In this document: positions 1 through 64,000 of the stretch, piece after piece
Layout: each line of letters opens with the position of its first letter
Position numbering within the stretch: the stretch's first letter is position 1
Assembly (NCBI GenBank): GCA_025435555.1
Contig: JAIWWG010000101.1
Span: 40,201-104,200, forward strand
DNA: 64,000 nucleotides
DNA from: Chytriomyces cf. hyalinus JEL632
Taxonomy: Eukaryota > Chytridiomycota > Chytridiomycetes > Chytridiales > Chytriomycetaceae
Direction: 5' to 3'
Notes under the pieces: model-generated
The model's database searches: none
What the model saw: the letters and a program-made list of their open reading frames with translations, nothing else
Told to the model about the DNA's origin: nothing
Program-made: the position numbers and the translations under genes

Positions 1-2
1 GT

Positions 3-356
3 GTAAACACGATCCAGTCGTCGGTGCTGGACGGCTTGGCGTTTTTCCAGGAGAAATTGAGGAAACCACCGGCAACGATGGAAGACTCTGCGGCTGTGAG
101 TGTGAGGGCAGCGGGGCTAGGGCTTGTTGCAGCCGAGGATGAGGATGTTGTGGAGGGGGCAGTTGTCGAGGGGGAGGAGGAGGCAGCAGCAGCGGAGGCA
201 GTCGTTGAGAAGGAGGACACGACGGACACGATGGGACCCACGCTGTCGTCACAGGGAGGTGGCAGACTCGGAGCGGCCAAGGCAGCAGAAGCAGAAGCGG
301 CAAGAACAAGAAACGCCGTTTGCATTTTTTGGACTCTTTTTTATTTATTGTGTTAG
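3..356 (+). CDS. Possible 3' end of a gene cut by the window edge
   Basis: One frame is open from the window start to a TAG at 354-356. Its first 25 codons look coding; it then becomes a Glu/Ala-rich low-complexity run and ends in hydrophobic residues. A good donor (GTGAGTGTGAG) near 97 and an acceptor (TTGTTGCAG) near 130 suggest an intron, and a different downstream frame ends in a basic, KKRR-containing tail. I cannot decide which frame is used and recognise no family. Low confidence. Confidence 0.25.
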   Translation, partial: VNTIQSSVLDGLAFFQEKLRKPPATMEDSAAVSVRAAGLGLVAAEDEDVVEGAVVEGEEEAAAAEAVVEKEDTTDTMGPTLSSQGGGRLGAAKAAEAEAARTRNAVCIFWTLFYLLC

Positions 357-1659
357 ACAGACACTTCGGCAAATAAATATAAAAGCGCGCATTTTGAATT
401 CAGAAAAATAATTTATTGTTTTAATCAATATGTAAAAATTATGCTGATTGAAAAATTTCAAATTGATTACGGCTGCATCCCATGTGCTCTGTATGAGTCT
501 AATGCAGCCAGCTAGCCACCTTGCGCGCAACCTCCCGCTTCTTGACACTCTTGCACGTGGGTGGGGTACATTGTATATATATTTATATATTTACATTTAT
601 ATTTATATTTATATTTATATTTATATATATCCATCCATCCATCCACTGATGCTCGCTGTGTTGAACGTGTGTCGGCTGCCTGGATCAAGCAAGCAAGCAA
701 CGGAGATGTGCACACCCTTATTTTATATTTTTGTTTTTGTTTACAGTTAAATTTGTTAACTCCTGATTTTATTAACAACCACTGAACGCGCGCGACTTTT
801 GAATTTCGTTTCTTGTTTAGAGTACGCGTAGCTTTTAAAGTGAATGAAAAACCGATGAACATGTGCTGTGTGATCGATCAAGAGTTGACCGACTTGACTG
901 CTTGACGAGCGTAGCGGGCTCCGTTGTTGCTACTGTGTGTTCTGCTGCAAAGATGCGGATGACGGCCGGCGTTGACGTGCTGGCTGAGCACCATCTTCAT
1001 AATCACAAGTGACACTAGCACGGATGTAAAACACCATATGGATCATTGCATCCAATCTGACTTGCTATCGTGCCAATGACAGTCACGAGTTCCACCAACT
1101 GCGTCAAAAAAAAAAAACCGCAACACAACATAATGTGTTGTTGGCACACGACATCAAAAGTAGCTACTGGTTTGAAGCTTGGCTGTCTGAAAATGTGTGA
1201 AACACAAAGCAAACTAAAATGCCCACATCGATTGAGGCCAACAAAACAATTGAGATTGTTTCAATAATGCGTATCCAATCTTGAGCAGCCTTTGCCAAAG
1301 GTGGAAATCCTGTTTGCGAGGTGACGAGTGCCACTGCAAACACGATCGCGGGGATAATGACGGCATAAATGACAATGGGTGCCACGATAATAAGGACTTG
1401 GAAGCATTTTGCTACTCAGGCAGATATGGAATAAAGGACGGCAGAACCCGCGCTTCCAGCTATGGATCTAGTAGACTGTCTTGAAAAATGCTTGGATCGA
1501 AACAAAGTGAAACGAACCGGTGTGGGGGTTGTGGATCAACCGAGACTTGCTATCAGTCAAGTGGATGCTCAAAGCTTCAAAGTTGAAGTTGTTGTTGTGG
1601 TTTCTTTTTTTGGAATTGTCGGTTTTATATTTGTTTTGTTTTGATGCATTGGAATTGTC
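357..1659. other. No supported gene; AT-rich spacer
   Basis: Short open frames occur on both strands, but none has a codon pattern, splice structure or family motif worth calling. The stretch holds the AT microsatellite listed separately and short A runs. Confidence 0.5.
572..646. repeat. TATATTTA microsatellite followed by (CCAT)n
   Basis: Alternating TATATTTA-type units run to about 630 and pass directly into four CCAT units (631-646). Confidence 0.9.
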
Positions 1660-2060
1660 AGAAAGTTTTCAAGAATCAATTCGGGGTTGCATTTTTCGGA
1701 ATGTGACCTGCTTTCTTCTTCCCCTTGAGCATGAAATCTTTTGGGATACAAACATTCCCATGGCATTTTTTCCAACTCTGGTTCATGAAGCTAACAAAAA
1801 AATCCTGTGGTTTCCCTCCCCACGCGTGAGTCTAATACGACAATGAAGCTGGTTTTCAAACGAGACACTGAAGCGAAAGGCGCCAAAAGTTGCCTCCATA
1901 GAGTATTCAACTCATCCATGGTTGCGGTTTTTGTCGACCTGCCAAACGGCTTGCGTCAAGCGCGCGATCCCCAGTGGTGATGTAAAAATAAGACACTGAA
2001 GGTATTGAAATGAAGGGGGGGTTGGATGGCTGCAAAAAGAAGACTCGTTTTATATGAGGT
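1660..2060 (-). pseudogene. Decayed third copy of the 3.3/5.3 kb repeat family
   Basis: Read on the minus strand, this stretch follows the same order of sequence as the two good copies at 3271-3760 and 5257-5747, but with many substitutions and indels. Matching landmarks include the CTTCTTCCCCTTGAGCAT segment near 1715, the GGTTTTTGTCGACC segment near 1927 and the GGATGGCTGCAAAAAGAAGACT segment near 2023. Translated pieces still resemble the family (a YITTG stretch where the good copies have YITAG), but frame is lost several times. Similarity was judged by eye. Confidence 0.6.
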
Positions 2061-2309
2061 ACCCAATTTGTTTGAAAAAGATGTGGCAGCGTGGTTCCTT
2101 TTGCGGCAAAGTCACAAATGAAATTGGGAGTTTGCAGACGTAATGTCTGCTTTGGATATGGATATTGAAAGACATGTATTCCATTTTTCTGGTAGGTGCT
2201 AACATGCAGGGGCTGTACGAGTCAAGCCGCTTGTAGATAATGATGGATCCATTACTGAGATTGCAAAAACTGGCATTGATTTTACCCCCATTTCCTTGGC
2301 CGCCTATAC

Positions 2310-2502
2310 ACGCGTTGAAATACGTGGACTCGTTCACGCGACCCCGGACACGGCCTCGAACAAAAACTGTCGGGATTTGTGTTTCAGTGCATCCCCGATT
2401 TGAATTAACCCGCATTTTGACGAGAGCAGCAGCAAAAGTTGGGGCTGGAACCTCACAAAGTAGGGATCGTCTGGCCCGGGTTGCAAGCAAAAGTTATCAC
2501 AG
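2310..2502. repeat. Dispersed repeat B, copy 1
   Basis: Matches 6785-7015 over most of its length, with landmarks such as ATACGTGGACTCGTTC, CCGATTTGAATT and the TCTGGCCCGGG segment. On the minus strand both copies encode the peptide CLQPGPDDPYFVRFQ, so an exon of an unknown gene may lie inside the repeat. No complete gene can be built around it. Confidence 0.7.
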
Positions 2503-3220
2503 AGACAACTGAACCATAAATGGTGTATTAACACTTTTATAAACTTGCACGTGTTGCCCACGCATTGCCACTCCTCAAACGAGCTTCAAGTAGGTAACCC
2601 CGTCGACACGAGAAAATCGCCAACCCGCCTCGTTTATCTTCTAGTGTGCCGCTGGAAACGAGGAACAACCCGGCCCTGGCCCGTTTTGCTTTGTTTGTTT
2701 GACCCGCTTTTGTCACCTTTTAAAAATTTGCCAAGTCATGCGGGGTTAGAAAAACACTTCAAACTGGCGACGAACCCGAAGCTCGCCAGCGAGAAGATCG
2801 AAGTGACCCCCATGCTGTACGCTGCGGTTCTCCTTCACGCATCCCACTTTCCCAACCTGGTCGGCAAGCACGATCTGGACAGTCGAAGAATGATGCGCAA
2901 ACACTGGTCCAACGCAACCAATGGTTCAGCTGAAGCGTCCGGAAGCTCCATCCGATGAAGCTCATATATCTTCATTGGTCGAATAGCTTACCCGAATGAA
3001 CCATTGAGGAGGCGAACACAGCGGTGACGGCGTTATTCAGTGCACCTCGGAAAAGGCCACAGCCATCCAGGATGAAACGGATACTACTAAGCATAATCAT
3101 TGACGCCAAGAAGCCGGAAACGAAGATCTGTCCGAGTGCAATGTATTTATTATGCTTTTATACAACCAAATCAACACGCTCGAAAGGCTCACCAGCATTA
3201 TATATTAAGCCATGGCTGAT
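2503..3220. other. No supported gene between repeats
   Basis: Only short frames on either strand. A plus-strand frame (2545-2958) is open but has no recognisable domain, and its antisense is equally open. Nothing further can be supported. Confidence 0.4.
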
Positions 3221-4054
3221 TCACATCTTGAAAGCGTGTTTAATGCGGCTCAACTGCGGAGTGAATTGCACCTCATTTGTCTCCACATCCGACTGCACTT
3301 CCTGCCTGTGACGCAATGCCTCTGGAATCGTCGCTGATTTATTCCATGCAATGTGACCCGCTTTCTTCATCCCCTTGAGCATCAGTTCGTTCAGGATGTC
3401 CGCATTCCCAGCATAATGCAATTTTCGAGCTCGATTTACGCACCCTGCGACAAAATCCAGTGCTTCCCTCCCGCGGCACGCCCAATACCGTTTGAAACTG
3501 GATTCGACGAGATATTGAAGGAGTGAAGCCACTGTTGTTCCGTCATATTCTACGTATCCTGGGTGGGTTTTTGGACCGCCGAATGGCTTCGGCGACGCAG
3601 GTTGGAACGCAAGTCCAGCAGTGATATATATAAGCCGACTTGGGGATACTTTGGAATTTGAAAAGAAGGACTGGATGGCTGAAGACGACTTTTTTATAAT
3701 GGAAGGTCTGCTCTTCTCGGATTCGCAAATTGTGACGGTCAGGCTGCCGGATGGAACATCATCGGTCATGAGAAGGATGCTTTGCTGATGCGTGTATATC
3801 ATTATGCGGTCGACATTAACAGCAGGCTGGATTGGGGGTTGGGCCATTTCTGAGACCAAGTCGGTTGTCAAAGTCTGCATTACTAGCGGAGAGCTGTTTG
3901 AAAGACGGGGATGACTGGAGAGCTCGCCTAACAACTTACCGCTTCTGGGATGGTGGTTTGCAGTCATATTTTGGAAAGATGGCAGGGGGTGCCCTGTGAG
4001 CAGAAAGTCCCCGTTAAATGCGAAGCAATGGGAGGTTACGACGACTTCAACCAC
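3221..4054 (-). CDS. Unknown repeat-family protein, copy 1
   Basis: Open frame of 277 codons, no family recognised. A more likely start than the first Met is the internal Met just before the QPPIQP segment (about 3847), since the codons upstream show no match to copy 2. The last ~160 codons are almost identical, at DNA level, to the second copy 2 kb away. Just upstream of that block the DNA differs, but the protein pattern is kept (IYT..QS..L.....DVP.GSLTV.ICESEKSRP). Conserved pieces include SPSRLIYITAGLAFQPASP and KRYWACRGREALDFVAG. No signal peptide or membrane segment. It may be one exon of a larger gene. Confidence 0.45.
   Translation of the reverse strand: MVEVVVTSHCFAFNGDFLLTGHPLPSFQNMTANHHPRSGKLLGELSSHPRLSNSSPLVMQTLTTDLVSEMAQPPIQPAVNVDRIMIYTHQQSILLMTDDVPSGSLTVTICESEKSRPSIIKKSSSAIQSFFSNSKVSPSRLIYITAGLAFQPASPKPFGGPKTHPGYVEYDGTTVASLLQYLVESSFKRYWACRGREALDFVAGCVNRARKLHYAGNADILNELMLKGMKKAGHIAWNKSATIPEALRHRQEVQSDVETNEVQFTPQLSRIKHAFKM
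3271..3760. repeat. 490 bp near-identical direct repeat, copy 1
   Basis: Same orientation as 5257-5747, with long stretches identical by eye. Differences are concentrated at the ends (e.g. GCTGATTTATTCCATGCAATG here against GCCAAAGTATTCCACCCAATG in copy 2). Confidence 0.9.
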
Positions 4055-5132
4055 GGCATAGACTCTTCTATACCTTTGTCACTCTGCCCAGTCGTCGTGC
4101 GAGTCGGTCAAGCGTTGTTGTTCACAGGGCAGATTTTGAATATCAAAGTCATTGGTAAAATGTGTATTTCGAGTGTTGGAACCGTGTGAACCAAAACCGC
4201 GCTTTCTGTGTTACTGCACCACCCATAGTACTGAATCTTCGCATGCGTGATATGCGGTTGTGGTTGCCATTCTCCCTGGGCGCACTTACCTTCTAAAATA
4301 CGCGTCCACCTGCTGAGGATGTCTATTTATCCACAAAGGACCTCTGTGTGCATCGAGGACGGAAAGCAGCATGCTCTTCAAAAGCGAATTCATTCGAAAG
4401 TTCAAGAGTTTCACGAACCAATACCTTGATCGCCTCCCGCTATCAAGATCATAAACCATGCCACGTCTGTCGACTGACATCAGCCACGTGAACTGGCCTG
4501 ATCCTGTCGCTGCCACCCTATGAGAGTCAATATATTGATAAGGTAGCCTGCGATAACGCTGGGGTAGAATCTTTTCCGATTCGCCACGGGTTTATGGCTT
4601 TCTAACAATGCGGTGGTGCAATTATGTACTTACAGATTCATTGCCGATACTGGCTGACTGCATGCTAAGCTGACATATATCTCGACTCCAAGACCCATAG
4701 AGCAGGACCCCCAGGACTTTATCGAATCCGAACTGGTGTTTAAAAGCCCGTCGAACGATATGTCGTATATCCATCATCAATATGCGTGAGAGAACTCGCA
4801 CATTGCAGATTCGAAGCATAGAGCTGCGAAGTGAACCTAAAATTGGCAATGAGCTTTCACATTTACCGCCCGCCCATTCAAGGCGCGATCGAAGATAACG
4901 CTTTGTCCTGGACATGCATCCATCGCACGCTGATTTGACCTGGCGCGTCAATTCGATTGGACGCTCTGTCCGTCGTATTATGGTATAATTGGATAATAGC
5001 AGCCACTGACAAGAACTCTGCCGCACTGTCGTCAGTCATTGACAGTTACCTCCAAAGAATTTCTTGCGGCATTTTCGGACTCATGATTCTCATGTGCACA
5101 GCAGGTGTGCCGCAACTTTAGCGCCAACATAT
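4055..5132 (-). other. Gene remnants with splice-like sites, not joinable
   Basis: On the minus strand, coding-looking stretches occur at about 5026-4634, 4516-4289 and 4226-4152, with consensus donors (GTAAGTAC at 4633, GTAAGTGC near 4288) and an acceptor (CTCATAG) near 4518. The first pair does not join in phase, so I do not call an intact gene. It may be a decayed member of the neighbouring family or an unrelated gene with an unseen exon. Confidence 0.35.
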
Positions 5133-6008
5133 TCAGGGAAGCATGCAAAGTGCGGCTATCACTGGACGAATTCTCTCTGATTTCATGAAAGAGAAGTGGA
5201 ACGCGAAGATGGAATGTGGAAGTCGACTTCGGGGAGAATCATCCGAAGAGAATCGCCCCTCATCTGTCTCCACATCCGACTGCACTTCCTTCTTGTGACG
5301 CAATGTCTCTGGAATCGTCGCCAAAGTATTCCACCCAATGTGACCCGCTTTCTTCATCCCCTTGAGCATCAGTTCGTTCAGGATGTCCGCATTCCCAGCA
5401 TAATGCAATTTTCGAGCTCGATTTACGCACCCAGCGACAAAATCCAGTGCTTCCCTCCCGCGGCACGCCCAATACCGTTTGAAACTGGATTCGACGAGAT
5501 ATTGAAGGAGTGAAGCCACTGTTGTTCCGTCATATTCTACGTATCCTGGGTGGGTTTTTGGACCGCCGAATGGCTTCGGCGACGCAGGTTGGAACGCAAG
5601 TCCAGCAGTGATATATATAAGCCGACTTGGGGATACTTTGGAATTTGAAAAGAAGGACTGGATGGCTGAAGACGACTTTTTTATAATGGAAGGTCTGCTC
5701 TTCTCGGATTCGCAAATTGAGACGGTCAGGCTGCCGCATGGAACATCGTGGGAGAATCGAAGTACGCTCTGAGGACGGGTGTAGATTATAAAGCGGTCAG
5801 CTTGGAAGGCGGATTTGGTTGCGAATTTTGACGCATCTGAACGTAATAGTATCGACAGTGGATCCAACATGTGAACGTTAGTGCAATGGCGATGGCGATT
5901 CTTGAGTATCGCGATGAAAACGTACCGCTCGTAGTGGGGATGTCTGCAGCCATGGTTTTCATGGATGTTGGAGTGCTTGCGGCTAAAGACTGGGATAAAT
6001 GCGAGCAA
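5133..6008 (-). CDS. Unknown repeat-family protein, copy 2
   Basis: Open frame of 291 codons, partner of the frame at 3221-4054. The central ~150 codons are nearly identical. The amino-terminal part shows the diverged but similar pattern (DRFIIYT.PQSVL...HDVPCGSLTVSICESEKSRP). The carboxy end differs from copy 1 after the DVET segment, where the DNA identity stops. No recognised domain. Whether either copy is expressed is unknown; the long open frames and the protein-level similarity outside the identical block argue for past or present coding function. Confidence 0.45.
   Translation of the reverse strand: MLAFIPVFSRKHSNIHENHGCRHPHYERYVFIAILKNRHRHCTNVHMLDPLSILLRSDASKFATKSAFQADRFIIYTRPQSVLRFSHDVPCGSLTVSICESEKSRPSIIKKSSSAIQSFFSNSKVSPSRLIYITAGLAFQPASPKPFGGPKTHPGYVEYDGTTVASLLQYLVESSFKRYWACRGREALDFVAGCVNRARKLHYAGNADILNELMLKGMKKAGHIGWNTLATIPETLRHKKEVQSDVETDEGRFSSDDSPRSRLPHSIFAFHFSFMKSERIRPVIAALCMLP
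5257..5747. repeat. 490 bp near-identical direct repeat, copy 2
   Basis: Second copy of the 3271-3760 block, about 1.98 kb downstream in the same orientation. Confidence 0.9.
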
Positions 6009-6784
6009 GTGTCGGTGAGTCTCTTCGTAACCTTTACATAAGATATCGTTTTCAAGTTGGGGAGCGTGACGAACTTGTTAGAGCCGCCTCTGGAAGGGGC
6101 GATCCGTGTCCATTTTGCACTTGAGTTTGCTGGTGTAAAATCTTTGCACATGATTTGGTTCCAAAAAACTTTGCAAAGAAAAGGTGGTTGACACGTTTTC
6201 CACGCGCATTTGCGATTCGATATTCGCGCAACTTTCCTTGTTGGCCCATCCTCCCTCCGTAGATGTGTGCCGGAGCATATGCGTCAGCTGCCGAAGCCAT
6301 CCTTCTTATCGTATGGCGGCAGTTTGATTCAGTTCGTCCTCTCAAAATTCAAAACTGCGTGGGAACCAGGACGACAGAGGATCGGAATATACATATATTG
6401 TTACTAAATGTTTTCTGGCTATTAAGGTGTGGGAACTCCATGCGAAAATAAAGATACGCGCATTGTTTTCTGTTCGAAAAACCTCAAGATTTCGAAGCAA
6501 ACGGCGACATAAAGTGTTCACGTTTGATCCTTGCGAAGCATCCAACCAAATGCAGGTGGTCCATAAGCAGTAGAAGGGGTAGTTTGTTTAATTTTGAAAA
6601 AAGGGGGGCAATCTGATAAAGCGGAAGAAGGACAGCCATTGAACTACTAAGACCACGAACGTGGCTTTTTAGGATTACGACTTGAAGAAAAGGAAACGAA
6701 AAACAGATCTGCGAGAAGGAAAATAACCAGTGTTACCTGCCATTGCAACAACCGAGCAGCTTTTCGATTCATCCTTGATTGAAT
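6009..6784. other. No supported gene
   Basis: Overlapping frames of under 100 codons on both strands, no motifs, no convincing splice pairs. Confidence 0.4.
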
Positions 6785-7015
6785 ACACGCTGAAATACGT
6801 GGACTCGTTCGCGCGACCACCGCAGGTGAGACAGTTGTTATCGGGGCATGGTCTCGAACAAAATCTGTCGGGGACTTGTTTCAGAGCATCTCCGATTTGA
6901 ATTGACTCGCATTTTTTTTTTCATTTTGACGAGCAGCTGCAAAAGTTGGCGGGGGATACTTGGAACCTCACAAAGTAAGGATCATCTGGCCCGGGCTGCA
7001 AGCAAATGTTTACAC
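6785..7015. repeat. Dispersed repeat B, copy 2
   Basis: Second copy of 2310-2502, with extra inserted bases (a CCGCAGGTGAGACAG segment near 6821 and a T-run near 6913). The shared minus-strand peptide CLQPGPDDPYFVRFQ is intact here too. Confidence 0.7.
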
Positions 7016-7781
7016 AAATGTCAGCGGCGAAATACGGCATCGTGTAGGCCCACGCGCGATCTTGTTGGTCTTCAAAGCATCCTGTGTCGGGCACTTGTTT
7101 GTGATTTAAATGGCGCGAAAGTACATGCCCCGCTGGCACACTACCTTGCACAATGAATGCAAAGTGAAAGCCAATTAGAATGAGAGGAGAGCGCCGCAGC
7201 CAGGCTGGGAGGTAAGTCATGTATGCTCGAAGCGCCATCTCGTACTCGGAAAACCCAGATTCGCAGTGTCCAATTTTCGAAAGCTGTGGCTGGTCATCCT
7301 GGCCGAATGATCTGAGGAGGGAGGGCGGTTCTCATCTCCTGCAAACCCCAGTAGCAGCTTCTGCTTTGTCTTATTGAAAGTCTTTCTGTAAAAAACCTTG
7401 TTGCCACTATGACTAAAATCTCTTTCTCCTGGGAATATTTCCACAGCTTTCGCACTTGGAGATTCCTGTAGATGGAGGAGTGATGCGGACTGGACCTGCT
7501 TGTATGAAAAGAACCTTCCATGCCTCGCTGCTTCGACTTCGATGATGATGGATGGCATTGCTAACGTTTTCAAAAATAGTTTTCTTCCATTACGGGGAAA
7601 ACGCGTGCATCACAGTATGACTGACCATACTGTACCACCAAATAAACAAGTAATGTGCCTGGGTCCGTAACCCACATTCATTTCCATCAGCTGCCACAAA
7701 AAAAAAAGAAAAGAAAGGACGTGCACATGCAGCCACTGCTGCTACTGTTGACGAATGAAAGAAAAGAATCTTCGCAGCCAT
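7016..7781. other. No supported gene; one unknown open frame
   Basis: A minus-strand frame of 118 codons (7217-7573) has no recognised domain, no signal peptide and no conserved neighbour. It is noted, not called. Confidence 0.35.
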
Positions 7782-8257
7782 TCAAACTGACGCCGTATGC
7801 TTCTCCACAAACTGCTTCACAAACTCCTCATTCCTCAGCCCAACAAACGTTTCCACCAACGCACCGTCCCGAAACACACCCACAGTCGGCAACGACGCAA
7901 TCCCGTACTCGGCTGCCGTCTTTACAGCTTCATCCACATTCACTTTCACGAGAAACGTTTTTGGTGCAGGTTGCTGCGTTTGGATTGATTTCTTGAGGAT
8001 CGGTGCGAGCATGCGGCATGGACCGCACCAGCTGTTTTTTAATGAATGCACGAGGCAAGCGGTTAGTTCCGAGATTTGGTGTGTTTATGGGTTGATTACT
8101 CTGCGTAAAAGTCGACCACGACTGGCGTGGACCCGGCCAGTGCCAGTGTCTGTTTAAAGTCCGCGTCGGATCGTTCGACAACCGTTCCGAGCAATGCACC
8201 GACGGCAGAGGAGGAGGGCTTTGTTGAAAGGCTGCGTTTAAAGATTGTCTGGAGCAT
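7782..8257 (-). CDS. TRX3: Mitochondrial thioredoxin
   Basis: Small disulfide reductase, 135 aa, from exons 8257-8100 and 8031-7782 (68 nt intron, GTAATC...AACAG, phase kept). The active-site WCGPC (Cys55, Cys58) follows the VVVDFYAD strand, and SLPTVGVF carries the cis-proline. The first ~16 residues (MLQTIFKRSLSTKP) are basic, hydroxylated and free of acids, as in mitochondrial presequences, and make the chain longer than cytosolic thioredoxins (~105 aa). The expected role is reducing peroxiredoxins and other matrix proteins with NADPH via thioredoxin reductase. The start is the first Met upstream of the fold. It lies 154 bp downstream of INTS4 on the same strand. Confidence 0.93.
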
Positions 8258-8411
8258 TTCAAATATTTTCTTTGGATAAAAGCGGTTTATATATATCCCC
8301 CCTGAAGCTTTTCATGTCAGCTGCGAAGGTGCCGAAGCTGGATCTGAAGCAGGTTTCTATACCCTCCATAATAACCTCATTCGGATCGAAGTACTCATCT
8401 GCTTCTATCAC

Positions 8412-11400
8412 TCAGTTCATGCTGCGCATGCAAGTTCTCTCCCTGTATCGGTACTTCGTTCTAGATGAACAACGCAATCGAATCTCACACAGACCCATCA
8501 CCCCCGTAATCCAATCAGAAACATCCATCGCAGCCTCAAATCCGTCAAAAACACATCCGAACGCCATTTCATTCGCGACTGGGCACGCGCTGATTTCAAC
8601 CAATCTCGTTCCATCCAAGATCCTGTAAAAACAACATTCCATTTCGAACACAATTCCTCGTATTTATCGATGTGCACATACATTGCACGCATATATATAT
8701 ATTTTTTACTCGCAACAGGAATCCATCAAATACCTGTTATCAAAAGGAAAAGCCGAATACCACAACCTCCTCTCGAACCTGCACTTGAGCAAAAATACAA
8801 GCGAAACAACCGATATTATTACTGAGCAAGCGGGTTCCAATACGGATACCACGTCTCATCCTTCTGCAACACACTCGCACACGTTGAATCATGGCAAACG
8901 GCGCGGGTGAATAAAGCCGATGTCGGGCGGAGCGTCCATTCGTCAAACATTGAAGCGGGGAGGGTGGATGCGTCATGGGACTGGATGAGCTTGCATTTCA
9001 CGTGCTTGGAGTCTGTGTAGATGGTGGGGAAGAAGAGAATGGAATTATTAAAACAATAAACCCATCACCAGGGGGTCTTCCTTCACACGCACCTCCCAAA
9101 ACAAGTTTTGTCGAAAAAGAAAATCGCGCCTCATATGTCTCAACGGGTTCGAGACACTCAGAGTCAAGCGGCACGACAATCTGCTTCAAATTGGACAACT
9201 GCCAAATGCAAAATAAACTCTTGTCAGTTTAACAAGGAGGACAATCTTGTTAAGGTTGAAATACCTCAACAAGTACTGCAACACTGCCATCCTTCCAACT
9301 CCCACCAGATCGCCGCCAATTTTGCACGCTCCCTTCAAACTGAACAGGTACTGGGATATATTGAGCGCATTCGAGAGTTGCCGGCAACCCGTGTTCAACT
9401 GTGCAAGTGACTGTCCCGTTGAAGAAACGAACCCATCGAGCAACTTCAATTTTCGGGAGTTTATAGCTCGATATATAGGTTTTCAAAATTTCTAAATGGA
9501 CTGCACTGGTATCTGATGTGATGGGGGGTATCGCGGCAGTCTCTTTTTTGATTTTGTTGATAAGCTGCACGTGTTCCTGACTTGTGTTGGAAAAAAAGGT
9601 CAACCTTCAAAGAATGGATGGGCAAGTGAACAAACAATATACCTGTTGAGATACTCCAAACCACCATTAACCCCTTTCACCGCTGCAAAAGCAGCGCCCG
9701 CCTGCGCAAGGACCCCCAACTCCAGCAAACAACGCAACGTGCTCACCTCCAACCCCAAAAACACAGACAACAGCGCTCGCGTGAGGTTAAATAAACTGAA
9801 ACAAGTCCGCGAGATTTCGGCACACTGTTCGATGCAAGTTGAAGTGAAAGATCGGGTTTCGGTGGTTTGGAATACAAGCGATTGGATGGTTGCAGTGAGC
9901 TTGAAAGCTTGAATGCAGCCTTTGGCGAATACGGCCATGTGCATGTCGGGTTCCAAACGACAGATTTTATGCAATTGTCTGGATGAGAAAAAAAAGACTT
10001 TCAGCAAAACAAAAAAAAGGGGGGGAGCACCCGAGGTGGTAACTTTTTCGCACCTGCCAAATCCATCCAACATCTCAATACATGCACGAAATTCGAGCGC
10101 CGTCAAAAGATCTTGAGCATCGCGTGTGACTGAATTGAACGTTTCGCAAACAAAATCCATATTCGAGAGTGTTGTCATGGAAGTGGGGTTCATCAATTCG
10201 CTTGGTGCTTGGCCATGGTCCATGGGATGGTCAAAGTCCTTTTTTGGGGATAATCTCAAGTGAGTTGGCGGGGGGGGGGGGGGGGGGGGGGGATGAAGTG
10301 ATGGACGACAATCCTCACCTCCATCTTTGGGAAACATTGGGGATATTTTGCATTCAGGAAATACACTTGCCGGAATGTGTAGTTGGGCATGGATTCAAGG
10401 ATTATAGGGTGAGAAAACCCGGCATTGAAAATGAGGATCAAGTTTGCAATGTCTGAGTTTTTTGGAAATCAAAAGGTTGGGTTGGTCAGCCTTTCACTGT
10501 TTGTCATTGATATATTTGTCAGTGTCTCACGTGTTAAGCTGTCCAGGTTGACTTCTTGGGGTAAATAACGGTTATCAAGCTTCAACAGTCGATCCTTGTA
10601 TTCCTCTGTTTTTTAAAAGTGAGTAGGCAAATTGGGTGAATTCGGCGAAAGAAAAAAAAAGAAAAAGAAATCCACACTACCCACGTATCCAGGATGATTC
10701 ATGCCCAAGTCTCGAAAGCATACTAAAATCTTGGGTAAATCGCCGGGAAAGCGTTTCAAATTTCGATACAAGTGCATAATGACGCGTTTCAGGGAATCCA
10801 GGTCAACGAGTCGAAACAGTCTGCGCAACACATGAGTTCATTTTAAACACCATCTGATATGGATCATTTTACCCAAGGAGATCATATCCCAAGTGCCGCA
10901 TGTTTAGATTTACTGCATCAAGAGCCAGGAGCATGGTTGTTAATTGCATGACATTGAGAATGAGTGGAAAATGCGTTGCGATGCGTTTGATGTTTGTGAT
11001 TGCGGCAACGCGGACCGAAAACATTTCGTCGTTGAACATGTCTGGGTTTTTTTTTTTTTTTTGGCTTAGTCATAAAATCGACAATATGGACAATGAAATA
11101 GTCAGCGCACCAACAAGACAGTCCAGAGCTGAAGAGGCAAATGCAGGTGACTTTGTTGCAAGTGTGATTGTGCAGAGCGAGTCTGTAAAAGTAAATTCGG
11201 CATCGATGTAAATAAATAAATAAACAAATGGAAAATAAATAGATTACCGACTGCCGCCTTTCGCACAAGTTCGAATTCGTCTTCGCAGCCATGCACAAAG
11301 GCTCCGCATGCAGCTGTTGGCATGCGCTGCTGTTTCGGGTTTTTAGGTTCGGACTTTGTCAGAGACTGTTTCAGCATTTCCATGCCCCCTTTCGACCAAT

Positions 11401-11591
11401 CTGAATGCGCCAGTTTATAGAATGCCTTTGCGCGATCGACTGGATTTGCGCTTGCGATTGCCGCGATGGAGCAGTGGGCAAAGTCCATCTGTTTACGAGG
11501 TGTTTACAAAGTGAAAATAAATATAAATAAATAAATAAATAAATAAATAGGGAACAATATTCACCCCCAAATCACGTCCGAATCTGTCCAT
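8412..11591 (-). CDS. INTS4: Integrator complex subunit 4 (INTS4-like), 14 exons
   Basis: HEAT-repeat scaffold of the Integrator cleavage module, which in animals, with INTS9/INTS11, cuts snRNA 3' ends and paused transcripts. Exons (high to low): 11591-11565, 11488-11248, 11182-11111, 11041-10873, 10820-10681, 10605-10531, 10452-10319, 10238-10054, 9978-9643, 9580-9265, 9198-9093, 9012-8823, 8778-8734, 8622-8412. All junctions keep phase; 748 aa. Family matches are CGAFVHGCEDEFELVRKAAV, DMFNDEMFSVR and ANLILIFNAGF, each close to the animal protein. Compared with human (963 aa), about the first 400 residues are absent: an in-frame stop lies shortly upstream of the start and the divergent regulator gene begins at 11655/11781. 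The last three exons have no clear animal counterpart. A (G)24 tract lies in intron 7. Confidence 0.85.
10269..10292. repeat. (G)24 homopolymer in INTS4 intron
   Basis: Twenty-four uninterrupted G on the plus strand (C on the transcribed sense strand), about 30 nt from the acceptor side of the intron between exons 7 and 8. The length is likely to be unreliable in sequencing. Confidence 0.95.
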
Positions 11592-11780
11592 TTCAGGTGC
11601 GTATTTATCGCCATACTTTCTTTCCGATTTGTCTCACTTTGGCCTCTGCAAAACATGCTTCTTCCGCTCTCTCAACGTGTTGCAAAAGGAAAAACTCGGT
11701 TCCAATTCACAGATAATTTTTTGCAAACAAAACGTGAAAATTTTGCCAAAGAGCACAACCACAACTCTACTTCGAATCGA
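11592..11780. promoter_or_regulatory. Divergent promoter between INTS4 and the five-cluster regulator
   Basis: INTS4 starts at 11591 (minus) and the regulator at 11781 (plus; an earlier in-frame ATG is at 11655), so both promoters share at most 189 bp. No clear TATA box seen. Confidence 0.5.
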
Positions 11781-14700
11781 ATGGACCCAGAAGCACCCGA
11801 CAAAGAACTTGAGGCAGCGCAAACGATCCTGATGATGATGGAGGTCGGGGCGGAGAGAGAGCCCGGCAACGACGGGCCCTCCGGCACCGGCGGTGAGTCA
11901 TCCGGGTCGGCGCTTGGATTGCGGCCACGCGTGAAGCCGTGCGAGGGTTGCAAGCGGAGGAGGAAGCGGTGTGATGCGGTGCGACCCGTCTGCGGGACGT
12001 GTGCCAAGCTGCGAGTGTCGTGCGAGTGGACTCCTGAGCATTCTTCCGGATTGGTGTCCACTATTGCCGCACACGGTGAGTATTTTCCGGACACAGTTTG
12101 CTTGATTCTCTTTTTTTCGCATTTCCCCGCTTTCGGCTCTTTGTACCCGTTTCTGACGTGGGATGCCCGCTTTCGATCTGTGTCTGCAAATTCCCTTCTC
12201 CATCTTCACCTGCCTTCGAAAAATTTTTGCTGTCTGAAAAAGAAAAAACGCCTCCTTTTTTCAGTAATACTTTTCTTCTTCATTTTCCACCCCCTTCTAT
12301 CTTGATGTCTTTCTGTTTTTCCCTTTTTTCTTCCTCTGATTTTCGCTCTTTTTTTCCCTTTTTTTTCCCTTTTTTTTCCCTTTTTTTTCCTTCTTTTTTT
12401 TTCATTTATTTCACCCACTCACTCACTCACTCACTCACTTACACTCACAACCAGACTCAGCGCAACGCGCGGAATCACCATGTGAATCATGCCACCTGGA
12501 TAAAACCCATTGCGATCAAACATTCCCAGTCTGCACCCCATGTCTAGGCAAACCCAACCAATGCAAGTATCCGACGCCAACCATATCTGAAAACACGACC
12601 CCATCTTCCCCAAGTCCTTCCGCAACCAGCAGCCTCGCTGTAGCACCTCAAACAGACAAACCAACAAACAACATTCAGCCAACCCAAATCCAGCAGCAAA
12701 TCACTCAGCACCGGACAAAACCAAGCTGCTCAACTTGTCGAACATTTAACCGCGAATGCAACGCGGCGCGTCCTTCCTGCTCATCCTGTATCGCGCACAA
12801 CACTCCGGGAACCTGTGAATACCGTGGCAGAAGGCGCAAGGATCCGCGGTTGATGAGTTGTGCACGGTGTCAGCGTCTTCATTTAAAATGCGACAATGCA
12901 AGACCCTCCTGTGGAGAGTGTTCGAAAAGAGGTCGGGACGGGGCGGCCGGATGTCAATATGCAAGACACGATCCTGTTGCCACCATTGGGAGTGGTGGTC
13001 CGTCTCTCATCTCAATGGAAACAGAAGAGGCAAAAATAGAAAGGAAAATGAGCTTTGGAAGCGATGTTTCACCGCAGTCCTTGGAGTCGGGCAGTGTCGT
13101 TGCAATTGAGGAAGGTTTTCGCAACGTTCAGATGGACGTTGCAGAACCAGAGCAGGAAAATGAGCAAAGTACATCCAGTTCAAGTGCATGCGCCATGGAA
13201 GCGCATACGTCTGCTATGGACTCACAAGTCCAGCGACGAAACGACGAGCAATTGGAAGGACATGATCACCAGCCTCAGTATCCGAGGTACAATGACGCAG
13301 GTCCGAAAAAAGCAGGCCCTGTTGGAGAGTCAGGAGATGCATTGATTGCTGGATCTCGAGCTGTGATTCAGTCACTTTTCACGGACGCACCTGCGGCACA
13401 ACAACCGACTGAAAAGAGCTTACACACTGATGGTGGAGGAGGTAGAAAAACACTCCGCGCAATATCCTCAGGAGAAGACAGTGCATCCAACTCGGAAGGC
13501 AACGGTGGGGATGACAACAACGCTGGAAAGGAAGGAAATGCCAGCGGCGACGATTCATCCTCATCTCAAGAGCGGCATCATCGACACAACCAACACACAT
13601 TGCACGTTCAACGCCAGCAGAACAAAGAACAAGCTCAGCGTGTGCAAGAACGGCGAGATAAAAAGCACGAGTTGGAGCAACATCACCAAGTCATGATTCA
13701 ACAACGCGTCGAGCAACAAATGACGGATCAGCAAGGAAAGGAAGTTGCTGACGAGTCTCCTTCTAATGGGCAGCAAGTGCAAAATCCGTTCCATCACCAT
13801 CACCATCACTACTATCATCATCACCATTATTCGAATGATGGATCCATCGAACAAGATCAGCCGGAGCAGCAGCAGCATCTAACTCAACAATACATGAACG
13901 AAACCTCTCCCTCAACGGTGTTGGCTTCACCTCGAGTGGAATCATATCCTGTCCATCCGATCTACCATCCGACCCAGGAAGCCCAACAACAATATCAACA
14001 ACGTCAACACCAACAATATCAAGAACAGCTGCAATACCAGCATCAACAACAACAGCGGAATCAACAATTTCAACATCCGCAGGCGCTTTCACAATATGGA
14101 AGCCATTATTACCAACAACAATACGACCATGGGCAACTTCAACAACAGCAGCAACAGCAGAATCATCAACATCAACAGATGGCGCAGCAGCAGCGTCAGT
14201 ATCAACAACAACCTTCAACCGACATGCAGCAATCTCAGCAACAACAACAGGGTCAACATCATCACCACCATGTCTACTACCACCAAGTAGCCTCTGCTCC
14301 GTTGGGAAGATTCACATCATCTGCGCCATCAGCACCAACTACTACGCAATCAGTTCCTTCTGCAGCATCCCAAAAAACTGTTTCAAAGCCAACGAAATCA
14401 GTTGCATCAGCGGCGAAACCACCAGTCGCTCAACCCGCCGCAGCAAACTTGGCCTCAAAAACGCGTATCGCAAGCTGCTGGACTTGCTACAAAAAGAAGG
14501 TGAAATGTGACCGTTCTCGGCCGCGATGTGGTTTCTGTCACGCGCGGGGACTCGCATGTGAATACCCAAGTCCGAAAGCGGGTGGTGGTGGTGGTGGTGA
14601 TGAAATCTTGGGTGCTGCCGAAATTATTACACCCAGTGTAACGATTGCTCATCATCAGTCGGCTGAAAAATCGAGGGTATCCACTGATTTGCGAGGTCAG

Positions 14701-15259
14701 CCGCCTGCGCCTGGTGAGAGAGAGAGATGCTTATTTCCGTTGTTTTTTTATTGGTTGATTTTTGATTTCTAATTTTATTTTTTTTTCCCCCCACAAATTT
14801 GTGTTCCAATCAACAGCTGCTGCTGCCGCTCCTTCATCCACACCCGCACATCCAACCATCGACACCAAACCGATTGCCGACCCTAAACCATCGAAAAACT
14901 CATTCTCAAATCTCTTGCCTACTGGATCCGTGCCGTCTCCTGCTGAAGGTAGCACTTTAAGCGGAAGCTTTGTCCCATCTCCGTCCCACCACCTACGAGC
15001 ATTTTCGAACGTGCTCGAAGAAGGATGGACACCGAGTCCCGTTCCAGATGGTGATTTCTCGACACCGAAACATGTACATCAGCAGCAGCGTGGCGGTAGT
15101 AGCAGTAGCAATAGGAATTCAAGCACTCGTGTAGGTGCAGCAGCAGCAGTTGATGCCAAGGGTGTGGCCATGAATGTCACGTATGCGGAAGTGTTGAAGG
15201 CTGGGTTGTTGGGTGGGGGATTGCAGTCGAGAAGTCGGAGTTTGGGAAAAAATGAGTGA
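11781..15259 (+). CDS. Transcription factor with five Zn2Cys6 clusters
   Basis: Exons 11781-12075, 12455-14713, 14817-15259; 900 aa, all junctions in phase. Five separate Gal4-type binuclear zinc clusters are readable: residues 54-81 (CEGCKRRRKRC...), 108-135 (CESCHLDKTHC...), 190-219 (CSTCRTFNREC...), 234-265 (CARCQRLHLKC...) and 773-800 (CWTCYKKKVKC...). Each has all six cysteines in C-x2-C-x6-C-x6-C-x2-C-x(6-10)-C order. Four lie in the first third and one near the end; between them is a long Gln/His-rich, probably disordered region (about residues 430-690). Typical fungal members have one cluster plus a fungal-specific TF domain; no such domain is seen. Expected role is nuclear sequence-specific DNA binding; targets unknown. 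An upstream in-frame ATG at 11655 would add 42 residues. The first intron (379 nt) is unusually long. Confidence 0.9.
12076..12454 (+). other. Long pyrimidine-rich intron of the five-cluster regulator
   Basis: 379 nt against 50-90 nt for most introns here. It contains repeated T(6-8)CCC units (about 12350-12397) and then (ACTC)n (about 12415-12440) directly before the CACAACCAG acceptor. The GTGAGT donor and CAG acceptor are good and the frame is kept, so it is an intron rather than a gene boundary. Confidence 0.8.
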
Positions 15260-16105
15260 CTTGTGGCTTTGGGGTACCAGATGATGGAAGCCAGCATTTA
15301 CTGGGAAAAAAAAAGGGGGGTGAGTGCCAAACAGGGGAGGAGGTGTGGGAGGATGGAAAAGTGCATAGAAACAAGTCCGTTGGTGGGGTGTTGTGTGTTG
15401 TGTTATAGAGGTTGGTTTGTGTGAGAAATGCTCCCAAAATCGAAAGTCTCCCGCGCGCGTATTTGTCGAAATTTTTCGATGTCTCGAAAGGAATCATTTC
15501 CCGAAAGTCCCATTGAAATTTATTCGGAAGTTGCGTTACATTAGCTGGATTGTTTTTCCCGGGCGTGTTTTGTGCTTGTGAACACAAAAAAATTGTCAGT
15601 GCGTATATTAATGGTTTGGAGATTGCTTGTTATTTCTTTTATTTTTCATTCTCGTTGAGGACTTGTATCGTTGTGTACCATATACCCCCCCTCCTTCCCC
15701 TGTTATTGGCACCAGGTCTTAACATGTGGTGGTGTGCTTTTTTTTTGTTTTGTTGTTCTTATTTCGTTGAGGAATAAATTTGTACGTTGCGGCTATGAAT
15801 GAATGCATGAGAGTACTCTGAAGCCAGATGGATTGTTCCTCAGATCGATCTGATGCTTACATGGATGGCATCTTTCCCGTGGCGGACTGACTGCATAAAC
15901 ATCATTTCTGAAAGAAACTCAACTCGTCCAATGAGTGCCTTAAAGGGCGACAAATACGCGCTGTTTGGAAAGGGTAAATCTCACGCTTTGCGTACTTCAA
16001 AAGTAGATGAAGAATATATTCATTGTTCAAGATGCAAGCTCAAAAGTGTAAAAGTGTAAATATTAAAATGAAAAAATAAATAAATACAGTTATAATCACA
16101 ATTGG
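15260..16105. other. Intergenic, no gene seen
   Basis: 3' flank of the regulator and downstream spacer. Short frames only; an AAATAAATAAAT-type run near 16072-16086 could serve as poly(A) signal. Confidence 0.5.
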
Positions 16106-16507
16106 TCATTTCCCTCTCCCCAATCGCTTCTCAACCCTTTGCACAAGTCCGCGACTCCAAAACCCAACCGCAGATGACACCATCCACCAAACAATCATGA
16201 TCAGTGCATTAAGAGAGTCATACACCCGCCGCAGAGCAGGCTTTGGCGCCGTGCACACCTTCCACGGCTCTGCGTAGCAGTAGTCCATAGACCGGAACAA
16301 GGGTATCGCGGATGTTCGCGAGAACTGGGTTGCTGAGATGGTGAATGGAGGCATGGCGGACTCAAAGTCTGAAAACGGGTCCGAAGACACGACGTGATGT
16401 AGGAGATCGACGTGTGGTGGCATATCCCGTGCGGAGATGGGAGAGGAGCATACGACTAGCAAGAGAAGCGAGATGTGTCTGAGGGAGACGGATGATGATG
16501 ATGGCAT
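16106..16507 (-). CDS. Small secretory-pathway protein, unknown function
   Basis: Single-exon frame of 133 aa starting at the ATG at 16507. The first 26 residues form a classic signal peptide: hydroxyl-rich start, SLLLLVVC core and small residues before ARD. A second hydrophobic stretch (IMIVWWMVSSAVGFW) near the C-terminus could anchor it in a membrane, leaving a basic tail. Two Cys flank an acidic/aromatic centre (YCYAEPWKVC). No family recognised. It lies tail-to-tail with the upstream regulator. Confidence is moderate because nothing but composition supports it. Confidence 0.5.
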   Translation of the reverse strand: MPSSSSVSLRHISLLLLVVCSSPISARDMPPHVDLLHHVVSSDPFSDFESAMPPFTISATQFSRTSAIPLFRSMDYCYAEPWKVCTAPKPALRRVYDSLNALIMIVWWMVSSAVGFWSRGLVQRVEKRLGRGK

Positions 16508-17058
16508 TCTTTGCTTCGGAATTTCGTTGGGGAAAGGACCCAAAAAACCAAGCATTCCGAAAATTGAAGGTACCCCCCCCTGATAAGAAACCCTGTTTTT
16601 ATTTCACGCATCAAATGTTATCCCGTTGCTCACTCCGACGGCGGTCACAGAGGAACCTGACTGAATGTCGGCATCGGCAGAGTGTTTGATGAGAGAGAGT
16701 GCGTGTTTGAGAGTGAGAAGACATTGTGCCTCCGCTTGTTGGGCCAGTGCTCGAAGTCAGTCTTTGTCAGCATTGTAAGCGTCGGTTCTGTCGCTTCAGG
16801 CAGAATGTCTCTCGTTGTTTGTTTGCACCCGCGTCAAGAATAACACAAGTCTTAAAAAGGGATTCGATCGATTGCCGCATTTGAAATTCCCACAACTTCC
16901 CGCAAAATAGCCTCGTGTTCTCTCGGCCCGCCCGTTAACAGCAGCTCGCACTTTAAGCCCGGCAGGACCATGGTAGCAGCAGTGGCAGCACCAAATCCAG
17001 CAATAAAGACAGCAAAAAAGAAAGAAAACAAAAGTGAAAAAAAGAGAAAAAAACAAAA
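16508..17058. other. Divergent intergenic region
   Basis: Between the small secreted protein (minus) and the zinc regulator (plus). The 3' end is A-rich; an acceptor-like TTTGTTTCAG at about 17066-17075 leaves open a 5' intron in the regulator gene. No other gene seen. Confidence 0.4.
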
Positions 17059-18850
17059 ATGCAATATTTGTTTCAGAATTTGTCGCCGTTTCCCAAGCAA
17101 CAACCACCGCACAAGAGTCAGCCGCAAGACTGGATGCAACCAACACATTCACTGTCCGCAGAGTACGGAAGCAGCTCAGACCAGGAGCGGGAGGCCGTCG
17201 AGGCCATGCTCAACTTTCACCGCTGCTCCCAGTCCCCACCACATCGCATCAGTCACGGCGAGGCCGGCGATTCCTACCCCGAGGCCCGGAGTGCAGCCCC
17301 AATATCAGCGGGGATGCCGCTGGGAACAAATGGGCCCGCCGAAGTAGATCGGCTGCCCGACGGCGTCGCTGCTGGTTCACTCAAGCGCTTACGCCCCTGC
17401 GACTTGTGCAGGGCCATGAGGAAACGCTGCGAGTTTGAGTCTGGCGAAAATTGCATTCGCTGCACCGAGCGGGGCGAAACTTGTGCGTATGCGGATGAGA
17501 TGCGCAAAAAGTCGAGTCTCTCGGGTGGCACAGCCGAAATGTCTTCATCCTACGACATTCCCACTGTCTCTATGCCTGATGTAAGAGCCATGTCGGACTC
17601 TCCGTACATGCAGCAAGCCATTCTGGCTTCTCTCGACGAGTCTCCGCGCATTGCAAAGACACGCAGGCATGCCGCCTGCACAGCCTGCCACACCAAAAAG
17701 ATAAAATGCGATATGCTCAAGCCATCATGTACGGGATGCTATGAGCGATCCAAAGTGTGCATCTATCCGATTCCGCCTCAAAATGGCGACGGTGAACCTC
17801 GAAAGGCTCACTTTGCCCTTCCAAAAGGCGCATCGCCCGTTATTCCCTCCCAACCGATACCAGCAGAAGCTTCAAATACTGCCAAGGCGGAAGTGTCGGG
17901 ACAATCTTCAGCATCGATCAATCCTTCCTCGTCTGTCGCACTGCGAAATCCTTCACTGGGGCCTGATTCTGGGGACGAATCCATTCATTCAGCAGACAAT
18001 GGATACTATTCAACCGATTCAGCTGCTTCAAGGCTAAATCAAGTTGCGCAGGACCAGTCGCAAATTGACAGCACTTCCGCAATTTCATCTGCAGCACTTG
18101 CCATCGAAAATTTATCGAAACCACAGCTCCCTTCACTTCCTGCAGCCTCCTCCGCTTCTCCGCTTTCATACGATCGCAACCTGTCAAATCCAAGCGACGT
18201 CCACAAGCCCGCACATGAATTTAAGAAATCAGCCAATCAATTCCCACTCTTTCACCCTTCCTTCTTTGAACGCGACCCAAATTTTGTATCCCGTTTCAAA
18301 TCCAAAAAGCAAATCAAGCAGGCTGCCATCACTGCCGCAGCGCTTGCATCGAATCCAGGCAGTCTGTCACTTGCCGACATTGTCCTCGACAAACTACCGC
18401 GAGTCAAACCGGGCATTCGAAAACGAATCAAGTGTGGAAAGTTGTGGATTTTGGACCCGGAGACTGCAGAAAAGGTGTATTTTTGCCCGATTTGTCGCAA
18501 AGATTACACCACTGCAAATGGGCTGAAGGTGATTTTTTCAAGATTTTATGTTTGAATGTTTCCAGACAGCTGATGGCTGCTTTGAAATTTCTTAGTATCA
18601 CTTGAGCTTGCATACGGATTTTCACAACATGCCGCCCGGGTATTATTGGAGCAAAGAATCGGCAACTGAAGATTTGACCAAAGTCTTCCAATGCACTGTA
18701 GAGCCATGTCGAAAAGCATACAGCACACTCGCGGGACTCAAATATCACATGGGAAAAGGCAAACATGGATCTGCGGAGGGCAGGCAAAGTGGGGATGAGG
18801 CGGGAGCAAGCAGTTCGGAAGATGAAGAAGATTTGAACCCGGATGAGTGA
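17059..18850 (+). CDS. Regulator with two Zn2Cys6 clusters and two C2H2 fingers
   Basis: Exons 17059-18528 and 18596-18850; 574 aa, in phase. Zn2Cys6 cluster 1 spans residues 114-142 (CDLCRAMRKRC..., one residue longer than usual between Cys3 and Cys4) and cluster 2 spans 207-234 (CTACHTKKIKC...). The C-terminus has two C2H2 fingers: Cys476/Cys479/His492/His496 (CPICRKDYTTANGLKYH, split by the intron) and Cys523/Cys528/His541/His547 (CTVEPCRKAYSTLAGLKYH). The NGLKYH/AGLKYH pattern resembles the SFP1/JAZF1 finger pair. The middle is Ser/Pro/Ala-rich. It combines two DNA-binding fold types usually found in different proteins. It is the second multi-cluster gene on this strand, 1.8 kb after the first. 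The start is the first Met of the long frame; an upstream exon is possible. Confidence 0.88.
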
Positions 18851-19570
18851 AAAGTGTTTGGAAGAAGGCTCTTTTTCTTTTTTTGGGTTTATTTGGGGGG
18901 TATTCGGTGTTTTTTCTTCTAATTTTGGACACGGCTTTCTTGTTTGATTGACGCGCTTTTATGTATTGTTTTTTTTTCGCAGTTTCCCCTTTTTCACTCG
19001 GAGCTTTTTTATCACTTTCGACTCTTTCTGTCCTGACTTATTCTTCCGACCTGTTTCTGTTTTGACTCATTCGATTGATGGCTGTATATATTTTTAGTCG
19101 CTGTTCTTTAACTCACTCCTTCCAAATAAAGTAACCTTTTCGCAGTCTCAACAAAAAGAAAAGAAAAAAGAAAAAAGAAGAAGGAGGAGAGAGGGTGTTG
19201 AGAACTGGGGACTGTTTGTAGCGAGTGTCGGGTAACGTTCACATGATGCATCAAATGACCTTGTTACGCCCAATGTTTATGCCCTTACAGCTGTGTTAGT
19301 AACGCGTAAGGAATCGTGGGTCATGCCGTGATCCCATCGGCTGTTTTCCGGTGATTGTCATTCAGCGAACGGGCGCAGTCACTTGCTCAACCGCGAGCAT
19401 ATGATTTAAACAAGCCACCCGAAAAAAAGCGGACAAAAAAAAACACTTTGAAATATGGTTGGTGCCCTGATCCCAAAGAAACCAAGGCAACGCTAACCCA
19501 AGCAACCCCCCACCCCATTCCACAGCCCTGCTGCAACATACACAGTCTTGCCGAATGCTCTGACGAGGCA
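18851..19570. other. Intergenic, no gene seen
   Basis: T-rich 3' flank with AATAAA near 19125, then a purine-rich AAAAGAAAAG stretch near 19155. In-frame sequence without an ATG continues upstream of the aminopeptidase start. Confidence 0.5.
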
Positions 19571-22500
19571 ATGGCACTCATCACCGCCTCAGGAATGTCT
19601 CCCATTGCCGTGAACAAGAACTTTGCCACGGACTCTGCCAAGCCCAGTTACGCGCCACACTCACGGATCCTTCCCGTGCACATCCGGATCGCCCTCCAGA
19701 GCACCGAGCACGAGCTGAAGGCCAAGCGGATGCCTGCTGTCGTGTCCGTCACTGTCCGCGGGCATTCCGCCGCATCCGGATCCCTTGCAAAGGTTGACAG
19801 AGTGCTGAGACTCAACGCCGTCGATTTAACAATCAATTCTGTCACGGGGGTGGACTCGTGGGATCATGATGGAAAGATTCTCGAGCTGCAATGGATCAAG
19901 GGATTCCACGGCGACAAGGTTGTTAGCATTGACTATGTCATTGAAAAGTAAGTGGAGCTTTCAGAATTTGGCACCCCCCCAACCCTCGTTATTCAAACTA
20001 TGTCCACTGCATAAAACAGACCCATCGCAGGTCTCTACTTCCATGTTGCGGATGCGGCCGTTCCTGATCGGGCGCTCCATGTCATCACCGACCACGAATC
20101 TGAGCGCGCGCGGTACTGGCTGCCCTGTGTCGATCTTCCACTTGTACGAACCACGCTTGGTATGTGTGTTTCAAAAACTTCTCATGCATGCATTGGCTGG
20201 CACAGTTCCTGATGCGTCGTTTCGATTCTCACTTTTACTCAGAATTTGTCATCACTCACTCAACCCATCACACTGCTGTGGCAAATGGTGCTCACATCTC
20301 AACCACCCCAAATGCCAACAACGCTGATATCAGTACAACCGTATACAAACTCGCGAACCACACATGTCCGAGTTACTTGATTTGCTGGGCTGTGGGTGAT
20401 TTTGTGACTGTGGATGATGGAGATGTGGACGGCATGAAGTTGCAGTACCTTTGCTCCAGAGACAATGAGTTTGTCACACCCGAGAACTTGCTGAAAACGT
20501 TTGGACGGACGGGCGAAATGGTGCGGTGGATGCAGAACAAGCTTGGGTTCAAGTTTCCTTGGGAAAAATACTATCAGGTTGCCGCAACTCAAAAAAGTTA
20601 TCGATGTGTTCGAATGCAAAAACTAAACAGTTCTTAAAAAAACTCAGATTATTTCCCCAAAAATCGAGGGCGGTGCCATGGAAAACATTAGTCTCGTCAC
20701 TTACAAGGACATTTTCCTCGTCGACGACAACATTGCGAAAGACGGGTGGGGAGCTATCGTCGAAGGTGTCAACTTGCACGAAATGGCGCATACGTATTTC
20801 GGTGACTTGATCACGATGCGTCACTTTGAGCATGTCTGGTTGAAGGAGTCCTGGGCCACATACATGGAGAGTGTGTGGGCGGAGGAGCATCACACCCATG
20901 AAGAGGCGCGTTTCGAAATCTTCAATCAGGTGGAGTGGTACATGCAGGAGACTGCGTCGTATGTGCGGCCGATTGTCTGTCGCACGTACGACAGCTCTTG
21001 GGATATGTTTGACGGTCACACGTACCCAGGAGGTGCGTTTAGGTTGCACATGTTGCGATGGACTTTGGGAAATGACACGTTCTGGGCTGGAGTGAAGAGT
21101 TGAGTTTTTTTGCTTTACTACAATTATCTCGATGAAAATGCTGACTGGCTTCTCAACCAGATTACATCAAAAAGTACTCTGGCAAATACTCTGAAACCGA
21201 GGACTTTAAACGCGAATTGGAACTCGAATCCGGCATGAACTTGACCAAATTCTTTGACCAGTGGATTTACGGCCGCGGCTTCGTTAAACTCAAGGCTGAC
21301 TACGAATACAATGCAGACCGCAAGCTAGTTCAAATCACGCTCGAGCAAACTCAGTTCAACAAGGACCTTCAAATCCCGTTGGTGTTTGATGTGACAATTG
21401 AAATTGACGTTGTTGACGTTGATGGAAAAGTGCACACTGCGGAAGTGGTCTTCAACGACACAACTGGCCCAAAAGTGATGGCATTCATTCCATTGGGCGA
21501 TGCAAAGCCAGACGTGGTTGAAATTGATCCGCGCGGAAAAGTATTGCACAGTGCTGAGTTTAACCCTGGCGAAGCCATTTTGGAAGGAACTGCTAAAAGA
21601 GGCAGGGATGTCGTGAGCAGGGTGAGCATCTTAACTTGGCTGCCTTTCTTGACGGTTTTGTTGACTTGTTTCCTGTTTAGATTCGTGCATACCGTCAACT
21701 CATCAAAAACGGTGGTGTATCTTCCATGAAGAAGGTGGCCGCAGCATTACTCAATGAGCCATTTTATGGCGTCAGAAGTTCTGGTGAGAAGTCGCCCTGG
21801 GTTCCACTCTTTTAGGCTCTGCACTAATTTTTACTTTGCCAGTCTACACAAGCCTGTCGAGTTCCGACCTTCAATCTGCAGTGAACATTCTGGCAGCCTC
21901 TTTGGCGACTGAAAGTGACCCACGATCTTTGCGAGTTCTCGTCAATTCTGCCACTGCAAAGGACGCTGGAATCCGCGACGGGCTTTTATCCGTGCTCAAC
22001 ACAAAAGCCAACCTTCTCTCCCCACGCTCCCGTCGATTCTTGTACACCAACCTCGGCCGCCAAAGACACTCCGATGACGCAAACCTCTTGATTGCAGCCT
22101 GGAACGACCCATCCAGCCGTGACATCCACTCCCACACGTACCAAGGAATCCTTGCTGGTCTCGGTCTCCACCGATCCCAAGCGGCCTTTGACCACCTCCA
22201 CACCCTTCTATTCAGCGAGAATGGACGTGCAATGCCCGAGACATGCCACGTGGTTGCAGTGGACGCATATGCAAGTGCTGCAGTATGGCTCGAGAACGCG
22301 CTTCACAGGAAGGAAGCTGCAGAGCGTTTGGCACACCTTGTTAGAGCGGATGGCTCGCACCGAGTGCAAGTGGCAGCTATTCGTGCATTGGCCAAATTTG
22401 GAGATGAAAAGAAGCCACATTTGGGTGTTTGTGCGGCGGTGGCTGCGACGGCGCTTGCTGAGCAGGAGACGGGTAAACTGGTGGCGTTTGTGAAGGGTTT

Positions 22501-22648
22501 GAGTTCAGGCGGTGCGGACGATGTTGCCGGATTGAAGAAGACTGTGGAGGAGCTGGAAACGAAGCTGAAGAAGGTGGAGCAAACCATGTTATTATTGGAG
22601 GCGAAGCAAGAGAGCGGACTGTTTACTGCTGCGACCAAGAGCGAGTAG
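19571..22648 (+). CDS. M1-family zinc aminopeptidase, 7 exons
   Basis: Removes N-terminal residues from peptides. Exons 19571-19947, 20020-20159, 20243-20577, 20648-21098, 21161-21621, 21681-21783, 21843-22648; 890 aa, all in phase. Diagnostic motifs are GGAMEN (residues 292-297, binds the substrate N-terminus) and HEMAHTYFGD with HExxH at 328-332 and the third zinc ligand Glu351 exactly 18 residues on (KESWATYME). The C-terminal ~300 residues are a helical HEAT-like domain ending in a coiled coil, as in puromycin-sensitive/ERAP-type enzymes. All catalytic residues are present. No signal peptide, so probably cytosolic. 19571 is the first in-frame ATG; open, Cys-containing sequence runs further upstream, so an extra 5' exon is possible. 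Tail-to-tail with SMC5. Confidence 0.93.
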
Positions 22649-22813
22649 AATTGTTTGTGACTGCCATTAAAGCCGCTTAAACTTTTTGGATACAACGAAC
22701 TTGTTTCGGTTGGATATAGGATCAACACTGCTGCATTCATTTCAGATCACATCATTTTATTATTCTTTGATAAACACAATACGCCCAAGCACAAACAGTC
22801 TTGCTCCCCTCAC

Positions 22814-25800
22814 TCACGACGCTGCCATTCGCAGCTTCTTTTTCGTAAGAAACCCTTCAATATCAAACTTTTCCGGCTGATAGTCTCCATTGTAGATTGT
22901 CAGAATTTTCATGTTGACGTGGTACTCCAAGTCCGGCAACAGTTTTGGCGTGATCAAAAAGTACCTAATTTACGCAACAGAATAATCAGTAAACGCCAGC
23001 TTCCAGATAGACAAACAAGGAAAAAAAAGAGGTGTATTCCGCAACTGAGAGGATCCAGCTTCACAGGCAATTTCCACCATTTGCGAATGAACCGCACGTT
23101 CGTTTCGAGGATCCATTCCTTGGTTGATTTCGTCTACAACTCGGAAAGGCGCCTTCGACAGTTGTTGTAGAGCCATCAGGTATGTGATTGTTGTCACGGA
23201 CCGTTCTCCTCCAGACTGCCGTTGATCATCGAGGATTTGAAGCTTTTCAGTGTCGCGAAACCTGACGAGGATATCAATTCGCCATTTGTTGAAGTCTTCT
23301 TCCTCGCCTGATGATGCCAAAAATAAACGACATGTTCAGCTTACACAGGTGTAGAGAAATGAGCGGCTGTGCTATTCACCAATCTTAATCTCTCCAGCGC
23401 ATCCAATATCTAAACAGATGCAAACCGTCAGAAACTTAACCCAGTTATGAAACACGCATCTCAACTTTGTAGCGATTTTGAGAACTGATTGTTAATTTTC
23501 GTCACAAGCTCATTCAGCTGTCCCTGCCAGACTTCTCGCATACGTTCAATGCTCGCCTTCAATTTGAGAATGTTTTGCTGAATCTTTGCGATTTTTGCTT
23601 TGGCTGCATCAATCTGGATGACAAAGAATTAGTCAACAGACCAAAAAGAATACAAACGGATGCTGAGATTACCTCCACCGCGCGCCTCTCAAACTGCTCC
23701 AAAACTTTCGGATCCGTGTTTGCCAAAATGTCCGCACGTGCTTGGACTCGCGTGAGTTGGTCCAGCAATTCTTCCAAAGTGTTGTTTTCTTTCACCTGAT
23801 TGTTTGATTTTTCAAATGTGTCAGTTCATTTCACTTTTTCTGTGTGTTCTAGCGGTCTGAAATGAGAGGAACCTACATGTGCAACCTCCTCGCGGACAGC
23901 TTCACTCGTACTTTCCGGAACTGCTGCCTGTGCTGCTCGTAATGCAATTTCGGCTTTGGCTTTCACGGCAGCAAACTTTTCGGTGACTGCAATTTGTATA
24001 TGGACAATCAATGAGTTTAACTGAAACGCAATTGAAGAATGGCAAAGACAATAAAACTCACTTCTAGCGTACTGATTCTGAATTTCCGTATTCTGATCTT
24101 TGGCGCGAGATTCAACAATCGAAGCGTCACCAGCCTCAGCTTCAAGCTGGACTCGATCTACCGTCGTTTGAATCACTTGGTCGAGCATATCACACGATTC
24201 AAGATGGCGTTTCTGCAAATTGATACATTAGAAGAGGGAGTCAAGAAAACAAAATAAGGAAAAAATATCATCTACTTACAACAAATGACATGGTCAGCTT
24301 CGCCCGATCGATTGCATAGCGCTGCTTTTGCGAGTTTAATTCATCGAGTTTTCCTCGCGACTTCTCGAGGGCTTCTTCAACATTTGAAACTCGCAACTCG
24401 TATTGTTCTGATTGTTTGAAAGATGAGTGAGGTTTTAAAGACACGACGATTTTTTTTACCAAGTTCCACGCATTTTCGCTCATACGCTTTCGGTCTATCC
24501 ATAATCTCTCTCTTCCGCTCGTTCAAGCCAGCCTTATGAAGGAACAGAGTCAAAAAATTTGATACAACTGCGCTGAAAAAAAAGATAAAAAAACTGTACC
24601 CGTTCTCTCTTCAGATCTTCAAACCGTTGGCGCATCACTTTTTCCTTTGCAGTGAGACTCTCTATATCTCTTTTACTTTGAGAAACAGCGTCTTCCACAT
24701 TTTGAATTTCTTGTTTTAGCTGATCCTGCTTTTCAACGTCCACTAACAATCGAAAATAAAGCAGGGGGACCCTCGCCCATCAGGAGAAAATTAATGAAGG
24801 AACGTGGCAATTTTCCTCTCACCGCTGAGTTTGAGAATCTGGGCGTCCCTCATGGTTTCAGATTTGGTTGACTTGCTTCCATAAGCACCTCGCACTGAGT
24901 ATGAATAATCCCCACAAGCGTAACTTTGAATGTTGGAGTGATTATCAACTTGATTATAGTTGAATCCACGGTCAGCGCGCAGGCAGATTGGCTTTGGAGA
25001 AAAACTCAATGTTAAATGCTATTGATTACGTTTGTAGTTTGGGGCACTCACTGTCTGGTGAACACCAGTATATTGCATGAGTGCAGACAGGTATACTGGA
25101 TGACCCTGCACAAAGTCAATTAAAACGCCATCGAAACCTAGCCGATCCAGCTCGGCTTGTGAGATTGCAGACTTGAATTCGCTGCGGATATTTTGCACGC
25201 AGACAACGTTGACGCGCAGTTTTTTAACATCATACAAGTAATCACGCAACGTTTTGTAGTCGTTTTCAGTTTGGGTCACAAATGTCTGTCATGCGATGAA
25301 ATGTCAAGTTCCGTCAATCAAGAGAGTAACGCAATACTCAACAATGAGACGGTTGTATCCAATGAATGCTTCGAGTGCTCGCGCATATTCTGGCTGACTC
25401 GCATTGATTCCCATGCATATTGGTTCAAAAACTTGCTTTTCAAACTGAAGGCCGTGATTGGATCTCAAAAATTGAACTCCACGATACGCCGTCTCGTTCA
25501 GGCGCTGCAGCGCTTGCAATTTTCGATTCGCAACGGACGCAGTCTCTCCAAGCTCATGTTTCAGTTGCAACACGCGATCTTCCATGCGCTTCATACCGTC
25601 AAACAGAGGATGTTTCTGATCATTCAAGCCCGAAATTTCCGCATAGCACTCATCCGCCTCATCTTTTATCTGAGTCATGCGTTCATGGATTTCCAGAATT
25701 TCGGGCGACTTTTCGGGATCCAACTGCCGACCAGATGCGTCCAACAATCCTGCGCGGTCTAAATCCGCTTTGATTCGATCCACTTCACGTTGGCTTTGAT

Positions 25801-27418
25801 CGCGCTTCACTCGAGCCACGTCAAGCTTATTGATCCATTCATCCAGACTTTTCTTTGCAGCCCGAACATGCGCGCCGTGACTCCTCTCTTGCTCTTCATT
25901 TGCTGCAATCAACTCCTGCGCCGAAGTAACCTTGTTCAAACCTTCCTTATTGAACCAGTCCCCTGTTTTTTGAACAAGAGTTTTGGCAGTTTGACTTGCG
26001 CGCTTCAGTTTTCCGTAAATGTCAGAGACGGGAGCGACTGCCGCCAATGCCGCATCCAGTTTCAACTTTGCCTTCTTTTTTTCGGCCTTGATTTCCACAT
26101 ATTCTGCATGAAGTACGTCGTATTCGCTCAGAGGGATGGCCATTTTTAACACTGTGGCTTCGTGTAAACGACGTTCGCGCTCTCTGAGTTTTTCAACGAG
26201 TTCAGATTGTGATGATTGCTTTTTTTCGAGGACTGCGAGTGCCTCGGTGTCGGTTGCGAGGACCTTTGAGTTTTTCGCGTGAACGATACGGTTTTGATAT
26301 TCATCAGGCGAGATTTTAGAGCATGCATGGAGGGCAATGGCGTTTTACTACCTCTTCAACTTCCTTGAGGTCTTTTCCATCGGAAATAAGTTTGTCATGC
26401 ATGGGCAGCAGCTCGTCTCCACCGACAGCACGTTCCGTTTCTCGCAAAAGCTCATCAGGCTTCATCTACAAAGAGGAATGCGGTTTAGCTGAAAAAGGAA
26501 TTTGGTTTTGACGGGTTCATGAGTTTACTTTTGCGAAGGAAGCGACTTTATCTTGCGGAAGAAACTGACTATTTTTCCATTTTAGATGTGCAGATAAGTT
26601 AGCGATGCGTCATATATGCTGCGATAAGTTACCATAAATTGTCGACTTGAATATTGAGTTTTTTGATGTACTCCTTGATATTCTTCTCCGTTGTCGTATG
26701 ACCTTTCAAGGCAAAGGCAGGGTATGAGCATCGATAAAACATCGAAGACAGAAAGGGGTTCATACCGTCAATCTTCCATGTGCTTGATTTTGATGTGGTT
26801 TTGAAACTGCGTTCAATCACAGTGGTGCCATCCTCAGTCTTGACTTCAATCTCGATCGTCGCCTTCTCCTTATTCTTTTTGACGTAATCTTTGACTTCGT
26901 TCGCACGTGCCAGAATCTTGAAACGTGTTTGGTGTTTTAAAGTTCGTCCGAAAACCCGCCCTCTCATAAAAAGGAGATCTGAATCCCTGCAATACCTGAG
27001 GACTCCCTCCAAGGCCAAGCGCAATTGCGCAGACGATTGTGCTCTTTCCTGTTCCATTCGGTCTGTTTCGGGAGCTTATCAGTGACTGCTATATGATACG
27101 TGCAGAAAACGGCTGACACGCACCCAATGACCATGTTCAGATTGGGTCCAGGCGAGAACTGCACGTAATCGTACGTGACAAAGTCCGTGAGTGTGATTTG
27201 TACGATGCTTCCAATGAGATATCTAGCAAGCGCCAAGGGTGAATGGGACAGCACATAATAAAGTGAAAGTAAAAGAACCTGTCGAATGCATTCATAAACG
27301 CGGCGCTGTTTCTCTTTCGTTTGCGCATGACGTTGTCAAATTGCGCTTGACTCAGACTCGCTGGCCGTTTGCGGACCGGCGTTGATGCGGGCTCCTCCTT
27401 GAGATCACCGAGAGCCAT
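22814..27418 (-). CDS. SMC5: SMC5, structural maintenance of chromosomes 5, 20 exons
   Basis: ATPase core of the Smc5/6 complex (recombination, replication-fork stability). Exons (high to low): 27418-27279, 27222-27124, 27062-26996, 26916-26766, 26702-26633, 26568-26529, 26465-26352, 26263-25343, 25285-25052, 24991-24823, 24742-24600, 24532-24460, 24407-24280, 24212-24062, 23986-23877, 23795-23673, 23613-23466, 23409-23380, 23307-23046, 22964-22814. 1107 aa, near the family size, all junctions in phase. Walker A is GPNGTGKST (80-88); CQFLPQDKV follows, typical of SMC5; then two coiled-coil arms around a hinge. The ABC signature QSGGERS (1001-1007) and Walker B FRVVDEINQGMD (1025-1036) close the head. 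The exon 7/8 junction is the least certain. Divergent from the ArfGAP gene, start-to-start 65 bp. Confidence 0.96.
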
Positions 27419-27483
27419 TTATATTTACGACTAAAGTAAAAAAATAAAGTGAGAAACCAAACCAGCAGTCCGATTCACTGTCC
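27419..27483. promoter_or_regulatory. 65 bp bidirectional promoter, SMC5 / ArfGAP
   Basis: The SMC5 ATG (minus, 27418) and the ArfGAP ATG (plus, 27484) are separated by only 65 bp, so both transcription start regions must lie in, or overlap, this interval. It contains AT-rich sequence (ATATTTACGAC, AAAAAAATAAAG) but no clear TATA element. Confidence 0.7.
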
Positions 27484-29136
27484 ATGTCCAACGGCTACCA
27501 GTCACCCGACAAAACCTGCTTCGACTGTGGGGCATTCCATCCGCAATGGTAAAGCAGCTTCTTTCAGTTCTGCACCCGCAATTTATCCGCAACACTTGCT
27601 CCAACTGAAACGGCCCTTCAACGTCGCTGTCTAAAAGGGCGTCTGTCACATACGGTATCGTGTTTTGTCTCGAGTGCTCAGGCGTACACCGGTCTCTCGG
27701 CACGCATCTATCGTTTGTGCGATCTCTCAACATGGACAAATGGAGCGACGATCAAATCAAGCGAATGAATAAGGGCGGGAACGAGAAGGCTCTGCAGTTT
27801 TTCAAGAGTCAGCGAGGTGAGTGGTGTTTGCGTCGTTTACCCGCATTTCTATTTGACAGCCCCCAATTAAATTTGTCACTCAGACTGGAGAGATGGTATG
27901 GGCATCTCGGAAAAGTACAACAGCGAGTTTGCCAGGCTGTATAAGGATAAAGTACGCTTTATTGTTTGCATGGGATTCAACTTGTCCCGTTGGATACTGA
28001 CGATGTACTCTTTTTCAGCTGACGGCAGAATGCGAAGGCCGCGTTTGGACCATGCCCGATCCAGCAACACTTGAAGCGTCTCGGCAGCAGCAAAATAATT
28101 CATCTCAGTCGCAGTCATCTTCGAATTCCGGGTATCAAAGCAATGCAATGGGCGGTGGTGGCGCCAACAAATTCAGGGTCAACGATGATTACTTTGCGGT
28201 ATGATTCTTAAGTTGTATTATGACGCGAGGTACTGATTTTTTTTCATCGCGAACTGAACGAATCGTTTAGAAAAAGGGCCAAGAGAATGACAATAGACGC
28301 GCTGATTTGCCACCATCGCAAGGCGGAAAATATGCTGGGTTCGGGTCGACATGTATTATGGGGTTTTACTTGGACTATTTGCCTGGGTTTTTAAGCGTCC
28401 CCACTTTGGCAACTTTTTTCAGACACTCCGCCACAGCAAACCCCTGATCTTCTGGCCGACCCTCTTCAAGCTCTCAACCTTGGCTGGTCCATGTTCACAA
28501 GCACAGTCTCAAAGGCAAGTGAATTGGCTGTCAGTGGCGCGGAGCAGTTGGGATCCACATTGACGGAGACGGTCATCAAGCCCACGACCACGGCACTGAG
28601 GGACCCAAACTTAACAAACAATCTGAGCAGCACGATCGGTGCCATGAGTCAAAAGGTTATCTCTTTCATCTTTTTCGCATGCTTTGGAATCTCAAACGCG
28701 TTTTACAAAAAAACAGGCAACCGAAACCGGATTCGCCGGGTTCAGTTTCGTGAAAAGCGTTGTAACAAACGCAACGGCCGAGCCAAAGCCCGACGACGAC
28801 TGGAACGCGCTTCTTGCGAAAGCCGAGTCTCTCAAACGCGACAAACCAAACGCTCATCAAAACAATGTCAAGAACGTATTTGACGGCGGATTTGGCGGAT
28901 TCGATGATACTCCGGCTGACAGCAACGCACGCAGCAAGAAATCGGATGAGTTTGACAACTGGGGCGCTGATTTTGGTAGATCTGAAGTGGCAACGTCTAC
29001 CCCCGCCGTCAAAGCATCTGTTCCGCAATCATCCATGCGGGAGAGTGTCTCTGTCAAAGGTCTTCCAACTCCGCACAACGATGGTCACCAGAAAAAAAGT
29101 GACTGGGACACTGACGATACATGGGAAGAGTTTTGA
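27484..29136 (+). CDS. GCS1: ArfGAP (ARFGAP1/Gcs1 type), 7 exons
   Basis: GTPase-activating protein for Arf1 in COPI vesicle traffic at the Golgi. Exons 27484-27548, 27638-27816, 27884-27951, 28019-28198, 28271-28352, 28423-28655, 28717-29136; 408 aa, in phase. The zinc finger is Cys12-Cys15-Cys32-Cys35 with CSGVHRSLGTHLSFVRSL following; Arg40 is the catalytic arginine finger. After the domain come Ser/Gln-rich linkers and a region with amphipathic, curvature-sensing character (WSMFTSTVSKASELA). The extreme C-terminus, DDTWEEF, resembles the tryptophan/acidic coat-binding tails of ARFGAP1. Divergently paired with SMC5. Confidence 0.95.
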
Positions 29137-30610
<1,474 letters not shown>

Positions 30611-31216
30611 CTACCAGTCTTTCCTCTGTTTTCGATTGAGGTTTCTCCGGATGAGGGTGGTGGGTTTTGTTGCCGGTGTCGGGTGACGAGAAGAGGGAGC
30701 GAGTCCATTTCCACAATCTCCACCAGCCCAATCAAGCAGCTCGAGTAAGCAAGCGCCCGTCTCGCGCGAATCGATCAATATGGGATCAACATGCACGGCC
30801 AGATTGATGACATTGTGTGATTTTGTGTTCAACACAATGCCCGCCCGAAATAAAGACCACAAAAACGCAGCAGCGCACAGAGCCGAATAACCTCTGATTA
30901 GCTGTATGGTGCGTTTCTTCACCGCTTTGATGACTGGACCAGAACACGATAAGGACGCGTGGCATGTCTTCATCACCGCAAATATCCTCGTTTCCCAGCA
31001 TTGCCTCGAAATGACTGAATCGGCATCAACTCCTTTCGAACCTGCTGTACGACCATTAATCTGAATATCAAGATCTTGCCGTGCTTTCTCGACGGCAAGC
31101 GCCAATATCCAACAGTGACCATCGCAAACCGACCGAACTGCCATCTGCGCTGCGCTGAATTGATGTCCCGTTGATTGAATTGAAGTCGTGCTGGATTGAA
31201 AAAGTTGATGCCACAC
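30611..31216 (-). CDS. Unknown open frame (201 codons)
   Basis: Uninterrupted minus-strand frame. No domain, signal peptide or splice partner recognised; composition is not strongly protein-like. It lies inside the decayed zone, so it may be a chance frame or a relic. Confidence 0.2.
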   Translation of the reverse strand: MWHQLFQSSTTSIQSTGHQFSAAQMAVRSVCDGHCWILALAVEKARQDLDIQINGRTAGSKGVDADSVISRQCWETRIFAVMKTCHASLSCSGPVIKAVKKRTIQLIRGYSALCAAAFLWSLFRAGIVLNTKSHNVINLAVHVDPILIDSRETGACLLELLDWAGGDCGNGLAPSSRHPTPATKPTTLIRRNLNRKQRKDW

Positions 31217-31385
31217 TGGATGGACAGTGCAAGTGGCCTACTTCTCAGAAATGCGTCTTCTTGCCGAGATGATTCGCGTTGGACTACAAAAAACTATTAG
31301 CAGCAGTCTGTCACTGAGATGAACATGAGGTCCCGTTTTATCGGTCATGGCGAAATCATGTTCCCTCTCGGCAGCGGCTCGTCTG

Positions 31386-31760
31386 TCAAGTCTTTTTGTC
31401 CGAATCTATCAGTACAAACATGAAGACATCAATCCCGAGTTTTGGTGCTTCGGATAATGGACACCATACCTCATATCCATCCAGCGAGGAATTGAGGCGT
31501 AGTTTGGTGCGCACGACGCAGTAGAATCGGACGTGTTTAAGCTGTGTTTCCAAGGTCAAGTTTTCGTTGTGGGTGTTCTGGAGGTCAAACAAAACAAGGG
31601 AAAAGAGTGAGTGGCTGATTCTTGACTTGAACTCATATTCAGTGCTGGGTTGGATGTCGATAGCACGATCCTCATGCGCAATAAATCCGCGACCTCTCTT
31701 TGTCAAGTCAGCGAGTGTCGGCGTTCGAAGTTATCGCTGTGGTTTGGCATGCTTGAATTG
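31386..31760 (-). CDS. Unknown protein, exon-like pair
   Basis: Two minus-strand stretches look coding: a downstream exon (about 31578-31386) preceded by a good acceptor (TTTGACCTCCAG), ending GIDVFMFVLIDSDKKT, and an upstream stretch (RGFIAHEDRAIDIQPS). No family recognised and no start found. It could be a partial or decayed gene. Confidence 0.25.
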
Positions 31761-32412
31761 ATATTGGAACTTCGGATGCATGTGCCGCTTCGATGCCAAC
31801 GAACCCTGCTGTTTCCCATCCATGCATGTGTGTGTTTTATATATTTTTATCTCAAGCAGCAAAAATATTGTCGCGTAAAAAATGTGAATCCCTCTTCCCC
31901 ACTTTCTCCAACTCGCCCTCCTTTCCCACATCACAGTGGAACATCTTCCTTGCTTATACCGCTGGTATAGTAGCCTCTTACCCTTCCCACTTCCACTTCA
32001 ACTGATGTTCTGTCGATCTGCTGTCGTTCTTTCTCATATTTTTATTTTCGTTCCAGACGCAGCAAGAATACAAGCACACACCCAATAAGCCACTCAAAGG
32101 CCTGAACTATTAATAGTCATGTAAGTAGAACGCGTTGCGTTCCCTCAACTACCCAGTTTGCTTCCATCGCCAAAATCCCAACTTCTTTCTGAGCAGGTTC
32201 GATCAAGTCACCTTGCATGTAAACACAAATATAATGCTGAAGGGCCTCTGATGGGATGTGTTTGAAGAGTGACTTATCGGGGACTGGGTGGCTGGACTGG
32301 GAATTGTCACTGGACTGTAAATCCTTGCCTCTCCCTCATGACCGTGTCCTTCCATACCCTCAGCAACATATCTTGCAGTTTCTAATCTTTCTTTTTGAAT
32401 GGTAGGTTAATT

Positions 32413-33066
32413 ATGTCGGATACGGCACTGGCCATCGAGCTAGAGGAAGTGCGTGATAGCCAGGTCACGTACCTTTCGGCCATAGCAGACGTCGATGAAA
32501 AATTAATGGGCAATGAGAAATTATTCATTGCGCTCAAGGAATCCCGTGGTCAATGTGACAAACTGGACGAGTTTCGTCGACTGGTTACAAACCAAAAAAG
32601 ACTCTGCTTGGCCATGGCGGAAAACTATGATCAAATACAGGATATCGCAGACAAATTAAATGATGAGATTATGAATGGCGCGAGGCTTAGTTTAGGCGTT
32701 GCGCCGTTTCTCAGGATGGTGAGGAACTTGGTTTTCCATTGTGAATTGAAATTTCTCAATCGGTTTGCTTCGCAGAATGTCAGTGAGTTGTATATGCACA
32801 AGAACTCAGACTCGCTTGGGTGCACAGACGGCTTCATTGAGTCTGCCGCTGGGATAGAGATCTTGCGGCCCACTCGGAAACTGTGGACAACAAGCATACA
32901 CCTCTCAGTGCCACAGGGGCTGTCACTGGGTATCTACCAGTGGGACAAGCACTGCAGGAAGACTACTAATACTGCGGTATATGATGTTTGTTTTGGGGGA
33001 ATCAGGGTCTGTGCCTACGTTGGTCGTTATTCAGATGACTATTTCATTGGCAGTGACGATGATTGA
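32413..33066 (+). CDS. Unknown coiled-coil protein of the local duplicated family
   Basis: 217 aa from the ATG at 32413. The first ~95 residues are Glu/Leu/Lys-rich and heptad-like (ELEEVRDSQVTYLSAIADV). The rest has no recognised domain and ends in an acidic tail (DDYFIGSDDD). The sequence just before the start (CTTTTTGAATGGTAGGTTAATT) matches that before a shorter frame at 34408, and the two proteins share the pattern of their first 40 residues, so they are probably paralogues. Confidence 0.4.
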   Translation: MSDTALAIELEEVRDSQVTYLSAIADVDEKLMGNEKLFIALKESRGQCDKLDEFRRLVTNQKRLCLAMAENYDQIQDIADKLNDEIMNGARLSLGVAPFLRMVRNLVFHCELKFLNRFASQNVSELYMHKNSDSLGCTDGFIESAAGIEILRPTRKLWTTSIHLSVPQGLSLGIYQWDKHCRKTTNTAVYDVCFGGIRVCAYVGRYSDDYFIGSDDD

Positions 33067-34407
33067 AAAGTCCAATGAGTGGTTATGTAGATACTGAGGT
33101 CGATTGCATCAGGAAGGCTGATATGATTTAGTTTGGAGAGGGGAAGTCGGGTGGTGATGTATGGCTCCTGTGAGTGCTGATCGAATAAACGACACTTGGC
33201 CAGAGCTCAGATGGAGTACACTCAGACTCTTTGTCTGTTTCAAGGAGAGTTTGGGAAGCAATAGGAAGGCTCGCAGCAGCGGCCAAGTGTTTTCCTTATC
33301 CTCCTTCACTTCTCGTGCAACAAATGTATTGTCGCCAAATGGGTGACTCGTTCCCACTTCTCCAACTCTACCCCATTTCCCCACATCAAATTGGAACAAT
33401 TCCCCTGCTGCTACCACTGCCTTGCTCTGCCAAGTCTTCCACTTCATCTTTTTTTCCGTTGATCGGCGCAAACGGTGTCGTTTCTTCACACAACATTATT
33501 TCCATCCCATACACAGCAAGAGTACTCACAGGCACCCCAACAACAAGCACAGAAATAAAAAAAATTCAAGTCGCCTGAGGATAATGACATTTTCTTAAAT
33601 ATCCAGGACCCATTTTCACACCCACCGTCCCACACACTACATTTCCCACGTTTCATTTTAAAAGGGTGCTATCTTCCTCAGTAAGCACATCATTCAAAAT
33701 CACAACTTTTCAACAGATTCTCTTCAAACATGAATGCCACCCTTCTCCGTCGACCCAATTTTGGGGTCTGTTGCTCAATACGGCTACAGTTCACCACGTT
33801 TCCAAGATGGCTCGGGCCTGTCTGTTGTATCCTTGCCAACAAGCAACTTTTGCACACGGCCAAGGAATCACTGCCACCAGTTGTGAAATTGTTGTTTGGG
33901 GCTCCACGTTCATGGACCTGGAATTTAAAGGTACTATTTTCGTTCCATAACCTAAGCATCTGATTTGTTTGTTGGGTGAAAGCTGCTGGCTTATTTGGCT
34001 TCCAACAATGCCATCGATTTCAATCGTTTGACGCGCGACTTAAACATACTATCAAGGGACAAGGTTTGGATTAGCACAGCTTTTGCATGTCCACTTTTCA
34101 TATTATCGAACACGGGCAATATCTCTAATGCAATTGATCTCTTCTTTTTGCCAAGTTATGCCCAAGGTGTTGGAAAAGCAAACCAAGCCAGGCCTTTGTG
34201 GGACAGACTGGCAAGCCCACAAAAGTATGTTTTGAGTGCCGCTGCAAGGAGAGAGAAGCTCAAAAGCTGCGAAAAAAACCAACCATATGGCTGATATTGT
34301 CCCAGAAGTAGATATTCCACAACAAAACATCCCACATACTTCCCCATACTTTACACCACATCTTCAGACTTTTGCTAATATTGCTTTTTTGAACGGTAGA
34401 TTGAAAT
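33067..34407. other. No intact gene; repeated cassette relics
   Basis: 33345-33530 resembles 31890-32070 and 29560-29720 (TCCCACTTCTCCAACTC, then CAGCAAGAGTACTCACAGG). Small frames on both strands have no recognised product. Confidence 0.4.
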
Positions 34408-34686
34408 ATGACTCTCGAGCAAAACAAGGAACTGCTCGAGTTGAAGACCTTTGTCACTGCACTCTGCTTCAACATGGAGGTTCAAATCGACAAAAAGGTG
34501 GGATTTGTCGACGCGCTCCTGGCAGGCAGCAACTCCAATGTCCAGCCAGGCCAAAAGAAGAAGTCGTGGCCAAAACTCCCACAGCTCTTTAAATATGTAA
34601 GCTTTCGTTGGATGAATAAATTCGCGCTGCTCATATGCAGTCTGAACATCTGTATTCACACCAAAAGAATGTTGAGGTTGTATTGA
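34408..34686 (+). pseudogene. Truncated paralogue of the 32.4 kb coiled-coil ORF
   Basis: A plus-strand frame with a start context like that of 32413 and an N-terminus of similar pattern (LELKTFVTALCFNMEVQID). It loses similarity after ~60 codons and ends early. A GTAAGC donor near 34596 could mean an exon boundary instead. Confidence 0.35.
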
Positions 34687-35604
34687 CCTCATCGTGTCAA
34701 ATGGACACTGCTACTACCACCAACGAAGAACTAACACCTGAGATACCTGCACAGCAAACAGTCGAATTGAAGTGAACAAGCGTCTCCTCACCCACAAAAG
34801 GGCTTTCAATGCGTTTAACACAACAGCAAGTGAACTTCATGAGTCTTCAACGTTTAAAAAAGTGTGATGAGTTTTCCCTGGGCAATAGCTCGCGTTTCTT
34901 TTACCGTAAAGATGGTTTTACTTTGTTGTTTTGAAACGGGCATGCGGCCTACCTCTGTTCTCGATGAATTTATGGCTGTGATGACTTGCGCTTGTGTTGA
35001 TAAAGTTTTCCACTTGTGGGATCCTCCAGTTCTCCTGATAGTTACAGTCATACCGAGTGCAGCAGTTTCATTGATAAACTGACAATGATTTCTCGCGTTT
35101 TGCCAGGCACATATCAGTCATTCGTCAATATTTCAAACGGATGAAGCCAGAAGCCTGTCGCTCCATCAGATACAAGTTCCCTCCCCACGCACACGATGAC
35201 CCTCGACTGGAAATCTCTTCGAGAGCCAGCAACTTGAACGAATGTTTGAGATGTTTATGAGAACGAGAAATTTTGAAGCGGGGAGAGTTGCCCTTGTGTT
35301 TGCAGGAAGCGACAGTGGAGCAGATTTTATGAAGGTATTTACAAGTTTATGTCAACAACGAGAAAAAGTGAAAAAACGAGTGAAGAGACAGCTTATCAAG
35401 TAAACCCCTGCGTGGTCATCTTTGGTTGTGCTGACTTCCTTAGTATTTGCGTTCTACCAGATTTCGGGAGATGTGGAAGTAGCGGAGCATATCAGACTCT
35501 TAGAACAATATCTGATTTGGATGGGTCGCTTTTACTGTGGAAAGAGCGCGCTATTTATGGCCGCGTTTTGTTTACCAACTGTTCAAAAAAATTCATCCTA
35601 TGAA
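34687..35604. other. No supported gene; 5' region of F-box gene
   Basis: 34850-35050 resembles 30080-30240 (CGCGTTTCTTTACCGTA, then a TTTGTTTTGAAA stretch). A donor-like GTAAACCCC near 35400 and acceptor-like TTCTACCAG near 35460 could belong to a 5' intron of the F-box gene. Confidence 0.4.
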
Positions 35605-36768
35605 ATGAAATGCTCCGCAAGCTGTTCATGCTGCCAGACACACGAGCGGACGATCCAAGCGCTTCAAGAGCAGATGCTCAATGAAGTCAACTCCTACCGC
35701 AAGCTGCTTCAAATGCCGCCGTTAACGAGCATCGACAGCTCATTCCTAACTCTTTCGAAAACCCCAGTTTCAACTACAGTTTGCCCGTCTGTCAACATCG
35801 TACCCTCAATACCACTTATGTCCTCGAGACGTACGCTTGAAGCGATGCCGCGTGAAATCCTCGACCGAATTGTATCGTTTGTGAGCGGCCGTGACATTCT
35901 GCAGCTCTGCCATGCTGTTCGTTACTTCAAATACATTTCCAAAGCCATGTTTGACTTTGGCTATCCACTTCGAATGCGTACTCCGCACAGACTTGTGCGG
36001 TTCAATTTTTGGCCCTGTGTCCATCTCCGACAGACAATCCCCGTCCCATATGAAGCGACACTTCCTGTTCCCATTTCTCACCTGCAGGTGCTTCAAAATT
36101 ATTCAACAATTCTCTCCAAACACGGCGGATGTGCGAGTATCGATGATTCGACTGGGATTACCGTCTTAGGCGCTCTTCCTGAAAATGTTGCAGTACTTGT
36201 CAACCACGCAAAGCTGATGGATGGCATGGACGAATTCTTTGGGGCGCTGTACAATGCCAAAAAGAACATTAGGGAGCTTTCTCTTGGGGTGGACTACTTT
36301 GATCGCTGCAACTCCAACCCAGCATCGCTTGATATGACATCAAAGTGGCTTGTAAAGCTGCCAATCCGTGATCTTCGATTTCTGAGTTATACAAGCATCC
36401 CTACACAAATACTGAGTGTGCTCCATCTGGCGCCAATTCTCAACTCGCTGTATGTGCCAAATCTGGAAGACTGCGCTGCCGTCTCTTTATGTGACTGCAA
36501 GTCGTTGAGGAGGCTGTCGATTTTTAAGACGTTTGAAGGGGAAGAGAGCGCTGAGGAGGTTGTGCGGAAAGTGCTGGATGTTGTGAAACCAACCAATATT
36601 CATGAAGTGGCAATGCACCTGCCTTTCAGTTGGCAGACATTTGTTGGGCGCGATGATTTGAGGGTTTTGTTGGCTGCGTTGTTCCTGCGACATGGATGGC
36701 TTGAATATCCTGAACGCCTTGAGCGGCCGTTTTCATCAGTATATTTTATATGCCGAAGGTGTCAATAA
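35605..36768 (+). CDS. F-box protein, lineage-specific family, intact copy
   Basis: 387 aa from the ATG at 35605. A short coiled coil (QALQEQMLNEVNSYRKLLQM) precedes an F-box-like motif (MPREILDRIVSFVSGRDILQL) at about residues 83-115; this motif normally binds Skp1 in SCF ubiquitin ligases. The C-terminal part is Leu-rich with irregular spacing, compatible with a substrate-binding LRR-like domain, but I cannot delimit repeats. The frame is also open 61 codons upstream of the chosen start, without family support. A paralogue lies 1.5 kb downstream. Substrate unknown. Confidence 0.6.
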   Translation: MKCSASCSCCQTHERTIQALQEQMLNEVNSYRKLLQMPPLTSIDSSFLTLSKTPVSTTVCPSVNIVPSIPLMSSRRTLEAMPREILDRIVSFVSGRDILQLCHAVRYFKYISKAMFDFGYPLRMRTPHRLVRFNFWPCVHLRQTIPVPYEATLPVPISHLQVLQNYSTILSKHGGCASIDDSTGITVLGALPENVAVLVNHAKLMDGMDEFFGALYNAKKNIRELSLGVDYFDRCNSNPASLDMTSKWLVKLPIRDLRFLSYTSIPTQILSVLHLAPILNSLYVPNLEDCAAVSLCDCKSLRRLSIFKTFEGEESAEEVVRKVLDVVKPTNIHEVAMHLPFSWQTFVGRDDLRVLLAALFLRHGWLEYPERLERPFSSVYFICRRCQ

Positions 36769-37341
36769 GCCTGTTTTGGTCCCCTTGACTGTCACTGAAA
36801 ATTTCTGCAGCACTTCCCCCCTCACCTCTCAGATTAGACAGTGAAGCCCTTGCACTTTGGAACTCATCAAAACACTCGTGTTTGGAAGCAACATTCATTT
36901 CGACCACGCCTGAAGAAGAAGACTTTCGTGTCATCCCAAACCAAACCGCGTGCGTCGCGACAAGAAACGAGAAGCGAGCCGGACGTGGCATTCCCTGAAC
37001 CTGAACTAGGGACTTTGAAATGCCAAAACAGATAAATCCACAATCAAAAAATGCACTTTATCAGTCGAGAGTATGCCAGGGATTGTTAATATCGGGGAGT
37101 TTTTCGCAAGGGTCAAACCCGAACGCACGCATCCTTCCTTGTATCTATGATCCAAATAAAGCAGTTCACACAAACCACATGAACACCGCGTTTTTGGCAG
37201 CACAGAAACTTTGTGTAAAGTTTACTGCGTTGCAGCGATCCGGACGCGACACTAGAGTACGACGACAGTTCAATTTCAACAAACCGCCAATGGGACGCGC
37301 CTTTTACCAGTAAAGCTCAAACGAATTTGCTCAAGCTATCT
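36769..37341. other. Spacer between F-box paralogues
   Basis: No gene supported. Short plus-strand frames without motifs. Confidence 0.4.
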
Positions 37342-38399
37342 ATGCAACCACTACCACCAGTTGGGGAACCAACACAACGAGGTTTTCAAAGCAAAGCGAT
37401 AAATTTTTCAACAAATGGCAACGGAGTGTCCCGGCAACGACGGATGCTTGATGAAGTCAACTCCCTCCGCAAACAGCTTCAAATGCAACCGTTCGAGAAC
37501 ATCTACGAGTCCTTCTTCGCAACACACTCAACGGCAGTTTGCCCGTCTGCTCTGATCGCATCCTTGAAGTTATGCCCTCGAGACGCATGCTTGAATCCAT
37601 GCCGCCAGAAGTCCTTGATCTAATCGCATCGTTTGTGAGCGGCGATGATATCGCGCAATTGTGCCATGCTGTTCGTTACTTCAAGTACATCTCCATGGAC
37701 ATGCATGACTTTGCGCGTAGACTTCAAATACGTACCTCACCAAGACCTGCAGATCTCTGGCCCCGAATGCGCATGCGACCATTTCTCGATTTGATTTTCG
37801 CGCCACCCATCTTGCGCGCGCTTGGCACCTACTCTCGGAAAGCCTTGAGGTGTCGATTGACGACGCAAAGTCCTTGCCTGACTTGGACGACTTTTTCAGC
37901 AAAGCCCTTGGTACTAAAACTTACCATTTGCATCGGCTATCTTGAATGTTGCAATTCTGATCCGGCGGCGCTTAAAATGACAACAAAATGGCTGCTGAAG
38001 CTTCGTATCCATGAGCTTGAATTCATGAGCTTCTTCTCCATTTCGACGCAGATGCTGGGAATGCTCCACTTCGTGCCAGCACTTGGCTCGATGCACCTGA
38101 AAAGTCTGGAAGACTGCTCTGGCGTTGCTTTTTCCGAATGCAAGTCACTGAAGAAACTGGTGCTTGTGGAACTGTTTCATGGGGAGGAGAGCCCTGAGGA
38201 GCTCGTACAGCAACTCCTAGATATTGTGAAAGAAAACAGGATTCAGCAATTGGAGTTATACCTGCCCAGGCGTTGGCAGGGATTCCTTCGCAGCGATCTG
38301 AAGGATATCGTGGCTGCCGTGTTTCTGAAACATGGTTGGCTCGAGCAAGTGAAATGTACTGATAGAATTATGATGCAAGTATGCAGGATGCGAGTGTAG
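37342..38399 (+). pseudogene. F-box paralogue with frameshifts
   Basis: Matches the 35605-36768 gene over its length, but the frame changes. The coiled-coil start (MLDEVNSLRKQLQM) is in one frame up to about 37560. The F-box (MPPEVLDLIASFVSGDDIAQL) and the remainder are in another; this region is 4 nt shorter than the intact copy. About 37800-37950 the alternative frame restores the match (a DDFFSKALGTK segment against DEFFGALYNAK), so a pair of compensating shifts replaces a stretch of ~35 residues. A product starting inside at 37539 could still be made (286 aa), but it would lack the coiled coil. Recent loss is the simplest reading. Confidence 0.6.
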
Positions 38400-38461
38400 A
38401 CAACGCGTTGACGAGTATTTATCTCCTTTTTCCGTGGTATTTTTATCAACAAAACATCACT

Positions 38462-39100
38462 ATGACACAACCCGTCAAGCACGTTGTGGTCCTCATCAGC
38501 GGCAACGGCTCCAACCTCCAAGCGCTGATCGACGCCCAATACACCCCAGCTCTCCCAAACACAAAGATCGTGCTCGTAGTCAGCAACCGAGCATCCGCAT
38601 TCGGTCTCACACGCGCTTCCCAGGCTGACATCCCAACCCTCTGCATGTCCCTCAAAGCACACAAAGACGCCGGCAAAACTCGCTCAGAATACGACGTGGA
38701 TCTAGCCACGGCCATCTTGACAAAGTTCCAACAGATTGTCGGCGTGCCTGATGCCGTGCCAGATCTGGTTGTCCTTGCCGGATTCATGCACATTGTATCG
38801 CCCGACTTTCTGATGCGGTTTCCACCGGGAGGGCTTGTCAACTTGCATCCGGCTTTGCCCGGCGAGTTTGACGGAGCGCATGCTATTGATCGAGCGTTTG
38901 CTGCGTTTGGGGAAGGAAAGATTACGAGGACGGGGGTGATGGTGCATCGCGTTATTGCAGAGGTGGATCGTGGCGAGGTGTTGTTGACGGAGGAGATTCC
39001 TATCCTGGCTGGGGACACGTTGAGCACGTTGGAGGATCGGATTCACGCCATCGAGCATGGCATTATCGTTCGTGGGGTTAAACTGGCGTTGGGGGTGTAG
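38462..39100 (+). CDS. ADE8: GAR transformylase (ADE8)
   Basis: Phosphoribosylglycinamide formyltransferase: transfers formyl from 10-formyl-THF to GAR, third step of purine synthesis, cytosolic. Single exon, 212 aa. SGNGSNLQALID (13-24) is the nucleotide-binding start; NLHPALPGEFDG carries the catalytic Asn127 and His129, and Asp169 in VIAEVDRGE completes the triad. The HPALPG form is the fungal type, as in yeast Ade8. It is stand-alone, not fused to GARS/AIRS as in animals. The start is 62 bp after the F-box pseudogene; it converges on SPF27 with 98 bp between stops. Confidence 0.95.
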   Translation: MTQPVKHVVVLISGNGSNLQALIDAQYTPALPNTKIVLVVSNRASAFGLTRASQADIPTLCMSLKAHKDAGKTRSEYDVDLATAILTKFQQIVGVPDAVPDLVVLAGFMHIVSPDFLMRFPPGGLVNLHPALPGEFDGAHAIDRAFAAFGEGKITRTGVMVHRVIAEVDRGEVLLTEEIPILAGDTLSTLEDRIHAIEHGIIVRGVKLALGV

Positions 39101-39198
39101 GGTATTTTTAAGTTCAGTCCTAGCGTCGTATGGGACAGTGGTTGATGAGTAAATGACTGGTTCCGTTTTTTGTATACACATCATGCATTTTTATTTCG

Positions 39199-40149
39199 CT
39201 ACGCTGTGGCGCGCAACTCTTCAATCTCAGCTTGAAGGACTTGGTTCGCAATGTCGATTCGCAAGCATTGGTCGACCAGATCTCTCCATCGCTGTTCCAG
39301 CGCCTGCAGTTCTGTCCCAGCCTTTGTCTAATGAATTCATACAACCGAGTCCAACAGCGTAGAAGTCTCATTTAGCAAAAGCGCAACAGAAACCAAAAGA
39401 CAAACATCCATATAAAAAAATCACCTGCTCAATCTTTCGCTCCTTATTAACCTCCAAAATAGCCGCCTTCCGCTCCTCCACTTCCGCAGTCACAAGTTTA
39501 ACTGCAGCTTCAACTTGGAAATTGGAAACTCGCCACGCATTCGCTCCATACGCGTTCAACAGTTCCAAATTGAGCAGTCTGTTTTGCTGGTGCTCAAGTT
39601 GGGCGTGTGCATTGTCGACGGCAAGCTTCCAGGCGGCTTCGCTGTGTTTCTCGGATGCTTGTGGTGGTTCGAGACGGAAACGGGATGTGTCGATGGCGGC
39701 GGTGGAGACTCCGTTCGAGACGGATGCGAGGAGTGATTTGAGCGCAGGTGAGTTCTGAAATTGCCGTTGTTTTTGAGCAATGGAAAGAGAAAGGAAAGGC
39801 CGCGCGAGAGACATTCAATTGTGTGAGGGACGACTGAGGGTGAGCAAGCAGCACAAAGAAAAAGAGTCAGCACAAAAAAAAAAGTTGCTGACCTCAAACA
39901 GGGACACGTCCTGGCCAACGCTTGGTTTCGAACCGCCCATGGAGCGCATTTCCTCTCGAATGAGGTTGTCCACGTAGTCTCTTGCGTCTGGGGATGGATG
40001 AAAAGAAGAGGGGCAGGTTAGCAGACGCTATAAGAGATGCATCTGCCGAGAGGACTTCCACGCAATCGCACCCGTAGAGGCTCAGGATTCGCACTCTAAA
40101 CTGTCTCACCTGCACTGTCGAGGTCCTTGTCGATATATGGAAGAGCCAT
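39199..40149 (-). CDS. BCAS2: Pre-mRNA-splicing factor SPF27 (BCAS2/Cwf7), 4 exons
   Basis: Core component of the Prp19 (NTC) complex that activates the spliceosome. Exons 40149-40110, 39987-39893, 39754-39425, 39327-39199; 197 aa, all in phase and close to the family size (~225). It starts MALPYIDKDLDSAG, matching the family's ALPYFD opening, and contains RDYVDNLIREEM, then AQLEHQQNRLLNLELL and YGANAWRVSN, which is the BCAS2 signature. The C-terminal half is a long coiled coil, as expected for contact with Prp19/CDC5L. Confidence 0.95.
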
Positions 40150-40497
40150 GCCTGGTTTTATTTTTTGCTTTCGTTTCTTTATTTTAGAAACTCGGCTCAT
40201 AAATCTTCTGAACAAACATGCACAAAGGGAACAGTGAGACCAACGCGTGGATCAACCCCGCTCACAGAGCATCCACGCAATTACAAAGAAAGGCGTTATC
40301 CATCAATGAAAAACAAAGGCAACCAAAGACAGGCACGCGTATCGATCAACTTCGATCAACATCCATCTTCACCAACAAAGCACGGCCCCCGTATCCTTAA
40401 CACGAGCTTGCCCGCGTTGCAAGGTCTCTACCCTCTCAGTGCGAGTCCGTATATTTGGACAAGCAAATTGTGCTTGTCAAAAAAAAAAATTTCCCAA
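40150..40497. promoter_or_regulatory. Divergent promoter, SPF27 / THI6
   Basis: 348 bp between the two start codons. It includes a short A run just upstream of the THI6 ATG. No aptamer-like thiamine riboswitch core was recognised here or in the THI6 introns. Confidence 0.4.
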
Positions 40498-42299
40498 ATG
40501 CCATCTGTTGACGTCTCCCTGTACCTCGTCACTGAACGAAGCTTCCTTCCACCCGGAAAAACCGTCCAAGACTGTGTTCGCGAGGCCATAGCTGGCGGGG
40601 TATCCATTGTGCAACTCCGCGAAAAGACGGCAACGGGCCGTGAGTTTTTGCGGCTGGCACGGGAACTGAGGGACATCTGTGCCGAGGCGAATGTTCCTTT
40701 TATTGTCAATGATCGTATTGATATTGCTATGGCTGTTGATGCGGATGGTGAACTATTTTGTTTACTTGTGGCCGAGGACAAGGTGTTTGACTTTCTCGTA
40801 TCATCCAGGCGTGCACATTGGACAAGAAGATATTCCGTTGAAAGATGCACGGCGCTTGTTGGGTCCAAATAAGATCATCGGTGTCACTGTCAAGACGATT
40901 GAGCAGGCACTTGCCGCTGTTGATGGAGGTGCCGACTACATCGCACCTGGAGTCGTGTTTCCAACGTGAGTGGGAACTATTCTCCCCTACTCGCACAAGC
41001 TGATCTTTTCCATATGCGTTATTTACTTCACAGAACAACCAAAGACAACGCCGTCTATCTCGGCCCTTCCGGTGTGGGTGAAATCATTGCAAAAGTGCGA
41101 CAACACAACACAACCATTCCCATTGTCACAATCGGCGGAATCAACAGCGAAAACGTGTCATCAATGCTTCGAGACGTTGAGCAAGCTTCAGGAGGGTTCA
41201 GGTTGAGCGGTGTTGCGGTCGTGTCGGCAATCATGAAACATCAAGATGCAAAGCTTGCAGCGCATGCTTTAAAGAGTTGTCTTGTGGACAATATTGTGAA
41301 TGTGGTTGGGATGCCGGCTTTGGCGGATTCGGATTTGGTTCAAAGGTTGTAGTTGCAGCGCGCGTGTTTTTAATTTTTGAACAATACAACTGATTTTGCG
41401 CACCCGACAGAGTTGTTTCTTTATTGGAGCGCGTGCGAGAGAAAAGGCCGTTCGTGCACAGCATCACAAACAACGTTGTCTTTGAAATGACGGCAAACAT
41501 TATCTTGCATCTGGGAGGATCCCCAATCATGGCGCATTCGATTGACGAGGTGGAAGAGGTTGGAAATTCCATCGACAGCCTCATTCTAAACATGGGTAAA
41601 AAAAAACATCTCTTGTTCCCCCTGGGCATCGATGACCCCAATCTTTTCTCAACCAGCAAAAATTACATCACAGGAACTCTGGACAAATTTCGAATCGCCA
41701 GTTTCCATAAAGCCGCCCAAAAAGCCAACTCCCGAAACGTACCCATCACACTAGACCCCATTGGATGCGGATTCACGTCTCTTCGTCGACAAGCTGTTGC
41801 AGAGTTGTTATCATCCACAAAAATCTCCATCATTAAAGGAAACGCGGGTGAAATCGGGTTCCTCTCAGGTTCCATGGAGACATCCAGCCGCGGCGCCGAC
41901 AGTATCGGGAAACTCACAGACCCATCCACCGTTGCAATGTCTGTTGCAAAGAAATACAATACAACCGTGTGTATCACTGGAGCCGTGGATTACGTGTCGG
42001 ATGGAACACGTGTTGTGCGTTGTGAGAATGGAAACGCGTATTTGGGGTTGCTTACTGGAACGGGGTGTTCGACGACGGCGTTGATTGCTTCGTTTGCTGG
42101 AGTTGCGGAAGGGGATTATTTGGCGGCTTCTGTGGCTGGGTGTACTGTGATGGGGGTTGCTGCTGAGATGGCGGCGGCCAAGTGTGGAGCGGGTGGGGAA
42201 GCGTTTGGGCCTGCGAGTTTTCGGACTGCGCTGTTTGATGCGGTGTATCTCCTCATGGCAAAGGATGTTCAAAAATACGCGCGTATTTTGTCTCGTTGA
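40498..42299 (+). CDS. THI6: Bifunctional TMP synthase / hydroxyethylthiazole kinase (THI6), 5 exons
   Basis: Thiamine synthesis: the C-terminal half phosphorylates hydroxyethylthiazole, and the N-terminal half joins HET-P with HMP-PP to give thiamine phosphate. Exons 40498-40747, 40809-40965, 41034-41345, 41411-41595, 41674-42299; 509 aa, in phase. The N-domain has [21 protein letters not shown] and [10 protein letters not shown] (TMP synthase, TIM barrel) and ends with TIGGIN and VAVVSAI. The C-domain begins HSITNNVV (ThiM type) and carries GTGCSTTA with the catalytic Cys. The fusion is the normal fungal arrangement. Its stop lies 80 bp from the convergent adenosine kinase stop. Confidence 0.96.
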
Positions 42300-42379
42300 T
42301 GGCAATTTATAAACATTGCTTTCACATGAATCGGAAACTTGGCACAAGATCAGCATTGATTACTAAAAATTAATGTTTA

Positions 42380-43661
42380 TTATTGGAGAGAGCAGCAACC
42401 GTCGACCGAGAATTCATCCCACGGTTTACTATGCGGCGCAGTTTTGGGGTATGTTGCTCCTTCCTGCTTCAAGATTTCACCGGCAACAAAAAGTCCACTC
42501 CGAACGCAAAGCCGCGTACTTTTACCAACAGCCAACGCCGCCAAATAACCGCCACAAAATCCATCGCCAGCACCATTCGTATCAACAATGTCGGTGAATC
42601 GAACTTGAGGTACAATGTAAGATTTGACTCCATGGATGGTTGCGACAATGACTGGGTCTGGGCCTTGTGTGATGATGACGGTGCGGGGTGGGCTGGATGC
42701 ATTTGCGCGCGGGATTTTTGCCAGATGCATGGCAATGTCACGAATGTTTGAGGTTTTGAGGTTGTTTGCTTTAGCGTATGCTTTTGCCTCGGATTCGTTT
42801 CCTGTTTTTTTCTACGGAGGTCAGAAAAACCGGGCATTTTTGAAACTCGCAAACTCGCTTATACCCTACCAAATAAATAGTCGCAGTGAGGAATCACTTG
42901 TGCCAGCTCTTCTCTAAAGACCTCTGGCAGGAACGGCGCCGACAAGTTGAAAGCAAACACCTTGTTGTTTGATGAAGAATGCTCCGCGACTTTCATGATG
43001 GCATCGTGCGAGCCTTTGAGAAGAAACCCGACAGTATAAAAGATTTGAGCGTTTTCAACGAGCGACCAGATTTCGTTGGATGCAAGGGTTGTGGCGCTCA
43101 TTTTCGATGCAGCCTGTTTTTACACGTTCGTTGCGAAACAAGTTAGCAACAAACCTCAGAGAGAAGCAAATGAGAACAATACTCGCCTGCAAATCCGTCA
43201 CCATAGACCGGTCCTGACCAGTAATCAACACAGCACATTTGCCCGTCGGAAGCGACTCGTCAACCACAAACTCCACTCTCAACCCATCCGCATGCGCAGC
43301 CTCCCGAAGCTTCTTTGCGGCATCATCCTTCCCAACACATCCAACGTAGCAAATCGAATTCGCTGGCAGCAACCACTGGGGATATTTCAAATTTTGCTTT
43401 TTGAGATTTCTTCGTTCGCAGAAAACCATTTTCTACCTGGGAACCTCTGGCAGAGTTTTGGCAAGAGCCTCCAGCGAGATATGTGACGTTGCGATGGTCT
43501 TGAACTTCCTTGTAGAGTGGTTGGTGGGTTTCGTCTGCCAAGATCATGTCATTCGACTTGAGGCCGTACTGGTTGAGAACCTTGACGCTGACTTTGGCCG
43601 AGATGTCCAGCAGCGGCTGTCCAAAGTAGAGCAGAGAGAAGGAGGCTGGTGGGGAGGGCAT
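42380..43661 (-). CDS. ADO1: Adenosine kinase (PfkB family), 4 exons
   Basis: Phosphorylates adenosine to AMP, recycling adenosine from the SAH cycle; cytosolic. Exons 43661-43437, 43375-43187, 43113-42870, 42801-42380; 359 aa, typical length, in phase. N-terminal FGQPLLDISA and AGGSCQNSARGSQW are the adenosine-site signatures; TGKCAVLITGQDRSMV follows. DTNGAGDGFCGG (293-304) is the PfkB signature, with catalytic Asp299. Intron 2 uses a GC donor (CAG/GCGAGT), the only non-GT donor among the complete models here. The 5' flank carries GGCA and GGAT tetranucleotide repeats. Confidence 0.95.
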
Positions 43662-44344
43662 GGTTTGGATGCGATGCAGCGGGTGGGTGGCAGGGAGTCT
43701 GGACAGGCAGGCAGGCAGGCAGGCAGGGTGGGTTGGTTGTTGGGAGGTGCAGGAGTCTGGACTGGGACGAGTCTGGGATGGATGGATGGATGGATGGACG
43801 CTCGCTCCAAAAGCAAATCGGGAAAAAAGAAGAAAAAAAAAGGAAAAAAAGCGTTTGTTTATAACGTTCCTGATTAAATCAACAATTTTAAATAAGCTCA
43901 TGGGGGGGCAACCAGCCAATCAGAAAGCTCAACTCATTTCACATTTTACATTTTACAAGCAGTCCTGCTCTGCCTTGCCCTTCTGCGTCACCGCTTTGCT
44001 GGCACAGTTTCTGGATGGACGACAGACTGTAACGACAGCGTAATTGGGACGGGCATGTTGGAACGAGATGTGCATGAGATCCGTCACCAAAGATTCTTGC
44101 AAACCACCATTTGTAGGCGTCTGTTGAGTCCTTATCCATTTTGAAGCATTTGGTGGGTAAGACGCCTATTGAAACAGATTTCCTTCGAGCCTGAACTACA
44201 CAACTTTATTTACTCGCGCGACCGCAATGCGGAAAAAAAAAATTGTCTCCCTGATGCTTCTGCAACATACGCGCTTGACAGAATCCGCAGTTCACACGAC
44301 GATAAAACTGGTGTTGCTGAGGGAGAGGTTGAAAGGAAAAAGTA
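43662..44344. other. 5' flank of adenosine kinase; spacer
   Basis: No gene seen. It holds (GGCA)n at about 43704-43727, (GGAT)n at about 43776-43798 and an A-rich run near 43825-43850. Confidence 0.6.
43704..43798. repeat. (GGCA)n and (GGAT)n tetranucleotide arrays
   Basis: Two short tetranucleotide tracts separated by ~50 bp of unique sequence, within ~140 bp upstream of the adenosine kinase start. Confidence 0.9.
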
Positions 44345-44419
44345 TGCTCCATACAGGGATCGAACCTGTGACCTTGGCGTTATTAGCACCACGCTCTAAA
44401 CCAACTGAGCTAATGGAGG
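44345..44419 (-). tRNA. tRNA-Ile (AAU anticodon)
   Basis: 75 nt, no intron. The D arm is GCTC/GAGC; the anticodon stem TGGTG/CGCCA holds loop CTAATAA (anticodon AAT); the T arm is ACAGG/CCTGT with TTCGATC. The acceptor stem pairs at positions 2-7 (CTCCAT with ATGGAG), but position 1 is C opposite C72 where Ile tRNAs normally have G1-C72. Discriminator is A. A Pol III terminator (TTTTT on the sense strand) follows within ten bases. A boxes and B boxes (TAGCTCAGTTGG, GGTTCGATCC) are canonical, so the gene looks functional apart from the 1:72 mismatch. Confidence 0.93.
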
Positions 44420-44961
44420 ATGCAATTAAACGAAAAAACATGTTAATATTTTAACATTGTTTTGTGCTGCACGTCCTGCCGGAATAAAACCAACTGAAAA
44501 CGTTAACATTATTTCTTTGGAATTGTGCCTGGGTAGCTGCTGGAAAAATAAATATAAAAGGTGAACGTTTGTCAGTTGCATCCATTCGATGCACACAGAT
44601 ATACATGATATCGCTCCTACGGTATTGTAGACGGAGTAAAACTTGTTGTAGAACAGGTCCGGGGGGTATCACAAAAACTGGAAAGATATGCATGAACAAG
44701 ACACGGGTGGATTGGAAGCGGGTTTATGGTGAATGCATTGGACCGGTTAATGCGCGATTTGTGTTTAAACCAGCGGCGCTGCGAGATTGATTGATTTTCA
44801 AGACTTGTGGAATGCACTGATCAAAACATGAGGAAAGTCGGGTTAGTTCGTTGCCTCTTCAAGCAAGGCTTTCGCAGAATCAGAATTGACGCTATATGGG
44901 CGATATCGCAAAGAAACCGGGAGTCGTTCATTGTCATTTTACTTTTATTCATCCATCTCCG
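44420..44961. other. No supported gene
   Basis: 5' flank of the tRNA and spacer; short frames only. Confidence 0.5.
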
Positions 44962-45593
44962 ATGAGTAAACAGGCAAGCTACTCGCGTTCCAGTCTGACG
45001 CCAGCGGACAGCCACCTCATCAAATTAAACTCGCTTCATTCCATCTTTCTAAACCAGCTCATGTCGACAAAATGCGCGCAAGTTGGGTTGGCGCGTTTTT
45101 CAATTCCAGTCATCAATTTGTTCTTTGAGTAAAATTATTTCCGAGAGAAGCATTTGTTTATGACCGTCGCGGACGTCGAAAGCTCGCGTGACACGCTTCG
45201 AATCAACCTACGCGTTACGCAGAGCGACTCAGGCAAGGAATCTGTGACGTCAAAGGTGCAGCAAGCTTTCTTTGACTTGGAGCGGAACAAAAGAAAAACT
45301 CGATATCCTGCATCCACATCCCACATAATACATCTGACTTCTTCCATCTCACTTCTCGCCTTCTTTTTCCTTATCAGACGCGCGTTGCCCGTGCCATCAT
45401 TGCCAGCATCGTCCTACTTATGAGCACTTCCATCGCACTGGTTCTCACCGTGTTTCTGTTAAAAACGCGCAACTCGAGCAGTTTCACGCGTGTCGCAACT
45501 GTTTCGGGCGGGATTGTGCTTCTGATTGGGCTTGGGCGGGTTTTTGCGGTTGCAGCGTTTGCGGCGAATCAAGAGTCGCGGAAAGCTGTGTGA
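44962..45593 (+). CDS. Small two-TM membrane protein, unknown
   Basis: Exons 44962-45081, 45151-45255, 45378-45593; 146 aa, every junction at phase 0. The N-terminal ~75 residues are soluble (SKQASYSRSSLTPADSHLI..., with TVADVESSRDTLR). Two hydrophobic segments follow: about residues 82-103 (IIASIVLLMSTSIALVLTVFLL) and about 114-136 (TVSGGIVLLIGLGRVFAVAAF), joined by a short basic loop, with a short tail NQESRKAV. No family recognised. An in-frame ATG at 44896 would extend it by 22 residues. The first intron donor (GTTGGG) is weak; the second and third exons are better supported. Confidence 0.5.
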
Positions 45594-46097
45594 GCCAGGC
45601 GCGCGATTAGCGTGAAAACAATAAAAAGTAAAAATGCGATTTTCGCTTGTTTCTTTGCAGTCGAATGATTTGAATCGGCTGATGCTGGTCATTGAGTTTA
45701 CAAGGCCTTTCGAGTTTTGGCTGAGAAAATTGAACCTGACACCACCATTTATCAGCAAAGAATGGGACACTCTCAACCGCCGTCTTGGAGTCATGCAGCT
45801 GAATGTTGGAGTGTCGCGACCAAAACAGGAGAGAAGACGACGAGTCGCGAAGTGGAGGAGTGTCCCAACGAGAGCATCCAATAGGGCATCTTATCAGAGC
45901 AGTTGTTGAGGATGGCGAAGTCCAAGCTGATCAAGTAAAATAAACTGTAAAAATATTTCGCCAAAAAAAGTTCTGCGGACTTTCTTCCATACCAAATGTC
46001 GAACGCCATTGGATCGAAACGGTCTCTGCACCGATCACACAGCCTCGTTGCAAGGAAAAACGAAGCATCGGGTCTCACTTCGCGCGTGGCGTCGACA
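45594..46097. other. Spacer with open frames on both strands
   Basis: A minus-strand frame (46192-45791) runs through the first RhoGAP exon, and another covers 45881-45459. Both are uninterrupted but lack recognised domains and overlap called genes antisense. Not called. Confidence 0.35.
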
Positions 46098-47477
46098 ATG
46101 TCTGCGGGATCGCGGAGGGGTAAATAGCCCCAATCAATCAACTCCTCCCCCCACTCACCCGTGTTCCGGGGTATCATTGAACACGCACCCACTCAAACCT
46201 CAGGTTCCAACGATGACGTGGGCACCATGTGGTACGGAATATTCTCGCAGGAGGACATTGACGCACTGGCTGTGGCGGCCATCCAGAGACTGCGGGCGCT
46301 GTTTGTTCTGCACGGCTTCAAGCCGTTAGTCACGCCCGAGGTGCTCAAGCTGCTTCAAGAGAACTGCGGATATATTCCCCCGAAAAAGAAATGGTGGAAA
46401 TGGAAGAAGCCCGCCAAGGAAGACAAGGACAAGAACGACAAAGGTTTTTTTGATGCGCATCAATTTCAACATTTTTGATTGTCTCCACACTCAACTCCTG
46501 CCTTTTATTTCACAGTCATGACTGTTGCTCTCTGCAAGTCCATCGAATATGCGTCCATGGCCTGTGAAAACGAAAGCACCTTCAACCTTCGACGAATCCC
46601 CATCTTGGCCTACGAGTGCATCAACTTTCTGAAAGCCAACGGCCTGAAGAGCAATGGAATCTTTCGCGTTAATGGAAGCGAGAGGAGGATGGCACAACTT
46701 GCCACCGTTTTTGATGCGGGCCCAAAGTACGGCCTCGGATTTTCGTTCGAAGGATACACTGTCTATGACGTTGCCGACTTTCTGAAGCGATATATTCGTG
46801 GCTTACCTGAGCCGCTTCTCACCACTGAGTTGTATCCATTCTTTCTGAAATGTTTGGGTATGGAGTCTGTTTCGGAGCCGTCTCTTGTGCCACTGATTTC
46901 CTCAAAATTTTTATGTTAAAAGAGGTTCCAGTTGAAAACGGAGCGCGAATCAAAGCCTTCAGGTGGCTGCTCATGCTGCTGCCGCCCTCGCATCTCATAT
47001 TGCTGGAACAGATGCTGGAACTATTTTCCATGGTTGCGGGATTCGCCGAGACCAACCAAATGACATCAAACAATCTCGCGCGAATCTTTTCACCAAATAT
47101 TCTGAAGCCGAAAAATGATAAACAGGCTCTGGGTGAGTTATTTTTTATTTTCATTTCTTTTTATGCGCGCCAACAAAAGAGTACAACTTGTCGCAGAGGA
47201 ATTTCAGAGCTGCTCCTTTGTAGTCGAGTTTATGATTGAAAACTGTGATCAGTTCTCAATCACGTCGCGCGATGTTCGGCCTTTTGAAATTCTCGACACA
47301 AGTTACATGGCCAAAAAGCCGCGAAAAGAAACGAAAAGCCAAGCTAGTGTCGTCGCATCGAACCCATCAATGGGCATTGTACCTCCGTCTTCTCAAAGCC
47401 ATGATATACCGCCCATTCCGTCGCTCGCGCCCCAAGCGGACCCGGCTCCAACAGTCGACAGGAAGCTGTCCTTCTAA
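46098..47477 (+). CDS. RhoGAP-domain protein, 5 exons
   Basis: GTPase activator for a Rho-type GTPase (actin, polarity). Exons 46098-46119, 46204-46443, 46516-46857, 46923-47132, 47182-47477; 369 aa, in phase. The N-terminal ~85 residues are helical and end in a Lys/Trp-rich segment (PPKKKWWKWKKPAKEDK) that could bind acidic membranes. The RhoGAP domain spans about 88-290: IPILAYECINFL, then GIFRVNGSERR with arginine finger Arg138, DVADFLKRYIRGLPEPLLT and NLARIFSPNIL, all canonical. The tail is Pro/Ser-rich. The 22 nt first exon is short and rests on a GTAAAT donor; the intron 4 acceptor is the second of two adjacent AGs, chosen because only it keeps frame. Confidence 0.9.
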
Positions 47478-47751
47478 TAGGAATGCTCCGCTTTGATACA
47501 TCTTTCGGCTGACTTCCAAACGTCTTCATTCTATCATGCTTCTTTCTCACGACCTTTATTTTTTGCGCCCTTTTTCCCTTTTTTTTGTTGACATGAGGCA
47601 GTACTTTCGTAACCTATTTGCTGCGTTGTAGATTTTCCTTTCCTCATTTCCACCTCTCTTTCTTGTTGTTGGGAACGCTCTTTGTCTTCTCTCTTTCGGT
47701 TGTAGGTAACGATAAAACTTAAATTGGTAAAAAAAAAATACACGTCAACTG

Positions 47752-50700
47752 ATGAACCCAAACCAACCGGTGGGTCAGCAGCCGCAGCAACGACCACCCG
47801 CAACGGCCCCACTAATTCCAAATGCATCCGTGAGACCCATCGGCATGCAGGGTCCACCCGGCGCAGGCGGATTCAGGCCACGTGAGTTTGATTGGTTTCG
47901 CTCGTCGCCGGTCTATATTTGTACTCACTCGTTTTTTGCTCCACGCCCCTGTGTGTTTTGCAGAGGGACCGCTTGTTCAAATGGGACAACGACCTCAAAT
48001 GAACCCGCAACAACCTGCCCACTTCCGGCCACAACAACCAATACAATCGCAAATTAACAGGAACCCGCTCTCGCCGACCATGCAACAAGCGAGACCGCTC
48101 ATGCAAAACAGCAACCAACAGTTTGCTCCTCAACAGTTGCAGTCGGGACTAGTGAGGCCTGTCGTTGGTGCTGGTCCGCCAGTTGGAATGACCAGCCCTT
48201 TGATCCGGCAACAACAGCAACAGCAGCAGCAACCGTATTCTAGACCCCCGTCTGAACCCTCTGGACCGAGGGGACCAATGAGTTCGATTGTGTCGCCAAC
48301 AGGACCAAACCCGATCGCGTCAATTTCGCCACAACAGGCAGGAGTTGCGCCAATCGGAGCTGCGCCACGCCCTGTCGCAGCGGGACGAAGAGCATATCCT
48401 ATCGCGCCTCAGCAACCACAACAGCAACAGCAACTTGGTGGCCAGACTGGATTCCAGCAACAACAAATGCAGCAGCAACAAATGCAACAGAATCCAATGA
48501 TGGGAAATCCTTATCAGCAGCAAGGACAGGCTCCCAATATGGGCGCACCGATGGTATAACCTGATCTGATATGTGTTGCTTAATTGGCTTTTTCTGACGC
48601 AATACTTTCGAATTCATTATCTTTGAAAGGGGCAACAACAGCAACAACAACAGCAATTTATGCAGCCCGCTTCTGTTCCGCAGTTTGGTGGAGCTCGACC
48701 CCCGCAATTCGGAGCTGCGCAAAATTCAATGCAATCGCAACAGCCTGGGTACGCAACTCAGCAAGGTTTCGACCAGCCACAGCAACCTGTATATGGTGCT
48801 CAACTGCAAAATGGCCAGCAGCAGCAGCAGCAATCAATGATGAATCAAGGGCAAATGGGAGGTTTACAGAACGGGATGCAAAACATGAATATGGGGCAGA
48901 ACCAGAGAAATCCTGCTGCACCGGTACACGTGGAACTCACATTGTTTTTTTCTGCAAAATACTGAAAGCTTAACGTGTTTTCTCTGTATCATCATTATTC
49001 CTCGTTTAGACCGCTGTCAATCTCCTGCAAAAGGCACCTTCCGTCACTGAACTCGAAACCATGACACCGCCTCCAAACATGTCTGCCCAAATGAGTGTCT
49101 CCCAAAGTCCCCATTCAATCTGTCCACCTGTTTACAAACGTTGCACCATGAACGCGATCCCACAAACGCAAGCAATCTTGACAAAAAGTAAAATCCCGCT
49201 CGGACTCATTCTTACACCGTATCGGTCGTTGCAGCCTGGCGAAGAACCTGTTCCTGTGGTCAATCCGCCTCAGATTGTGCGGTGCCGGCGCTGTAGAACT
49301 TATATCAACCCTTGGGTGCAGTTTGTGGAGCAAGGAACGCGATGGAAGTGTAACATGTGTTTCCTCACAAACGAAGGTGGGATATGATACGCGCGAATAT
49401 ATTTTTTTTAATTAAATTGTTCGTGTTTTACAGTTCCCGCATTCTTTGACTGGGATTCCGAATCACGACAGCAAGTAGACCGTATGAAGCGCCCCGAATT
49501 GACCCATTCAGTTGTAGAATACATTGCGCCTCAGGAGTACATGGTCCGACCCCCACAACCGGTTATTCTTCTCTTCGTCATTGATGTTTCGTATGCGGCG
49601 GTTCAAAGTGGCATGGTCGATGCTGTTTCAAAAACATTGCTGGAATGTTTGGACGATTTTCCAAACAGCGATGGGCGCACCAAAGTTGGATTTATTGCCG
49701 TGGATCATTCGTTGCATTTTTTCAACCTGAATGTAAGTTTTTGACGCGTTTTTTTATTCTGGCGCCACTCAGTGATAAAGCAATGTTTCTGTCCCCACCA
49801 AGTCTACGAATTCCGAGCCGCAAATGCTTGTCATGCCCGATATCGAGGATGCCTTTTTACCATCCCCAGACGGCTTGCTGGCATCATTGACCGAGTCGCG
49901 TATCGTTCTTGAGAAATTGTTGGCGGGACTGCCTGGCATGTTTAGAGGCACTACCAGCTCCCAAAATTGTCTTGGGCGTGCGTTGCAATCTGCAAACACA
50001 ATGATTGTGAGTTTTTTTTACCCAAAGGCGGATGTCGATGCAAAACTCATATTGATTTTTGGAAAACAGAAAGCGATTGGAGGGAAGATTATTCTGTTTC
50101 AGAGTAGTTTGCCAAACTTGAGCGAAGCTTCGCTCAAGATGCGAGAGGACTCAAAAGTGCTGGGCACTCCAAAGGAAGTGAGCCTTTTGCAGCCGCAGAA
50201 TGCATTTTACAAAGCGTTCGCTGTGGATTGTTCTCGGGCTCATGTTAGCGTGGACTTGTTTGCATTCAACTCGCAATACCTTGACCTCGCCACTCTGAGT
50301 AAGCTTTTCATTATTATTTCTTTTGGTGTTGGAAGGATACTCATTTCTTGTGTGACAGGCTCGCTCGCAAAAGTCACGGGTGGATCAAACTACTACTACC
50401 CAACGTTTAACCCTTCAAATGCACAAGATCTTGCGAAACTCTCGACAGAGCTTCACAATTACTTTTCTCGCCCACTCGCACTCGAAGCAGTGTTACGTGT
50501 TCGCGCATCGAAAGGCTTAAAAATGTCGCGTTTCCACGGAAACTTTTTCCTTCGAAGCACTGATCTCCTGGCCCTTCCCACAGTCAACCCAGACAACAGT
50601 TATGCGATTGAAATGGAAATCCAGGATCCACTTCCCAGCGCGGTTGCGTGCTTTCAGACTGCTTTGCTGCACACGAGCAGTAGCGGGGAGCGTAGGATCC

Positions 50701-51833
50701 GTGTGTTGACTTTGACAATTCCTGTGACGGATTCGTATGGAGATTTGTTTACGGGTGCAGATCAATACGCGATTGCGACGCTGCTGTCGAAAAAAGGTGG
50801 TCATTTTGGATTGCAGTGTATGGATTCTTTGGTGCTGATAAACTTTGGGTGTGATTAGGTGTTGAAAAGTGCATCACGAGTAACTTGGATAGCGCGAGAG
50901 ATGAAATGATTTTGCGGCTGACGGACCTGATTGGAGCGTACAAGGCTGCATTTACTTCATCGGGGCAGAATTCAATGCTGATTTTGCCCGAGAATCTGAA
51001 GCTGTTGCCGTTGTTGATGATGAGCACTCTCAAACATGTGAGTCTCCTGCAGCAATTGAGCGGGTGCATTATCTCATAATCTATCTCCCCATACATATAC
51101 ACACAGATTGCATTCCGAACAAGTGGAATCATTCCAAGCGACGTGCGAACATTTGCACAGGCACTTATGTGCGTGTACCCAACTGAAGCCTACCTCCCAA
51201 GCATCCACCCTCGGTTTTGGGCGATCCACAGTATGGACAGTTCATGCGGAGAGCTGGATGATGCGACTGGGCGGGTTATATTCCCACCCGTTTTGAACCT
51301 GTCGAGCGAAAAGTTGGAGCGACATGGGTTGTATCTGTTGGAGAATGGATCGGATATCTTTTTCTGGGTTGGACGGGGGATTGCACCGGAGTTGTGTCAG
51401 CTTGCGTTTGGGGTTCCATCTTATGATGGCATTGTGTTTGGGAAGGTATAAGCACCTTTTTTTTTTTTTTTTTTTTTGGATATTCCTTGTTCATCATGGG
51501 CTCCTTTTTGTGTTGCAGAACGCACTTCCACAATTATCAAATGATTGGAGCAAACGCGTGCATAATCTGGTTTCCAACATTAAGCAGCTTCGAACGCTGA
51601 TGATGACGACATGCCCGAACGTTTACATTGTGAAGGAAGACAGCGACCCGAACCTGCGGATGCTCTTTTTGTCGCAGCTGATGGAGGATAAGTTGGACAG
51701 TGGAAACAGTTACCCACTGTTTTTGGGATACATTCGGGAGAAGGTAAATTTGTAGCACAAAAAATAGGTTTGTTTGATTTGTTTAATGATATCATTGATT
51801 TCACAGATGGCAAAACCGGCGAGCATGTTCTAG
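47752..51833 (+). CDS. SEC24: SEC24, COPII cargo-binding subunit, 12 exons
   Basis: Partner of Sec23 in the COPII coat; selects cargo at ER exit sites. Exons 47752-47881, 47964-48553, 48630-48923, 49010-49376, 49434-49732, 49803-50006, 50070-50298, 50359-50796, 50859-51037, 51107-51445, 51519-51743, 51807-51833; 1106 aa, all in phase. Residues 1-340 are a Pro/Gln-rich disordered arm, as in all Sec24s. The zinc finger uses Cys430, Cys433, Cys452 and Cys455 ([11 protein letters not shown]...KCNMC). The trunk ([11 protein letters not shown]...), beta-barrel, helical and gelsolin-like (DIFFWVGRG) domains follow. The last exon is nine codons (MAKPASMF and stop). A (T)20 tract lies in the tenth intron. 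Confidence 0.97.
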
Positions 51834-52635
51834 TTTTGTAAAATGGTGGTTTTGGTGCAAAAAGGTTTAAAACTTTTGTTGGGTTTCGTTTTTTGATGGG
51901 TGTTCCGCTGTTACGGAACTGGGATTATAAATAAAGTGGGTTGTGTTCCTTTTGTTTTGTTTTTGGCAATGGCGTCCAGTATTTGAGACGGAAGGTGATT
52001 TTGCATCTAATCCCACTGTCCATCAGCGTTTCAGTGAGCAAGTTTCGTGGCATGAGTAGCCCTTCGCACTGCATCTGAATTGCACCGCGAGTTGGGCGCT
52101 GTTTGGACTTGCGCAGGGCTGTGGTAAAAGTGGCCAGCCTCCAAATGCCGGAATTCTTTTATGGAATTTGCTCTCTATTTTTGAATGATTATAGAGCATA
52201 ATTGACGCATGAATATGTTGCGATTACCTGGAGTTGCTGGAGCCGCCTGAACTCCCTGTCAAACCCGCTGAGTCCGACCATACTCGACTGTACAGTCGCG
52301 TTGTACTCGCTCCACACATCGTCTTCTGTTCTTCCGTATAGACAGACGGCATCTTCTTCCTCCTTTCTCGAAATAAAGGCTTCGGCTGATATGCCTGGGA
52401 CGGTTAATTTTTCGGCGATGTTTCTCTCATTCGCTCATTTTATTTTTGCAGAAAACGCGCGTCAAGGCCCAAACAAAGATACGTAAACATCATTCCAGTA
52501 CCATCACCCCCATCCCATTTCTTCTGTGGCTGACGGGGCGAGGGGCTCTCCCGGTCTGTCTGGCTGTGAGGTCTTTGGGTCGAAGACTAAACCGGCGGTT
52601 GTTTGGGATGTTTTTTTTTGGGACTTGATGTGACG
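51834..52635. other. No supported gene; first copy of a 67 bp repeat
   Basis: 3' flank of SEC24 and spacer. Contains the first copy of the direct repeat described separately. Confidence 0.5.
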
Positions 52636-52706
52636 ATGGCTGACGGGGCGAGGGGCTCTCCCGGTCTGTCTGGCTGTGAGGTCTTTGGGTCGAAGACTAA
52701 ACCGGC
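52528..52706. repeat. 67-70 bp direct repeat, 109 bp period
   Basis: GGCTGACGGGGCGAGGGGCT... through ...AAGACTAAACCGGC occurs at about 52528-52597 and again at about 52637-52706, essentially identical. The 40 bp between them is T/G-rich and not repeated. Confidence 0.95.
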
Positions 52707-53158
52707 TGTCATCTCCCTATCCCTGCCTCCAGTCTCTTCTTGTTTTATTTCGCTGGGACTAACATTTTCATGTTTCATCAGATCCTGAAGTCCGCAATGC
52801 CAGCGAACACATGGCAATCAAGAGCGCAACCAAGCCCATTCATTCTGAGGAGAAGGGGCGGTTAAGAGTTTACCTGACGCTGTCCATCGAGTGCCAGTAA
52901 GTAAAGAAATCCTTCCATGAGTGTCTGATTACTAAATTGCGCAGCAGTACTTTCGTTTACATACGGCCGACCCTACTCTCGCAAAGAACAGGGATATCCG
53001 CTTTGAGCAGATCTGCAAGCGTCTGAACGACCGTGAACTCGTTCATATTGTGAATTCTATGGCCGCCCACTGCAGGGAACATGATCCAGGCTTCAAAGAT
53101 AAATTGGACGCCGAAGGCCGTCCATGTTATTACAAAGTTTGCCAAAGATCTCTGTAGT
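52636..53158 (+). pseudogene. Unknown small gene or gene fragment
   Basis: Three coding-looking plus-strand stretches: the second 67 bp repeat beginning with an ATG (MADGARGSPGLSG, donor GTGAGG at 52676), 52782-52899 (KPIHSEEKGRLRVYLTLS) and about 52945-53158 (DIRFEQICKRLNDRELVHI), ending in TAG. The first joins the second in phase, but the second and third do not join in phase with a canonical GT donor. Either an unusual splice is used or the gene is broken. No family recognised. Confidence 0.3.
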
Positions 53159-53634
53159 GAGCACATCACATTGCCTGAATTCAAGTGGAAGGGTTCGGCT
53201 TCGAAACCAGGGTTGAAAGGTGGAAAAATTCTTTAGGCTGGAAGGGACGGGGCAATGAAATGGTGTGCATGTTTTCTGCGCCGGCCATGGGGCGGTGATT
53301 ACCAGTAAAATATATTTGAAAAATCAAGTGGGGTTAAGAGGGCTGGGCATTTTTTTATTAGATCATTTGGGGGAAGTGAAACGCCGGTTGTTTATTAAGG
53401 CTGGCAAGAAAAATGCAAATTTCAAATGCTGCGCTGGGCCCAAACGAAATTGCAAAAGGCATGTTGAGAGCAAGGATGATCCAGCAAATACAACAATTTG
53501 CTGAAAATGTCCACATCTCATATATTCGCACTTGTTGAAGGCAAATGGAGATGGCATCAAGGCTTCGAGTGGAGATGAGCAGCAATAAATACAAGAGTTT
53601 CCCACATATACATAAGAGCCTTTATTTTACACCT
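53159..53634. other. No supported gene
   Basis: Spacer before the Harbinger transposase remnant. No terminal inverted repeat could be identified by eye. Confidence 0.4.
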
Positions 53635-54624
53635 CTATCTACCCCTTCTATGCAAAACAGACTGGTAGTCCTCCCACATGGCGGCTGCAATTCCGCCCCG
53701 CCACCCTTCTGATTGCACCCAATCATCCCCTCCTCTGGCATTCTGATCACCACAATCAACTGTGGCAGGATCATATTGCTCAGGAGCATCAAAAAAAGAG
53801 TCGTCACTGAATGAAGACCATATGATGTTGAATGTCACGTTGGGTTTCCAGAGAAAAGGACCGCATGTGCTTTAGAATAGGAAACTGTTTTCCCAGGCAG
53901 CCAAATATCCGTTCCACCACATTCCGAAGCTCCGCATGCCGCAGGTTGAACAGCTCCTTTGCATCAACAGGTCTGAGAAGTAAATCATTCATAATCAATG
54001 ACAAACAATTCAAAGCAAATCATTCAATAAAGAATTCATACTCTAGGTTGCCTTGGCACCACTCCTTCAGATGATACCTCACTCCGCGGTAGGGAACAAG
54101 AACATTGTCCCGCTGCGCATAACCTGGATCCGCAACATACCATCTCCCTTCTGGAATGACAAATCCATTTTTGTATGCATCTGCAAGCACTTTGCCATCA
54201 TGAGCAGAACCCTCCCAGCCTGCATGAATGAACTGAAACTTCATGTCAAAGCCACAAACACCAAGCACTTAATCCGCCTTTATGACATTGGTATGGGCTG
54301 CTTTCAGTGATGTGCGTCCTGTCAAATGCTCCAACGCAGCCATCGAAGAATGGGGAGAATTTGGGATTGAACGCAATTTCAGGGGGGTTTGGACTATCTG
54401 CTTGCAGCAGGCACATGAATTTCAGTTGCAGCTTAAGGAGGGCATTCAGTACGCCTTGAAAAGATCGACTGACAGTATCTGCAGAGCATTGAAATTGCCC
54501 TTGCGTCGCACGGTTGGAGTTATTCATTCCCACAACGTACAGGAAAATGGCAGCTTGCTCAGATGGCTGCATGAACCGAGTTGTTGGAAGTGCTCCAGTC
54601 GACACTAGCAGGTGCACCAAGCCA
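53635..54624 (-). pseudogene. Harbinger transposase, frame-shifted
   Basis: Nuclease of the DDE_Tnp_4 type. Recognisable in order: an HTH-like N-part (FMQPSEQAAIFLYVVG), first catalytic Asp in VGAFDRTHI, then FIHAGWEGSAHDGKV and WYVADPGYAQRDN (second Asp), the Glu region (RHAELRNVVERIFG) and the tail (AAAMWEDYQSVLHRRG). Reading frame is lost twice: near 54270, just after the KGGLS segment, and near 53835, where a short conserved stretch is missing. Exon limits upstream of 54624 (acceptor CTTTTCAG) are unclear. It cannot make a full-length enzyme as it stands. Confidence 0.75.
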
Positions 54625-54869
54625 CTGAAAAGAAAAGCCTCAATAAAAGAACAACAGCAAAAAATGCTTGGCTGAAGTGTTGGTGCTGGAGGGTGCAGTG
54701 CTGGAGGTGGTGGTGGGAGAGTAGCTCTTGGCAGAGGAGGCGGTGGGTTGCTGTTGGTGTTGTTGTGGCAGTGTGTTGGCAGCTGTGCAGTTCTTGCACT
54801 TTTTTCTCCTCCACTTGAGGGGAAACACAGTGACTCATATCCCCTCATTGCAACAACGTAATAAGAGGA

Positions 54870-55792
54870 ATGGGTGGCACCATCTTTTCGTTTTTTCTTC
54901 CAAGAACAAGACGCAATGGCACCACGATCAGCACTGTGGATGTCACCCACCAGAATGCTCAGCCGTACCAGAAATCGGCCCACACTCCAATCCACATGTA
55001 TGCCCAGCATCCGGCCCACACACACACCCAGCCTCAAGCATACGTTCCAACCCAGACCCCTCCAACACAGACTGCTCCAGCTCAGACCACTCCAGTATGG
55101 CAACTGCACTCTTGGGCAAAGGAGGAAGTCTCCTGCATGCTGCATTCACTGTTGATTGAAGCCGATCGTGGCAAATGAGCTGCTGGAACGTTCAAGCCAG
55201 AATCATGGCAGGTGGTGCTTGACAAGCTGAACCGAGAGTTCAACATCCAGTTGGACCTCACCCAAATCAAATCCAAGGTCAATGTCCTCAAGCTCAAGCT
55301 TGGCGCTGCTTTGAAGATGCGAGACCTCAGCGGTTGGGGTTGGAATTTCTCCATTCATGCACCAACCAATGAAAAAGACATTGTGAGGGCATACATTGCA
55401 GTAAGCTTGCTTTTATGTGTGTATGTGCATGCCTTGCTGACCATTTTGTTCAGGCTCTACCTAAAGACAAGCAGGCATTGGCACGCAAGCTGACAACTTC
55501 TGGTCTTGCTGACTTTAAATGTCTAAACTTGTTGTTTACGGAGAGCATGGCCATGGGAAGGCTTGCCAGAAGCTCTGCGAACACTGAAACCCCAGCCCCA
55601 CCTGCTCCAGCCCCACCTGCTTCTCGTGCCACCAGTACATCTATACCAGCAAGCCAACACTCAGTTACTGCAGGACCCTCTGACTATTCCCAAGACCTTG
55701 TTGACAACAACAACCCATTCCCCTTTGCACCACTCCTGCCTTCTCTTGCCTACCCTAACGTTTTCAGTTGGTTTTATTCCAATACGCTTTAG
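54870..55792 (+). pseudogene. Harbinger Myb/SANT-like protein with an internal stop
   Basis: The companion DNA-binding protein of Harbinger elements, which escorts the transposase. A Thr/Pro/Gln-rich N-part is followed by a Myb-like helix-turn-helix (SWAKEEVSCMLHSLLIEADRGK, stop, AAGTFKPESWQVVLDKLN). The TGA at 55176-55178 stands where an Arg-type codon (CGA) would be expected, consistent with a C-to-T change. The frame then stays open through a normal intron (55402-55453) to 55792. The C-terminal part is Pro/Ala/Ser-rich. Confidence 0.6.
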
Positions 55793-56070
55793 AAGGAAAG
55801 GACGTGCAGCACGAAAGAAGGAGAAAACGCATGACTAGATGGGAAAAGATTTGGCGGAGAAAAAACCCATAAACAGGAGCCCACCCAACACAAAAACCCG
55901 GTAGAGATAGTCAATATCAAGAAGGTATAGTGAAAAGAGGATGGATGTTTTGGCAAATAAAAGGTAGAAACGAAAATCACGAAACAGTGAACACTCAAAG
56001 GCTTGAGCTGGCGACAGGTATACAACAGCCTGGCCGCACAATGGGACCAATAGAATAAAGAGAAACAACA

Positions 56071-59000
56071 TTAGCGGGGTCCGCGAGGACGGCCGCCAAT
56101 CCCCAAACCACCAGGAAGGGGAACGCGAGGAGGAGCATTGACTTGAGCTTGCCGTCTTGGCCTTGGAGCTTGGGTCCGAGGAGGTAGAACAGCTGCGAGA
56201 GGTTCGAAATGCAGATCGATAATTTGGGTAGCTTGTCCGAGAATTTGGTGATCCAAGTCCTCGCCGTCAAGGGGTTCCAGATCGCGTGTGATAAACTCGA
56301 TTTCTTGAGCTGGGGTAGCATCCGAGGCATCGTAGATGGCGTGGTATCCAGTGCAAGTAGTCCGAACTTGTTCAATGAGTGTGGCCAGCACCACCAACTG
56401 CGCCGGTTCCTCGTAGTTGAGGATCCGGAGGCATAGGTCATCCCCATACCAACTTCTGCTGCAGTCATAGGCCTGGTCACCCCCAGCCGTTGGAAGACTT
56501 GTGGATCCACTTGAGCACATTTGACAGCATGTTGACGAGAGAGATTCTTGAAGCCATTGCAGTTGACGCAGTCTTGGTGTGTTGCCACACAGCCAAGGAG
56601 CCACAGTGTGATGGGTCTTGAGACAACACGAGGGATATAAGCACCAGATTGAACCAATGGATGACGTTGATGACGCGTTTTGGGCACGGGTAGAATCTGT
56701 GCGATACGGGATTTTGAAGCACGGAGCATTAAAGTTAAAGAGAGAAAGTGGTACTCATCAATTGCCTTGTCGGGGAGTGAGACTACACGTTTCGCAGCCC
56801 TGCCAAAGGGGACCAGTGGGTCAACGGATACAAGTGGGTGATCAACAGACAGATTCCGCCAGCGCTTGGCCATAAGGTCAGTGTTGCTGGACCAGAACTC
56901 GTTGTGCCTCATGGATGCAACGTACAGGGACTTGGAGTCTGGTGGGTGCAGCATCCGAGCTTGTAGCATCCGATACATGTGGACTGTGAGGTTGGACTCG
57001 TCAGTGGAATGATGGAGCCGCCAAAGAAACCCAGCATTGAGAATCTTGACCCTTGCAGCGATGGGTGTCACCGAGGAGACCTGGTGAAGTGCTGAAATCG
57101 AAGTGTTTCGAGCAACAGAAAAAATAAAACGCAACACCTGGTTTTGAACGAGTTGGGCCATGTGTGCTTCCTTGTCCGAGAGGGGGCGGAGACACATGCC
57201 ATACTCCAACTGAGACCGAATGAAGACTGGATACAAACGGAGGGACTGAAGGTACCGGAAGCCGTATGCATTCATGCCTTGGACCGGAGCCAGTTGGCAG
57301 TGTTCTTGGCATCACTGCAGCGTTTTTCGAGTTGCTTAGTCATTTCAACACCTTGGTACGACATTGAAACCCCGAGGTACTCAGCTGAATCAACTTGTTG
57401 GACTGCTACACCATCCAATGTGAGCCGGATTGGGTCCCTTGCCAGCACAAATGTCTTGTCAGCACGAAATGTGGTACCCCGACGACGGCCCCATGCCACG
57501 CAGAAGTCGACTTGGGCTTGCGCGGTATCGATTCTAGCAAGGTTAGCAGTATCATCAGCAAAAAGAAGCGAGTTGATATCAAATCTGGGTCCAGCCAGTG
57601 GGCCAACTTTGAAGCAACGTGCTTGGAAATTGGCACGTAGACCCCCGGGGAGTGTGTTGATCGAGACATTGAACAAAGGAGGAGCCAGAACCGTTCCTTG
57701 TAGTAGGCCACGAAGCACTGGGATGCCTTGACTTTTGTGTCCTAAGACCAAAAGGTGAGCAACGCAATGATCAAACAAAGAACGAAGAATCGGGATCAAG
57801 ACTCCCCTTGTCAACTCCGGATGTGGGTCCAATGGGTTGGTGGCCAGATCACTCCAGAGCAACTGTCGATTAGTACAATCATAAGCCGCCATGATGTCCA
57901 TCAAGATGGTCACCATGGCGGGATTAGCAACCATCAGTTCATGAAGATTGAAAACCTGCTCCATCGTTGAACGTTGTGGCCTGAAACCACCTTGAGCCAT
58001 GTCGAGCATCCTATGAGTTAGTACCATGACTTTGGGTCGCAAACACCCTTCAAAAGCCATACGTAGACGCGAGATAAGGGAGATGGGTCGGTAGTTTGCA
58101 ACGTCCATCTTGTCTCCTTTGTTTTTCCAGACAAGTGCCACATTTGCCTTCCCCCACTGTGGTGGCGTTACACGCAGTATCACCAGCAGTCGAAAAAACT
58201 CGCACATGACTTCCTTGAGCTCCTCAGCCGAATAGGCCAGCATCTCCCCATACACATCATCATCTCCTGTTGCTTTCCCACGTGGTTGGCATCTCAAGAC
58301 TTCCGCGATGTCCTCTTCAGAAAAAAGGGGGGTAATGCTTGCGTATTCGAGGGGAACCATGGGCTGGGTGGGGTCAGTCATCTCCAGGGAACCAGGATCC
58401 GGCTGATCGGTACCCGTTGGTTGGGCACCAAAAGTTGTGGAAAAATACGCGCAGTGGTTGTCCATGTGGTTGGGATCCAACCCACAGTGGGACCTGTTCC
58501 GTCTATGTCTTGCGTTCGCGAGTCGCTTGGCTTCACCGGCTGGATCGTACAAGCGTTCGTCCGCTGTTTTGTTGAATAAACGTTTTCGTGAGCGTAATTC
58601 AGCACGACGAAGAATGACTTTCCATTTTCGAGCACGCGCCCAAAGAACCGCATGGCCAACAGATCCCACAGCACTTTTCGACGCGTTTCGACAGGCTTCA
58701 ACAACAATGGATCTGATCTGCGCAACGTGAGACTCGCGCATTGGCGCATGGATACAACCCCCTCGAAACTGCAAAATTCCCGCTGTTTCGCGCGCTGACT
58801 CCACCAGAGCTGTCGAAATCTCCGTCGCGATTTTACCTGCAATAACACGGCGATCTTCCCAAAGAATTGGGGAATTTTCGACGCGTTTATTGTTTGCATT
58901 CACCAACTCCGCGTCAATAAGTTGCGAAATTGCGATGCAGCGGGGAACCAAGTTCGAAATAAAGTCCTCGCAATTTGCGAGGAGGTTTCTGATGTTCGTC

Positions 59001-59684
59001 CGCGTGAATGGTGGTTTTTCGAGACCGTCTGGATACAAAACCGTGAAGATGATGGGGCGGTGATCCGACAAGACAGTTGAATCATGTTCAAGCACCTGGA
59101 GGTTGGAGACCCGGTTTTTACCAACATCATTAACAAAAACGAGATCGGGGATTCCATGACCTGTTTCCGTGACAGATGTCCATTTCCCCTGAGTTGGCGC
59201 CACAAAGTTCCAAAACCCGTCATTGACCAGGGTTCGAATCCAGTCGCGCCGCACAGGGTCTTGACAGTTGGATCATTGGCGCATTGGGATACAGCTGTGT
59301 AATGGAAGTAATAAAAATATCGAAATCAAGAAGGTCTTGTGCCCCCAAGCGAGGCGCAAGATATACAGCAATGACCACCATGTCCCCAATGAGCGAGACA
59401 CACCAGCGACCGTCATTGTGTTCTGCGATGGATTTAGTGGTGAAGCGATCATCGGTGCGTGCGATGAGCACCCCGTCACGCCCCAGCCGATCTATGTGTG
59501 GGGATTCACCCCGTGATTCAGAAATCACGCCCTTGAGAGGACAGGTGTCGTTCCTAGCTAGGGTGTGTTCAGTTAGTGCGAAAAAAGTAATCGAAAAGTT
59601 AGTGATAAGCTGGTCTACTTGCAGTGCTTTCGAGCCTATGAGGTTTTTGTTAATATTTAATAAAGCAAAAGTTGTCTCAATCAT
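56071..59684 (-). pseudogene. LINE ORF2: endonuclease-reverse transcriptase, broken
   Basis: The endonuclease part starts at the ATG at 59684 and shows FFALTEHTL and VVIAVYLAP. The segment that should carry the catalytic GDFN motif is missing near 59265, and the frame changes there; the end of the domain (VRRDWIRTLV...LSDHRPIIF) is in another frame. The reverse transcriptase is continuous (59254-57272): YRPISLISRL, GGFRPQRST, LMDIMAAYD, GLLQGTVLAPPLF and the catalytic LLFADDTAN. A one-base shift near 57275 and another near 56445 separate the C-terminal part, which holds a zinc knuckle (CVNCNGFKNLSRQHAVKC). The product as it stands cannot be complete. Confidence 0.88.
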
Positions 59685-61501
59685 TGGGACTCCCCGGATT
59701 CTGCGCTAAGATTCCAGATTTTCCTGTGCAGCCGGGCTTTGAGACTGGCATAAGCAAAATTCTTTGCCTGTGCCATGAGCTCAGACTGCGACAAGGTACT
59801 CGAACCAACACGTGAAGATGGCACCGACAATGGAAACTTGATCCGTTCTGGAGTTTCTGGCAGCCGTTCCTGTGCTTGGGATTTTTTCTCTTCAAAGTTA
59901 GTGCGGGTGACAGAATTTGGGAATTGGAAGTTCAAATTATTTTCAAAATAAATATGACGTGCACAAGCCTCAATCTGATATGCTGTGAATTCGTTGACAT
60001 TGGAACGAGCAATCTCCTGCATCACTCTCACGCCCTGGCGCATCGCACGCTCGAGCATGATTCCGCGACGCAGGATGGTTGCCCGCTCCATGTGACTTGC
60101 ACTCAGCTTCTCGAAGATTCTGTGTTTGGGTGTGTCGAGGATGTTAGTGGTAATAAAAATTGCTGGTAAATCACTCCCCGGATTGGACAGATTAGCGACA
60201 GCTTCATCCAGGTCCGAGTCCCTGATGAATAACTCCAGCACAGACTTTTTGACTCCAACAAATGAGATCTCGCGAATCGAACGCGGGACTTTGTAGAGAT
60301 CAAACAAGATGGATCGAATTTTGACAAATGGATCTGTGACAAGATCTGTGCTGTTACCGAGGGGGTTTTCAATAAAAATATTTCGATAAACGACACTCGC
60401 CCGAGGAGCTGGTGCCGTTTGTGCATTCGCGCGATTTTCCTGGATCAGTTTCAAGTTTGCGATAAAATCCGCATTTGACGCTGTCTGGATATTGGCGATA
60501 TGATTCAATTTTCGCACTCTGACCTTCTGTTCGAAGTTCAGGCGCTTGGGTTGCTGCGGCTGTGGTTGCTGCTGACGCTTGCGGGGTGGTTTCGAAACTG
60601 CGCGTGCACTTTCTGGTTCCTTCCCTTTCCCAGCTCCAACATCCCCAGCAGCTGGCTTTGCTGCGGCAGCCGCATACGATCTCCGAGCAGCGCTCTTCGA
60701 TCGTGAGCTACGCTGCACTCCCCCACCTCTCCCCATCTTCAATCCCCGTGGCTGCATCTGTTGCGTGGTTGGTTTTGGCGGCGGCGGCGGGCCCGATACA
60801 AGTTCGTGGTCACTGGGAGATGAGCGCGGCTCCAACAGTGCCTCCAGTTCAGTAGTTCGTTGTTGTTGCTGTTTGATAATCGCGTCTTTTTCTCGAAGTT
60901 CGCTTTTGAGGGAGGCTGTAATGTCTTTTTTAACTTTCGAGTTTTTCGAGTTAAAAAAATCGTTAAGATTTTTGGCCTTAGCTTCATTAATCCCAAGGAT
61001 CTCTGACAGCGCCGCGATTTCGGTGGCCTGGTGGTCACCACCATCACGTTCATCCATGAGTGATTCCATGCCTGTGGCTGGAGTTGGACTTGCTGGACAG
61101 TTAGCAAGGTCAAAATCCATGTCTGACATTGCCGCCGATGGTGGCACCTGGGCAGGCGATGGTGTCGATACAGGTCGTGCGCGTTTACGTGATGGTGTTT
61201 TTGATACCATCGTTGAAGTTTGTGATTCAATGGCTGAGTCAATTGCTGCATCAAAGTCCGAAATCTGAGAGTCTGGTGCGAGAATAATCTCCTGTGAATC
61301 AAGTTTCGACGTCTGCGTGGCATTGACCAACACAGCGTCTGGATCCAGGGAGTCGGGGACTCCAGTCTCGGAAGATTGCGATTGTGTGCATGGTACTCCT
61401 TGTGACGATGAAGTACCTGTGTTTTGGGTGAGTGTCGAGGGAAAGCATGATGTAATTGCTTTTTGATTCTTAGCTGGAAGTGTTGTAGTTTTTGGTGCCA
61501 T
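59681..61501 (-). CDS. LINE ORF1 protein
   Basis: 606 aa from the ATG at 61501; no ATG further upstream, although the frame stays open to at least 61807 and includes a Cys/His cluster (CFICGKEKL...CCRHNSTC) that may belong to the protein. Contents: Ser/Thr-rich N-part, a coiled coil (about 60840-60960, AKAKNLNDFFNSKNSKVKKD), a Pro/Gln and basic linker, and a globular C-part. Expected role is RNA binding and particle formation. Its TGA overlaps the ORF2 ATG as ATGA. Confidence 0.75.
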   Translation of the reverse strand: MAPKTTTLPAKNQKAITSCFPSTLTQNTGTSSSQGVPCTQSQSSETGVPDSLDPDAVLVNATQTSKLDSQEIILAPDSQISDFDAAIDSAIESQTSTMVSKTPSRKRARPVSTPSPAQVPPSAAMSDMDFDLANCPASPTPATGMESLMDERDGGDHQATEIAALSEILGINEAKAKNLNDFFNSKNSKVKKDITASLKSELREKDAIIKQQQQRTTELEALLEPRSSPSDHELVSGPPPPPKPTTQQMQPRGLKMGRGGGVQRSSRSKSAARRSYAAAAAKPAAGDVGAGKGKEPESARAVSKPPRKRQQQPQPQQPKRLNFEQKVRVRKLNHIANIQTASNADFIANLKLIQENRANAQTAPAPRASVVYRNIFIENPLGNSTDLVTDPFVKIRSILFDLYKVPRSIREISFVGVKKSVLELFIRDSDLDEAVANLSNPGSDLPAIFITTNILDTPKHRIFEKLSASHMERATILRRGIMLERAMRQGVRVMQEIARSNVNEFTAYQIEACARHIYFENNLNFQFPNSVTRTNFEEKKSQAQERLPETPERIKFPLSVPSSRVGSSTLSQSELMAQAKNFAYASLKARLHRKIWNLSAESGESQ

Positions 61502-61807
61502 TTTCCGCTCCGCAAGAAGATCTAAGTAAAGTTGGTGAACTTCTTTAGCTTTTTCCACAATATCTTGGAGTTTCGGATCACTTCCCAGGTTCAGGCAGAA
61601 TCTGAGAAGACGTGGTCTGGAACAGGTGGAGTTGTGTCGACAGCAAAGCGATGTGCTTCTGACTCCAAGCGCGTTGGGATTTCCTGTTCCGCCGGCTGAG
61701 AGCTTCTCTTTGCCACAGATGAAACAGAATAAACGGCCTTGAGCGAGTTTCCACAGGTCTTTCTCAGCCTGTGCGTATTGTTCGCCACTGGACACTTTTT
61801 GTTGCAA

Positions 61808-62314
61808 AGTCCGGACTGTCCGGACAAAAAAGAAACAGAAGAAGAACCAGCCGCGCGCGAAGCGAACGTGGCAGCCGGTTTTCGAAAGCGCGGTTGGATG
61901 CGGGTACCGCGAGAGGGGTCAGACAGTAAATCCCAGGTCTGGGGGACTGTCGCCTGTGGAGGGAGGGGGTGTTGAGTTGTAAGGAAATAAAGAACACTCA
62001 CTGGCGCTCTCAAATTCGATACAACGCCGTGATCACCGCCGTCGATTGTTTTGATGGGTCCGCGAGACTGTGCTCCTGTGATTTGGAGCGTGTCTGAGCC
62101 TACCCTAACAGTGGTCCCTCAGGTTCGAGGGTGGTGCCACAAAGCTTAGCCTCAGATGCAGCTTCTCTGATCATTGGTCACTGGGATTCACCTATTCTTT
62201 CATCTACTGTATCAACCCCAAATCCTTTCTTAGTGGCACCTTCTGCTGCCTTCAGTGAGTTTTCACCCATTGCCGAATCTTTTTGCCTCTACTGACACTG
62301 TTTTATGAACAGCC
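61808..62314. other. LINE 5' region and flank
   Basis: Open, Ser/Pro-rich sequence continues upstream of LINE ORF1 in shifting frames. The plus strand has a stretch near 62150-62300 that reads as a Ser/Pro-rich peptide and stops. No intact gene. Confidence 0.4.
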
Positions 62315-62593
62315 ACTCTACAAAAGAAAGTATCTGCACTTCTCAGCTCTGGTGAAAGTATAGGGGAACGTCTGAAGTGCTCCCATACTCTGGCGGCACC
62401 GCCATCTGAACTTGCTGTCTTTGCTGAAGGCCTGAAGTCCATTGTTGTTGCTTTGAATACACCACCAGCACTACCAGCACCACCATCACCTCCAGTTGCA
62501 CCTCCCCCAGCTGATGAACTTGCCATCCTGTCTCCTGCTATCCAACTTGTTGAATATCAGTCTCAAGTTATGGAGCACTGTTTACTTCAATAA
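62315..62593 (+). pseudogene. Fragment of an unknown ORF, 3' end
   Basis: 92 codons open on the plus strand to a TAA at 62591, preceded by an acceptor-like TATGAACAG. Ala/Pro-rich (LPAPPSPPVAPPPADELAIL), then IQLVEYQSQVMEHCLL. CAATAAAG at the stop could serve as poly(A) signal. No start found. It may be the tail of another mobile-element gene. Confidence 0.3.
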
Positions 62594-62870
62594 AGGTTAA
62601 TTCTCCCTGATTCATCTCTTATTCTCTACTGCAGATAAAGAAGAGTCACGCACCTCACCATTCCACCAACCTCAATACATATGGGCATGAATTATGACAT
62701 TGAGTAGGGTAAACGTCTAGTAGATACTATAACAAGGAATGAATACACAAATACTTGTATTCTATAAAGGGTGCAGACTTGTAGATGACAATAGCTTATT
62801 CCACTACATGATTTCAACTATTCTTGCTCTGATCAAGCATAAAAATGGTTGAAAGTAATTGTATAGAATT
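62594..62870. other. AT-rich spacer, no gene seen
   Basis: About 280 bp of AT-rich sequence without open frames of note. Confidence 0.5.
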
Positions 62871-63005
62871 TATATGATTCTGGCTTATTTGTTAAGGTTT
62901 GCGACCAAAGACCCACAGGTCACTGGTTCAACCCACACTGCTGTCAACTTCATGCAGCTATCTTCTGATCTTTATAGAGAAATAAGCAGAAGAAGAAGAA
63001 ATAGA
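62871..63005 (+). mobile_element. tRNA-derived SINE-like element
   Basis: An A-box-like TGGCTTATTTGTTAAGG (from 62881) and a B-box-like GGTTCAACCC (from 62925) are spaced about as in a tRNA gene. The tRNA cloverleaf is not preserved. The sequence ends in a short AGAAGAAGAAGAAAT tail (about 62987-63001). This is the layout of a Pol III-transcribed SINE, but a decayed tRNA gene or chance cannot be excluded from one copy. Confidence 0.4.
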
Positions 63006-63421
63006 ACTCAACTTGGAAAAGTATTTTATTACTACTTTTGTATGACTAATATGTCAAGCCAGTCAAGCAATTAATCAATAACCTTACACAGTGTGGGGAT
63101 ATTAATTATAATTGACAAGGCTTAACTGTCAGCCAGTAATGAATGACTAATCAGCTTGAAAAACTGAATTGTCAGCACTGACTCACTTTTTCAGCAATTT
63201 CAAACTGCAAATGAAAAATGGATGATTTCACATCAAATCTCATTTGTAGAAATGAAATGACAAATGAAATGGAAAAAAAGGGTAGCTCAAAAGTGAAACT
63301 GAAGAAAGCCTAATGAGATTTTATGGGAGCCAAAAATGTATATAAGGAGAGCTTTTTTGATGTGTTGTGATTCACCTTAAGATAATAAATATCATAAAAG
63401 CCCAAGTTCAAAACCAAACAT
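63006..63421. promoter_or_regulatory. AT-rich upstream region with TATA box
   Basis: AT-rich sequence. A TATA-type element (TGTATATAAGGAG, about 63338-63350) stands ~75 bp before the ATG of the terminal ORF. It could be part of a long terminal repeat, but the matching repeat would lie outside the window. Confidence 0.45.
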
Positions 63422-64000
63422 AATGTCAAGTTCTTCCAAGGATCAAGCTGCTATGGCCAGTCTCAGTGAAGCTGTGTCCAACACCCTCTGTCTCTCAGGC
63501 CCCTGTTCTCCAAGTAGTCCTCAAGCGCCAAGTGGTCCTGCTACCAGTGGTCTCCCTGCCCCAAGTGGACACCAAGCTGAGGATCCTGCTGAAGGAGGCC
63601 CTTCCAAGAAGCAGCTGGTCCCTACAAAGCCTGCCACTACTTACCACAGTAAGGCAGCACTTACTCCCTCTGCTGGCACTGCTAGCATGGATGCTACCCA
63701 AGTAGCTACCTTCACCATGGTCAAGACTACCAAGGCTGGAGCTGCTGTAATGGCCAAGGCAACTGCCTCTGGAACTACCTCTAGTTCTGAACTCATTAAG
63801 CTCCCTGCTTATGCTGATGCTGGAGAATTTACTAGCTGGATGAGACAGTACCTTCTGCTTGCTGAGCAGAAGTTTGGTTCTGGTGAAGAACTTTGCATCT
63901 CCAAGGACAAAAGAGGAACCACCACACTCTTCCATCCTGTCAACTCCAGACCTGTGGAACCTGAGACCACTGCTCAATTTGATGCAAGACATGTTGGAAC
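63422..64000 (+). CDS. Gag-like protein, 5' part, runs off the window
   Basis: 193 codons open from the ATG at 63422 to the window end. Ser/Ala/Pro/Thr-rich low-complexity first half, then a more ordered part: KLPAYADAGEFTSWMRQYLL followed by LAEQKFG. The pattern of a substrate phrase, then a Trp-containing helix, resembles the start of Gag in copia/gypsy-type retroelements, or of a capsid-like domesticated protein. Only the 5' part is visible, so the call is tentative. A TATA box precedes it. Confidence 0.4.

Follow-up and report, generated by a model that had tools for sequence, protein, structure and literature searches.

Gene organization at the locus

The window, by which we mean the whole stretch of 64,000 nucleotides that was analysed (contig C4:40201-104200 of a genome of 37.8 Mb in 242 contigs), contains a predicted three-exon gene encoding five Zn2Cys6 clusters and a neighbouring gene in which two such clusters are combined with two C2H2 fingers. 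The features are listed below; AA denotes residues of the predicted product.

11781-12075, + strand: exon 1, AA 1-98 and the first base of codon 99 (from the translation)
11940-12023, + strand: Zn2Cys6 cluster 1, AA 54-81; residues 15-20 KRRRKR, canonical basic
12076-12454, + strand: intron 1, 379 nt, GTGAGT...pyrimidine tract...CAG, phase 1
12455-14713, + strand: exon 2, 2259 nt, stop-free; first in-frame ATG at 12853
12481-12564, + strand: Zn2Cys6 cluster 2, AA 108-135; residues 15-20 HLDKTH, net charge 0
12727-12816, + strand: Zn2Cys6 cluster 3, AA 190-219; residues 15-20 RTFNRE (Asn18, Glu20); 24 bits
12859-12954, + strand: Zn2Cys6 cluster 4, AA 234-265; residues 15-20 QRLHLK; long last loop
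13657-14469, + strand: Gln/His-rich low-complexity region, about AA 500-770, defined by composition (nucleotide ends from the exon coordinates); putative activation domain or tether
14476-14559, + strand: Zn2Cys6 cluster 5, AA 773-800; residues 15-20 YKKKVK, canonical basic; best Pfam stretch AA 772-806
14714-14816, + strand: intron 2, 103 nt, GTGAGA...CAG
14817-15259, + strand: exon 3, a Ser/Ala/Gly/Pro-rich tail with the stop codon
17059-18850, + strand: neighbouring gene, 574 AA, two Zn2Cys6 clusters (17398-17484 and 17677-17760) and two C2H2 fingers; intron 18529-18595 (67 nt)

Translation of the three exons joined in phase yields 998 AA with no internal stops. An earlier note on this DNA had proposed these in-phase junctions, which the GTGAGT/GTGAGA...CAG introns bear out, and a single reading frame of about 900 residues, of which the single frame stands and the length is corrected to 998 AA. 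An alternative in-frame ATG upstream, at 11655, could extend the N-terminus by 42 AA and would leave the clusters unaffected. The exon 2 frame is free of stops over 752 codons, compared with a mean of 33.3 and a minimum of 18 stops in 500 base-shuffled copies, and the other two plus-strand frames of this exon contain 16 and 23 stops. Codon usage, a weak test trained on six frames of the window (three with a Pfam match, two without and one unscanned), scored exon 1 best in its own frame, and exon 2, and likewise exon 3, slightly under one minus-strand frame; the stretch with clusters 2 and 3 was not set apart, and the score lends little support to exons 2 and 3.

Intron 1 contains simple sequence and is longer than the other two modelled introns (103 and 67 nt). 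Reading on through it, the frame of exon 1 remains open to 12305, and its retention would give a one-cluster product. The exon 2 frame has no ATG before 12853, which lies 3′ of clusters 2 and 3, and hence these two clusters need exon 1, joined by the splice. A single gene encoding one five-cluster chain is the better reading of this predicted gene, in agreement with the earlier claim that it is not two genes joined across a bad splice.

Five zinc clusters in one predicted chain

The six cysteines are present in all five clusters (C-x2-C-x6-C-x5..12-C-x2-C-x6..8-C), the last loop of cluster 4 being 10 residues long and thus outside the 6-8 range, and clusters 1, 2, 3 and 5 also fit the narrower C-x2-C-x6-C-x6-C-x2-C-x6..8-C. 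Every ligand cysteine is intact (30/30), at a non-cysteine identity among the five clusters that averages 18% (range 7-30%). The 998-AA product matches PF00172 in five stretches (E 8e-28; 96.7 bits against a gathering threshold of 21), and each cluster scored singly reaches 24.0-38.2 bits; no other Pfam family was matched at E≤1, and a search of the two raw frames against the NCBIfam families returned none. A stricter six-cysteine pattern, which misses cluster 4, did not occur in 100 block-shuffled windows, nor in 2000 shuffles of the protein, for which the shuffled translation had intron 2 one base off. The pattern and the Pfam stretches together confirm five complete clusters in one chain, as had been noted earlier, and the arrangement described then is also found: four clusters lie N-terminally (AA 54-265), the fifth follows after a gap of 507 AA, and the region in between, at about AA 500-770, is rich in Gln (27%) and His (11%). 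Clusters 3 and 4 are separated by 14 AA.

A profile of the seven clusters of the window, i.e. these five and the two of the neighbouring gene, retrieved 18 different sequences from the PDB (E≤0.01), including Hap1/Cyp1, Lac9, Gal4, Ppr1 and Leu3, and Gal4, Hap1, Ppr1, Lac9 and Leu3 share with the clusters described here the six-cysteine pattern and a proline shortly before Cys4. AlphaFold2, run on clusters 2-4 alone and with the seven-cluster alignment, gave mean pLDDT values of 44.5 and 54.3, which are too low for judging the fold. In a crude heptad scan of the protein no coiled coil was seen directly after a cluster; the best windows had 4 of 8 a/d positions occupied, at AA 336-339 and at AA 760, the last of which overlaps cluster 5, and the shuffle control (132 of 2000 reaching 4) came from another stretch, AA 505-566, and is hence not a proper control. 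The protein lacks the Fungal_trans or middle homology domain (PF04082), which the genome matches at 13 other places, none of them on contig C4.

Residues at the DNA-contact positions

The recognition residues of Gal4 lie between Cys2 and Cys3 and comprise Lys17/Lys18 and Lys20; positions 15-20 of the present clusters are those that we take to correspond in Gal4 numbering. For comparison we used 51 clusters found outside the five-cluster gene by a pattern scan of 31 stretches of the genome (294,145 bases, the window included), excluding matches with more than nine cysteines (low complexity) and four overlaps straddling two clusters. Among these, position 18 is Lys, Arg or His in 48/51 and position 20 is Lys or Arg in 45/51, both holding in 43/51. 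Clusters 1, 4 and 5 have such residues at both positions, cluster 4 by way of His18 and Lys20, whereas clusters 2 and 3 do not: cluster 2 has kept Lys18 and carries Asp17 and His20, and cluster 3 departs at positions 18 and 20.

The net charge of residues 15-20 is 0, 1 and 2 in clusters 2, 3 and 4, respectively, against a mean of 3.04 in the 51 comparison clusters (p 0.006 by the Mann-Whitney test, and 0.011 when only the 35 distinct 6-mers are counted), where the p-values serve as a guide only, clusters 2-4 having been grouped after their residues were seen and the clusters being related, with kinship uncorrected. A net charge of 0 is found in 1/51 of the other clusters, a charge of 1 in 3/51 and a charge of at most 2 in 14/51, and His18, which is reportedly present in yeast Put3 as well, in 17/51. 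Given the last two frequencies, cluster 4 is unremarkable when taken alone and may bind DNA. As clusters 2 and 3 lack the residue pair that most of the other clusters possess, clusters 1 and 5, and perhaps 4, look like the readers, and DNA is probably read by only some of the five. The earlier suggestion that the clusters of one chain could read several half-sites would thus hold for clusters 1 and 5 with their canonical basic residues, is borderline for cluster 4, and is not supported for clusters 2 and 3.

Multi-cluster chains elsewhere in the genome

The genome contains matches to chitin synthase (PF01644) and to a radial-spoke protein (PF04712), a combination that, judged from these homologies, marks a chytrid-like fungus with flagellated cells. 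We scored the best 106 candidates of a genome-wide PF00172 scan (E≤1), and 97 of them reached the cut-off of 21 bits, distributed over 77 open frames. One cluster was found in 59 of these frames, two in 17 and four in a single frame, namely exon 2 of the five-cluster gene; frames were counted exon by exon, such that the count is too low for chains whose clusters are spread over different exons or are themselves split. The 51 clusters of the pattern scan fall into 16 frames with two and 19 frames with one.

The earlier note had stated that absence of the multi-cluster arrangement from close relatives would speak against its reading; we looked for the arrangement among the paralogues that this genome itself contains. 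Frames with two clusters are frequent among them, and the best 106 candidates included no further frame exceeding two, the gene borders at contig C182 and contig C7 aside. About five clusters are present at C182:229.5-233.0 kb, four of them seemingly split by introns, and these probably sit in two-cluster genes; contig C7 has a similar row of four PF00172 matches, and it is possible that a second chain with at least three clusters exists at C182 or C7. Two other candidates for a four-cluster gene, at C4:35.6-37.9 kb and C186:208.1-210.2 kb, were rejected as consisting each of two two-cluster frames, a judgement based on a second cluster that ends four residues 5′ of an in-frame stop and on a lone two-cluster copy on contig C111.

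The two-cluster frames allowed seven paralogue pairs to be compared (13 frames, one used twice). Within the clusters pN/pS was 0-0.36, as compared with 0.17-0.68 outside clusters and linkers and 0-0.68 in the linkers, ratios that are rough since pS is high, near saturation, in several pairs; in all seven pairs each cluster had a lower pN than the remainder of its frame, clusters and linker excluded. The ligand cysteines were kept in 12/12 positions in five pairs, in 13/13 in another and in 11/12 in the weakest pair (C177:717110 / C79:240143), which also had a first-cluster pN/pS of 0.36. In view of this conservation across two-cluster paralogues, multi-cluster chains look like a maintained trait of the genome.

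Origin of the five-cluster chain

Using AA 1-443 and the C-terminal 289 AA as queries, we did not find a paralogue of the whole chain in the genome. The matches obtained were short and covered clusters and their flanks, with the exception of a marginal match on contig C68 (E 9.5e-4) that lies outside the clusters. A partly syntenic segment is common to contigs C4 and C186, two two-cluster frames forming one of its ends and the neighbouring gene the other. The first-exon frame of the neighbouring gene is 77.5% identical to a frame on C186 (blastp, 503 AA). Within the C4 copy of this segment lies the five-cluster gene, for which the matches found on C186 were limited to single clusters with flanking sequence.

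Each of the five clusters had a better best score against clusters of other genes (84-107) than against its four sisters (67-90), a comparison that is only suggestive, since one best value is drawn from 51 clusters and the other from 4. Clusters 3 and 4 are similar to the tandem pair on C162/C45, whose gap is 13 AA against 14 here, clusters 1 and 2 resemble the C221 pair, and cluster 5 resembles the last cluster of C186:209076; tandem double modules with gaps of 11-13 AA occur in six other frames. These scores and resemblances point to assembly from modules rather than to internal duplication, and the five look as if drawn from modules used elsewhere in the genome, although kinship is poorly resolved by 28-32 residues. 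A search with clusters 2-4 of bacterial, archaeal and viral collections yielded 46 pattern matches in genome contigs and 11 in viral contigs, none of which was confirmed, and it is uninformative on fungi.

Discussion

We propose, with a confidence that is about evenly balanced, that the five-cluster gene encodes a bivalent Gal4-type activator with two strong DNA readers, clusters 1 and 5, connected by a Gln/His-rich tether. The proposal starts from features that can be read in the DNA, namely five clusters, a predicted gene model that is in phase, conserved two-cluster paralogues and a scan without a second frame of more than two clusters. The product would be a Gal4-type (Zn2Cys6) transcription factor whose five binuclear clusters were assembled from modules of this fungus, where they are often used in twos. 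Clusters 1 and 5, which may each grip a CGG-like half-site, are approximately 690 residues apart, and the Gln/His-rich stretch between them is probably disordered; being far apart and flexibly connected, they would allow one chain to span two half-sites, either holding them at a flexible distance or bridging two separate sites. The Gln-rich stretch could then serve as an activation region that is brought along by the chain itself. Clusters 2-4 are most likely zinc-folded with little base recognition, forming a structural or protein-contact module in which cluster 4 is possibly a weak reader.

The alternatives differ from this proposal partly in the role assigned to clusters 2-4. If all clusters, or at least four of them, contact DNA, the chain could, as the earlier note envisaged, read a whole row of half-sites with no need to dimerise, in the manner of polydactyl C2H2 proteins; intact zinc ligands throughout, a gap between clusters 3 and 4 that is like that of the tandem modules, Lys18 in cluster 2 and the His18 and Lys20 of cluster 4 are consistent with such a polyvalent reader, but Asn18 and Glu20 in cluster 3, Asp17 and His20 in cluster 2 and the rarity of net charges of 0 and 1 among the other clusters make us consider it only tentatively. 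It appears still less probable, and in our opinion doubtful, that clusters 2-4 are purely structural or engaged in protein contacts, and that the protein works as a dimer or in a complex as other Zn2Cys6 factors do. The contact residues do depart in clusters 2 and 3, and less so in 4, and there is no Fungal_trans domain for other functions, yet no cluster was seen to be followed by a coiled coil in the crude heptad scan, and a complex would lack a known partner.

Other alternatives question the gene itself. Two genes may have been misjoined, the first coding for a one-cluster protein that ends within the 379-nt intron and the second lying downstream, which would be in keeping with the length and simple sequence of that intron and with the one-cluster product of its retention; we hold this to be very unlikely, as clusters 2 and 3, with 12/12 cysteines kept, would fall outside any ATG-started protein of the exon 2 frame, the splice signals and phase fit, and clusters 4 and 5 would in any case share a chain. 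Equally concerned with the gene as such is the notion of a functionless fusion that is decaying or was never fixed, for which one may cite the failure to find a second copy, or to find the gene in the partly syntenic segment of C186, and the weak codon-usage signal. With exon 2 free of stops where shuffles predict 33, and with all ligands retained by clusters that otherwise share so few residues, we give this notion hardly any credence.

A review (PMC11087348) describes Zn2Cys6 proteins as having 'only one zinc finger domain', which accords with the statement of the earlier note that fungal factors of this type normally carry one cluster. Most zinc cluster proteins are described as dimerising (PMC5412356), and the single cluster as being often followed by a linker and a coiled coil (PMC11087348, PMC5412356). 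Monomeric binding is considered possible for some of the ordinary members (PMC11087348, PMC5412356). Binding as a monomer is thus not new in itself. The basic recognition stretch of Gal4-type factors is shared here by clusters 1 and 5; in contrast to the one cluster described for them, the present protein has five, lacks Fungal_trans and has the long gap before its last cluster. Chains with two clusters are mentioned in passing for PoZCP55 of Pleurotus (PMC7295025) and for an Alternaria factor cited in PMC10305253, which likewise exceed one Zn2Cys6 cluster but have only two, one being accompanied by septin domains and the other by a transmembrane domain. In the accessible portions of the open-licence literature we found no report of at least three Zn2Cys6 clusters in one protein.

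Closer at hand are the two-cluster frames of the same genome (for example C4:38133, C186:210643, C111:949885, C162/C45, C177/C79 and C221), in which both matches lie in one open frame and are conserved in the pairs tested. They differ from the five-cluster chain in having two clusters instead of five and in being mostly basic at the contact positions, and they match it only in and around the clusters. The class has been described as having one cluster per chain and as consisting mostly of dimers, whereas here about a fifth of the frames (17/77) hold two, conserved in 13 paired frames. The genome may accordingly be viewed as a natural test of whether Zn2Cys6 clusters lend themselves to being combined in series, as C2H2 fingers are, and of the form that the family takes in a lineage outside the much-studied ascomycetes. 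More speculatively, and with considerable reserve, we suggest that this lineage uses Zn2Cys6 clusters as combinable, cis-encoded DNA-reading modules in the way that animals use C2H2 arrays, a good number of genes having two in a chain and the present one five, such that the pairing and spacing of half-sites would be set within the polypeptide and not by dimerisation.

Shelest 2017 (PMC5415576) describes dual-specificity fungal factors and the low proportion of Zn clusters among chytrids. These factors have several DNA-binding domains per chain, as does the five-cluster protein, which differs from them in having domains of one type only. The neighbouring gene, with its two zinc clusters and two C2H2 fingers, is of the dual-specificity kind as presented there (Zn cluster and C2H2; PMC5415576).

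Other zinc cluster frames

Zn2Cys6 clusters recur beside the five-cluster gene and elsewhere in the same genome:

Window 17059-18850, +: Zn2Cys6 and C2H2 gene, next downstream of the five-cluster gene
C4:35.6-38.1 kb (L039): paralogous frames, second cluster near the stop
C186:208.1-210.6 kb (L033): paralogous frames, second cluster near the stop
C111:948.9-949.9 kb (L046): one paralogous frame, second cluster near the stop
C182:229500-233000, - (L052): row of about five Zn2Cys6 clusters

C4:35.6-59.3 kb and C186:208-222 kb (stretches L033, L034 and L039 and window positions 1-19140) are paralogous segments with partial synteny. Tandem two-cluster Zn2Cys6 frames are present in these segments, and the five-cluster gene was seen only in the C4 copy of the two compared. 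The downstream gene, which encodes two Zn2Cys6 clusters and two C2H2 fingers in a single 574-aa chain, has a paralogue in a C186 frame (219862, +; 503 aa at 77.5% identity, blastp).

In five paralogous frames of L039, L033 and L046, an in-frame stop follows the end of the second zinc cluster by four residues, which suggests, from sequence, that this cluster is C-terminal. In the L052 row, introns apparently cut four of the approximately five clusters within the cluster itself. A row of Zn2Cys6 matches at C7:75.6-78.6 kb resembles that on C182.

Other genes and elements in the window

Two minus-strand frames (3221-4078 and 5133-6077) have a near-identical block (SEKSRPSIIKKSSSAIQSFFSNSKV...) in common, perhaps a recent duplication; the former gave no Pfam match at E<=0.001. 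A reverse transcriptase (57272-59272, -; RVT_1, Pfam E 4.7e-16) is perhaps part of a non-LTR element, to which the adjoining frames (55995-57311 and 59681-61918), without Pfam matches, may also belong. At 40078-42299 (+), a thiamine phosphate synthase frame is followed on the same strand by a hydroxyethylthiazole kinase frame, and the two perhaps constitute one bifunctional gene.
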